Made by a program: the position numbers and the translations under genes. The notes beneath the pieces were generated by a model. That model was not told the origin of the DNA. It made no database searches and saw only the letters and a list, made by a program, of their open reading frames with translations. A stretch of 64,000 nt of DNA from Climacium dendroides. Lineage: Eukaryota; Streptophyta; Bryopsida; Hypnales; Climaciaceae. The stretch is taken from assembly GCA_950106755.1 (NCBI GenBank), contig OX467082.1:24552001-24616000 (forward strand), read 5' to 3'. Of the stretch, positions 1 through 64,000 are shown piece after piece (position 1 is the stretch's first letter; each line of letters opens with the position of its first letter).

Positions 1-960
1 CAAGACGGTAGATTTCAAGGAAATTGATCTAGGTAGTCAACACTGTTGCTGTGATGTTGAGAAGCTCTGACCAGACCTAGTCATGTAACCAGACCACAAA
101 TGCAGAGTGAAAGCAAGAATCACTGACTGGACACTAATTTCCTGCAATGCCCTTCATGAAATTCAAGAATATCCATGCAATCCACTGCAGACGACTGCCA
201 TCTCTACGTAGCCCTGCATTCCAGAAATCTAATGCACTACAAAACACTGAAGAGAACCATTGCATTGACAAGGGTGCCACTCCAATCCACTTCAAAGAAC
301 TCAGCAAACTACAGCAATCCAAGGATATCCACTCCTCTCTCACGGTTCTTGGTCGGCCTGAGAGCGTGTAAGATGCAAATGCAAGTGAAAAGAATGAAAT
401 CCTCCCAATTCTGAACCTAAGTGAGGAGGTCAGGGAATGATTTTGGCGCTGAAAATTTGAAAATGGAGGAGGATGAAGTTGTGATGATTGCTAAGGAGAC
501 ACGTACGTTCTAGTGGAGATCGTGTTGGGTACGTACACATCTTTTTGCAATGAGTGTTCGTCACTTGGATGTCCTTGGTTGGAAGTAGGGTACTTGTTTT
601 TGGATGAAAACTCGAAGATGGATGAAATTCTTGGATGAAAGGAGTAGGTTTGGCATGATTGCGCCTACCGGCTGGTGGCCGTCACTTGGTGGGGTATACT
701 CTCCTGGCCACTTCCATTTCCTCTCATTTGAAACTTGCTCTCACTCTCTCTTTCAATGTCTGTCTCCTCTCCTTCTCACCCCCCGCTCTCCTCCCTTCCG
801 GCTTGCAGCTGACACTTAGTCGCAGACGATGATGCAGCCCTGTTGATACTAGAAGCGCAACCGACATAACTCCTTAGGCAGCCGACAGAAGCGGAGGCGG
901 GCAACTGACTATTTTTACCAGCCAACATACAGTGACAGCCCAACCGATAGAGAGACCGTT
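1..960. other. No supported gene at left edge
   Basis: Only short open frames on both strands with no recognisable domain and no consistent splice signals. The stretch around 440-560 is low-complexity GT/GA-rich DNA. Nothing here can be assigned. Confidence 0.5.
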
Positions 961-1011
961 TTGCGGCTATGGCGACCTCGGATATGGCACCTGAAAGGTA
1001 TTTGGCTTATC

Positions 1012-1480
1012 CTGTATCGATTGGCAGCCGATACAATTTCCATTCATGAGTTTCTCATAGACATTCAATATGTTTTATCATTCGGTATGGAGTATAGTTT
1101 GCTTATACCATGAGGTGCCTATGCTCAAACTGTGTCGGTTGGCAGCCGATATAGTTTGATCATGTCAGTTTAGGGTTCACTGTCTATCGACTAGCAGTCG
1201 ATATAGTTTGATCATGTCAGTTTAGGGTTCACTGTCTATCGGCTGGCAGCCGATATAGTTTGATCATGTCGGTTTAGGGTTCACTATCTATCGGCTGGCA
1301 GCCGATACAAACTGTACATCCAAGGTTTGAGTTCACTGTCTATCGGCTGGCAACCGATATAGTTTGCTGATCATAGGTTAGGGTTCACTACATTTACCGG
1401 CTGGATTAATGCACAACTTAAGAGCCACTAGAATAATGACTCAGAGTATGTCTGAATAATTGTATCGGTTGGTAGCCGAT
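1012..1480. repeat. Palindrome cluster with a 52-bp tandem array
   Basis: A 19-bp palindrome, TATCGGCTGGCAGCCGATA (9-bp arms around a central G), and variants of it recur here. Copies start near 1014, 1133, 1184, 1237, 1289, 1341 and 1462. Those at 1133-1341 are spaced 51, 53, 52 and 52 bp apart and share the spacer ATAGTTTGATCATGTC followed by a TTTAGGGTTCACT motif, so this is a five-unit tandem array. A partial copy near 1397 and degenerate copies near 1508 and 1558 follow. The array lies just upstream of the first coding remains of the ParB-like locus, so it may be promoter, 5' intron or an expanded repeat. Confidence 0.85.
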
Positions 1481-1555
1481 ACACTAGTTGATCAGATTGG
1501 AGTGCCTTCGATATTAGTTGCCAGCCAATACCCTTGTTTCCTCCTCTAAGTTAAA

Positions 1556-4500
1556 ATGTATTGGTGGTGCAAGAAGCCGATACTTTTGGCCCAAATTCTG
1601 GGAGAACGGGTCTTGAACTCTCGCATCCTAGGAGACGGGTTTGTACCACGTGCGACCTGGAGAGCAGTCGATGCCGTCCAGGAGTGGGGCCTTTGCTGGA
1701 GGGAGAATCCTGATAAATTAGTGGAGATTGCTTGTTCCTTCAAGCTAAAGGGGAATATGACCCCTGGCAAGGGAAATGTGCTATCAGTCATGGCGGTTGG
1801 GAATGACGTGCATGTCATGATCTGCTTGCTTCCAATCGGGGGGGCCCGGTCAGCACTGCTAATTACATTGTGATGGAGTTGCCTGTGGACAAATGCACAG
1901 AGGATGTGTATGGATCCAAATCGATGTCGATGGGTATGACATTTGAGGGCAACACACCTTCCAGTGCAGAAGACTTTGTAGACGGATGGGAATGCTTGAA
2001 GGTAGAGCAGGATGCGCATAATGCTTTTATCAACCACGAGATGCAGAAAGGGAAGAAGAAGGTGCCTGCGAGAAGAAGGCAAGAAGCAGCGACAGCGATT
2101 GAAGTCATGTCCTTTCCTGCTGCGGAGGTGGAATCTCCGAGCAAACCGAAGAGGAAAGGCAAAGCGAAGGACAAAGCTGACAAGGTGTTGAAGCTTACAC
2201 TAGACGAGGCACTTGTACATGGAAATCACCTCATCACGAAAACCAAGGAGGAGGAGGTCGACGTGATCTATCAAGCGTTGGAAACAGGGCTGCTATACGC
2301 ATTTCCATACAGGAAGCAGCAACTTCCGGGTGTCATCCCCTCCAAAAAGCTCCATATTGCACCTGATGAATTGAAGTATAGGAAGATTGCGAAAGACCGC
2401 CTGGGTCAGATATTCACGCTATATTTACCTTCATTCTTTCTTTTTCAAATTAGACTGCATGTCATATTCGTATCGGCTGCCAACCAACATATCTATGTCG
2501 TGACTTATTTCCTGAAATATTGTTATTTCAGGTCAAGACAATGTACAAGGGGTATGGTTCAATTTGGAAGAAGCTTGAAATTCACGGAATTCCTCTCAAG
2601 CGCACTCCATTGCCAACGGATAAGGGGCTAGACCCCGTAATGGACAAGATTCCATTGCAGCATGAGGTGGTCATCATCGACGGGGTTTCTATGCCGTGGT
2701 GGAAGGCACCCAATGTGCATTGGTACATCATTGGCGGGAAACATACAGTCACAGCCTGCCGAGAATTAGCCGAGCAACTGCCGGATGGATCGGATGCAAA
2801 GATTGAACTCCTCGAGTTTGAGGTCATTCCTGTCTTCAGTAGAGACCTAGATACCCTTGTCTGGGTCTCGAATGCCTTGAACCTGAACATCGCGGAGAAG
2901 GTGGCAAAGGAGACCTTCCGATCTTGCGCGGAGATGGGAAGGGCAGCTTGGCTAAAGGCGGGCTCTCCAGAGCCGCATCGTGGAGGAGGCAAGTCGTCAA
3001 TTGCATTTGAGGTATACATCAATCATTTTTCATCTACGCATTAATATTCTAGTTCAATTCAATACTTGCAAATGTATTGGCTGGCAGCCGATACCGCCTT
3101 CATTTGGTCATTACGTGTATTCCAATTCCTTAGTCTTCTAATTGTTGGCTGCCAGCCGACACCATTTTCACTCAATCTGAATGATGGGTTCGAACTCTTA
3201 CAGGCAGCGAAGCTAAAAGTGATGGCGCACTTCGTGGAGGAGAAGGTGTCCTCAAAGCTTCCGTTCATTTTCATCAAGGAGGACACATGGATGATATGGA
3301 CGGAGGTGTTCCAAGCGTGGGAAAGTGGGGAACTCATTGGCGATGATGGAACGGTTCCGAATTCGCTCGTGCCTCGGATTCCTCTGACGCACATCACAAA
3401 AACCGATCTCATGCCAACACTTGGGCTTCAGGATTCAGACCTTTGTGAGCTAGGGCGGGAGATCATTGCCAACCGCGTTTGCATAAAGAATACTGCCAAG
3501 GCCAAGTCTTCAGGGAAGGTAACACTCTACAACTAGTGCAAAGACAAGAAACTCAACAGGATTGTGATGAACGAAATCATGTGGAACAGGAAGAAGTATC
3601 CCCTTTTATGCAAAGATGTGGGGTGGGTCCCATATACAAATGAAGCTTGGGAGGAGCTTGCAAATAAGGAAGGCTATTCTGTTGCTGCTGTCATAAACGT
3701 GTGGAAGGACGTGATGAAATTCACTGATGGCAGCAACTGGTTGATGGGGCGCGTCAACCCAATGAATCCAACGACAGACAAGTCAACGGATGGCAAGGCA
3801 CCGGGGGTCTTCTACACCACGTTGGCGACATATGCCACTACTCCAGTTGCACTGCAGGAAGGGACATTGTCAGACCTCAAATACGAATGTCAACTGGGGC
3901 AGAGTATTCCCGACGTGGTCACATATCTTCGAACTAATCAAGAGCCCTTCTGGCTAGACGCAAATGACAAGAAGTTCATCGTGCTCTTCGGGTATAACGA
4001 AAGTGGCGAAGCATTGACGGTCAACAAGAACGACTTTCTCGACATTTTGGTGGCTACAGAAATTGTGCTCCACGGTGAGGACAAAAATAGAGAGCCCTTC
4101 ATCCCCCTCCCAATGTTGCTGATCGGGAATTCACGCTTCTGAGATAGTGTCACAGCGGCCTCCTCCTCGTCTCAGTCCTCCTGGTACTACCATTCAGTGT
4201 GCTACCAACCATCACCCCGTGGAGGCTTCTTGAAGGCAGAGATTGAGTCGAAGCCAATGGTCACATTGTCCCTAACCTTCCCGAAGCCAGATGACAGAGC
4301 CAAGATTTTTCCAACCTTCAGGCGGTGGACTGGAATCAACAAGCCACTCGATTACACTACAACAAAAGCAGTGTTTTATGATTGCAAAATATGACTGCAG
4401 TGAGTCGTAAAATCAAAAAATATGACTCACGCAAAAATCACTGTAGATGACTCGGAATATGACTGACTCTAGTCGTTTAGAAGCAGTCGCTTCAGACATC

Positions 4501-7326
4501 AGTCATATTGGCAGTCATATTTTTCGAGGGGTATAAATACCCATTTTTAGCCATAGTATGCCAACATGACGTAATCTTTGACTTTCTTAGGGGAGTCTTG
4601 ACTTTTTCTTGAGTTGCTCGGGCAAACAAAAAAATCCTACGTGGAATATGACTATGGTCAGTCATATCTTTGGATGATGTGGAATATGACTACAGTTAGT
4701 CATATTTTTGAATGACGTGGAATATGACTGCGGTCAGTCATATTTTTGGATGACATGGAATATGACTGCAGTTAATTATATTTTTTGATGACATGGAATA
4801 TGATTGCAGTTAGTCATATTTTTGGATGACATGAAATATGACTGCAGTCAGTCATATTTTTTGATGGCATGGAATATGACTAAGGTGAGTCATATTTTGC
4901 AGTAATGTAGAATACGACTCTCGTCAATCATATTTTATGGAATATGACTTCTGTAAGTCATATTTTTGACTTTATGAAGTTGCAAGTAGCTTCCAATGTC
5001 TTTGTTTCAACTTTTGATGCTTGCATATGCAATCAAAAAAATGAGAGGTTAGTTTTTAGTGATTGAACAACAAAGCCTAACCTTCAAAGATTTACAATCA
5101 ACACAAAATATGTAGCTCAAGTTTAGGATAGGAAGAATAAGATTGATGATGGAGGAAAGAAGAAAAAAAATATAAGTACTAAGAGATAACAAGAATCAAA
5201 AGTTAAAATGCAATAAGGAATAAGAAGCAACAACTAAGACACAACTAAGACACAATAAGAAACAAGAAGCAACACAAAACAAGAAACAACAACTAAGACA
5301 CAATATGAAGCAACAATTAAGACATAAGAACAAATAAAAAGCAACAACTAAGATACAAGAAGAAACAAGAAAATAAAAAGCACCAACTAAGACATGATAA
5401 GAAACAACAAAAAATGAGAGTATAGATGCAACAAGAAGAAATGAGAAGCAAGAACTACAAAACAAGAGAAAACAAAAAAACAAGAACTAGGAAGAAGAAA
5501 GAATTCAAATGCAAGAGAAAGAAAGAATTTAGATGCAACAATAAGAAACAAGAAGCATGAACTAAAGAGCAACAAGAACAAGAGTTAAGATGCAACAAAA
5601 AGCAACAACAAGTGAGAGCTAAGAGACAATAAAAAGTAAGGAAGAAGAGTCACAAGAAGTGATGGCTAGGGTTTCAAAACCCTAAAAAGTGGCGGCTAGG
5701 GTTTCAAAACCCTAAAAAAATGACGGCTAGGGTATCAAAACCCTAAAAAAATAGTGACTAGGATTCAAAATCCAAAAAAATAGGTGACTAGGATTTCAAA
5801 ATTTTAAACAATGACTTCTCTATATTTTTTTGGAATTGCCCAAATTTTTCTTGAATTGCCCAAAACAAAAAAACCCCACTATTATATGAAAATATTAGTG
5901 ATAATATGAGTCAATGTTCCCAAACATGTTTCCTACGTTCCCTATGAGGTACTTTGGTATTCCTAATGGCCATATAGTATACGCTTGTGAAGTACAAGGC
6001 GTAAAAATAACTGGCAGTCATATTTTGCAATCATATTTCTCCCCAAAGTGTTGGCCTTCAAGAATATGACTGCAAGCAGTCGTCAATCATCCTCAGTCAT
6101 AATTTTGCAGTCATAAAATACTGCCATTGTTGTAGTGTTGGTACAATACCAATGTTGAGGGAGAGGTGGACTGGAATGGAGGAATGTGCGGGGTCGGGCA
6201 TGGGCTTCTCGAGCAATTGATGAAGCCGACTCTCAAATCGAAGGACGCAGCCATCATCAACATTTGGGGAGGAGGAAACATCACAGAAATCGCTCTGGTA
6301 AGTCATTCTATCTTTCGCTCACCTTGAAGAGTCTTTAGTGATTGCTAATCGATTTCTGTCAGCTGGCAGCCGATACATTATTGACTTACAAAATTCATCT
6401 ATGAGCATGCAGGGGAATGGCTGGCCCGTCATAGAGTTTGTGAGAGAGGAGGACGGAGTTGCAAGAGCAAAACAACGCGTGAAGGGGATGAATCTTGTCT
6501 CCGACAAATACGTAGTACCTCCTCAAGCGACGCTCGCATTGACGGGGACGGGGACTGCTGGCGCAGCCAAACAAGCGCCTATTTTGTCGATGTCATCCAC
6601 ACAGCTGCCACCGTTGGGGACTGAAGGCGCAGCGGAACAGGTGGCTATTATGCCGATTTCATTCTCACAGCTGCCGCCGCCAACGTCATCGCCCATGTCG
6701 TCGCTCAATCAGGCTGGCACTGCTGGACCATCGCGGCAACGCACTCCATTGTCTACAATCTCAAATGACTCGGGGAGTGTTCCTTCCAATGGCGAGGATC
6801 TCACTCGCAGGCCCAAGCGTTCGCGTCCCATATCTTCGGTGCCCTATCGGACTCCGTCGCTGGACTCAGTTCAATGTCACCAATCATCCCCGAACTCTGG
6901 AATTGGAGCTGGAGGTCTAGACATTGCAGTCATCTCCCACACCATGGTGGTGGATTTGCATACTGTCCCGCCTTCAGAGAAGATCTACAGAGAGGGGACG
7001 GCGCAAGTGGTCATACCTGTACATTAGCCTCAAGGGACACTCACAGCCATTGGGATGCTAGCGACTGCAGCAGATGTTCGTATCGGCGGCCAGCCGATAC
7101 CCGAGGGGGCTTCGCACGGTGAACCGAGATGAGGACGGAGCAAAGCAGCTGCGATCGCTCTCACTTCGAATTCCTTGGACTCGCGGCGCTCTGCCCGGAC
7201 AAACAACAAGAGGAACCGAGCTGTCATGGAAGGAGTCAAAGGTGCAGCCACACAAGACCACGACTTCCCAAATGAACCGATGTCTCCCGTCCATTCTCTT
7301 AAGCGGATGCGGTCTAGAGATTCGTA
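1556..7326 (+). pseudogene. Decayed gene: ParB/Srx-like plus DNA-methyltransferase-like protein
   Basis: Coding pieces: 1556-~1840, ~1840-2409, 2544-3011, 3204-4354, 6141-6297 and 6413-7027, with a further possible C-terminal piece to 7326. A lysine-rich N-terminal half precedes a ParB/sulfiredoxin-like segment at 2544-3000 (WYIIGGKHTV motif, then CREL, an IPVF-type strand and LNLN). After the 6298-6412 intron follows a motif I/X-like stretch (LLEQL ... INIWGGGN ... ALGNGWPVIEF) as in amino-DNA methyltransferases. Motif I has N where D is usual, and I find no DPPY. The tail is Ser/Pro-rich. Damage seen: frame change at a G7 run (1838-1844), no GT donor after 2409 (AT instead), TAG at 3534, TGA at 4140 and a CACTA element in an exon at 4355. 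Introns 3012-3203 and 6298-6412 are clean GT-AG. The ParB call is fairly likely and the methyltransferase call tentative. No family member is known to me by name in plants. Confidence 0.6.
4355..6137. mobile_element. Non-autonomous CACTA-type transposon, copy 1
   Basis: The left end is CACTACAACAAAAGCAGT and the right end, read inward, is CACTACAACAATGGCAGT. Flanking trinucleotides are TTA (4352-4354) and TTG (6138-6140), consistent with a 3-bp target duplication with one change. The left 600 bp is packed with TATGACT/AGTCATA subterminal repeats, sparser at the right end. The middle is purine-rich AAGAAGCAACAACTAAGACA-like sequence (about 5200-5640), followed by tandem units carrying AGGGTTTCAAAACCCT (about 5663-5760). 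No transposase reading frame is present. It sits in an exon of the ParB-like gene. Removing the element with one trinucleotide restores the same reading frame across the junction (4354 to 6141), so the insertion is younger than the gene. Confidence 0.85.
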
Positions 7327-7554
7327 GACGGTAGACTTATTCTGTAGTATTCTAGGCGTATCTAGAATACCTCGTTGACACTTAGTGATGCCTGGCTCAG
7401 ATTTGTTTGTAGGGACTTGTCAGTGGGAGCCTTATCCTCAACAGAATAGAATAGGCGTGTAGACTGTCGGCTGCCAGCTGATACTTTCTTGTTCTGTCTA
7501 ATATCTCACGCTGAATTGCATCTCATGTTATATGTACTTCATTTGGCATTGCAG

Positions 7555-8406
7555 ATTATGACTCTCGACCTTCTGAGCACTCCGAAGACACCGTGTCGGA
7601 AGGAGGGGATGAGTGTAACCAACCGGCTCTCGATTCAAGAGAAAATCACACCATCGTTGACCCTCCACAAGTAGCGACTCTGAGATTGTTTCTTTTCCTT
7701 GAGCTCCAAGGAACACTTATGTTCTATGAGCCTCTCATTTTTAAGGGGAAGAATATGCATCAGAGGTCGCAAATAAGAGATCGACCGGGTCTTAAGGAGT
7801 TCCTCTTATTTTGCATGAGTCAGGACATCAAAATTGTCTATTGGTCCTTCTTACCTCTAGAGACTCTCAGGCATCGTCTAAACAATATTACGTGGAAGGT
7901 GCCGGAGATCGGACAACATTACCTAGCCTTCAGTCAGGAGATGTGTGACGAGAGTGAATACCGAGACCCTTCGGCTCCCACACAACCAATTTTCCTCAAG
8001 CGTCTATCACGAATCCTCGGTTTCGTGCCTGAGTTGTACAATAATGGTGCAACGATCAACAACTTGCTGATCATAGACCACTACCCCTTTAGGAATGTCT
8101 CCACCCGTATGTACATTGTACTCGGAAAAGCAAAAGAAGGGTGGAAAAAGTAAGCTGTCATTACTCCAGGCCTCCATGATATCGTTTCTGGAAGGGTTTT
8201 TAGCTTCAGATCTCACGATCCCGCAATTCTGTGAGAGAAACGCTCATGTCGGGACGCCGCGTTGTATGCTGGGATCCCCATTGCATACTCTCTACGTAGT
8301 TGTGACACCACCATATCAAAAGGGATTTGAGGTACCCTATACGGAGGAGGAGCTACTCGCCATGGGATCTAGCAGCCCAATCAACGAGGACCAAGAGGCT
8401 GTATAA
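7555..8406 (+). pseudogene. FCP1/NLI-interacting-factor-like domain, unit 1, catalytically dead
   Basis: The exon starts after a GCAG acceptor at 7554 and is open in one frame to about 8090. It resembles plant FCP1-like (NIF, HAD superfamily) domains: a strand LRLFLFLELQGTL, then RPGLKEFLLFCMSQDIKIVYWS, then LLIIDHYPFRN, the place of the family's LLIDDSPYK motif. The nucleophile motif DxDxT is replaced by ELQGT, so phosphatase activity is not expected. Near 8090 the similarity shifts to the next frame and ends at TAA 8404-8406, so there is a one-base disruption or an undetected intron. The second frame carries a C-terminal helix (SLLQASMISFLEGFL). The preceding intron carries the palindrome at 7465. 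A palindrome follows immediately after the stop at 8409. Confidence 0.6.
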
Positions 8407-8539
8407 TGTATTGACTGGCAGCCGACACATTTTGTAGATAGTGTAAACTGTACATAGACAGGAATACTACTAGTCTAGAGATCTTATGTAAACATTATTC
8501 TTTTAGACATTTAATTGTAATAAAGGCTTTACCGGCCGG

Positions 8540-8915
8540 ATGTCCGCCTGCACATAGCGGATGTTCCTTTCGCTCTCGAAGCATTCAGATGTTTCCTTCG
8601 AGAGTTTGATCGTTAGCGCACGGACACTGTAATCAGGTGTTGTGGTTGTTGCAGGTGCATGCACTGGATTACCTCTCCGCAATCTATGCTGCACGTAATG
8701 ACAGAGTCCGTGATTTGGTCAGATGAAGATTTCGGCAATGAAATCGGACAGGACTTTGTCATTACGTGTAGCAGAGGTTGCAGAGAGGTCATACAGTGCT
8801 TCCACCCAAGCAGCGGCAACATTTGATAACAAGGTTGGCCTATACCCTTAGACTCTCGAAGGATGCGTTTGAATGCTTTCGGAGAGAAATCGGCTCTGCC
8901 ATGTATGGCGGACCA
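8540..8915. repeat. Long imperfect inverted repeat (foldback)
   Basis: The left arm at about 8540-8710 is reverse-complementary to the right arm at about 8745-8915, with pairing continuing to a loop near 8717-8740. Examples: GCACGTAATGACAGAGTCCG (8691-8710) against CGGACAGGACTTTGTCATTA (8745-8764), and CCTTCGAGAG (8597-8606) against CTCTCGAAGG (8853-8862). Read as protein, the two arms give related sequences (ADVPFALEAFRCFLRE and ADFSPKAFKRILRES; LHVMTES and LHVMTKS). It therefore looks like an inverted duplication of a coding fragment. A transcript would fold into a hairpin of about 170 bp. Confidence 0.8.
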
Positions 8916-9103
8916 GGTCCACATTTTTTTCATTATCATGTCCTATGATCCTCTTGGCTCCTGTCGATAATAAATGATTCATTGTTCTTGGATTCTGTCA
9001 GTCTTGCGTATCGGCTGGCAGTCGATACGCCTTGTGCTTGTCTAATCTCATCTGGTATCCGTAGTCTTATAATCATGCGACGACTAATTTCTGTTCTGTT
9101 CAG

Positions 9104-9850
9104 GAGTCCAACAATGGAAAATCACATTCATTCAAAAAATGTGTGGTCCTTTGTGTCACAAGACTGCTTTGTTCGGTCGACCCAAATATTGAGGTGGATA
9201 AGTGGGACCCGCACAAAAACGTCATCAAAAGGCCGAGGCTTGTTGCAATGTTCGCGATGTTGTTTGAAAAGTTCCACGTTGGGATTTGGTCCAAAATGCC
9301 AATAATAGAACTTAGGTCATTACTTGTGCACTTGCTTCCAAAACATGTCAGAGATAAACTTGCGTTCGTATATGGGAGAGAATATTGTGCAGATAGTCAG
9401 AATTTCCCATGGTGTTACAAATTACTATCAACACTTTTCAATAAGACACCATCCAAGGAAATTTGTTTCCCGGACCAAGTCCTCATGGTCAACTCCTTTC
9501 CGCTTTCGCTCAGAAGGACATTGGATACAGCATGCTACATTCCGCTGCCATTTACGGGGGATCTCAACTTTCCAAATGACAGTAGAGTCATTCCAAACAT
9601 TTCAACGGATATTATTCCATTAATTTATCCAATGCACGAGCATGACTCAGTCTCAGAATACGTGAAGGCCGCAAACAGACCAGGACAATTACACTATGAA
9701 GTTGCGTAGTCTATTAAGTACGAGAAGCCAAATTGGAAGGGGATTTTCTGGTAAGTTGACTTATATCGTATCGGCAGCCAGCCGATACCCTTCTACATGT
9801 CCGCACTTTTATATCGCAGGACACAATCTACAACATCGAAGCTTCTTTTT
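9104..9850 (+). pseudogene. FCP1/NLI-interacting-factor-like domain, unit 2, catalytically dead
   Basis: The exon begins after a TTCAG acceptor ending at 9103 and runs in one frame to TAG 9707-9709. The frame continues as coding-like sequence (SIKYEKPNWKGIFW) to a GT donor at 9751. A 69-bp intron (9751-9819) with a palindrome at 9769 follows, then a short exon. Family features: KKCVVLCVTRLL where the DxDxT strand should be (both Asp absent), RPRLVAMFAMLFEKFHVGIWS, CADSQNFPWCYKLLSTLF, a VLMVNSFPLSL loop and a tail with DSVSEYV. The order and spacing match the plant FCP1-like family and unit 1 upstream. It is a tandem relative of unit 1, or a second domain of one gene. The in-frame TAG suggests decay. 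Confidence 0.6.
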
Positions 9851-10109
9851 ATTTTCTAATCTATTATGAGGGATCTTCTGGAGATTCTTCTGGGATATCA
9901 GCTGCCAGCTGATACTCGCAGTTCACTTTACTGGACTGCATGGACTCAGACTTCCAGAAGGATGTGGAGCGGGATGCTCTTCTACATATGGATGGCGGAC
10001 TTAGCCAGTTCTGATAGTTTACGTAGGAAGTCACTTTCATAGATCGAGGTGGTTCAAACATTCATGTTAGCAGTGGTCTATAGTGTCGGACGCCAGCCGA
10101 CACTCTGCT

Positions 10110-12200
10110 TAGAATTTGGGAACGACTTTCGAGGACCTTGTGTAATCACGTTTTTCATATGTTTAACTACTACTTATGAGCTTTGAACTCTATCATTCGC
10201 CATATGATGTACTAATTTGGTTTATTTTTTTGTTGCGGCCATTTTCATTCATTGCTTGTTGCACACATGGTATTCTACTTTATCAGTTGATGGCCGATTT
10301 TGTTCTGGACTAAGGATTTGTCCAGAATTAGTTAAATATCAGTTCACATTTTTATTGCATTAAGAAAAAAATTAAAAATAGTTTTTTTCCAAAATTCAAT
10401 TGTACAAATTTGTACTAGACTAGTAAGGGAATGTGTGGAAAAATTTCAAAAACTTTGACTACATGGATTGAAAGATTATAATGTTTGAATTTAAAAGAAT
10501 TTTTTTCTCTGACCTTGCTTAATAGGGCCAACGAACTTTAATTCCTAAAGTGAGATTTTTATAATACATGTAGATGGGCAATTTTGCTGAATGGCGCCAT
10601 TCCACAACTCTGGTAGTTTTTATGGTTTAGACTGATGGTCGGAAATGTACACCAGTGCTAGATGTTTGAAATCTACACTTGGCTTAGAAGCCACTTTTAT
10701 GATTCACACTAGGCAATTTAAAAATGCCACATGAAATACCGCCACTTTAATGAAATTCCCCATCAAGGAAATTTGCCAAAAATGATTTGATTTTCAAACC
10801 AATAGGTGCACTTCTTCATTTCTACAATAATCTTGAAAATCATTTAGCAACCACTTTCTGGCCTCATCGTCCTTCAAGGGTTAATCCTTAAAAAGACTAG
10901 GACACATTTTACAATAAAAACATATTGAAAATTAAAATTGCCATATTGCTGTGTACTGAGCAAAATTTCACTTTCTTCATTTTTAAAATTCAATTGAACC
11001 ATAGACTATGATGATGAGTGGAAACAAATTTTATCACTTCTTCTATGTAGATTGTGAGGTCTTAATCCTTGAACACTGATGCATCCAAAAAACATCCTTT
11101 GAACAAATAAAAAATGTGTTTGTAGATGAAAATAAGAAGAATTCATCTCTTTTCAACACAATTACAAACAATGGTTGCCAACATTGACACAAGAGCCAAG
11201 AAGCAACTTATGGAGGTGGTAGATTGTCTCCAAAGGATACAAAATTTAAGAAATGTGGTAACCACACACTTATGCACATTAATAGTGAAGCAACAGTATT
11301 AAGATAGAACAACTTAATCCCATCAATCATCCAATTTTGAAATCTATTAAACCCTCCCATATGCATCAATCACCCACCTATTACCATAATCTCAGCAACC
11401 CTTCAGCACCATGACAATGCACTTGGGAGGGGGCATGTCATCATGTGGTTTAGCATGGGTCTACCTAGTCATGCTTTACCAAATTAGTACCCACAAACTT
11501 TAAAAAATCACAGAAAATTCATTTCTTGTAGGAATGTCTTCATTCTATTTGCAAATGACTTCAGGTCTCTCAAACTTTCCAATCTTTGAATTATGTGAGT
11601 TGACTAATAACTTCTCCAAAGGTATCTAAACCGCAAAGTTAACATGGGTGGTAAGAGGCTACCTTGGAAGGCCTGAAATTTCAGGGCTATCGTAACATAT
11701 GCAATAATTTATCCTCTTGCGTACTCCCCATTCAGTCCATTCAGAATTATGAGCAACTGTTACAGTGTGTCTGGCAATCAATCTCCGGGCTTCAGTGTTG
11801 CTGCCGCTGGAATGCAAACTGCTGGCCACTTAAGAAAGCAAAGCCGTTTTCAGAAAAATTGCGACAAAGCTCTTGATTGTCATGTAAGTTTCCTTGTGAT
11901 CCCATTCCTACATTGTGAGATCGGTGTACACATCTGCCTACTTGTTATTTTGTAGTTTCAGCAAGAGAGTACTTGCCAATCAAGTGTATGAATTGAAAAA
12001 TTTACAATCCGGAGCCCCATCTGTCTAACTTTCCATCTCACAAGTTGCTGCCAACTGAACTGAGCCACGTTTCACGTGAATTACAGAGCGCAACATTTCA
12101 AAGTACTACTTGTAATTGACACCTAAGAAAATCTTCTGCCTGCCGCGGCCACGCACAGGGCTAATTAAATTACGAACTTTCTCGTGAGAAAGCGGCCAAC
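10110..12200. other. AT-rich intergenic DNA
   Basis: No gene supported. The segment 11,460-11,640 resembles 35,920-36,100 (shared GGAATGTCTTCATTCT and flanks), and parts near 10,470 resemble repeats near 22,410 and 63,700. A fragment at 11,680-11,890 ends in a plausible GT donor (CATGTAAGTTT), but its protein is not recognisable. Confidence 0.5.
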
Positions 12201-12202
12201 CT

Positions 12203-12405
12203 AGTGAAGAATTTGCAAATTGCACTAGAAAACGAAGCTGGACAGAGGAGAGAAGAAGTTTCTCAGTCTAGCCAGCGATGCATTCTTTCCATTTGCTTGG
12301 CATGACGCTGTAGAAGATGCTTGCAAGACAGGAGTGTGAACGTCATTGTTCAACCAGGCGGTAGCAAGAGTCTACCAAGATGCTATTGATTGTCGTGGAG
12401 TTTAG
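12203..12405 (+). pseudogene. purH: PurH (AICAR formyltransferase/IMP cyclohydrolase) fragment
   Basis: The plus strand at 12268-12336 encodes LASDAFFPFAWHDAVEDACK, the conserved C-terminal block of bifunctional PurH. It is preceded in another frame by a LQIALENEAG segment that fits the region just before it. It is followed, after a frame change at a TGA, by VNVIVQPGGSK and then QDAIDC in a third frame. Only the last part of the enzyme is represented and at least two frame changes are needed. It is a dead fragment, probably a retrocopy or duplicated 3' end. The functional gene must lie elsewhere. Confidence 0.8.
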
Positions 12406-12900
12406 TCCTTTTTATTTATTTTTTCAATTGAAGTATGTCACACTTCCTACACTACTGAAAAATTGTTGACAATTGTCAACAATTGAAACAAACTGACTTA
12501 CACTAATTATAGGATAACATTCACTCGCTTTGTAAGGCGTTTCTGGCTACAGTGTATCCATTTTGGGGGTCTTCATGAACTGCATTGCTATGCATACGGT
12601 CCATTTAATAAAAGTGTTATCCTTGAAACATGTGTATATTTAAATGAAATCTAAAAAAGTTATTTTTTTGTGGTCAGAAATACTGACATTGCTTGCAGTC
12701 TTGGACTAAGTATAAAAGATTGGCAAAATCTGTACTATACACATGTAAAAAGAACTAATACAAGAATCTGTAAATATTCACATAATTGAAAAGAATAAGG
12801 TTCTGGGAGCTTGGGAGCTTGTTCTGATAAAAACGTATGATACCAAATCCATTGATCATATTGTCAACAAACTCAGGAAGAATATTGCATGTGTTCATTA

Positions 12901-13083
12901 CAACCTAAATAAAATGGGACACGAGCAAGGCTTATCATGAATTCATGACCTACTCAAAACAACCTAAATAAAATGGGACACGAGCAAGGCTTATCATGAA
13001 TTCATGACCTACTCAAAACAACCTAAATAAAATGGGACACGAGCAAGGCTTATCATGAATTCATGACCTACTCAAAACAACCT
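12901..13083. repeat. 59-bp tandem repeat, three copies
   Basis: Units starting at 12901, 12960 and 13019 begin CAACCTAAATAAAATGGGAC and contain TCATGAATTCATGA, itself a perfect palindrome. Copies are essentially identical, so the expansion is recent. No coding sense is visible. Confidence 0.95.
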
Positions 13084-13555
13084 TAAAAACATGGATCCAA
13101 AGTGGAAACTTATGTCTGGACGGAGGGAGTGCTAGCTACCCCTGGTTCAAGAGCAACCAATGAGACCAGTTATGACGAACTTGCAATGATGACAACTTGT
13201 AATGAATCGAATCAATTTTAGAATCACAGGAATTACAATTTGAATACCTTCCTTCACCGACAATTGAAGCTAAGACATATATAATCATTGAGTGCTAATT
13301 GAATTGTTGAAATTATTTTGTACAAATACTTCCAGCTAGTTGGATCTAGAGCGGCTGCCAATGGTCTGCCCAAATCTCCAGAAGCTATAATTTGAATGTG
13401 CTATCTAGAATGCGGCTTACAAAGTTCGGCAAGCATTGCCGCCGTACTGGCCATGCTCAATACATGTTTCTAATGTGGGTTTAGGGTTTAGGGTTCTCTC
13501 TAGCCATGAACTGTGGACGCCCACCGAATCGGCATATGGTTGGGATCTTGGATCC

Positions 13556-14722
13556 TCAGGAGGTTGGACACAGATTAATTTGAGGTTGGAAGAACAAGCC
13601 GTCGTTGAAAAAAGTTCCATGATTCTCAGCCACAACGTCATGGCGACTCCAACGCTGTTTATTCAAGTCATACAGCATCCCAACCCAGATTTTGCGGTAT
13701 GTGACCGACAACAAGAGATCCTTCCCACATTCATGGATGACCAATTGGCTCTGTAGAAGAAATGAATTACTTATATCTGCCACCTCCAGATAGTAGCACA
13801 ACTTTTTCAATGGAACCTCTGCGATAAGTTCCCAAGAGATTTGACTTTTCTCCTTCTTGTACATGCGAACGAAAGTAATGGGATCCACAGCATCATAGTC
13901 CACTGCATAGAGGCATGATTCTCCAAGAGTAGGGTATCCCCGTATGGTGTGCTCATAAGGCAGTAGGTTGGGATTGTTGGATGCAATCACGCCAGTCCTC
14001 ACGGCCAGACTATCGCAATCAACCAGCTTCCCCTGGCTCGGGTCAAACACGGTTGATTCATGTTCACCCAAGCGCACCAAACTGCGACAGAACACGATTT
14101 CATTGCTTGAATCTGCGTAAGCTATCAGCTCCCTTGGCACTGACACAGCGGACCATGATTTCCGTGCTGAGTCGAGTATTTGCACCAAATCGGAGTTCTT
14201 CCAATGCACCACCACCTTGAACGTCTTGGAATCCACGTTCACTTTCAGTCCCACGTGCACATCACACAACGAACTCTGCTCCCCTGTGTCTTCTTCCGGC
14301 TCTGTTGGATAATCAAGCCCGAGAGACATAAAAGAACTCCGGTGTGTTATGATGTTGATGACTGCCAGAAGTGGGTCTCGGGACATGCCTAAACCACTGA
14401 AAAGAATAAGCCCACCGCTGGCACTCAGTGGTCTCCAGTATTGTACTGAAGACGGGAGAAGGACTTGGATCCATTTCTGCATGGAAAACGCATAGAACCA
14501 GGGATGGGGTTCATGAGGAGACTCGCGGAGGAAGAAAGGCTCTCCTTCAAAAATTCTAGAGTAGGTGTAGGCTCTCGTTGCCTTGGAGCACCCGTAGCGA
14601 AAGCGGACGAAGTCTTGGAGAGATAGTTTTTCCAAAATCGCGCGGATATCTTCAGCTTTCAGTTCTAAAAATTTCGGAAAGATGATTGGTGGCATGAAAG
14701 GGTGTCTGCTGACGATATCCAT
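13556..14722 (-). CDS. F-box protein, moss-type, 388 aa
   Basis: An intronless frame starts at ATG 14720-14722 on the minus strand. Residues about 18-60 fit an F-box (LKAEDIRAILEKLSLQDF, then RFRYGCSKATRAYTYSRIF), the segment that binds SKP1 in SCF ubiquitin ligases. The remaining ~320 residues have the alternating strand pattern of kelch/FBA-type substrate-binding domains (SWSAVSVP, STVFDPSQGKLV, ISWELIAEVPL, GMLYDLNKQRWS). Large F-box families of this shape are common in plants. The target is unknown. Intact ends and no internal stop argue for a working gene. A short TTTAGGG-type run (about 13,476-13,494) lies just beyond the stop. Confidence 0.8.
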   Translation of the reverse strand: MDIVSRHPFMPPIIFPKFLELKAEDIRAILEKLSLQDFVRFRYGCSKATRAYTYSRIFEGEPFFLRESPHEPHPWFYAFSMQKWIQVLLPSSVQYWRPLSASGGLILFSGLGMSRDPLLAVINIITHRSSFMSLGLDYPTEPEEDTGEQSSLCDVHVGLKVNVDSKTFKVVVHWKNSDLVQILDSARKSWSAVSVPRELIAYADSSNEIVFCRSLVRLGEHESTVFDPSQGKLVDCDSLAVRTGVIASNNPNLLPYEHTIRGYPTLGESCLYAVDYDAVDPITFVRMYKKEKSQISWELIAEVPLKKLCYYLEVADISNSFLLQSQLVIHECGKDLLLSVTYRKIWVGMLYDLNKQRWSRHDVVAENHGTFFNDGLFFQPQINLCPTS

Positions 14723-17700
14723 TTTTCAGGTGGGCCTCGGTCTTGATCGATCGATGAGCTGGACTCCTTTATAAAAAAACTCGGCCGAATCTCACGTAAA
14801 ATCAGGCAAGTGAATCGTCTCCGTCGGTTCGAGCTGGGTAGTCACTGGAGACAAGATAGGGAGATATGTGGTGGATCAATCGTTGTCCACTCTTGAAGAA
14901 ATCTCGTGATTCCCAGAGTGGGCAAAGCCTCAACAAATCTGCAAAGGAAAGTGAAATCAGCACATCGATTAGTGAAGAACCATCATGACTAGCTGTCGAA
15001 GCGGAGAATCCAACGTCGAGAAATGAATCAAGAATAAAATCCGAGTCTCATTTACAGCCACGAATCTTGATTGATATATCCGTCTAACAAAATTTTAGGC
15101 CGCTGAAATTGAAACCGGAAATGGGTACCGGAAATCAAATGGGTACCGGAAATTTGAAACCCAATCAATATCAATCTAATCAAGTTTTGTTGCAAAGTGT
15201 TTTGTAAGGGTGGATATCACTCACCTCAGGGTCAAAATATGGAAGAAGTAACCACATTAGAACTCGGGATACTCTCAAGGACAAAATGCTCATGCCCAAG
15301 ATTCTTCCAAAAAGGTATTCACTCTGACACGCACTACGTACACAGAAACGCTAGATTGCGAAATCGTCAGACAAATCTGAAGCATCGAGGATTCAATGTC
15401 GCAGAGAACCCGTCGGGAGCCCTGAAAATTTCGGATAGTAAAATTCGAGAACCGTATGAGTTGCATCAGTCTGCGTGGCTGCAAATTGCAAGTGCGTCAG
15501 AATGAGGGGGGCAGGGAGGGATTCAAAAACAACGAGCAACGAAGAAGACGTAGACGATCGATTTGAATTCAAATTGAATATGGCGCGCATATTCCTTCAC
15601 TAAAATTTTGAATTCAAAGCTCGGCCGAAAATGAATGAGCAACCATTTTCATCCATCCTCTCCCGGTTTCCATCCACGGGCTGCACCACCATTCGTAGGG
15701 GATGATGAATGTTGTGAAAACCACAAATGTAATCAACCCCTAAAGGCCTAACATGCATTTTTTTGGTTACATAGGAATTTGGGACAGGAACATGTGACTA
15801 GAGATTTTTATATTTTGGCCCAAATTTTGATAGAAGGTGGGGACGAGGAATATCTTTCATATGCAATAAATTTAATAACATTTGGAAATATAAATCAAAA
15901 GTTATGGCTTCATAGGTTATTTTTTTTCCATGAATGGGCAATCAGGACAAATTCTTTAAAATCACTTTTTCTAGAAACAAAAATTTGAAATCGGTTTTCT
16001 AAAGTTGTATATACATGGAAAGCTTTGAATCATTCTATTTTGATTAATGAATCCAAAATTATGAGGATTTTTTGTTTGCGGGCAATTATGGATTCTCTAC
16101 TCTAAAAAAAACTTTGAAGTCCTTTATCTTACTCAATTTTCAATATTTTTGGAAAAAAATAAAATCATAGGATGTAGATTGTTTATTATAACATTGCAAT
16201 CACTAGGATTGGCATTTTTCAATTGCATAATTAAATTGTTAACAATTTAGTTATTTGAATCATCTTCTACGACTGTCTACTTAATATTTTTTTCCTATAT
16301 GTTTTACAATTCTAAATGATCTAAAATTTTCAAGTATGTAGCCAACTTGTTTAGGAAAAAGAATCTAAAGAAGCACCACCATTTTGGACATTTTTCATAG
16401 AAAAATGAGCTTGTGAAGTAGAGTTGCCTGGGTTTTTGTAGGGCCAAGAAAATGATTTTAATGAATTTGAATGCTTATATCTTGCAATCCACGCAGTGGA
16501 AATTTTTGAAAATTTTTCTACATATTCTTAAATCAGCATACTACAAGATCCTACGATTACATACATAAAAAAAGAATTCAAAAATTTGGCACTTGTACAA
16601 AAATGGCAATTTTCAAGTGTTTTTGGTAAAAACATGGTTGTGGAACTTTAGGGGTTGAGAAGCTTTAAGAAAAATCATGTAGAATCAAGGACAAAAAAAT
16701 ACATTGCTCCTAATTGCTTTAGCACATTATTCCTCAATAATATATTAATCCTTCATTGATACTTCCTGAAAACACTTCCATTCAAAAATTGTAGTTCTTA
16801 ACTACTTGTCAAACTCAATTTTAGCTCCGTATGATGACTACATATGCCCATAGGTTGACACACATTTGTACCTACTACTTCAAATGAATTCCACATTCTC
16901 ATCAACATTCACCAATACTTTCTACCTTGGAGTTGGACCTTTGGTCACTAAAGAGAGGAAGCTCGACTCCTTGCAAACGTCATGATGTGCAATTTTGAGA
17001 GTGAATGGGATGTGGCACAGAAAACGATTTGTTGTTCAATGTTGGTGTGAGGCCAATGCAAAAAGTCATCAAATGCTTGAAGTTAGAACTAGATGTCCAA
17101 TTGGTGCAATGCATTTACAAATTAATAATTCATAGGATCAAGTCCACAATAAGCTTCTTATGGCTTAGTTGAGTAAGGAAGACACTGTTGTCAACATCCC
17201 AACCCACACAAATTAGAAAGTATAGGATTTGAAGGTCAAGATAAGGGTTTAGTTAAATGCGTCCTCCTTTAGAAGAAAATAGCAACAACCATCAAAAAAT
17301 TATAAAAATGACTTGGATGAACATTGAACTTACTTTAAAGTTATTCAATGTTTTTAATATTATCATTATTTGGACTACCTAATTATTATTTTTATATTTT
17401 AATTAATTATTAGGCAGAAAGTTGTCCAAGCTACTAGGAAGCTATGGTATTCATTAAGAATCTAATAATTTTTGGTTGACTACCTTAATAATAAAGCCAT
17501 GGCCTTTTAAGATTAGATTTTTAGATTTTTTTTCAATAATATTCATAGGAATTATAGGTCCCTCTACTTCAGTAAAAAATGCACGCATCCCAAAGTGCTA
17601 CACTATCTCAAAGGAGTTACAGGGTTCATTTAGGCAACAATATGGAAGATGAAGGGAAGTATAGTGGCATGAGTAGCTATGCTTTCAATTTTGAAAATTT

Positions 17701-18048
17701 GTAGAATATTTGTGATTTTGGTCGTCACTCTCTCATCGCCATCTCCATCGCCATCCACAGAAAATGCGTCTCCGAGGCGACCATTATTCTCTCTATCGCC
17801 ATTACCGTTGTGCCAGCGCCAAACCCTAATTCCCTTTGCCACAAGAACCTCACTCGACGCGCTCTCATCGTCCGTGCTAGCCCTCCCATTGTTAGCTTCC
17901 CCACTCTCTCTCGTTTCCCGTCCCGCTTCTCCGCTTCTCTTTCGTAGAGTGCTCGCTAGAATGTGCTTGCAGCGGAAACTTCCGTGGTCATTTTTGGATT
18001 CACGATGAGGTTTGCACTCGATTAGACCGCTCGCTACTCTTCTTCGCC
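14723..18048. other. Upstream region of F-box gene, repeats, 5' region of next gene
   Basis: 14,723-15,700 is probably the promoter and leader of the F-box gene; CTCGGCCGAA occurs near 14,780 and 15,622. 15,980-16,740 is one copy of a dispersed AT-rich repeat also seen at 62,870-63,560 and, inverted, at about 39,350-40,000. 16,740-17,600 shows nothing recognisable. 17,700-18,048 is pyrimidine-rich and GC-richer, as expected for the 5' leader of the gene starting at 18,049. Open frames here have no domain support. Confidence 0.5.
16000..16740 (+). repeat. Dispersed AT-rich repeat, copy A
   Basis: The block starting TACATGGAAAGCTTTGAATC recurs at 62,874 in the same orientation and, diverged and inverted, at about 39,350-39,930. 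Shared landmarks in order: AACTTTGAAGTCCTTTAT, TATATGTTxTACAATTC, ATGTAGCCAACTTG and AGCACxACCATTTTGGA-like blocks. No open frame or terminal structure is evident, so the class is unknown. Confidence 0.75.
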
Positions 18049-18960
18049 ATGAGCGCGTTCGGAGGTTCGGGCGTGGACGCCGTGGGTGCGATGCTTCCTT
18101 CCGCGCAGCCGGTGGAGGTCGGTACGCTCCCTTCGTTTCCTGCCGTCGATCCCGTCTCGTCGTGTATTGTGTCTCCCGTCTCTCCGTACCCGACGATAGT
18201 GGACCCATTCAAACGGAGGGCTGCGCTCCGGGAGTATTTCCAAGGGCTTCGTGGGGGGGAGAATAAGGAGAACGAGAGAGGGAGTGAAGGGGATGTGAAG
18301 TCGCCACCTTCGAGTTTGCCGAAGCAGAAAACCCTAGGTCTGTGTCGGAGACACCCTACCATTGCGGTGTCCGGCGAGGGGATGATTCGTGATAAGAGGA
18401 AATTCAATGCTCCGAGACAGACGCCTGAGAAGCGGCAACGACCTGTGGAATCGGACTTCGGGACGGAGCTTCCAAGGAAACTGGATGTCGGGAACCAGAT
18501 GGGTTTTGAGGATATAAGTGAGGACGATGTGAACCAGTCACTCCTTCAATTCGCGTCGCGGGAGCGTGTGGAATTGGAGAGCCAGGTTCAGGTTAGGGAT
18601 GATGCGGAGATTCGGAGGCCGCAGATGGTGTATGCTAGAGCTAAAGATGTTTCTCCTTCTGTCAGTCGTCAGACACAAGACTCACAGTCTCTTTCTTTCA
18701 AGCCACAGACTCCAAATATTCGGAAGCCCCTGACACCAGTAAATATGAATCGACAACAGGCAAGTCAAGTACATTCTTCCCCAATGCCATTAAAACCTAA
18801 TTTCTCAGGAGGTATGGAACGCGAAGGTGGCGTTTCGAGCGAGAGCCTCTTCCAATTAGCCTCTGGGAAACGCTATCAGCCGTCTGCAGCAGCGAAAGCA
18901 AGAGCAGCTTCATTGTTCGAATCGGATGCCGAATTTGCAGATCTCCTAGGTTTCGAATGA
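18049..18960 (+). CDS. BRC-motif protein, putative RAD51 binder, 303 aa
   Basis: A single uninterrupted frame of 303 codons, GC-richer than its surroundings. Most of the protein is Ser/Pro/Arg-rich and looks disordered. The C-terminus has the pattern of a BRCA2 BRC repeat: FQLASGK at residues 268-274 (the FxxA element), a spaced serine/alanine helix (PSAAAKARAA), then LFES at 289-292 in the position of the LFDE element. In BRC repeats these two elements bind RAD51. An earlier LLQFASRERVEL segment might be a decayed second copy. No oligonucleotide-binding folds of BRCA2 are present. The role in homologous recombination is inferred from the motif alone, so this stays an uncharacterised protein with a candidate RAD51-binding motif. 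Confidence 0.75.
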   Translation: MSAFGGSGVDAVGAMLPSAQPVEVGTLPSFPAVDPVSSCIVSPVSPYPTIVDPFKRRAALREYFQGLRGGENKENERGSEGDVKSPPSSLPKQKTLGLCRRHPTIAVSGEGMIRDKRKFNAPRQTPEKRQRPVESDFGTELPRKLDVGNQMGFEDISEDDVNQSLLQFASRERVELESQVQVRDDAEIRRPQMVYARAKDVSPSVSRQTQDSQSLSFKPQTPNIRKPLTPVNMNRQQASQVHSSPMPLKPNFSGGMEREGGVSSESLFQLASGKRYQPSAAAKARAASLFESDAEFADLLGFE

Positions 18961-21900
18961 TTGAGACTTGGGAATAGGTTAGGACCTGATCTGTTGTGGA
19001 GCTGCACTCTTCGATTTTGTTGCAGATGAATGGTAAATGAGAATCAGCCTCTGATTTTTATGCTGTACATGATACTGGTAGTGTTTGTGGATGTGGTGAT
19101 GGCGAATTAAACAAAACCATTTACAACTACGTGACCATCCTCTCTTTCTAAACTGCTCAATTTGATATTGTCTTGGAATCTATAGCAAGTTGCTCTTGTA
19201 CTTGAAGGATTCAGAAATTGGTGAGGCAACCGAATCGGTTTGTCTGAACTCATCGTAGGTGCAATGGGTGTCTAGTGTTTGGAGAGATTATCCTCTCAGC
19301 TCCTCTTGTGCTGTAGGCTAGACCTCACTTATCATTTGTAAAAATGGCTGTGAACACATTAACTGGTTCCTGCCTTCTACATGCCATAAAATCTCTTACT
19401 TCATTAGCGACTTTGTAGAGAGCATTTGCTGTGCACGTAGAGAACATAAATCCTAATTAGGTAGATATGCTTCCGCCTTAGGGTCTTCCCTCTCGGTGCC
19501 TAAATTGCAGGAATCACTGTTTACTGCTGGTCTCTTTTGCATCAGTGAATTGAGCTTGTTATTGAAGCACATTCTTGTCCTCAATCTCAGTCTCTTAATT
19601 CTTTTTCTATCTTCTCTACTGCCAGTGCAACATGGACTTATGCTCTTCTTGGGAAGGTGTGTTTTCATTATGCCTGAAACATTATGACGGTGGTGGATCC
19701 TCAAACCAACTTTGCTTCATTCGTTATTGTTGGTCGAAAACTGATTCTCTTTGCAGTGATTGTGAGGATTCATATGTCTCTTTTCTTCGACCAAAAAACA
19801 CACAAAACTGCCATTTCTATTGCAAAGATTAAAAAAAAAAAATGAAAATTGTTCTTTTTACACATTTAACTGTAGAATCTTACACCTTACTACAGTAGTA
19901 TGAAAATGGAATAAATTTCAGAAATTTGAACTGTACAGATTGTAAGATATTTAAAGGAAAGAAAGCAAGTTATTTTTGCACATTGCAGGACTATTGTATT
20001 TAAAGTAAAGAAATCAAGTTTTTTTTGCACGTTGTGGGACTAGTTTATTTCTTTGAACCTTCTTAACTTGAATATTTTGCACTATAGAGTTTTGAGGTTT
20101 AAATCTTTATGGTGAAGAATTGAGTTGAGAGTCTAGGAGGAAAAAAATTTCATAAAAATTTCATTTTCATTCTTAAGAAAATTGCTATATAGAAATAGGG
20201 ATGAGTTAGAAGGAAAGTCTAATTTATTATTATCTCTAAGATGAAATTAAAATGCACTAACTCCAATGGTGAGATTGTTTTAGCAAAAAAATTAAACCAT
20301 GTGGATTTTTTTTTTAAATTGCAAAAATTGCATTCAAAAATGAATCCAATAAGGTTTTTTTTCAAGAAGATCATTAGATTGCCCAAAAAACAAGATTGTC
20401 CATAACTTTCACATCACTTATCCAAGTGAAATCAATTAGAGCTTTCTATGTAGACAAAAAAATAATCTATAAGAAAAAAAAAAAAAAATTCAATTTTTTT
20501 TGTTGCTTGGTCTCCCTTATTTTGAGCATTTGTTTTTGGGTTTAACAAAAAAAAAATTATATTCCAAAGAAGATAATTAGTTTTCTTATTTTCAAAAAAA
20601 AATTCAAAAAATGATAAGAACTATTGAGACCATAGTTCCAAAATCCAATTAGTTCCTTGAAGGGTCAATGGTCTTCTAGTAGTAAGACACAAGAGAAGGA
20701 AAAATTAAAAATATCTTTAAAAAGGCCAAGTTGGATTTAAAAATGATTTAAAAATATATAGGTTGTCCAAAAGGATTTTATAGAAAAAAGTATAAACTAT
20801 AAAACAAATGCTTTTGCAAGAGAGTTAGAAAATAAAATGGAAAAATATAAACAATAGAATATATAACAAAATAGAGAAATTAATAATATTTAAATCCAAA
20901 AATGTACATTTATGACCTTGTAACTTTATTTAGCATGTTATCACATCTTGAAATCATAGTAAATTACAAGATTGCATTTTAACCCTAGAGCGCCATGGGC
21001 GCCATTTTGTGGCATTATGATGACAATATAGTGAGATGGAAATAGTTCAAAAGCATTTTTTCATCCATATTTTTCTTGTTGACCTTTCATGGTGGGTTAT
21101 GAAGAGTATTTAATCGAGTTTGTAGTCTTGTAAGTGTTTGTCTTTACATAAATGAGAAGTTAGTAAAAAAAATGGATCATAGCATATGCTATTTTAATTA
21201 GTATATTTTGGAAAGTTGTTCCTTGTTCTAAATCTGAAATTTCTCTACAAAAATGATATTTTTTGAATTTGAGTCCAACTAACAAATGAAGGTCAACTAC
21301 TCTAGTTTCACCTCAAATTGGAATTTTGAAAAAATTCCTAATATTGAATATTTTATTGCAATTTAAACTTTGGATGTATTTTTAATGTTTAATATTTTCT
21401 AATAATAGAATGATACGGAAATTGAGTTTACATGATGATGTTAGTCATTGTAATATACACACATGGTAAAATTTTCAGATTTTTTGAAATAATTTTCTAT
21501 TTGATGTGATTTTTCTAATTTTTTTCTTCAAAAATTCTCAAAAAAATCAATTTTCCACAAAAAAAATCTAAAATTTTTGTGAAGTGCAGAAGACATGTAA
21601 TTTCATCTCCTAAAAATAAATATAAAAATTTTCATACATATCTAGTTGTAAAATGACAACAAACTGAGTAACGGGTAGTGAGGTTTGAAATCAATGGTCA
21701 TGGGTCTATCATTTACTAAATGATAGGGGTTAACATCAAACATAGAAATGCAAGTAAATGACTATATTTGTTCATTTGTATTGCACAAAGATTAATATAT
21801 AGAACTCTTCATAGATTATCTTAGCTATGCATATTGGTTACAATGTTATGAAGTTTAAAAATCAAAACATGGTTGTTATAATTTTGTTAATTTATTTAGA

Positions 21901-23497
21901 ATTTACCTATCAAGTCATGTACATAGCTTATATGTTCCTTATATTTCTCAAGATTTTTTATGAGTCTATCTTTCTAGCACACATAACATTATAACCAATG
22001 TTTGAAGAGTCCCTTTTGCAATTTTCAAAATATGGAATGACACCTTTGCAAACGGAGAAGGACTGGAATAAACAATTATTGATTCCATTGGGCCACCTAT
22101 CACAATGGAGAATAGTAAACACTACAATGTTCTACATTGTAATAGTATGCCCTATACCATTGTCACAACCATTAGTATGTCATTTGTAATTGTCATTGAA
22201 GTGATGGCTAAACCCTCCTTAATCTCTTTTCATATCAATTCTTCAGTCCTTAATCCCTAAATGCCCAAGACCTTTTTTGAGCTTTTAGGAATTTGTTCTA
22301 AATTGAACAAAAAGACAACCGTTTGATAAATTTTTTTGAATTGAAATTGTACAAAAATCAACTTAGACATGTTAGAGATCACACAAGAAAATAAAATACA
22401 ACAATATCACTTATGGATTGAAAGATTATAATGTTTAATCTTAAGGGTGTTAAAATTGTGAAAGTGATTTGAAGTTTTTAATCTTCTTTTTACATGTCAA
22501 ATCTAAAATGTTGGTCACAAAAAAATATGAGGATAAAAACCCTAACATGCATAACTCCAATCGATTTATCGCTTTCCAAAATCTATTTTACAATTTTTAA
22601 AAATGAATTCCTAATGTGATTTTTTCTCCAAGATCTAATGTATTTGAGGTTCATTTCCAAAAGTCAACACTATAGAAAGTCAAGATTGCAATGAACACCT
22701 TTGCACAAAATCTTGAACAGAAAGATCTTAGTCATTCATTTTTAATTCTAAAAACTAGATTTTTGATTCTAAAACTAGACTTCAAAAAGAATTTTTCAAA
22801 AACATGAATTACTAAAAATAGAAACTTGATTAGGTTTTATTTAATTTTAATGTATTGTCCACACCAAAATTTTGTGCTTTAGGCATTTTGTGATTTAAAT
22901 GTAGCAAATCATTTGTAGCATTGATGTTTAATGTCATATGTTCTATCAATTTTTGTAATATAATTTTTAAAATAAAATTATTTGGTATATAAAAATAGCA
23001 AAAGTGTTGGAAAATAAATTTTAAAATTAAAATTACAAGCAAAATAAAGATAAAAGTAAAGTATCAACAAACATTTTTTTTAAAAAGAAAAGTGTAAAAG
23101 TAAAAATATTGGCTCTTACTATGTCATAGTGGTCAAAGTATTCTATAGCTTAATGGTCCTATAGCTACTTGCAACCAATTTTGTAATTTCCCATGAGATA
23201 AAAACTTGGAAATTTAGGATCTTTTTGCCTTGTCAATTGGAATACCAGTAACTCTCTTTTGTGCACACACACCTCAACAAGGCTCAAGAAGGGCTTTCTA
23301 ACGACACTAAACATGCCCCCAAACAACCCAAATGTTGTCAAGATCCCATCTTTATTAAAAAAAATAAAAAAATAAACAAACAACAATTGTCTATTTGTAC
23401 TAGAAATGATAGTTTAGGAGATTTTTTTTTTTTTTTTTTTTCATTGAGCTCTCTTTACTACAAATGAGAGTTTTGGAGTTTTTTTTTAAATAAATCA
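18961..23497. other. 3' region and AT-rich intergenic DNA
   Basis: 18,961 to about 19,800 is moderate-GC DNA, probably the 3' UTR and flank of the preceding gene. 19,830-23,490 is strongly AT-rich with long A/T runs. Part of it (about 22,200-22,830) matches 49,740-50,330 in inverted orientation (shared GACTTTCCATAGTGTTGA-like stretch). No gene is supported. Confidence 0.5.
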
Positions 23498-24295
23498 CTA
23501 GCGGTTGGCACTTGCTATGCTACATATTTACCATTAGAATTTCATTAGAATTTTTATGTATTAGATAGAATGCAGAGCAAGAATTTCAATAAATCTTCAA
23601 ATAAAAATTATTAAAATCTTCATACATGCAATGATGAATACAATAAACGATACACATACATTAGAATGCATTAGAAAATTGACTCAATTGTTACAAACAA
23701 TGGCAATCCAAATAGAAGAATTTAAAGGAAAAAATTGTAAATCTCAAAAGCTTCATGAACAATTTAATTGTTGTGAAATCTAAAATTGATTCAATCTAAT
23801 AAATTTCTCAAATCATTTGGTAGTAGCAATAGAAAATTGAAATTAGAAGCTTAAAGCTCACAAAAGCACAAAATCATAGAAGTGCAAAGAAGTGTAAAGT
23901 CAAGAGAAGCAATGGATTTGCTACCTCTATAATATCATCCTATGAATCCTCTTTAATATCACCTCAATTGCAACGACTATATTATTTCTATAATATTACC
24001 CTTTGTAAAAAATGATATTATAGAGGTGATTGTGAACTGCTATTCTATTTCAATAATATCACGTCGTGTGAAAATATGATTTTTATGTATGCATGATTGG
24101 AATTTTTTTAATAAAATAATTAAAATAATTATTTTAAAGACTTATTGAAATCATTATCATGCATTCTATTCAAATATATTAAATTTTTACTAATATGTGA
24201 TATGATGAATGCATAGCATAGCAAGCACAAGCCCCTCGTATCAATGGTAGTATTTGTGATATTATAGAGGGACTTATGATTTTAGTAGTATGATG
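23498..24295. mobile_element. Short TIR element, copy A
   Basis: About 800 bp shared with 40,470-41,340. The left end contains TTGGCACTTGCTATGCTAC and the right end GCATAGCAAGCACAAGCC, which are imperfect inverted repeats (core CTTGCTATGC). Similarity between the copies continues about 60 bp past the right inverted repeat, so the exact boundary is uncertain. No transposase is present: a non-autonomous DNA element. Confidence 0.7.
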
Positions 24296-24330
24296 GTTAT
24301 GGACCTTTAGGGATTAATCCTTGCACAACA

Positions 24331-24504
24331 TCTCAGACAATTATTGTCTAATGGATGGCTTCTATGTAGTACAAAAGTGTAGATGTTCATCCTTGAAATT
24401 TTGGGAGAAAAAGCACATCACAAACAATTATTGTCTAATGGATGGCTTCTATGTAGCACAAAAGTGTAGATGTTCATCCTTGAAATTTTGGGAGAAAAAA
24501 CAGT
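24331..24504. repeat. 87-bp tandem duplication
   Basis: Two adjacent copies with a period of 87 bp (TTATTGTCTAATGGATGGCT at 24,341 and 24,428) differ at a few positions. Not obviously coding. Confidence 0.9.
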
Positions 24505-25418
24505 CTTTGCATTGCAGTTTGTCCTCCAATGAGTAAATCATTTTACACAAATGATTCACACAACACCAAAAAGGATGATTTCCACGGTGACCAACCCATC
24601 CTTTTAAGGGTATAGATAGAAGTAGGACAAGTGGCTAACGAACCAATCCTGGACACAACACACTCCTGGGCTTCATGGGGAAGGGCAAGGGTGCCCTTCA
24701 AATGATCCTGAGGGGAGAAACTTCACAGTTTTGACAAATGTTATGCAATTCGGAATCAGCACAAGTTAATTAGTGCATTACCAAAAAGCGACACACGTCA
24801 CCTTGTGGTTGGTTGTAACCCCTTGAAATATGACGTGGAATTTGAGTTTCAACAACAAAACATAGAATTTGACCCAAAAGTGTTGTGATTTCAAACCGAC
24901 GTCAAAGACCAACAATTGTATGATATTCATGTAGGATTGCTCCAAAAAAATAGTCGGCAGCCCACAAATACTTAGCAATTCACCTCAGCACTTGGGCTCC
25001 TCAGCAAACACTATGTTACCGCAAGTGAGAAAAACAAAAATGCTATCCACCAAAGAATCGGAGCATGGGAACTCCTATAAAAAATAAGAAGCAACGTCAC
25101 AGCTGGGATTAACCAATTCAAGGTTACTATGGTGGGGTTCCAATTAGACTCAGTGACGAAGAAAAATTCTCGACTCCCATGCAAGAAATCCAGAGGCCGG
25201 TATAACTAGTATCAATGAACTTGCAGCCTCCATCTTCACAACCACCACAAGAATAGCACATGAAACCCAATTAAAACACACCTAACATATCTCGAATGAA
25301 AGCCGGGGCAATTGAATAAAAGGAGGAAAAATTTATCACAAAAAATCATAACTAAATAAAAAGAAATTACATTACCCTTGCATATTTCTCTTCGAGAAAA
25401 GCGGCACTCTACGGGTAC
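24505..25418. other. Intergenic DNA and likely 3' flank of OHP2
   Basis: No supported gene. The part next to 25,418 is expected to hold the OHP2 3' UTR on the minus strand. GC is somewhat higher than in the repeats to the left. Confidence 0.4.
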
Positions 25419-27410
25419 TTAGTCAAGTTCAGCAATGCCCAAATTGGAAATTATGATTTTTAACTGGTCCACAAAGTTGGATCCTGTGGCGTATTCAGTG
25501 AGCAATCCTACAGCGATACCAAACATAGACCACCTGCACCAGCAACACAGAAAAACATGAGACATATTGGTCCAGCATGGTGTGTCCTAGAGTGTCAAAT
25601 TAGCACACTAAACAAACAAATAGTAGCAAAAAGGGCAGAGAAATGTAACACTCCTGAGGCAAATGGCGGAAGAAACCTAACTCCGCTGTCCACGAATGAA
25701 ACTGCCGAAGAGCATCTAAAGCCCAATACCAAAAATGATCCATTACAGTGGATAGCCAACAAAAGACAACAAGAACCATAGACGACTCTGAACTGTAATT
25801 CCGCGAGTTTAATTCTAAGTAATTTAAAGGAATGAGGTACGGGGTCACACATCCTTTAGTATAACTAAAAAAACTTCAATGAGCAACCCTTGAAGAATGA
25901 CTGTCAAGGAACCCAAACGAGAGCCCAAAGCACCGAGTAATTAATCAAAAACAGACTACCACAAAACTGGCGTAGTCCAGCCACTCGATTCAATAGAACA
26001 CAAACGATTCTAAGAGCTTTGAGAGGGCTCACACAAAGGCAAATCACTTCATAAGAGGCACCGTTGAAAATTCCATTATCCAAACACATGGCAACTAGTA
26101 GCTCCAATGATGATAACGAGTATTAAATTACCGTTTCTCCTAAGCTATTGCACTTCCAGGAAAAGAGAAGTCGACAACCGTGAAATCAGATTCCACAAAA
26201 TGCACCTCAACCTGAACGACAATTTTCTGCTAAATTTGCTAACACTAATTTTCAGAAAAAAGAGATACACACCACCGTGAAATCAAAGTCCACAATAGGC
26301 CGCACCTCAAGCTGAGTTTCGGGAAGAGAGAGTTCAAGGGGTGACAATGTCGGCAACGACTACAGACGACCATTTTTTGCAAATTTGGTAAAGTGTATTT
26401 CAGAAAAAAAGATACACACCACCGTGAAATCAAGCTCCACAATATGCACCTCAAGCTGAGCTTCGAGAAGAGATAGTTCAAGGGATGACACTGACGACAA
26501 CGAGTACAGAACTACCATTGTCAGCTATGTTTCCAGAAAAAGAGACACACAAACCACCATGCAATCAAACTCCACAAACACCTCAGATTCCAGGGAGCCA
26601 TCTCCATTACCTGCCATTGGTGATCTCGTTCTTCCTCGTCCACCCAAAGATACGGTCGGCCCGCACCTGCTCTTCATACTTCTTGTCCAGGAAATACTCC
26701 TGAAGCTCCTTGGCCCGCTGCCTCTGGTACTCAATGCTAACAGTGGTGGACTTGGATGGCGTCACTTTCGCTGCAGGAGCCGAAGAGCTAGACTCGGGGG
26801 ACGGCGACGGGGAGGGTTCCGAAGTGGGAGGAGTGGGAGGAGCAGGCGAGGTGGCGATGGACGGCGTAGCACCGGGGGTACTGGGCCGTCTCAAGGGTCC
26901 CTCGGCATTGCCAGCTCGCACCACAACCCGCTGCTGCTGCTTCACACTTCCTTTAAATCCCACACGATTCAAATTCGGTAACGACAGCGACGGCATCGCT
27001 CCTCCAAATTGATGACAACACTGCAGTAGGAAAAATTCACAAATTCACAAAAGCTCGTAAATTAAAAAACAAAATCCCGCTCACACCATTTCCTAGGGTT
27101 TGCCTCTGTGATACTAACCCCCGATTGTCCTTCTTGTCAAACTCCAGAAGGGCATTGGAATTAGGTTGCAGTTCTTCCATACAAAACTAGAAACAAAAAT
27201 CCATGTACACAAGAGACCATCCTCTCATCAATGATGACCATCATGGCATTCTACTCACTGCCAGTGCACAACATTTAAGAAAAGAAAATTGAAGGACGTG
27301 GATCCGACATTCGTCTGGGAAAATTCGTACGCAATTGACCTTACCTGATCTCCCAAGACTGCACACCCGCCGACAACAGCGGCTCCCGACATGGCCATCG
27401 TCGTTGCCAT
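25419..27410 (-). CDS. OHP2: Light-harvesting-like one-helix protein OHP2, chloroplastic
   Basis: Three exons on the minus strand: 27345-27410, 26611-27020 and 25419-25533. All junctions are GT-AG and in frame, giving 196 aa. A plastid transit region (MATTMAMSGAAVVGG) is followed by a Ser/Pro linker. Then come EYQRQRAKELQEYF and the LHC-type membrane helix, with the chlorophyll-binding motif KNEITNGRW split by intron 2 and continuing SMFGIAVGLLTEYATG. OHP2 is a thylakoid protein that pairs with OHP1 and HCF244 to insert chlorophyll into nascent photosystem II reaction centres. It diverges from RPS4 across a 550-bp spacer. The first exon resembles that of RPE in this window. Confidence 0.93.
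26174..26580. repeat. Degenerate tandem repeat in OHP2 intron 2
   Basis: Four imperfect copies of a unit containing CCACCGTGAAATCA, CTCCACAAxATGCACCTCA and TTTCAGAAAAA-like blocks. They start near 26,173, 26,270, 26,419 and 26,553, so spacing is irregular at about 97-149 bp. Each copy keeps the three blocks in order, which points to an old tandem duplication within the intron. Confidence 0.75.
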
Positions 27411-27960
27411 CGCGCCTTCACAGTCCCAGAATTTCGAATTCGCACGAAATTCTCCGAGATTTTGAAAGGAACGACGTTGAGGGAGATCTGCGTGTAGAAG
27501 AATGAGAATTTTTTCTGCGGAAAACACAGATTTGGTTCTGGGTCTCACAGTGGAACACGCGGCATGGATAAGGGAAACACAAAAGTGCAGCACTCACGAG
27601 AGGAGAGAGACGGAGGCCACGGGCAAAACAGGTGGCCCAGGACCGGCCACCCCTCGACGAACGAAGTTGAATTAGTCCGACGAAATATAGCCTTCGTCCG
27701 ACGATATGCACTGTTCGTTCGACGAAGGAGACGATGTGTATTGTTCGTTCGACGGCCGAAATAACGGGGTCTGCGTCGACCCCGTTATTTCATTCATCCA
27801 TTGATGTGGAATAGAGTCGTGGTCTCATTCATTCATATCGGGGTTCTACTAGGGCAAGGAGCCGCCCCCTTTCGGACCCTCTTTCAAGCTCGCCAGCCTC
27901 GCGCCGGAGCTGTGCTTGCTGTTCCTCCGCTGCTGATCGTGTCGCGCTTCGGCAGTAATC
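27411..27960. promoter_or_regulatory. Shared promoter between OHP2 and RPS4
   Basis: 550 bp separates the two start codons and must hold both promoters. A GC-rich patch at 27,650-27,755 has repeated CGACGAAC/GTTCGTTCGACG motifs (GTTCGTTCGACG twice). It is followed by a perfect 14-bp hairpin at 27,758-27,791: GAAATAACGGGGTC, loop TGCGTC, GACCCCGTTATTTC. The hairpin lies about 170 bp upstream of the RPS4 ATG. Confidence 0.65.
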
Positions 27961-29890
<1,930 letters not shown>

Positions 29891-31330
29891 GCTTAGATGT
29901 GTCACGGATTGACTTTTCTGTGATCTTAGTGTTTTCATTACATGGCAGAGGCCATGTACTGATCTTTGGAAAGAAATTCACTTTTCACAGCCCATGCGTC
30001 TCTTTTAAGTTTCCCATATTTATTTCTTTTTATCAGTTCTGGATTGATCGTGAACAATCATGAATCACAAAGTTCACAATCATGAATCGTCAAGAAGTGT
30101 CTCTGTAATTCTACCATTGAATACCTAGTAAAGGTATGTTCGCACTTGACGTTAAAAGTGTTGTTACTGAGAGTCTTAGCAACGAATTTAGACCTACTTT
30201 GGACCAGATTCACACTCCAAACACCACCTTCAACACCAAGTGCAACATGCCTTGAGATACGTAGCTAAAACCGCCACTTTTTCTGCCCCGGGTACCTCGG
30301 GGGTCCAAATGTTGAAATTTTGACGTGAAACTCGTAACCTCATCGAGAGAAATCTAACTGAAGTCGTTTTGTAGTGTTCCCGTGTTCCGCACGACAGATC
30401 CTATAATCCTCAGTGCAAATTGCAAGTTACGTACCCATGCCTGTAGACCCATATCAAACCAATCACAAGATGACATGTGGCACTTTTTAAATGCAAAAAT
30501 GGCCGAATCTGACTCATGAGGGTGATAAGACCGATTCTGACTCATGAGAGTGATTGATGCCGAATGAGGGTGATTGTGAACTTTGAAATGCATTGCTGTC
30601 TTGCTTCAAGGTGTTTCAAGGTAAAACAAAAACAAAAAAACCTAGGCAGATGTTTGGTGTTCTATGGGTGATCCATATAGGATAGAAGTGCAATTAATTT
30701 ATCTTCAAAATTTTGTGTCGAAGGAAAGATCTTCTACAGTATTAACTTCTAATGCAACTTTTTAAGCCAATGCTTCACATGGTCATGAAACTAAAGGAGC
30801 ATCGCCATGGGTGCACTTCAAGTGACACGCATACGCTACCTTGGTGTGTGAAAGCCTTGTAGGAAGGCCACGACAGGCGCACCAAATGACAAGCCACATC
30901 AGAATTTGGAGAGGGCATTGACAAATAGTGGGGCTTCAGTGCGCCTCACCAAAGGGTTTGATTGCCCTTTTCACTCCATCTTCGAGGCACTGACAGTCCT
31001 TTCTACCCCATCGTCAAGGCATTGACCCCACCTGGCCTCAAATAACCTCACAAGTAATTCGAACCATAGTTCTTTACTTGTGTCAAAAAAATTGAAATAG
31101 AAAAGCATTTTCCAACTACAATAAAGTTCCCTTTATTTATGTGTAGAGTTGGGAGATAAGCTTTTTAACTTTGTTAAATTTTAAGTGAAGCTCATTGTAT
31201 ACACATGGGGTGGTAGGAGGTGGAACAAAATGTGGGATAAGTTAAATTAGAGTAAGTAGGAGCTCAACACTCATAGTTAATTCAAAGTTCACTCTACTAT
31301 ACCTACTTTTGAAATTTTAACTGTTGCTAA
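29891..31330. other. RPS4 3' flank and intergenic DNA
   Basis: The 3' UTR of RPS4 probably ends within about 200 bp. The motif CTGACTCATGAG is repeated at about 30,508 and 30,538. 30,800-31,030 is a GC-richer patch without coding support. No gene seen. Confidence 0.5.
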
Positions 31331-31339
31331 TACCAATTT

Positions 31340-34180
31340 TGCTAGCGTGGCGGAATCAACCATCGATGCTCAAGTGATTATTTTTTGTTCTGATAGGGAT
31401 TTATAAAAGTAGCATTGTCGTTCAGGTCATATAAACATTCAAATGTTGAAACAAATGGTGCGAGACAATGTAGCAACATGATTGCCATCTTTGACAAAAG
31501 CAAAGCTTAAATCTATTTGTAAAATGTATTCACATAGGGCCTCAATCCTGATCAATATAGTGAGAAAGAGAGCTTCTAAACTTGACCAATTCTTTCATTA
31601 TAATATTTTAGGCCGTTTTCAAGTTGCATTGTATGGAGGTCATTACTACTTCATAACCTACAAGGGTAATCATAATAACTTTAGATTTGTGTTCTTCTTG
31701 AAGAATTGATAGGATATACTAACTTTTTTTTAAAGCCTATATCAACTTGTGTATAGAGAGACAAAAACTAGAATGTCAAAATTATAAATAGATAATGGGA
31801 GCAAATATGTGTCTAAAGAGTTTCAAGGCTATCTTTTCGACAAAGGAATTTGACATGATTTAATGGTACCATCTATCTAGAGTAGAACGGTGTAGTTGAA
31901 CGTGACAACCAAATTATAGTGGAAAGTGCACGATCCATGCTTCACCATTGGAGTATGCCTTTGGAATTTTGATGAGAAGCTATTAATACAGCTATGTATA
32001 CACTCAATCGACTGTCTACTAGAACAATATTAGGTTCCATACCTTTTCAATTGTGGCACAGGGAAAAACCAAACCCGAGTTACTTTAAAGAATTTGGAAG
32101 CCTATGCTATAGTCATATCTTCAAGCAAAAATGTCGCAAGCATTGTGAAGGAGTTGTCGAGACAACAACAAATTGTTGTTATGTACATCATATATTGCAA
32201 TTGGTAAAGGAGCTACTTCTAAGAGAACCTCAATTCCTCTAGAAGAACCAAAGATTTATAGGCAAGCTATCAAGAGTCACTATAAAGAGCAATGGCAAAG
32301 AGCCATAGTTGAAGAAATAGACTTGTTTAAGAATGAAAGGTGGTCCTTGAAATTTTTACCACAAGGAGGACCTCCAATTTAAAACAAATGGATGTTCAAA
32401 ATCAAGGTCAAGGCTAATGGAACTATTGAATGTTTCAAAGTACGATTAGTAGAAAAAAGCTTCACTCAAACTTATGGTATGGATTATGAAGAGACTTTTG
32501 CTCCAACATCAAGAAGAAAGACCATACGGTTGATGTTGGCAATCGCAGAAGCAGAGGATTTTGACTTGGTCCAATTTAATATAAAAACTACCTACATGAA
32601 TACTCTATTCTATTAGAAGAGATCTATATGACCTTACCTGAGGATTTCGAAGAAGAAATATACTGAAGGTTTTTTTGGCAATAGAGGCAAAGTGTGTAGG
32701 ATTCAAAAAGGGCTCTACAACTTAAAGCAATCTACTAGGGGATAAAATAAAATTTTCTTAGTTTTTTTTAAGCTTTACAACCTAATACAGAGTTTTACTA
32801 ATCCATGTCTATTTTTCTCAAAATTGGCATCTAAGCTAATCCTTGTTTTATGGGTAGATGATGGACTTGCCATGTGCAAGGACAAACAACTACTAAATAA
32901 AATCATTGCATATTTCAAAGACAACATTCAAAGTCATTGTTGGTGATGCGAACGTGTATGTAGGAATCCACATTAGTCGTAATCAATTCCAACAAACATT
33001 GAATATTGATCAATGGAGATACAGTGATACATAGAGACTATATTGCAAATGTACAGGTTCCAAGACGCTACTCCAATTTCAACTCCAGGTGATCCATATG
33101 TGCATCTCTGCTACCCTAAGAAACAAAATGGTGAAAGAAACCCTACTTTTTCATATCAAGATATTATTGAGTTGTTGCTTTATTTGGCTACATATTCTAG
33201 ACCAGATATAGCATGTGTTGTGCCAATTGTTGTGTAGTATGGGAGTAATTTTTAGGATATCCATTGCATTGTTGTTAAAAGAATTTTAAAGTATTTGTGA
33301 AGAACAACTGATTTTGGTTTGTACTACTTTTTGGATAACAAATCAAATCAACGCCTCATTGCTGATGCTGATGCTAATTATGTAGATAATTTAAATGATC
33401 GCAAAAGCCGAAGTGGGAGCATTTCCATCATCAACAATGGACCAATCGTCTAGCTCAACAGAAAACAAATTTGCACTGCAGGATCTACTACCAAATCAGA
33501 ATAAGTGGTTGCATCACTTATGAGCAAGGAAGTTGTGTAGACCAAGAGACTTATGGTAGATTTTAGGTATCAACAAAAGAGTCCGACGCCATTATATTCC
33601 AACAATCAGTCAGTGATCCGCACTATGCTTAATCCTGAGTTTCACAAGCGAACAAAACACATAGATGTGATGTTCCACATTATTTGGGAATTTCAAGCTA
33701 AAGGAGAAGTTTCGCTAGTGTATGTGCCTACTCAATTTCAACTCGTAGACATCTTCACAAAACCTTTGACTCTTGAGATCTTTCTCCAACTCAAACAAGC
33801 TCTTAACATTCTCAAGAAAGTGCAACATTAAGTGGGAGATACTTTGCAATGATGATTTTTAATGCTTTTCTATGTTCTTATACTAAGTGGGAGTGTTGGG
33901 AGAATTGCCATATCATTGTAAAGAATGTTGAAGCTATCATTAAGTGGTTACTTTAGAGTGGGTGACATTCATATTGTAGATGCTTCTTGATACTATTAAT
34001 GACTTTGTTGTCTCTCTCGAGCAACTATGTCTTCCTATGTTCTCAATTGTGATATTACTATTTTTGTCTTATTCTTGAATGTAATAGTTGCAAAGCCTTG
34101 CAATAAAAGAATAGTTTAGGTGACATGAGATAACTATGTATAGTTCACAAACTTAAGCATGTATGTTTGTTTGGTTACAC
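31340..34180 (+). mobile_element. Decayed Ty1-copia retrotransposon
   Basis: Pieces of a copia polyprotein appear in order on the plus strand, in several frames and broken by stops. They are: integrase (about 31,440-32,140; including a FHYNILG / VALYGGHYYFITY core region), reverse transcriptase (about 32,260-32,620; MDYEETFAPTSRRKTIRLML, and LVLWVDDGLAMCKD at about 32,840 replacing the usual YVDD) and RNase H (about 33,560-33,830; LYSNNQSVI and KHIDVMFHII). A polypurine tract AAGTGGGAG at 33,885 is followed by TGTTGGGAGAATTGCC at 33,894, a typical copia 3' LTR start. The LTR end is unclear. No 5' LTR, primer site or gag was found, so the copy is 5'-truncated and inactive. Confidence 0.88.
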
Positions 34181-35369
34181 ATTTCAATATTACCCTCTAC
34201 CTTCCTAACTGACCATATATAGTTTATCTAAAATTTCAATTAAGGAAGGGCACCAATTATTAAACCATACCTTCTCCACCAACCATATATAGTCATTCTA
34301 AAATTTTAGGTTCATTTTGGTGTAAGGAGAGAAATGCCTTTGACTGTTTTAAAAAGATTTCTGGGCAATTTTGAAGGTTAACCCCTAAGTGTCCACGCCT
34401 TTTCAATTGTGTTTTTCCTATGAAAAAAAATGGGCTTATAATTATCCTCAATGAAGCAATTTTTTCCCCCCAAATCCAAACATATAGATGTTGAAAAAGC
34501 TTGCTTATTGGTTTATATTCCAATTTTGAGTGCAAAATTGTATTGGAGTTGTGAGATTATAACAAAAGAAATATAATTATCCTAATTTTAGTATTTTGTC
34601 TCTCCCTAAAATGTGTGAGAAATTTGCATATAACAGTTCTGGGGGATTGGAGGTGACATAAACAACTATAAATTGTGTTAGCACACTTAAATACATTTTT
34701 GAAAAACTTAAGTTCAAATAAAAGGCTATCAAATTCATTACACAATCCACCTTGCAATTGTTGAAATGCAATTTTATTTTAATAAGTAAAAATCACAAAT
34801 AACTCCAAATCAACACTTGCATGTTTAAATTCTCAATGTTGAAAATCATGAAAATATTCTACTCTTTCAATTGGGACCATTTTCAGAGCAAATGGATGCA
34901 TACAATTTTCATAATCTCAAATCAAGTGAATTGACAAACTTTGCACAAAGCCTAGAAAAGAAGTAAAATTCGCAAGCTTTACTCCTCACTAATGGCACAC
35001 ATATGCATTTGAAAACCTTTAAAACAAAATCACAATTATGGGTGTTGCCACCTTAATTGGATCTTTTGATAGTAGAATTGATGATTGAAATGGAAGTTCA
35101 AGTTTCTTCTTAATTAGTCAGTGCCTCGGGCTTTACCTAGGCTTGAACAATATATTTTTGGGGTTGTAAATTATGTATGAAGACTATAGTAGAACCACCC
35201 TTAGTCACCCACTTAAGCGATTCCATATATGTTTTGGAGGAATAGAAGGCAATGGTTGTACATTTTTTGTCATGTACTCATGTAGGAAGATAGAAATCAC
35301 AGTGATTGCAATTTTTTTTTGTAATGTTATGCTTCGAACTAAAATTACTATGAATTTTAAAAGCCAAAA
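34181..35369. other. AT-rich intergenic DNA with repeat remnants
   Basis: No gene. From about 35,180 the sequence (ACTATAGTAGAACCACCC) is a diverged copy of the TIR element found at 59,535-60,239, and it continues beyond the MITE inserted at about 35,370. Confidence 0.5.
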
Positions 35370-35625
35370 TCATTACAAAAAATCTGAACCCTTCGGAGGG
35401 TTTCTAACTTTTGATTTTGGCCCCTTGGTGGTGCAAATACAGAAAAAATTTAAAAATATGATTTTTTTAATTTAAAAAATAGCAAACCTGATGTGGTGCT
35501 GACATGGCACCAATAATAATACAACAGATTCAAAAATAAAATAATAATTTTTATTTTTATCTATAATTACACCATAGAGATGCAAAACTTGCGGCCTCTT
35601 TGAGGTTCGAAATTTTTCCTAATGT
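35370..35625. mobile_element. MITE, copy 1, nested in an older repeat
   Basis: It starts CATTACAAAAAATCTG and ends near AATTTTTCCTAATG. Its interior (TGATGTGGTGCTGACATGGC, then ATAATTACACC and GCAAAACTTG) matches 36,109-36,400. Sequence on both sides matches the continuous element at 59,535, so this MITE is a later insertion. Confidence 0.65.
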
Positions 35626-36108
35626 TGGTCTCAACTAATACCTGATGTATAGAGTCTTCTAATTGTGATCATTCAAGAACTACTTTCCCACTCACTACTT
35701 CCTACTTTTTTGCTTACTAATTGCTCACTTAACCCAAGACCTTATTAGTCCCAATTTTCAAAAGGAGAAAAAATCACATTCCAAGCTTTGGTTAGAAATA
35801 GCTGCATCCTACAAGTTGGGTGTAAATCACTAGTTAGGGATGCACTACCATAAGACCATGAAGAAGATTTTTTTGAGGCTACAATGCCAATCTTGCAAGC
35901 ATGTAAGGTAGAACTACCTAATACCACCATCCACCCACTTTGTAGTTTAACAATTTCACTATGAAAAATCACAGAAAATTCACTTCTTCTCGGAATGTCT
36001 TCATTCTTTTTGCAATTGACTTCTCTCAAACTTTTCAATCTTTAGAAAATATGGGAGATGACAAATAGCTTCTCAAAAGTACCTAGATGGCAAATCTATG
36101 TGGTAACG

Positions 36109-36400
36109 GCATTACAAAAAATTCCAGGCCTCCAGGACCGTTAAGGTTTTGATTTTCGGCATGCCGCAGTGAAAGTACACGAAAATTTTTTTTTTAAAAA
36201 ATTTAATTTTTTTTTTTAATTTTTTTTAATTTAAAAAAATACCAAAAACCTGACGTGGTGCTGATGTGGCACCACTAGTGCCACATCAGCTACTGTTATT
36301 AAAAAATAATAAACAATAAAAAAACAGTTTCATTTCCTTTATAATTGCACGGGGGTCAAAACTTGTGACCTTTTGGAGGCCCGAATTTTTTTGTGATGGT
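36109..36400. mobile_element. MITE, copy 2
   Basis: Left end CATTACAAAAAATTCCAGGCC-like; right end, read inward, CATCACAAAAAAATTCGGGCC-like, so terminal inverted repeats are about 20 bp. The interior has the complementary TGATGTGGCACCACTAGTGC / GCCACATCAGC hairpin. It is non-coding. Flanking duplications were not clear. Confidence 0.7.
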
Positions 36401-38401
36401 AGTTCTACCTTAACACAACATGAAGCAACACCCCCTTACCTTCAAATTTTATTATCTATTGTCAGCTTTCTATCTTTGAACTTCGAAGGAGTGGAGGAGG
36501 TTGGGTAGAGTAAGTTATTGCTAGTCGTACGCTATCAATTTGCACATGTTGTGAGCTACTCATTTCTACCTATTTAAGTTCATTTTAGTAACTGAATCTG
36601 TAGTGTGTACCACATAAGGTAAACTGCCCCATTTCAGAACTTGAATGTACACCACTAACATAATTTAACCCACAATGGGCTTTCTCCCATTTGGTTTAGA
36701 ATGGGGTAGTTTACCTTATTTATAACACACATCTAAAATTTGGGATTTGAATTTGTGGTGGTCTCATTATGAATGTTTTTTTGATTCTATCAGCTATAAT
36801 TGTTTTGGTACTACATGTTGTTTTGGAACTTCTCTTTTCAATTGATTATCGTGAAAATCAGACTTCAGGCTCAACATTTTTCATTTGGCCTACTACATGC
36901 TCACTCTTTTAGTCACGTTACATTATAGTAGCCAACCCATTTCCAACCATCACCCCATATCTAATCTATAGGTTGCTTTCTTTCCATGAAGTTGTGCTTT
37001 CTCTTTGTGAAGTTGTTAGGTGGAGTTCGAGGAGTAGTTGTTAGTGGCGCATTATGATTTGGTTGTAAGGCTATCAATATTGCAACCAACGCTTGGGCGA
37101 TTTTGCAATCAACCTATGGTAAGAAATAGAAAGGTTTACATCACCATTACAGGTCAAAGATAATCTTTCACTAAAAAATTTATAATAGTTATATTTTGTC
37201 AAATTTTGTATAGACACACATAAATTTGACATTTGGAACCATCTCCCTTTTGTTATTTGGCACCATGATGAGGGCCAGATTGCACTATTCCAAAATAAAA
37301 AATTCTACATTTTGCCCCTCAAAAAATTAATCTTTTTTGGGGAGAAGTTTTCTTGTTTCTATTAAAGATGTGGATGAAGTTGTCAAATTTGGATGAAAAG
37401 TGCATGAATAGAATTGTGAAAAAAGTGTTTTCTAGTCCCAAAGATGGATGAATGGGGAAATACAATGCTTCACCAAATTTGAAGTGATTGCCATCTTGAC
37501 ATTTTCTCAAAAAAGTTTTAAAAAGGTTGATTTGAACAAAACTGAATGGAGCAAAATAAATGACGTATATATTTTTGTAAATGCTAGAAAGCTGAACTAG
37601 GTTAGAATAGTAAGGAGAAGTAAGGTAGGAGGTTCTATAAAGTGCATAGGTTCTTAAATCGCCCACCCCCTCAAATGTACATTGTCTGTGCGTGTTTCTT
37701 TTTTATAGCCTTCAACAATGTACAAACAATGCACATTTGAGGAGGTGGACAATTTTAGAGCCCTATGCCATTTCAACTTCAAAATTCCATAATTAATCCC
37801 ACAAAACTCCCTCCAAAGCTTACATTGTCCCTCCAAATGGCAAATATTGAAAAAGATAAATATTGAAAATTTTCAATAGACTCTTGTTTCATAAACAAAA
37901 ATAATAACATTGTGAAAAGATACATAAATTTATGAGCTAGTTTTATAGTACAACATTCCATTTCTATTTACTCTAGAGTAAATAGAAAATAAAAATCTAA
38001 GATAAAGAATAATTAGATTTGGTTTTCAATTCAAAAATTCATTCTTGTATAGAGTATAAGATCTTAAGAACTTGAAATGATGTCTAAAATTTATTGGACT
38101 TCACAATCAAACCTAGGTAAACGTCTCAATAAAAAAAAAACTCTCAATTCACAACGACTCTGCAAAACCCAAGATTCTTCTATTCTTCATCTTATTTTTC
38201 TTCCAATATCTATTTATTCTAATCTTCTTCCTCCCTCTTCTCTTCTTATTCTCGTCTTTATTGTCTTCCTCTTTCTTCTATTAATTCTTCTATATCCTCC
38301 AAAGCAAAAACTTCATATCGCCCTTGTTGTGGTCTTGTTTGTCTTCTTTCTTCTAAAAATTCTTCTCTCTCGACCAAAGCAAGACCTTCAATTACTCTTC
38401 G
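36401..38401. other. AT-rich intergenic DNA
   Basis: No supported gene. Inverted AT-rich fragments occur, for example GGGGTAGTTTACCTTAT near 36,703 against ATAAGGTAAACTGCCCC at 36,615, which form an inverted repeat. 38,100-38,400 is a pyrimidine-rich region antisense to the 3' side of the ubiquitin-like gene. Confidence 0.4.
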
Positions 38402-38794
38402 TCATTGAAGTCTTGTTTGTCTTCTTTCTACTATTTGGGACATTGATATGAGAAACGTGTTTTCAAAAGAATCAATGCTTGTCAAGTTGGAAGTGGTAGA
38501 ATTACCATCAATAGAGTCTTCTTTTGTATCAACTTTAGTTTCTAAATTCTTTTGCTTCAAACTCGAAGTTCCTTGAAGAATTGATAGATATACAAGACTA
38601 TCATCTTTAATGTTATAATCATGTAAAGTGGCTTTTTCATTTTGAAGCCAACATCCATTAGAAATTAGACGTTGGTGGTCTATTGGAAGTCCAATTGTTT
38701 CCATTAGTCTTTCTTTTAATTTTTTGATAGTTGTTGTACATGCCACTTCAATATCCAAAAATCTATGGGAAAGTGTTTTGACTACAATTTTCAT
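38402..38794 (-). CDS. Divergent ubiquitin-like protein, 130 aa
   Basis: An intronless minus-strand frame. Residues 1-75 align along the whole ubiquitin fold: MKIVVKTLSHRFLDIEV, TTTIKKLKERLMETIGLP, HQRLISNGCWLQ, LHDYNIKDDSLVYLSI. The C-terminus lacks the Gly-Gly conjugation signal (LQGTSS instead of LRGG) and continues with a 50-residue Ser/Thr-rich tail. It is therefore either a ubiquitin-like domain protein not meant for conjugation or a diverged, possibly retrotransposed, ubiquitin copy. The frame is intact despite lying in repeat-rich AT-rich DNA, which suggests recent origin or selection. Confidence 0.65.
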   Translation of the reverse strand: MKIVVKTLSHRFLDIEVACTTTIKKLKERLMETIGLPIDHQRLISNGCWLQNEKATLHDYNIKDDSLVYLSILQGTSSLKQKNLETKVDTKEDSIDGNSTTSNLTSIDSFENTFLISMSQIVERRQTRLQ

Positions 38795-39042
38795 CTTGAA
38801 ATAACTTATTACAATTGAAGAATTTCAAATAAGAAAAGAAATGTTTGAAGTTGTGTTTTCAATTAAAACTACTAAATTATGAACTAGCTCAATATATATG
38901 TGCCTTCAATCCAAAAGTAGGTGAAAGCATACCTATCGCCTAAACTAAAAAGATATCTAAAATAGAAAATAGAAATAAATTGATGAAAACTTTAACCTAA
39001 ATTAAACCTTAATTATATCTATTTTTTAAAATGAGTTAAATG

Positions 39043-39045
<3 letters not shown>

Positions 39046-39119
<74 letters not shown>
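39046..39119. repeat. (AT)37 microsatellite
   Basis: An uninterrupted AT dinucleotide tract of 74 bp. Confidence 0.98.
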
Positions 39120-39124
<5 letters not shown>

Positions 39125-39349
39125 AATATATTTTGTTTAGTATATTATTAACACTTTATAGTTTACTAAATTTATATTTAAATGTATTATTATTAAAGTT
39201 TTTTTTACTTTATTTGCATAACTTTGCTTTTACATTTTGTATAATTATACTACTAAATTTTAAAAGTAAAATCTCTAAGTTTCATGTCATCTAATTTATA
39301 TCCCTTAAGATTTTTGACTATGTTGTCACCAAAATTGCTCCAAAATTGC

Positions 39350-40010
39350 CTTTTGTAGTACAAGTACCAAATTTTAGGAAAAAATAAATAATTATGGAAA
39401 CATGAAATTGTTTTCATTGTATAGATTGCAATATATCGACGTTTAAAGTGACAAAACCCCTTTTGGGGGCCCTACAAAAAACTGGGTAGTTGTACTTCAC
39501 AAGGTCACATTTGTATGAAAAAATGTCCAACATGGTGGTTACTCTTTGAATTCATTCTTTAAAGCAATTTAACTACAATGATTAAAAAATTTAAAACATT
39601 TGAAATTATACAATGTATTGGAAAAGAATAGTAAGTAGAATAGAAGTAGAGAATGTTTCAAAATACTAAATTGTCAAGAATTTAGTTATGAAATTGAAAA
39701 ATTTCAATCCCAATGGTTGAAATTTTGTAAAAAACAATCTACTACCAATATTTTTATTTTTTTTTCAAAAATATTGAAAATTGAGTTAAATAAAGAACTT
39801 CAAAGTTTATTTTAGAGTAGAGATTTTATAACTATCCACAAAGTAAAACTCCTAATAGCTTTCATCTCATTAATCAAAATGGAATGATTCCACTTATAAA
39901 ATTATCTAGAAAACCAATTTCAAATTATTATTTTTTAAAATAGCTATTTTTGAAGAATTTTTTGAATTGCCTATTGAGCAATGAAAACCTTAAAGCTACT
40001 CCTCAAGCTA
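39350..40010 (-). repeat. Dispersed AT-rich repeat, inverted copy B
   Basis: Reverse-complement similarity to 15,980-16,740 and 62,870-63,560; for example the reverse complement of 39,790-39,845 reads CTCTACTCTAAAATAAACTT followed by GAAGTTC, matching both other copies. It is more diverged than the other two are from each other. Confidence 0.65.
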
Positions 40011-40469
40011 CTCCTAAAAAATTGAACCTTAAAGCTACTCCTCAAGTACACCTTGTGTGAAAATTTCAAAGAAGAAAAATGAAAATTCTATTTGTAGTGA
40101 GCTACCCTACATTGCTATGCTGCTAAAACACAATGTTTGGTCCCTTAGGATTTAAAGTGCAAAAAATAGTTTGGTAGTCCAAAAAATAGTATATTCAAAT
40201 TAGACATTGGTTTTAAAATATAATAATAATAAGTTACATATTCATCCAAATCATTCTTACAATTTTTAGATGGTTGTTGCTACTTTCATCTAAGATAGCC
40301 AAATTTACCTAAACCCTTATCTTGACCTCTAAATCCTAAATTCTCTATCTTATGTGTTAAACTTTTGTTAGATGTCACGTTTTGTTGCTTGTGAGACATA
40401 TGTTTTGTTTGTAAAGGATTGTACTTTAGAAAGGTCAAAATGAAGGGGTAAATTTTTTAGCAATGTACT

Positions 40470-41340
40470 AGTAATTGGCGCTTGCTATGCTACACATTCA
40501 TCATTAGAATTTCATAAGAATTTTTATGTATTAAATAAAATGTAGAACAAAAATTTCAATAAATCTTCAAATTAAAATGACTAAAATCTTTGTATAATTT
40601 TTTTTTTATAAATAAGCATATATTGAAATGTACAATAGAAATTTATTGAATGATGAATGAAACATATGCAATGGTAAATACTATAAAAGATACACATACA
40701 TTAGAATGCATTAGAAATTTGACTCCATTGTTACAAAAAATGGCAACTCAAATTGAAGAATTGAAAAGAAAAACTCATAAATCTCAAAAACTTTGTGAAC
40801 AACTTAATTGTTGTGGAATCCAAAATCCCTTCAATTGAATAAATTTCTCAAAATCATTTGGTAGTAGCAATAGAAAATTGAAATCATGAAAGCTTAAAGC
40901 TCACAAAAGCACAAAATCATAGAAGTGCAAAGAAGTGTAAAGCTAAGAGAAGTAATTGATTTGCTACATCTATAATATCATCCTATGGATCCTCTTTAAT
41001 ATCACCTTAATTGCAAAATCTATATTATTTCTATAATATCATTCTTTATAAAAAGTGATATTACAGAAGTGTTTGCAAACTGCTACTCTATTTCTATAAT
41101 ATCACATTGTGTGAAAATACGATTTCTATGTATGCATGATTGAAAATATTTTTACACAATATTTAAAATAATTATTTTAAAGACTTATTGAAATCATTAT
41201 CATACATTCTATTCAAATATATCAAAATTTTACTAATATGTGATACAATGAATGGGTAGCATAGCAAGCACGAGCCTCTAGTATTAATGGTAGCATTTGT
41301 GATATTATAGAGGGACTTATGATTTTAGTAGTATGATGTT
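40470..41340. mobile_element. Short TIR element, copy B
   Basis: Direct copy of 23,498-24,295. Left: ATTGGCGCTTGCTATGCTAC; right: GTAGCATAGCAAGCAC, inverted repeats sharing GTGCTTGCTATGCTAC-like sequence. Internal landmarks are the same (GATATTATAGAGGGACTTAT at the right). A 62-codon frame inside is not conserved in copy A. Confidence 0.7.
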
Positions 41341-42756
41341 TACAATTATTAACAAAGAAAAGATGCAAATTTGTATAAAGTGAGTTGAATTTCTATGAAT
41401 TGAATGCAAATTGAATTTCTATAATTCAGACAATCCTTTAGTATACATATACAAGTATACATATACATATATACATATATATTGGGGGGAACAAACTAAA
41501 TCAATGATTTAAAAAAAAATTAGGCACCATTTTAATTATTTATTTTTGCTAACCAAGTTGCTAGGAAACTATTGTTGTTATTGTACTTCAATCTTCGAGA
41601 TGAAGGTGTGTATTTGGTTAGAAAGACCTTAGAATAAAAGGTATACAAAGAAAGTTTCATGCCATAACAACTCATGTTAGTATTATACTTCAATCTTCTA
41701 GATGAAGGGGTGTATTTAGTATGGTTAGAAAGACCTTAGAAAGAAATGGAACAACAACTTTTAGCATTCTTCTACCAACTTATTTTATTCTTCAAGAATA
41801 AATTTAGATTTTGGATAGGCCATCACAATTGTAATAATGATACAAGGCATATTAGTAGTATTAAGTTTTGGTATTTTGTTTATAGTGGTTAATCAAGTGT
41901 AATTGATTTCTTGGAACATATGCAATTACTCAAAATGATGATCCTTTTGATGTTACAAATTTACCATTCATACTCCACCTACTTTCTGTTTGTAGTTTTA
42001 ATCTTGTTTTGTGTAGGAAAAATAATATAGTTTGATCTTCACATGGTTCTTCAATATACCAACTAATCCACAAGATAGTTTAATGGAAGAGGTTGAACTC
42101 AATATATATTTATTGGAAATGGCATCAAGGCATGCTTGCATACAATCTAATCTTCTCCCTAAATCTTATTTTATGGATATCTATTAATAGAGACCAAAAG
42201 TTTTAAAATTTTGAATGGTGCTAAACCCTAAATCAAAAATCAACTTTTAATGAAGTAACTATGATCCTCACTCTCATTGTAAGAACTATATCCATTCAAT
42301 ACTTCAATTCATAGTTTTTGGACCTTTGTAGTAATGGTTAGAAATTATTGATCAGTATTTATGTTCATAGATGGGGATAACAACACAAGCTGACCAGAAA
42401 ATCCCCAAGCTCTGTCGAAAATCCCAATTTATTAAGCAAATACTACCAAGGCAAAATGTAACGTTAGCAAGGGCTTGTTTTGGATAGCACCAAAGGCAGG
42501 AAGAAACAACTAAGTACGGAATTGTGCACCGAATTCACACCTTACTTGTCCATATCACAAAAATGAACCGATCGAAATAATGCAGTTAGTGCCTGAGACC
42601 TCCATGAAAAGCTCTTCTATTGGAAATTAATGGTACGAAGTCATTCTATAAACAAATCCCAACAAAACCACCTCAAAACAGGTCTTCATTTGTAAAGAGC
42701 AGGAGAATAAACTCTTGGATAGACCTTCCATGAGTACGTCTGGGCCACTTCACTAC
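41341..42756. other. AT-rich intergenic DNA and 3' flank of the U11/U12-65K gene
   Basis: Includes a TATACATATACATATATACA stretch near 41,455 and a duplicated segment (ACTTCAATCTTC, GATGAAGG.GTGTATTT) at about 41,586 and 41,688. GC rises after about 42,370, consistent with the 3' UTR of the minus-strand gene. Confidence 0.45.
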
Positions 42757-45700
42757 TTACTGATTCTTGGTAGCAGAGCGATTTCGTCCAAATTGTACTA
42801 TCATTGGTTTCCCTTTCAAAACATAGCCATGTGTCATGCCCTGCGAATCAGAGTAGGTTAAATGTTTTTGACAAAGACATCAATACCAGGACTTGATGTG
42901 AATAGGTTCTTCTCGATCTCACCAAACAGCTCTCTCAACAGAAACAGGGAACGAATGTATACCTAGAGCAACTGGATATTAGGATTCCCTAACATCTATA
43001 GCAAAAGAAAGAGAAAATAAAAGTTCACAATCTGGGCTTGTGTAACACTTACTATAGCATCCTGGGCAGATTCTGTTGATGGAAATGTAACAAATGCTTG
43101 GCCTCGCATACGCCCTTCCTGGTACACAGTCATAACCCTCTATTAGGACAAGGAAAGTGAACTGCATATGGCAACTATGAACTACCAAACTATTAAATGG
43201 GTCAGAAACGTTTTTGACAAAGACATCAATACCAGGGCTTTTTTTTTGGCTTTCTAGTGCCATATTGCACCAGAAAATATTTTGGCTAAAAAATGGCAAA
43301 TAATCGTGAAGTTATTACCAGAAAACTTCGAATTAAAAAAAAATCTTGGGTGAGATCGCCAAATTGTGGATGAAAATAGAATTAGACACATGTGATATGT
43401 GTGAACATGATATTTTCTATCCAATATGTGATGAATGCTGATTTTTGGAGCACCACCGGAACATTTTATATCGCCACTTTGGCACTTCATAAAAAATGAA
43501 AAAAAAAAGCCTAATCAATACCCTTTAGACCAAGAACAGACTAAAATTGATTACCATGAATAGCCTACAAGTGCGGATGTTCATCAACAAATTAGATTTA
43601 CAAATTAAATGTGCTCAACAACAAGACAGGCATGAGTTAGAATTTGGTCAAAAAGAGATGTGCAAAACGAACCTGCATGAGATTCACATTCAAAGCAGAT
43701 TTCGCTTCCTCAAGACTTGCAAAGAAAGCCCCTGCAGACGTGAAAATCTTTAGTAAGAGGTACATCAACAAGCAAAGAATGAACCAGAATCAATGAATTG
43801 GCAGGGAGGTGAAATTGAAAAAAAAAAACTCACAAAGATTACCAGAAGCTCAAAATTGGGTTCTTCAAGGGCACCATGGAAGGACCGAAACATATTCCTC
43901 ACAAAGATTACCAGAAGATACTTCAAAGTTGTAGTGTTGAAAATATAGAGAACTTCATGACATTAAAGGGGTTGAACTCAGAAGGCAGGCTTACCAAATA
44001 CGTTGAAGAGGTCCTCTGGTGCCACTTCTTTTGCCAAGTTCTTGATGTAAAGAACTTGTGAGGGGGTCCCAGCAGAGTAATTCTTTACCGGGACAAAAGA
44101 GCACGTGCAAATACATTAGCTACGAGTACAAAAGACCAAGTAATGGCAACATATTATCAACAAACCAAAACAACAATGTTCATACAGATACAGTAAGTGT
44201 GCGCCCCAACATTAGACCCAATAGCATTTCTCGAAAAAACAATTCTTAAAATCTGTGACACCCATTATACTCAAACCCAAGAACACATATTGAGCTCATC
44301 CACAAACAATTTGAAGCAAATAAAATGATCTCGATACACACACTGAGCGCAACCTGCCTGAATTGGCACTATGGGAGTCTAAAATATTGCATTCTGCCAG
44401 ATGACTCATGATTTTGATAACCAGTTCCAAAGATCACATGGCAAGCATGTTGATTACTCTAATAATTTAAATATCTGCTCACCTTCAGAATCGACAAAGA
44501 AAGGAGCTCAGGCTCTGATAATTGGCCAGCCTGTAGTTCGGTCCGTGTGGCCGTTCTTTTGGGATCATCAACTTCTTCTCTAGAAATATCCATGTCTTCT
44601 TGGTTAGCACCGTCTCTTGCTGGTCCTTCTCCAACCGAGGCTTTCGTGGAAATCTTAATCTGTTAGGCAATTCAACACTCTGTTAAGCTGCGCAGATTAA
44701 TAAACATCGGGTGAGAAAAAAATCCAAAATCTAAGTAGGAAAGAATACTTTAAAGGAGATTGATCATGAGAATCCCTACACGCACATTCTGTTGTCTAGA
44801 TGCTCATACACTTAATAAACCAAAATCTCGACAGATGCATAATCTATCAGAGTGTAATGTATGAACGAACCTGCATGACAGGTTGATTCTTCTTGATGGG
44901 AGCAGTTTTTGAAATAATATTGATGGCCTTGACCCCTGCAGCTTCATGAGAAGCACCCTTGTCCACTGCAGGACCCACTACTGCTTCCAACTTGGCTCGT
45001 TTTCTTCTTGCCTTGTTAACGTCCAGTTCTTTGTCCGCTGCATCAGTCTCGATTTCCCCATCCCGAGCATGGATGTCTTCCTGCAAGATTCAAAACCGGC
45101 TCAACATAAACGATTTGACTAAATTTTTACAAAAAACCCCATCTCAACCAGATCAGATGGTCCCCTCACAATTGTTTGTTGACCTCGAGGCCAGGTTACC
45201 ATAGAACGCCCGCAAAGAACTGTTACGGATGCCTACTAAGGTCAACAAACAAGCTTAGAAATAACAAAAGAACTGTAACTGTTACGATTCTTGCTCACCT
45301 CATCGGATGACTCAAGCTCCGATTCACCACTGGACAGCTCTCCCGCCAGTCTCTTTTCAGCCGGAGGAGCTGGTACAGGAGGTGGTAATGGTGGTGTAGG
45401 AAGGGCAGGACGGAATGGAGCTGGAAGATTCATTTTATTCATGAGGTGCAACACCTGATCGCAATGTATTCACCACCAACATCTGCGCACTCATCAGCAA
45501 GAACTAATTTCTTGAAACCAGATTTCACCTATCTCCTTCTCATCCCGCTTTAGTAATAGATTCATAAGTATGCTCTCATAAAATCCATCAAGAAGAAGTA
45601 TGCCAAATGATTCCACAAACCAATCAGAAGTATAATATACATCACATAGCAATGTAGAAGACGATAAGGACCTGAGTATAGAACCGTGGAACTGCAATCA

Positions 45701-46905
45701 GAGTATTCACGATATTGGTAAGAATATTTCCATCAGGAGGAGGATACGCATACCTGCAAAGCATCACAAGTAGACCATACAAACAAGTCAAAACAAAGAA
45801 TTTCGTGTTGGAAAAAGTGCTATACCCATGACTAATCACCGAGAAGCTCAAGAGAGTGAACGAAACAGAAATTCGAGGCAAAATGGTAAAAAGAAGAAAC
45901 AGGCAATATGTAGCGCAAGAAGTGGAGGCGAACAACAACATATAGAATATTTCGAACTACAAAACTAAAGTAAGATATCAACTTGTAAGGGCACCTGGAA
46001 GGCTATTTACAAAGTCTAAAAAATATTCACACTAAAACCTAAACAAAGACACCAAGAATCTCGACCTTACAGTAACTACTGACTGTAAGAGGATTTGAAC
46101 ATACTCGAGCTGTGGAGGGAAGGGGTAATCCACCCCTAATGATGGAGCAATAGGTTCCCTCCCGGATGCGACTCTGCCTGTTTGATAAGGTTCGTTAGAC
46201 TGAGCTGGTGGAGGTGGAGGAGCTGTTTCAGTCACTTCCTCTGTAGGAGTCGTCATTGCATTGGCTTCAGATAAGCCATCCTTGCTTGATGTAGGGGTTG
46301 CTCTCTCAACACTCAATATCTTACCCAAGAACTTCAGCCTGGTACACAATTTCGAATTCAGCTAGCGATACAACGATATAGAACCCGAAATGTCTTTGTG
46401 CATTTAGAAACGCATGAAACTGCTTGAAGGCACTCAGTACCTCCAGCTTGGTATAATTAACAGATCCACACAGCAAACAGAATATCAATTACAAGCCCAA
46501 GTGCACGAAAATTGTCACACCTGTGCATTTGTGATTGCGCCTGAGCAGCTGCAGCTTCATTATCATAATCCACAAAAGCACAATTCTTCACCCTACTCCA
46601 CAAAAACATTGTAATTCAATTTACGATTTCAAGGCTCCAAAGAGAGTCAAGTTTCACTGGAAACAGAAACCCAAGGAGTGAAGAAAGCTACGAAACCTTG
46701 AGGTTGCAAATGCAAAGTAAGTAGAATAGCAATTGTACAAATTTCACCTTCCTGCTTTGCAGAAGCGAAAATCTGAGGCACCGTAGTGCGAGAAAAGGCG
46801 TTTGAGAGTGTCCTCAGGGAGTCCCTCTGGCAAGTGACGAATGAGCAGCGTGACCCGCGCGCCTTCCACGGACGGGGTCGAAGATGGAAGCGCCATCGCT
46901 GCCAT
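42757..46905 (-). CDS. RNPC3: U11/U12 snRNP 65 kDa protein (minor spliceosome)
   Basis: Eleven minus-strand exons: 46748-46905, 46521-46592, 46105-46338, 45672-45753, 45299-45454, 45080-44871, 44659-44483, 44082-43995, 43731-43673, 43139-43053 and 42840-42757. All are in frame, giving 468 aa. The N-terminal RRM has VTLLIRHLPEGLPEDTLKRL, then KNCAFVDYDN. The family linker shows EPIAPSLGVDYPFPPQLEYA, then YPPPDGNILTNIVNTLIAVP and VLHLMNKMNLPAPFRPALPT. The C-terminal RRM has VLYIKNLAKEVAPEDL, GRMRGQAFVTFPS and GKPMIVQFGR. The 65K protein bridges the U11 and U12 snRNPs: its C-terminal RRM binds U12 snRNA and its N-terminal region binds 59K. Introns 8-10 contain short local duplications. Divergent to RPLP0. 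Confidence 0.95.
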
Positions 46906-47306
46906 TGTCACACTGCCATCATCACACTGCCATCGAGAAACTGAATCGACGAACTCCGGGAAGAGAAAAAATCAAGAAACCCAAACTAACTTCCAACCCT
47001 AACTAGAACCGGAACTTTAGCATGAATACATCGAGAACATGAGTTCCCCACGTGTGAACGGAGGTTCACCACGAAGCCCTAATTTGAGGGTATAAAACCC
47101 TAGGACTAGACGAAGAAGCTCTCTTTGCCGCCGCGCGACTTTGCTTCCGTTCGCTTCCGCTTCGTTTTGAAGCTCTGAGTTTAGGGTTAAAGGGCAGTAT
47201 TCTGCCCGCCTTGTCGTGAATTCTCACGCCTTGGCCCCCCTTGCTGGGCAACAGTTTTATTTTTGCAAGCGTCGAGGTTGTTTTTGTGGTAATCCACTGA
47301 TTCGAA
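46906..47306. promoter_or_regulatory. Shared promoter between U11/U12-65K and RPLP0
   Basis: 401 bp between divergent start codons. Seen: a G-box CACGTG at 47,049-47,054, TATAAAA at 47,091-47,097 and a telo-box AAACCCTAG at 47,095-47,103 in the RPLP0 direction; AACCCTAAC occurs near 46,995. Telo-boxes are typical of plant ribosomal-protein promoters. Assignment of each element to one gene is inferred. Confidence 0.7.
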
Positions 47307-48978
47307 ATGGGTTTCAAGGGAACTAAGGCCGAGAAGAAGGTCCTGTACGACAAGAAGCTCGTGGAGCTTCTGGATGAGTACACGCAGGTGTTGATCTGCG
47401 CCGCGGACAATGTCGGTTCTAAGCAGTTGCAAGGTATCCGTCAGGGTTTGAGGCCCGATTCCATCGTGCTCATGGGCAAGAACACCATGATGAAGCGTTC
47501 TATTCGTCTTCATGCTGAGAGGACCGGGAACACGGATTACGAGCAGCTCCTTCCTGCCCTCGTGGTATGTTTCTGGTTTTTGCTTTTCGGTAGTGGTTTG
47601 ACCTATTGTAGTGGTGCTTCAGGTGCTCTCGGTACGGTTATCGTGTTCGGGAAAGAGTGAAATGATGAACTATTGTTTCCCTATTGGTTTGACAGCCGCT
47701 ATGATGGCATATTATTGCTTCAAACTTGCTGATCACTCTTGACCTGTCGTACTTTATATAGGATAGTTAGTGTTTTGGTGCAGTTTTTTTTCGGTAGTAG
47801 GGTTTCCATATTCATGGAGGGTGTCATGTTTTTAAAATCTTTCGTCTTTTAGGTCAGACCATTTGTAGTGATTCGTGGTTTTCTACGTGGACCAATGTGA
47901 ACTGATGATTATTTATTTCCCTTTTGGTTTGATAGCCGCTATGATGGCATATTATTGCTTCAAACTTGCTGATCATGTTTTGTCCACATAGATAAGCCCT
48001 GTTTTATGATCATGAGTTATGTGTGCTGGATCAGTGCGCCCTGCATCGTATGCACTTCTTGTAGGGTTTTCTGTGTCTGATAGACGCTCATGTAGTGATG
48101 AGATGACAGGCGGAGTGAAGTGACGAGTATTGTTTCCCTATTGGTTTGATTGCTGCAATGATGGCATATTTTTGTCTCAAACTTGCTGATCACTTGCCAC
48201 ATATGAAATCATGTTATGTAAAGGAACGGATTGATCCTCTCCAGTGGTATTGAAAGTGAGCTGTTCTTTTGATCAGGGTAATGTTGGTCTCATCTTCACC
48301 AAGGGCGACTTGAAGGAGGTTCGTGAGGAAATCGGAAAGTACAAGGTGGGAGCCCCCGCCCGTGTGGGTCTGGTGGCCCCCGTGGACGTGGTTGTCCCCC
48401 CTGGCAACACCGGTCTTGACCCCTCTCAGACTTCTTTCTTCCAGGTCCTCAACATCCCCACCAAGATTAACAAGGGAACCGTCGAGATTATCGCCCCTGT
48501 GGAGCTGGTGAGGAAGGGTGACAAGGTGGGATCCTCCGAGGCTGCCCTGTTGGCGAAGCTCGGCATCAGGCCCTTCTCTTACGGTCTTGTCGTGGTGAAC
48601 ATCTACGACAGCGGCTCCGTGTTCGCTCCGGAGGTTTTGGACCTGACTGAGGATGATCTCTTGGACAAGTTCGCTGCTGGTGTCTCCACCGTGGCCGCGC
48701 TTTCTCTGGCCTTGGGTTACCCGACCTTGGCTGCTGTCCCACACAGCTTCGTCAACTCATACAAGAACTTGTTGGCCATTGCTGTGGAGACGGAGTACTC
48801 GTTCCCTCTCGCCGAGAAGACGAAGGAGTACCTCAAGGACCCCTCGAAGTTTGCTGCTGAAGTTGCGCCTGCTGCCACTGAGTCTGCGGGGGCACCTGCA
48901 GCTGAAAAGGAGGAAGAGAAGGAGCCCGAGAAGGAAGAGGAGTCGGACGACGACATGGGTTTCAGTCTTTTCGATTAG
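47307..48978 (+). CDS. RPLP0: 60S acidic ribosomal protein P0 (uL10)
   Basis: Two exons, 47307-47564 and 48277-48978 (GT-AG, phase 0), encoding 319 aa. Seen: an N-terminal rRNA-binding region ([20 protein letters not shown], then [11 protein letters not shown]), [12 protein letters not shown] directly after the intron, [18 protein letters not shown], and the alanine/glutamate-rich tail ending [10 protein letters not shown]. That tail is shared with P1/P2 and recruits elongation factors. P0 anchors the P1/P2 stalk on the large ribosomal subunit. The 712-bp intron hosts three box C/D snoRNA copies. The gene looks fully functional. Confidence 0.98.
47655..47738 (+). ncRNA. Box C/D snoRNA, copy 1 (RPLP0 intron)
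   Basis: C box ATGATGA at 47,662-47,668, D box CTGA at 47,729-47,732 and a C'-like TATGATGG in the middle. The terminal stem is GAGTGA/TCACTC. The 16 nt ending one base before the D box (TTATTGCTTCAAACTT) are complementary to the conserved 18S rRNA stretch AAGTTTGAGGCAATAA, with one G-U pair. By the D-box+5 rule the target would be the first U of that UUU. Processed from the host intron. Confidence 0.85.
47895..47978 (+). ncRNA. Box C/D snoRNA, copy 2 (RPLP0 intron)
   Basis: Same layout as copy 1: C box CTGATGA at 47,902-47,908, D box CTGA at 47,969-47,972 and an identical guide next to D. The terminal stem ATGTGA/TCATGT pairs fully if two G-U pairs are allowed, so the stem is kept although its sequence has changed. 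The first base of the C box departs from the consensus. Confidence 0.75.
48113..48195 (+). ncRNA. Box C/D snoRNA, copy 3 (RPLP0 intron)
   Basis: C box GTGACGA at 48,120-48,126 (one base off consensus), D box CTGA at 48,186-48,189, terminal stem GAGTGA/TCACTT with a G-U closing pair. The guide next to D (GTCTCAAACTT) still pairs with the same 18S stretch, with changes that keep most pairs. This is the most diverged copy and its activity is uncertain. Confidence 0.65.
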
Positions 48979-51900
48979 AATGGATGAGAGTTGCGGAGAG
49001 TGCAGAGGATTCCGCAGGATGTTTTGTTCCATGATTTTCCTTTTAAACATCCATTTGATTAATTTGCCCACGTACTGTGACTCATGTGTGTCTGCGTCAT
49101 TCTGTTTTGTCTCGCTTTCCGTTATCTTTGGTGTGTCAATGGGAACTGATGTGTTTCATTTTTTGCGACTTTATTTCCTGTTGATCTCCTTGCTTTTCGA
49201 AATGCCGGGAGCTGATTAACTCCGAAATGCCACTGATGCATCAAACATTGCTTCTCTGGTATGACATGCAGATGATAGATACCAGAAAACTATCTTTGAG
49301 GAAATCTGTCGCAGTTCAGAAACCCATGAAATACTTTCAATTTCTTTTTGTTCGTATGCCATCCCAATCCGTCACCTGTATGACTATGTTTTCACCGATA
49401 ACTCAATTCTCAGTATTCGGGGGAAGAAAATGTATACATTAGGTATAGATTGTTTATTCCAACATCACATTACAACCACTAAGTGTTACCAATTTTCAAT
49501 TTCTTAAATAATAGAACAAAGGACTTTTTCTTTTTCTGTTTTTGAACATATGGAAGAACCATTGCATTATTAAAAAAAAGGAAAAAAAGAAAAGGACATA
49601 AAGGAATTCGTATGAACTATAAAATTATAAAATTATTTCTATTTCTATTTTGACTATGGCAATGGTACAATTCTCACTAGTATTGTGTGTTTATAGATTA
49701 GTTTAACCCCTAAATGTGTAAATTTTGGTGTTGGTGTTGACAATACTTTGAAGTAACATAAAACCTAACCAATTTGCTTTAGTAGTTTATATTTTGACAA
49801 ATTCTTTTTGAAGTGTAGCTTTAGCATCAAAAATCTGATTGTGAAAAAGAATGATTATGAATTTTTTATTCAAGATTTTGTTCAAGTGTGTCCATTGCAA
49901 TCTGGACTTTCCATAGTGTTGAGGACTCTTCTAGAACTTTGAAAAAAAATCACATTAGAAATTCATTTAAAAAAATTCTAGAGTAGATTTTGAGAAGCCA
50001 TATATTGATGGGGTTATGCATGTTAGACCTTTCAACCTCATTTTTTTGGTGACCATTCTTTTAGATATAACATGCAAAAAGAAAGTGAAAGATTTTCATA
50101 GTTTTAACACCTTTATAGTTAAACATTATAATCTTTTAATCCATAAGTGATATTGTTGGATTTTTTTTTCCTATGTGATCTCTAACATGTTTAGTTTGAA
50201 TTTGTGCACTTACATTCCAAAAAAAATTAATACAACTTATCAAAATGTTGGCTTTTTGTTCAATTTAGAGCAAAATTATAAGACCTCAAAACAGGCCTTG
50301 AACATTTAGGGGTTAAGCACTAGTGTTGAAATAATTTAATTTTAGAATTTGAACAATTTAAGTACATGTGTTGAAATAATTTAATTTTAGAATTTGAACA
50401 ATTTGACAACTTGTTTTGATTTTCTTAACCTTCAACACTTTATTCCTCCTATTTTTTTGACTCTCCCTATTTTGGATTGATTTCTTCTATTCATATGTAA
50501 ATGTATTCTTTTTTCTAAATTTTCTGAAGAATATTTTTAGATATTCAGAATTGGAACCAATGGAATATTTTTAGATATTTAGAAATAGTTGAACAATTTT
50601 TTAAAATTTTGACAAGCTCTAAATTTCTCCTAATTATTTATGAAACTAATCTATACATAGAGTACTTGTGAAATTTTTTATATTTTCTTATTGATCAAAT
50701 GCATTATAAACTCCAAAGTTAAAATAAAACTTAGGGCCTATAACAAAAGAAGAAATGGTACACAAATAAAACCAATGCCATAATACATTCAACCAACACC
50801 CCCCCACCCCCCCTTCTAATTGCCCACGTAAATCTACAAGGTTACATGTGTGTAATCAACACCATGAACACCTATAGACCGCACACCAACTTGCCCTTTT
50901 GAAAAAAAACTAATATATATACACCTTTCCAACTACAATCCCTTCTCTTAAGTCACTTCATAAAACCATAAAACAAGCTTCTACACAAACACGCAAGCAT
51001 TAGACCAAACTCCATCAAACCCATGAAATTTAGAATCATGTATAAAAATATCTTTGACACATACCACAAAAATAGCTCATAAGGAAAACTCCATTATAAT
51101 TGTCATAAGCATAAGCCTTATGATTCATTCTCACCAACAATACTAAAGCTTTGTACACAAAGTGATCTTTTAGAGATTTGATCTCTAAACCACTCTGTCT
51201 ACACGCCTAGCTACCAGGAGAACCATTATATTATAAACAACTATTATATACAAATGACAAATACAAACACCAATTCAAGCAAAAACTTTGCATTTAATAA
51301 CATAACTCTAATATCATAAAAAAAAACTAACATGTACTACCCAAAAATACATTTGAGTTAATGTAGTATGTATTCTGCCCTCTAATATGGATACATTCTA
51401 GTTTCAAACTAAATCAAATTTACTTCTCTCTCTTAAGCGCAATTAAAATTTTCCAATTATCCTAATACTTGTGAAGAAATCTTATTTATGAGACTATATT
51501 TGACTTATAAAATACAAATTGTGTATTATAATAGAACAAGACATAGATTGATCATTCATTCAATATTTCAAAAAATATTAGGGATTTGGATTTGGATGTC
51601 ATTTAAATATCTAAATCTTATGATCATGCTCAAATTTATCACTATAACCATACAATATGAGAACATTTTCTCTTTTTTTGGACATACAAGAGGAATAATA
51701 ATGATCAAATTGAAAGTGTATGTGGCATTGAAATCAAATCAAAATTAATAAAATCTTTTGCCACCATTGTATTCCTAATTCCTCAATTATGCAACTTTTG
51801 TATCAAATTTACAAAAAAAATTATTTTTAAAATTGGGCATCCTAAATCAATCAAGGTTACCCTGTAAATATCTTATTTTTTGAATATACTCAAAAAATGT

Positions 51901-52631
51901 AATTTTCAAAGGAATTAGGAATCTTCAAAAATTCAAATTTGGATTATATTTGAATCTTAAGCAAAGGTACATTAAGTACTATAGGCATAATTGCATACAC
52001 TCATCAAAGTTGCAATACTTCTAAAGGGTTGATAATGACACATTGCTTGCAACTACTATAAATTTTATTAACTACAAACCACTTCTATCCACAATGTCAC
52101 TCATTATTCTCATGTACTACAAAGAGTAAATATTTTCCTAAGGAGTGACTTACAAATCAAAGAAAATGAAGGTCATGTCCAAGTGCCTTGAAATTTATAT
52201 TATTTACACACACAATCTACACATGTTTGTATGTACATACCATTATCTCTTATATGAACCAAGTGAATGGTGTTTTAAATCCAATACTATATAAACAACT
52301 AATTGCATTTTCAAACAATGTGAATTACCATAATAGACACATAGCCACCTTCACAATGTTAACTAATATATTATTACAAATAGAAAATTGGGCAACAATT
52401 TGGACATTTCTTATATGGTTTATGCCTTGACAAACTACAAATTTTTATGGTTTGTATTTCTCATTTTGTGATGATTGTATACACTTTGAGATGAAAATAT
52501 AAGTTGAAATCTATATCATTTGTATTTCATCTATGCCCATGGTTTCACAACTCTAATGAAGATCACTTTAATTTGTGCATTGTCTAAAATAAATGTATTA
52601 AACAATTATTCTACAAGAGGTTGTATCTTGT
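48979..52631. other. RPLP0 3' flank and AT-rich repeat DNA
   Basis: The 3' UTR of RPLP0 lies in the first few hundred bases. 49,740-50,330 is an inverted copy of about 22,200-22,830. A direct duplication (TGTTGAAATAATTTAATTTT followed by AGAATTTGAACAATTT) sits at 50,313 and 50,359. No gene is supported. Confidence 0.5.
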
Positions 52632-52634
52632 AGT

Positions 52635-54764
52635 CACAACAACAAAATGTGTATTTTATGACTGTAGAATATGACTACAATCAATTATAATATTGAAAAA
52701 TTTGACTAAGGCAAAAATCACTGTAGATGATTCAAAATATAATTGGGTCTAATCATTACCGATTAATCACATTTCTTTAGTCACATTTTCAGTCATTTGG
52801 ATTTAGTATAATTTCTTGTATTTTGTCTACGTGGCATACTTGTTGACCACCTTTATAGTTTGGCTTTTTCTTGAGGTGCCTAGGCAAGGAAAAAAATCTT
52901 ATGTGGCATGGGACTAAATGTAGTTATATTTTTTGTTGATGTGGAATATGACTACCATGAGTCACATTTTGATTAACGTGGCACATGATTCTATGTAGTC
53001 ATATTTTTCTATTAACGTGGAATATGAATATGGTGAGTTGTATTTTTGTAAATGTGTAATATGATAATTGCAAGTCATATTTTTTGTTAATGTTGAATGT
53101 GACTCTTATTAGTCATGTTTTTATTGATGTTGAATGTATGAGTCATGTCTTTTATTGATGTTGAACATGACTTTTATGAGTTATGTTTTTTATTGATGTT
53201 GAATATGACTTTGATAAGTCATAATTTTGTTGATTTGGAATATGAGTTGTGTAAGTGATATTTTTGATTGATGTGGAATATGACTATTATGAGTCATATT
53301 TTGGTTGATATAGAAATTCAACTTAATGTCATTGGTAATTTTGTAACTGAATGTAATTGTATAGTCATACATCAATATGGTTTGGCTACTAAATAGAAGA
53401 ATTCATGCAATTAAAAATGAGTATACATGATTTACAGGATGTACAAAAAGTAGTCATATTGAAAAAGAAAAAATGCAAAAAAAATGTAAATTTAAAAAAA
53501 AAAATTCATTAGTCACTAATACAAAACATAGTAGAAATATCACAATGACTCATTCTATGATTGAATATTCATACATGCTTGTAAGATTCATATTACTTAC
53601 AATAATGTGAAGTTGTTGATTTTATTGTATTGTAAATAGCCTTCAATGACTTTGTTTCAACTTTTAATGCCTACATACAAAATTAAGGAGGTTAGTGTAG
53701 TGAATGAATAATAAAGGTTAATCTTTAAAGGTTTATGGCAACACAAATATGTAGCACAAGTTGAGGGTGAAAAAAAGCCAAAACAACTATACCTTTAGAA
53801 ATTACAAAAAATAAAAGAGAATAATAATGGAGATGAAAAAAATAAGAAGCAAAAGGTGGCAAGTGCTAAGAGGTAGCAACAAATAAGAGCTAAGATGCAA
53901 CAAAAGGCAACAAGAGACAACAATTAAAAGGCAACAAGAAGCAAAAATAATATGAATTAAGGTGCAACAAGTGGAAAAAAATGCAAGAATTAAAAAACAA
54001 TAAAAAAACAAGATGTAAAAGGCAATAAAAGGCAAAAATTTAAGATGCAAGTAAAAGCAACAACTAGTAAGCAAGAACTAAGAGACAACAACTAAGAGAC
54101 AACAACTAAGAGATAGCAATTAAGAAGCAATAACCAAGAGACAACAACTAAGAAATAACAACCAAGAGACAACAACTAAGAGACAACAACTAAGAAGCAA
54201 CAACAAAAAGACAACAACAAAAAGACAACAAAAAACAAAAAACAAAAAGCAACAAGAGACAAGAAAAAATAAGAGTTAGAAAGAAACAAATGACAAAGAA
54301 GAGAAGGCAAATGAAGTGGTGGTTAGGGTTTCAATACCTTAAAGAAGTAGAAGTTAGGGTTTCAAAATTCTAAAAATGGCAGCTAGGATTTTGAAACCCT
54401 AAAAAAATGGCAACTAGAATTTCAAAATCTTAAAAAATGTTGGCTAGGATTTCAAAATCCTCTGAAAGAAGTAGCTACGATTTCAAAATTTAGAACAATA
54501 ATATTTTTTATATTTTTAAAAATTGCCCAAATTTTTAGGGGTTGCCCCAAAAGAAAAAAAATGAAACTTGTATAAAAATGTAACTAAAAAATATGACCGT
54601 ATATAGTTACATGCAAAAATATGACTGATATATACAATTAAGCATTTTCAAGACATATTCCCTATAAAATATTTGGGTGTTCCCAACAAGTGTATATTAT
54701 ACGCTCATCAAATACAAGGGCAAAATATGACTGACAGTCATAAAATGTGCATTTTGTTGTAGTG
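52635..54764. mobile_element. Non-autonomous CACTA-type transposon, copy 2
   Basis: Same architecture as the element at 4,355. Left end CACAACAACAAAATG (CACTA with one change); right end, read inward, CACTACAACAAAATG. A perfect 3-bp target duplication AGT lies at 52,632-52,634 and 54,765-54,767. The left 600 bp carries many TATGACT/AGTCATA repeats, then comes a purine-rich AACAACTAAGAGAC region (about 53,820-54,300), then AGGGTTTCAAAA units (about 54,315-54,480). No transposase. It is more diverged and 350 bp longer than copy 1. Confidence 0.88.
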
Positions 54765-55396
54765 AGTAGTGGTTTACTTTTCAAGTAGAGATCTACATAA
54801 ACTCTTTCATATGTATGTTTTGTCACTTTAAAACTTCTTCCACTTGGTCCAAAATCAACAAAAAGCTATGCTACAAAGCTCAATCCCTACAAGTCCCCTT
54901 GTTACAACGATGTTTTATTCAAATTTTACATGTAGCATTTGTAAATAGAAAATTTTATAATCCATTTAAATTTTGGATGAAATATTTAAAAATTCTACAA
55001 ACTATATTCATGTAAAATAAAAATTATTCCCTTGGAAATTTTCCTTGATGTTGTGTGCCCTTTGGAATAATTCCTTTTAATACAATCTTGATCCTACACT
55101 TAAAAGACCTTCCATGATGGGATTCTCCAAAGCTCCCTCCCACAAGATACAAATTCTATTAAAAAAATTCCTCTATTGAAGGAAATTTTTACGATCCATT
55201 CAAACTCTAGAATAAAAATTCAAGAAGTCTCTAGGGTGGTCTTTAAATCAAATGAAGATTATTTTCTAGGGATAATTTCAATCCTTCAAAAATAGTTTTC
55301 ATCTTGTACTCCTCTTCAATTCAACATCAATAGAGGAATCACATTACTATATCTTTGGTTCCCTAATTTGTTGAAAGCTAGACATGGCGTACTCTC

Positions 55397-55892
55397 ACTA
55401 CACAAAATAGTGAAATTAGGTTGCCTCATGCTAATTTCTTAACATTTGATATTATATAAATATTAATTGGTATTGTACAAGAATGCATTACTTTTGAATT
55501 GGATATTATTGTAATTGGGACTCATGAACCTCCATGTGTACAAATGGAAAGATTTGTAAAAGTATTTGTTGACTTTGATGACTTGTAAAGTAACTTTGTT
55601 GGGGTGAGGCAACCCAATTATCAAGGCAATTTAATTATATTATTTTGTATACACAAAATAGTGAAATTAGGTTGCCTTAACAATTAGGTTGCCTTCTATA
55701 GAGAAATTGACTCATTGCTTGTCACATGAAGGTGCGACTTTCTAAACCCAAGCCAAGAATTCATGTACCAATCCATGCAATACATATGGTTCTCACATTA
55801 TTGCATCCTTCTCCAGTAATAATACATATTTATATAGTGTAAAATATCAAGAAATTAGTGAGGGACAACCTAATTTCACTACTTTGTGTAGT
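55397..55892. mobile_element. MITE upstream of RPE
   Basis: The left end ACTACACAAAATAGTGAAAT followed by TAGGTTG is matched by the inverted right end (ACTACACAAAGTAGTGAAAT, TAGGTTG): about 27 bp of terminal inverted repeat with one mismatch. A further internal copy of the end lies at about 55,650. It is 496 bp and non-coding. It ends about 420 bp before the RPE start codon. Confidence 0.8.
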
Positions 55893-56313
55893 TCACTTAA
55901 CCTTCTAAGTTAGTTCACTCATCCTTTTAAGAGCTCGGACGTTGACCGAACGAACGAAGGACGAACTTCGTCAACGACCGTTCAAAACTGGGACGACCCC
56001 ATCAAACGAACTTCCGCGTCCAAGGCTGGCACCACCTCCGCCACGAGTTCGGAAGGTCGTTCTCACCGCCCCCCAATGCCGCGCTCTTTTCTTCTCTTAT
56101 CCTCCTTCCCTTTCCAATTGTAAGGCCCAGAACCCCCCCGCCACACTCCCCTCCTTACATTCCCCAATTCCCAGCTCCACCCAAACCCATTCGTGTGTCG
56201 AGAGTGTGTTTGTCGTGCGCATTTCTGTTGCAATTCCTCAACTAAGTTAGACCCTCTTGCCTTCTCTTCCCTTCCCCTTGCATTTTATTTTCTCCAGCGA
56301 TTTTCGTGACGAG

Positions 56314-59249
56314 ATGGCGACCATGGCGATGTCCGGAGCTGTGGCTGGAGGATGTGCGGTGAAGTCGATGGCTGTGCAGAGCAGCTTCTGGGGGGAGAAG
56401 GCGACGCGCTCTGTCAAAGCCTCTGCTTCTACCAGCAGGTGTGTTCGTTCGTCCCCGTTTTTGCAGCAAATTGTCTTGAAATTTCAGGAACCCCCAAAAG
56501 GAGAATTTCATTTCTCCTTCTGGCGTTTGAAATTTCACGAAATTGGACGGAATTGGGCGGAATTGGACAGAGTCGTTTTTAGCCTGTATTGGATTTGGGC
56601 ACTGACCCTAGTTTGGGGGGGGGGGGGATTGATGTAATGGTAGGGCGATGATGCCAGTTGTGGAGGCAAGTTCTCGTGTTGACAGATTCTCGAAGAGTGA
56701 TGTTATTGTGTCGCCTTCGATTTTGTCTGCCAACTTTGCCAAGTTGGGAGAGCAGGTATTGTGAGATTGCCTTTTGAAAATTTGGTTATGTGATTTCCAT
56801 TCTAGGAGTTGGAGTTTCGAATTTGATGTTCGAGTTGTACTGAGAGGGAGCTAAATGGAGCAGATGGTGAAAATGTTATGGAATTCTTTAGTTTCGTGTG
56901 CTCTGGGATCCAATCGTAAAACCTAGGTTTTTGTTTGTATTAATTCTAAACCACAGAACACTCCGCTTCCTCCCAACGCCCCAACGCTCCAACGCCCCCA
57001 ACGCCCCATTAACATATTCATTAATGTCAAGTTAATTGAGATTATATTTTGTTGGTGTGCTGCATATGGTGTTAAATTTATGTTAGTGTGACGTGTGGCA
57101 TTAACTTGATATCAATTGACAACATTTAAGTCAACATGAGTGTGACGTTCATTTAACAGTTTGTCAATATCGATCTGGCGTTCTTTTAGATTACCTGTGA
57201 TATTTCAAAGAGTGGACATGGTTTTTCAATTTGTAGGTATTTATTTTGTCTGCTTGTTATTGTACTGTAACAGATCAAGGCTGTTGAAGAGGCTGGGTGT
57301 GATTGGATTCACGTCGATGTGATGGACGGTCGTTTCGTGCCTAACATCACAATTGGCCCTCTCATTGTGGACGCTATTCGCCCCGTCACTGACCTTCCTT
57401 TGGATGTGCACTTGGTGAGTGCCTTCATTTGCTATTTGGATTACATATTAATCAGCGACGCTTCATGCTATATCACAAAAACACATTTCATTAGGTTGAC
57501 AAATTTTTCAGTGCAAGTTAATAGGCGTTAAATTCATGCGATCTTCTTGTTGAGTTAAAGTCCAGTCAGCACTTATGTAATGTATTTTTTTAAAGCATAT
57601 TGGTAAGTGTCGGGGACATTGACTTGGTTTCGTACTTGCAACTAATATCATTGAGTCACAGTAACTTGACATTATCTGTATATTGACCTAATGTCCTCTT
57701 AGATTAACATATAACTTGTCATTCATAGCTTTGCGAATCTACTAGGGCATCATTAACGTGGTGGAGAGTCCTTCGTTGACTATGTGGTGTGTGTGCTTTA
57801 GATGATTGTTGAACCAGAGAATCGTGTACCAGACTTCATCAAGGCTGGTGCGGATATTGTTTCTGTGCATTGTGAGAATGCTTCAACAATCCACTTGCAC
57901 CGTACCATCAATCAGGTCTGTGTTCGGGAACCCTCTAATTTGCAGGTCCTACTCATACGAATGGAATTTAGGTCTTGTGCTCGGTCTCACCCTTAGTTTT
58001 AGATGGTAGTTGTTATCGCGTGCAGAGCTATGTACTTTGTCTTCCATTTCATTAATAATTTTTTAATTTGCAGATCAAAAGTCTGGGAGCGAAGGCCGGA
58101 GTGGTACTCAACCCTGGAACATCTCTGGATCAAATTGAATACGTCCTTGATTGTAAGCACAGTGAACAATAACTAGAATTAAAGGATTGGTGACTCCAAC
58201 ACTTGATGAACCCTATCATAATCAACTTCAAGGGACTTTCCTGCTTTCTCTGGAGCTTTTGTCTTAAGGTCAAGTTAGAATGTAAAAGGATTTGTGAAGG
58301 AAAGGATGTATCTGATTAGTCTCAAGTTTGGATGAGCAGGTGTGGATTTGATCTTGATCATGTCTGTCAACCCCGGATTTGGTGGACAGAGCTTTATCGA
58401 ATCCCAAGTCAAGAAGATTCGTGATCTTAGGAAAAAGTGTGCAGAATTGGTGAGTGACAATTTTCTATAATTGTGGATTCCACTGTCGGTACTTTCTCCT
58501 CCACGTCTTCGATCTGCTGTATTATTCTCTTTATAACTTTGATGGTGTGTCATTTGTGATTCAGGGCATTAACCCGTGGATTGAGGTTGACGGTGGTGTC
58601 ACCCCAAAGAATGCTTACAAGGTGAAGCTCTTAAGCATTGAATGAATAGTCAAGCTTCTTGCTGTGCCTTTTGTTTGTAACCAGAGAAATTTAGTCTATC
58701 AGACGAGACAATCAGGGTTGAAGTTGTCCCAAATTAATGTCCATGTTGGCTTATGACAGGTTATCGAGGCAGGAGCTAATGCGCTCGTAGCAGGGTCTGC
58801 AGTCTTCGGTGCCAAGGATTATGCTGAAGGTATACATCCACTCAAAAAACTTTTTTTATGTTATTTGTGTTCCCTTGTGTTCCCTTGTGTTCCCTAATTC
58901 CTAAGCCCGCGAACTAAACAAAATATTATCACTTCACTAAACATTAGGTACTGCAAACGATCTATAATATAGTATATTCTTTCTTCTAGTCGTTGCTACA
59001 GAACACGTGCTTCCTTGAAGCTTCCTAAATGATTACCAAATCAAACGAAATGGCTATATGAGCAGATCTATCGTCCACTATGGATGGTTGAGTCTTTAGG
59101 AACTCAACTCTTCTGAATTTCTCATCTGAACTTTCTACTGATATATCGCATTCTTAGCCTAACCCGCAATTGTTTTTTTTGCTGATTTTGCAGCTATCAG
59201 CGGTATCAAGGCAAGCAAGAGACCCCAGGAAGCTCCCGTCGCTGTTTAG
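56314..59249 (+). CDS. RPE: Ribulose-phosphate 3-epimerase, chloroplastic
   Basis: Nine exons: 56314-56438, 56644-56755, 57274-57414, 57802-57915, 58074-58152, 58340-58449, 58565-58621, 58760-58829 and 59194-59249. All are GT-AG and in frame, giving 287 aa. A transit peptide of roughly 50 residues ([16 protein letters not shown]...) precedes the TIM barrel. Barrel motifs: [35 protein letters not shown] (active-site Asp, metal-binding His), a VSVHCE strand, [12 protein letters not shown] and [10 protein letters not shown] (second active-site Asp). The enzyme interconverts ribulose-5-phosphate and xylulose-5-phosphate in the Calvin and oxidative pentose phosphate pathways of the stroma. The intron-1 acceptor follows a G12 run. 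The upstream 55,930-56,060 has GACGAAC-type motifs like the OHP2/RPS4 spacer. Confidence 0.97.
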
Positions 59250-59534
59250 ATCAGATTGTTTGAGACTCTCTGTAATATGAGTTTGGAAATCAAGGTTTTG
59301 CCTGACAAATCCAATGTTCGGATGGGGCTAGCCAACCGAGAGTATTTTTGTACCATTAGGTTTTGCAGCTATGGTGTAATACCGTTGGCTCGTTGAGATA
59401 GTTGTGATATTTGAATAATGTTGATTCCAGGATAGATTATGATCATTCTTCTTTCTTGGGTACAGTATCTCTGCTCAAACTTTTTGTTATAATTTTCAAA
59501 TTTTAGTGTTTTGCATGCAGTATTTGATTGTGAC

Positions 59535-60239
59535 TATGGTAGAACCACCCATAGTCGACCACTTAAGCGATTCTGCGCATGTTCTGGAACGGTACAACGC
59601 AATGTAAATTTTCTTCCATGTGGGAAGATAGAAATCACAGGGATTGCAAATTTTTTGGTAATTTTATGTCTTGAATTGAAATTATTATGAGTTTTGGAAG
59701 CCCAAAGTTGGTTTAGATCTATACCCAATGTATAGACCTTCTAATTATGATCATTCAAGAATTACTTTCCTACTTACTACACTAATGATGATAAATAGTG
59801 TTGGCAACACTAATCACGAAGCATAATACTAATTATCAACAATCCGGTTAATGTTACCAACTCTAAATGTCAACATAGACACTATTTGTCAATTATTGGG
59901 TATAAATTTTTTACAAGTTTACATTTAGTGTTACCTAACTATTTCATCAAAATGCAAAGAAAAACGTATGAATCCAAGAAACCTATGACATGTTCAAAAA
60001 CATTACTACTCAGAAAAGTAAACACAACACTAAATGCCAACTAATTGAAGTTTAGAGTGACCGGGATAAAAGTCCAAGTAACACTAAGCACAACATAACA
60101 CTATTTATCATCATTAGTTCCTACCTTCGTGCTTATTACTTTGGGACATGTGTCATGACCTCATTAGTTCCAATCTTGAAAAAGAGAAAGAACATATTCC
60201 AAGATTTGGTTGGTAATTATATTTGGTGGTTCTACCATA
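59535..60239. mobile_element. TIR element with a MITE nested inside
   Basis: It begins TATGGTAGAACCACC and ends GGTGGTTCTACCATA, a perfect 15-bp inverted repeat. Its outer parts match the diverged copy starting near 35,187. It is non-coding, 705 bp including the nested insertion at 59,781. Confidence 0.8.
59781..60118. mobile_element. MITE with 22-bp perfect terminal inverted repeats
   Basis: The left end ATGATGATAAATAGTGTT and the right end AACACTATTTATCATCAT are flanked by TA on both sides, as expected of Tc1/mariner-type insertion at TA. Including the flanks the repeat is 22 bp without mismatch. It is 338 bp and non-coding. It interrupts the element at 59,535, so it is younger. Confidence 0.85.
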
Positions 60240-62869
60240 ACCTGTAAGATTTGCGTTGTATGATCATGATTCATGTTGAAATGTGGTTCACATGTCATTA
60301 AGCTTATTTGGTGCAATATTGAAACATTAAAATATGTAAGTATCTAGATCTTCTTTGGCAAAAGCCAAAAAGTCCTAATGAATTTTGAATGCTCTAAAAT
60401 CAATATTAGTCCAATTGCAACCCCATTTGACTCTATCAACACAGAGAAATTGAGTGTGAAATGGAGGTTGAAAGGGTTGGAATTGAGTTGCAAACAATGA
60501 TTTTATGAATTGAATGGGTTGATCTACAAGATTCTATATATTTTTGCTTTGATCACCTTTGCTATATTTTTTTTTCCATATAGAAGTTGACCAAAATTGA
60601 ATGTAGACTATCTTCTAATATGCCCTACTTATACAATTTTCTTGATGAATCCAATAACTAAATAAAAATCTATACAACTACCAAAACAATGACAATGAAC
60701 TATCTTACAAGTTTTAGATATAATGTGTCATTGTATCTTTAGTATGAATTTCTATTTTGGGCAATTTTGTAGTCCATTTTACCTATTTTATTCACTGTGA
60801 TTTATACATTTTACTATGTTCAAGTTTATAAATTGGACATCTTTAAATGTTCAAACTTGGCTTTTATTGTGAAAACAAGTCATCTATCTATACCTTTAAT
60901 TTGGCTATTTGTTTTGTTTTATTTGTTTGTTTGTCACGTGGGGATCTCTTGGACCATGCGTCCCCCAATCACGTGCTTGGTACTGTCGGAAAGCCCTTAG
61001 CGAGGAGGGGTGCACAGCTTGGTTTCATGGCATTCGAACATACGGTGTGAAAGTTATTGAATTTTGAAGTTTTTATGAACTAAAAATTTAGAAAATTACT
61101 TTTACTTTTGTTTTGACTATGGGAATGGCACAAGGCATAGTAGTTTGTATTGAAATTTGAATGGAGGTTGGTGAACATTTTTAATTTTAATTTGATAGAA
61201 TATCTTTTATTTCTAGTGTTTATAAAAATTGATTCCATTTAAACCAACTAAAAATAATTATATTTTATGATTTATGGAGTTCATTCTATTTTCATTATTT
61301 AAATAAATCTTAGAAAAAAATTCTTTTTTTAATAATAGAACCTTGTACAAAATAAAAGTCATAGAGGTTGACCAACCAGCTTTTAAAGTAAAATTTATTG
61401 TATAAGACAAATAGCAATATTGTAAATCCAAATGAACATTTTATTTGCACTTTTAAAAAATTATAATAAATCATAATAAATTATAAAAATACATTAGTAT
61501 ATTTTGTATTTTTAAAGAAGCAAATTGAATAAAATAGAAGATGTAAATTAAATTTGGTTCATTTAGGTTGAGTTTTGTTTTCAATTCTTCAAGTTATAAT
61601 CACAACTAATTAAGCTATGAGCACATATTAGATATGTCTTTTCAATAGATCTTCAATAAAATATTACTAAAACAATTGGCAAAAATTTGTAATAAGCAAA
61701 CCACTTTGTGGCTCTTTACATGTTATAGTCTTATATATACTCACAATGCACCTTCAATTACTTATAGTGATGTTACTTTAAAATGTATTTCATTACACTA
61801 ATTTATTTTATTACTGTGGGTTTAAAATTAGCATCACTTAGAAAATTAGTGTCATTGCAAATTAATATTTTGTAGAAATTGGTACAACCGTACAATACAA
61901 TCATTTTCAACTTGTACTAATTCAAAATAGTGTGACTTTGATATATTTGTGTCACGCACTCTTAGGACAAATCAATGTAGTTAATTGCATGTTTAGTAGG
62001 TTTTCAACAAGTTATCGTATGAAAAAATAAGTTGAGAACTAAAAACAAAATCTGAATTTTGAAACTTCCAATCCAACCCTTGATTACATCTTTAGGGCCT
62101 TTTTGACATTTACCTTTTAAATAATTTTCTCTTTTTAAACTATTATAATTTTTATTGAGTCTTCTTGGCATTTAAAATAAAATTATAGAGTGATTCTCTT
62201 AGCATGTATTTTTGGAATGCTTCATAAATGAATTATGAATTCTCAATGTCTTGATTATATGTGTACATTAATTAATGAAGATCTTCATGTTTAAAGAATG
62301 TACATTTTATGTGAGATTCTAGATAGGTCAATTTTAATAAATAAAATGAAATTAAAGTCTAAAGGCTTTAACATTGATATTATTTGTGGATAATGAACAA
62401 AAGGACCAAGTGTTTGTTCAACAAATACTTGAAAACTTGTGTAGGGTTCCTTAAATCTAATTTTGGTTGGATGTTCATGAAATTTTTTATACAAGGTGTG
62501 AACATATGCCCTTTTAGTGCAAACATAATTTTTTTTCTAATCAAGTGCTCAATTGGGCATCTTTTTGACATCTTTTACTAAAACCATTATTAACCTCAAT
62601 AGGACCAAATAGTTTTTTTTCTGGACAGCATAGTGATTTTGGGTAGCTCTCTACAAATGGAATTTTTAATTTTTCTCTTTGAAATTTTCACAGAACATAT
62701 GACTAATGAATAGCTTTAAGGCCCAACAATTTTCATAACTTTTGATTATATGGTTAAAAAGTTATTATATGATATGTAATTTTCATTGCTCAACAAGTAA
62801 TCTAGGCAACAAAAAAAACTTCTTTAAAAATTACTTTAAAAGAAATAAAGATATATTTCTTTTTGCTAG
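60240..62869. other. AT-rich intergenic DNA
   Basis: No gene is supported. A GC-richer patch at 60,938-61,050 gives open frames on the plus strand (VLFVCLSRGDLLDHA...), but with no family resemblance or splice context. Confidence 0.5.
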
Positions 62870-63570
62870 ATCTATACATGGAAAGCTTTGAATCATTCTA
62901 TTTTGATTAATGGGATAAAAGTTTTGAGGAGTTTTAGTTATAGGTAGTTTGTAGGTAGTTATAGAATCTCTATTCTAAAATAAACTTTGAAGTCCTTTAT
63001 TTAATTCAATTTTTAATATTTTTGAAAATAAATAAACACATTAGGTGTAGATTGCTTATTACAATATTATAACCATTGGAATTGTCATTTTTTTAATTCC
63101 ATCAATGAATTGTCAACAATTTAGTATTTTGAATCATTGTCTACTTTTTTCTACTTACTATTTTTTCCTATATGTTGTACAATTCCAAATGATTTGAATT
63201 TTTTTCAAGCATGTAGCCAACTTGCCTTGAAGAATAAATTCAAAGAATCACAACCATTTTGGAAATTTTTCTTAATAATCTTCCCTTCTAAAGTCCAATT
63301 GCCTAATTTTTTGCAGGGCCTAAAATAGGATTTTTGTCACTTCAAATGCTAATACCTTGCAATCTTTTGGGTGGAAATTACTGAAATTTTTTCCTCATCT
63401 TCTTGATCTAGCATGCTACAAGATCATATGGTTACAAGTGTACAAAAATGTTTTTCTTCAAAATTTTGGTATTTATACTAGAAATGGCAATTTTGGAGCG
63501 TTTTTGGTGAAAACATAATAAATAATCTTTGAAGATTAACTTTTGAAATTTGGAACAAATGTAACTTATT
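62870..63570 (+). repeat. Dispersed AT-rich repeat, copy C
   Basis: Same family and orientation as 16,000-16,740: TACATGGAAAGCTTTGAATC, then AACTTTGAAGTCCTTTAT, then TATATGTTGTACAATTCCAA and CATGTAGCCAACTTG, in the same order and at similar spacing. Sequence to the window end (63,570-64,000) is AT-rich, with GTTATAATCTTTCAATCCAT shared in inverted form with 10,470 and 22,412. Confidence 0.75.
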
Positions 63571-64000
63571 ACTTAGATTTAGAATTCAATGGAAGATAGA
63601 CTCAATTTCATCAAGAACAAACATTTGACTACATGAAGGCTTGAATTCTACTAACTTTGTTTTGTAGTAATAAAAAAAAGTTTATTTTTCCCACTTTAAA
63701 CGTTATAATCTTTCAATCCATGCTATCAAGATTGAAATTTATTCAATAAAATAGTTTATTACTCTTTTTGTACAATCAAAATTCAAAAACAAAGTTCTTA
63801 TTTTCAATTCTTGACAATGCATTAAAAAATATGGCAATTTCATTTCAAAAACATTCCTAGTCCATTAGGGATTAAGAGGCGACTTTCCATTATTAATGGC
63901 AAATTTTATGAAATTGATGGAGATAATTTATTTATATAAAAATATTAGCAATAATCAATATAAGAATCCCAAAAACAAGTTTAGATGTGAAAGGATTAAC

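Follow-up and report, generated by a model that had tools for sequence, protein, structure and literature searches.

What keeps a 19-bp palindrome recurring along a single moss locus, within its introns as well as outside them? The window, i.e., the whole 64-kb stretch of DNA analysed here, contains 40 strand matches to TRTYRGCTGSCAGCYGAYA at up to 3 mismatches, corresponding to 20 sites, all of which lie within positions 796-10102; the other 54 kb contain zero matches at this threshold, and dinucleotide shuffles of the 64 kb average 0.22 matches and never exceed 2. The matrix built from the 19 strong sites scores them at 22.8-35.5, compared with 11.8 (at 666) and 10.1 (at 796) for the next-best windows and 14.1 for the best score in 20 mononucleotide shuffles. 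The palindrome is therefore restricted to this locus within the window, as an earlier note on this DNA had claimed. Neither the exact palindrome nor a variant with CGGCCG arms has a match in viral contigs, and the three records with the exact palindrome among 257 billion bases of prokaryotic contigs are about what chance would give (estimate 2). A literature search for the palindrome's letters found no occurrence, and no such system appears in the titles and opening lines of abstracts among the matches listed for moss introns, ParB or transposons and bryophyte anti-silencing, or among those listed for Spm/TnpA, introners and LEAFY.

The locus is a decayed copy of a gene cluster (Table 1), and the CACTA-ended unit that breaks one of its coding regions is a separate insertion outside the palindrome system. 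The first of the two phosphatase-like regions has a homolog, P0075, with 67% identity over 53% of the query. No Pfam match above the cut-off is found in the scanned pieces of gene 1, and no transposase domain in the pieces of the locus scanned. Nor does a convincing DNA-binding domain emerge; the sub-cut-off matches are DUF5410 in the first coding piece (E 0.014) and an EIN3 DNA-binding domain in one of 39 relatives of the conserved exon (E 0.07). Comparison of positions 1-1600 with 9801-16000 by blastn reveals no terminal repeats beyond chance, the best matches being 14 bases in direct (E 0.03) and 13 bases in inverted orientation (E 0.12).

Table 1. Coding regions, introns and palindromic sites of the locus (positions in the window).
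Feature	Position	Strand	Basis or remarks
Five lone right half-sites CARCYRAYW, no left arms	858-949	+	at 858, 879, 902, 919, 941
Upstream cluster, eight palindromes	1015-1530		at 1015, 1133, 1185, 1237, 1289, 1341, 1463, 1512
Gene 1, first coding region, apparent frame change near 1840	1556-2409	+	frames, homologs P0001 and P0002
Intron 1, palindrome 2471-2489	2410-2531	+	frames, homolog comparison
Conserved exon, 72 homologs, YIIGGQHTV-type motif	2532-3011	+	homolog search
Intron 2, palindromes 3075-3093 and 3143-3161	3012-3203	+	frames, homologs
Next coding region, in-frame stops 3534 and 4140	3204-4353	+	frames
CACTA-ended insertion breaking coding region	4354-6138		repeat and terminal comparison
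Coding region resumed after insertion	6142-6297	+	frames
Intron 3 (GTAAGT...GCAG), palindrome 6357-6375	6298-6412	+	sequence, frames
Coding region	6413-7024	+	frame runs past two stops to ~7325, includes site 7081
Palindrome in open frame, probably exonic; surroundings 60% GC	7081-7099		sequence, frames
Palindrome ahead of gene 2 or within one of its introns	7465-7483		acceptor-like AG 7552-7553
NIF/FCP1-like phosphatase coding region, weak match	7554-8150	+	PF03031 E 0.009, below cut-off
Palindrome immediately behind reading frame ending 8403	8409-8427		matches, frames
Palindrome upstream of second NIF-like region	9009-9027		pattern match
Second NIF/FCP1-like coding region, one in-frame stop	9104-9750	+	PF03031 E 0.034, below cut-off
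Intron 4 (GTAAGT...CGCAG), palindrome 9769-9787	9751-9819	+	sequence
Perfect palindrome in open frame, or longer-intron site if acceptor is CAG ending 9921	9896-9914		
Last palindrome, downstream of coding part	10084-10102		pattern match

At introns 1 and 2, homology to the relatives stops at the same residues. Intron 1 has AT at its donor position, for which two homologs, judged by their translations, would have GT. All four introns that could be bounded contain the palindrome (1, 2, 1 and 1 sites), in agreement with the claim that every definable intron holds one or two; if the 11 single sites were placed uniformly, all four introns would be hit with P 6e-4, the third intron having been taken as 6300-6411 with its site unchanged. 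On a conservative exon list none of the 11 single sites is exonic (P 1.7e-6), while counting the open-frame sites 7081 and 9896 as coding makes it two of 11 (P 5e-5). These P values are post hoc: the sites were already known when the exon and intron limits were placed by eye, guided by frames and splice consensus. The statement that exons hold no palindrome is not confirmed; near-absence describes coding sequence better, given the two sites in possibly coding frames. Nor is the further statement that the palindrome marks introns confirmed as an exclusive link: all four bounded introns hold it, but 8 of the 19 strong sites precede the first coding frame, and the sites 8409 and 10084 lie behind reading frames. 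Five of the upstream palindromes, 1133-1341, form a tandem array with 52-bp spacing (repeat family D3), and the lone half-sites form an array of their own, spaced by 21, 23, 17 and 22. Although the half-site pattern was defined after the sites were seen, none of 20000 mononucleotide shuffles of 640-1010 gives five within 95 bp (maximum 2).

Once the palindrome is masked, no two of the four introns are similar, all six pairs giving P 0.30-0.88. This bears directly on the suggestion that introner-like elements created these introns, to which the repetition of one motif in each bounded intron does lend a resemblance. According to PMC9860276, what identifies introners is similarity that extends nearly to both splice boundaries, whereas here similarity stops at the palindrome, short of the splice sites. 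Since the window introns are alike in the palindrome alone, they are not introners; palindrome copies also lie outside introns, and the edges of exon 2 are common to homologs about 50-80% identical. We regard an introner origin as highly improbable.

The same absence of a common flank counts against a short self-spreading repeat that landed preferentially in the non-coding DNA of the element's gene family. Some kinds of short mobile repeat are typically palindromic, and sites 7081 and 9769 are alike over 25 nt (96% match), but no copy lies in the 54 kb of the window outside the locus, and finding the site in introns of homologs that diverged so deeply suggests that selection favours its presence. 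Such a mobile repeat is thus very unlikely.

The homologs extend the pattern beyond the window. Among the 72 relatives of the conserved exon, there are seven lineages, not counting that of the window, in which reading frames that run into introns spell out the palindrome. Intron 1 does so in P0001 and P0002, of which the former has a palindrome in intron 2 too and the latter two palindromes upstream of its coding part. Intron 2 tails spell it in P0003, P0004, P0005, P0008, P0022 and the P0010 clade, with two palindromes in P0004, as in the window. A match seen in at most 1% of 300 shuffles is reached by 24 of 36 tails, 18 of these 24 belonging to the single P0010 clade, while 9 of the 12 tails missing the palindrome are 18 residues or shorter. 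The carrier lineages, including the window, share 46-84% identity in exon 2, compared with 92% between P0010 and P0014 of one clade. The sites lie at varying distances from the donor, about 24-141 nt, and, by reading of the proteins, all full matches fall outside the conserved exons. The homolog introns are seen as translated protein, in which free codon positions are invisible; at this resolution the same site recurs in introns of distant homologs, with no fixed place in them. The window introns are otherwise dissimilar. Arms that change together between families, from CTG/CAG to CCG/CGG (SADGRY peptides, P0010 clade), were considered but are not demonstrated: the left-arm base sits at a third codon position that is free to vary, which leaves only the right-arm change visible. 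In viral contigs, 131 stretches fit the pattern of the conserved-exon relatives and none was confirmed.

A palindrome in introns could act as RNA, namely as a hairpin with an 8-bp stem and a 3-nt loop that aids splicing or marks the transcript. Its presence in four of four bounded introns and in homolog introns agrees with this, as do the folding energies of two 19-mers alone (-8.1 and -9.6 kcal/mol) and the fold of intron 9751-9819, which forms around the palindrome. However, in two of the three introns folded (introns 1, 3 and 4) the minimum-energy structure does not pair the palindrome, to which decay may contribute because these sites carry 2-3 departures. The earlier note had further proposed that matching changes on both arms preserve the pairing. 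Across the 19 sites of this one locus there are 5 matched double changes where 2.7 would be expected (P 0.09); Watson-Crick pairs fill 144 of 171 cells, compared with 139 expected (P 0.08), and G-T pairs number 13, compared with 15.4 expected, so neither a significant compensation nor an excess of G-T pairs upholds that proposal. Sites also lie upstream of, between and behind the genes, and the array of lone half-sites speaks for a DNA site, because half-sites at 17-23 bp spacing cannot fold as this hairpin. The hairpin reading is accordingly weak, and we judge it quite unlikely.

If DNA rather than RNA is the probable active form, a host protein is one possible reader. The element might exploit sites of a host transcription factor as enhancers, introns included, and the TRTCGG-N7-CCGAYA geometry resembles the auxin response factor (ARF) inverted repeat IR7; TGTCGG-type sites are described in an IR7-8 arrangement with the same dyad spacing as the palindrome (PMC12041631). 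Some arms read TGTC because position 2 is A or G. TGTC and GACA occur in both arms of only one of the 19 sites (10084), however, so that the ARF IR7 core is generally lacking; position 2 is A in 14 of 19 left arms and position 18 is T in 15 of 19 right arms. Promoter sites, moreover, would not be required in nearly all introns. Host factor sites therefore seem an unlikely explanation.

We propose instead, with about an even chance of being right, that the palindromes are putative dyad sites of a dimeric protein that serve the self-recognition of a probably selfish, multi-copy element. TATCGGCTG-S-CAGCCGATA would be a two-fold symmetric DNA site bound by the dimer, with copies kept across the non-coding parts of the element, i.e., the upstream array, the introns and the stretches between and behind genes. 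The binder would most simply be encoded by the element itself, which may be mobile, and once bound it might shield the element from silencing or regulate it. Of the three readings put forward in the earlier note, the best fit is that of sites bound by a dimeric protein. The binder suggested there, a ParB-like product of the same locus, gains no support from the searches. By eye, the conserved exon with its YIIGGQHTV-type motif is ParB-like. No ParB family of Pfam matches the pieces and relatives scanned, and the sole ParB-like match is PHROG 6392 at E 0.17, for pieces of the relative P0001. Structures predicted for the conserved exon and for P0001 with introns read through have mean pLDDT of 51 and 52, too poor for a fold comparison to speak for or against ParB; among the matches listed for these models, there is none at E 0.001 and no ParB, and a search of solved structures by sequence found none.

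Several known systems offer parallels. ParB-parS likewise combines palindromic sites with a nearby gene, here one with an exon that looks ParB-like by eye, but here the palindromes are intronic and the locus is nuclear and eukaryotic, with products that lack a Pfam ParB match. Spm targets are subterminal, whereas the palindromes here are intronic too. The likeness to Spm/En of maize would lie in a putative element-encoded activator: TnpA of Spm is described as encoded by the element and as activating its own element in correlation with demethylation (PMC10398659). In Arabidopsis, VANC21 is reported to occupy short motifs, often in tandem, that lie within introns, between genes and in the terminal non-coding parts, with binding in EMSA (PMC5735166), and coding parts of VANDAL elements are reportedly bound much less (PMC5735166, PMC10398659). 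The present locus is similar in having a short motif that is enriched in the element's non-coding DNA (exons drawn by eye) and partly in tandem, as in the five palindromes at 52-bp spacing. It differs in its 19-bp palindrome, as opposed to the 9-base YAGTATTAY, and in a site common across large divergence where VANC target repeats reportedly diverge rapidly (PMC10398659). No relative of VANC or VANA was identified, the Pfam matches in the scanned pieces of gene 1 all falling below the cut-off. The pieces scanned of this decayed copy yielded no transposase domain and no terminal repeats beyond chance. By analogy, a mode of action like those of VANC and TnpA is the most likely one for the putative palindrome-binding protein. 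A more specific version, which we consider doubtful, is an undescribed multi-copy selfish gene family of plants whose protein would be unrelated to VANC. Its own palindromic address code, kept across deep divergence in almost all introns and non-coding stretches, would be read by an element-made dimer, possibly ParB-like and spreading as ParB does from parS.

If the proposed recognition by a dimer is correct, whole-element recognition via motifs planted in introns would have arisen more than once, and would exist outside Arabidopsis, where both the protein and the symmetry of its site would set it apart. The palindrome recurs where the intron is otherwise unrecognisable; the element's full-length self-marking is therefore directly testable, and further members of the family could be sought with the palindrome as a sequence tag. 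C>T or G>A changes make up 24 of the 37 departures from the consensus among the window's own sites.

The palindrome proposed in the earlier note is real: its pattern, at up to three mismatches over the whole 64 kb, gives 40 strand matches, representing 20 places that all fall within 796-10102, versus 0.22 on average when the sequence is shuffled. Nineteen of these places are strong palindromes, and a matrix built from them scores the strong sites at 22.8 or more and everything else in the 64 kb at 11.8 or less, a clean separation. Position 2 of the consensus, TATCGGCTG-S-CAGCCGATA, is A or G, and the palindrome is flanked by a weak G on the 5' side and a weak C on the 3' side.

Eight strong sites lie upstream of the coding part, five of which make up a 52-bp tandem array. 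As exons and introns were delimited by eye with the palindrome positions already known, all P values for placement are post hoc: each of the four bounded introns carries one or two palindromes (P = 6e-4 under uniform placement of the 11 single sites); none of the 11 single sites is exonic in a conservative exon list (P = 1.7e-6); and P becomes 5e-5 when the open, possibly coding frames that contain the sites at 7081 and 9896 are counted as coding. The proposed absence from exons holds for the conservative list but is less certain at these two sites. Likewise, the proposed link to introns holds for every bounded intron, but other palindromes are found upstream of, between or behind coding regions. 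The palindromes are a feature of the non-coding parts generally, of which introns are one instance.

Preserved pairing of the two arms, also proposed previously, is not borne out. Among strong sites, both arms of one pair are changed at five sites versus 2.7 expected (P = 0.09, columns shuffled), Watson-Crick cells number 144 of 171 versus 139 expected (P = 0.08) and G-T pairs 13 versus 15.4 expected. These statistics are non-significant and do not support such preservation, and C>T or G>A accounts for 24 of the 37 departures from the consensus; most variants could have arisen by deamination of methylated cytosine.

DNA is favored over RNA as the active form. Five lone right half-sites at 858-949, in the same direction and 17-23 bp apart (about two helical turns), lack the left arm and cannot make the palindrome's hairpin; 0 of 20000 shuffles of 640-1010 contain five such half-sites, with a pattern composed after the half-sites had been seen. 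Folding of three of the four bounded introns as RNA (all but the 192-nt one) yields this hairpin as the dominant structure in 9751-9819 and not in 2410-2531 or 6298-6412.

Three homolog searches returned two, 72 and, with a phosphatase-like exon, one protein. The proteins come from frame calls on unspliced DNA, and some therefore extend into introns, which are known here as translated peptide. In P0001 and P0002, homology ends after RDRLGQ, the same place as in the window, beyond which their frames read CRLPADT, LSAGSRY and YRLPADT, which are frames of the palindrome; P0002 has two further palindrome words upstream of its coding part. In the next intron, the palindrome is spelled in P0001, P0003, P0004, P0005, P0008, P0022 and the P0010 clade, with two in P0004, matching the window's number. 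The exon end was recognized by script in 42 of 75 proteins, P0001 being missed by the script's pattern; six intron tails of fewer than 12 residues were excluded and 36 tested. In 24 of the 36, the palindrome match was reached by at most 1% of 300 shuffles, 18 of these coming from the P0010 clade, which is one lineage. Nine of the 12 tails that miss this threshold have 18 residues or fewer; the longer ones are those of P0024, P0033 and P0049 (0.02-0.11 of shuffles reach their match). A match to either of two degenerate patterns, allowing one mismatch at most, is present in 30 of the 75 proteins overall, and the sole such match placed by eye in an exon is at residue 50 of P0039 (one mismatch). 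The many distinct, partly truncated P0010-clade members lead us to infer a multi-copy family.

Carrier lineages share 46-84% identity in exon 2, the conserved exon, and their palindrome-to-donor distance ranges from about 24 to 141 nt. No further similarity was seen by eye among intron peptides of different lineages, and the window's introns have nothing else in common. Retention of a site in presence but not in position is the behavior expected of a binding site.

Gene 1 is the natural candidate for the binder gene, its product being a candidate binder of the palindrome. The ParB likeness previously ascribed to this product was seen by eye, in the present analysis too; Pfam gives it no support and PHROG a single hit (E = 0.17). 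VANC21, the Arabidopsis anti-silencing protein, is described as localizing to the non-coding parts of its element VANDAL21 (introns, intergenic and terminal stretches), where its target is a 9-base motif forming tandem repeats and coding probes are bound much less (PMC5735166); the same parts are targets of host RNA-directed methylation, and maize Spm is activated by its TnpA in correlation with demethylation (PMC10398659). The VANDAL21 layout is the same as that of the present locus, whose site differs in being symmetric. The main rival is that the palindromes are sites for a host factor: their arms are spaced as in the IR7 sites of auxin response factors (PMC12041631), but TGTC occurs in both arms at only one of 19 sites.

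The window's three snoZ102_R77 snoRNAs and its gene fragments make the host look like a plant, perhaps a moss. The locus (about 0.8-10.1 kb), with G+C above most of the window, appears to be a decayed copy, given in-frame stops in its coding regions, an apparent frame change at about 1840, a splice donor altered at 2410 and a CACTA-ended insertion. A relative of that insertion (67-68% identity) lies at about 52635-54458 (52.6-54.5 kb). The gene 1 pieces scanned yield no Pfam match that passes the cut-off, the first piece giving DUF5410 at E = 0.014; further on, two regions show weak, sub-cut-off similarity to NIF/FCP1 phosphatases. The first of these has LFLELQGTL at the place of the acidic residues of active members.

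Features of the palindrome-bearing locus and of the rest of the window
Feature	Position	Basis
CACTA-ended insertion; its tandem units (AATATGACTGCAGTCAGTCATAT type) are 38 bp long	4354-6138	
Two diverged NIF/FCP1-like regions, in tandem	7554-8150 and 9104-9706	Pfam, below cut-off
Foldback element, matching its own reverse complement at 71%	8568-8889	
Fragment resembling a Copia-type RNase H end	33541-33828	By eye
Three snoRNAs in a row of snoZ102_R77, a plant snoRNA family, with RPLP0-like coding pieces on either side	47655-48195	Gene name by eye
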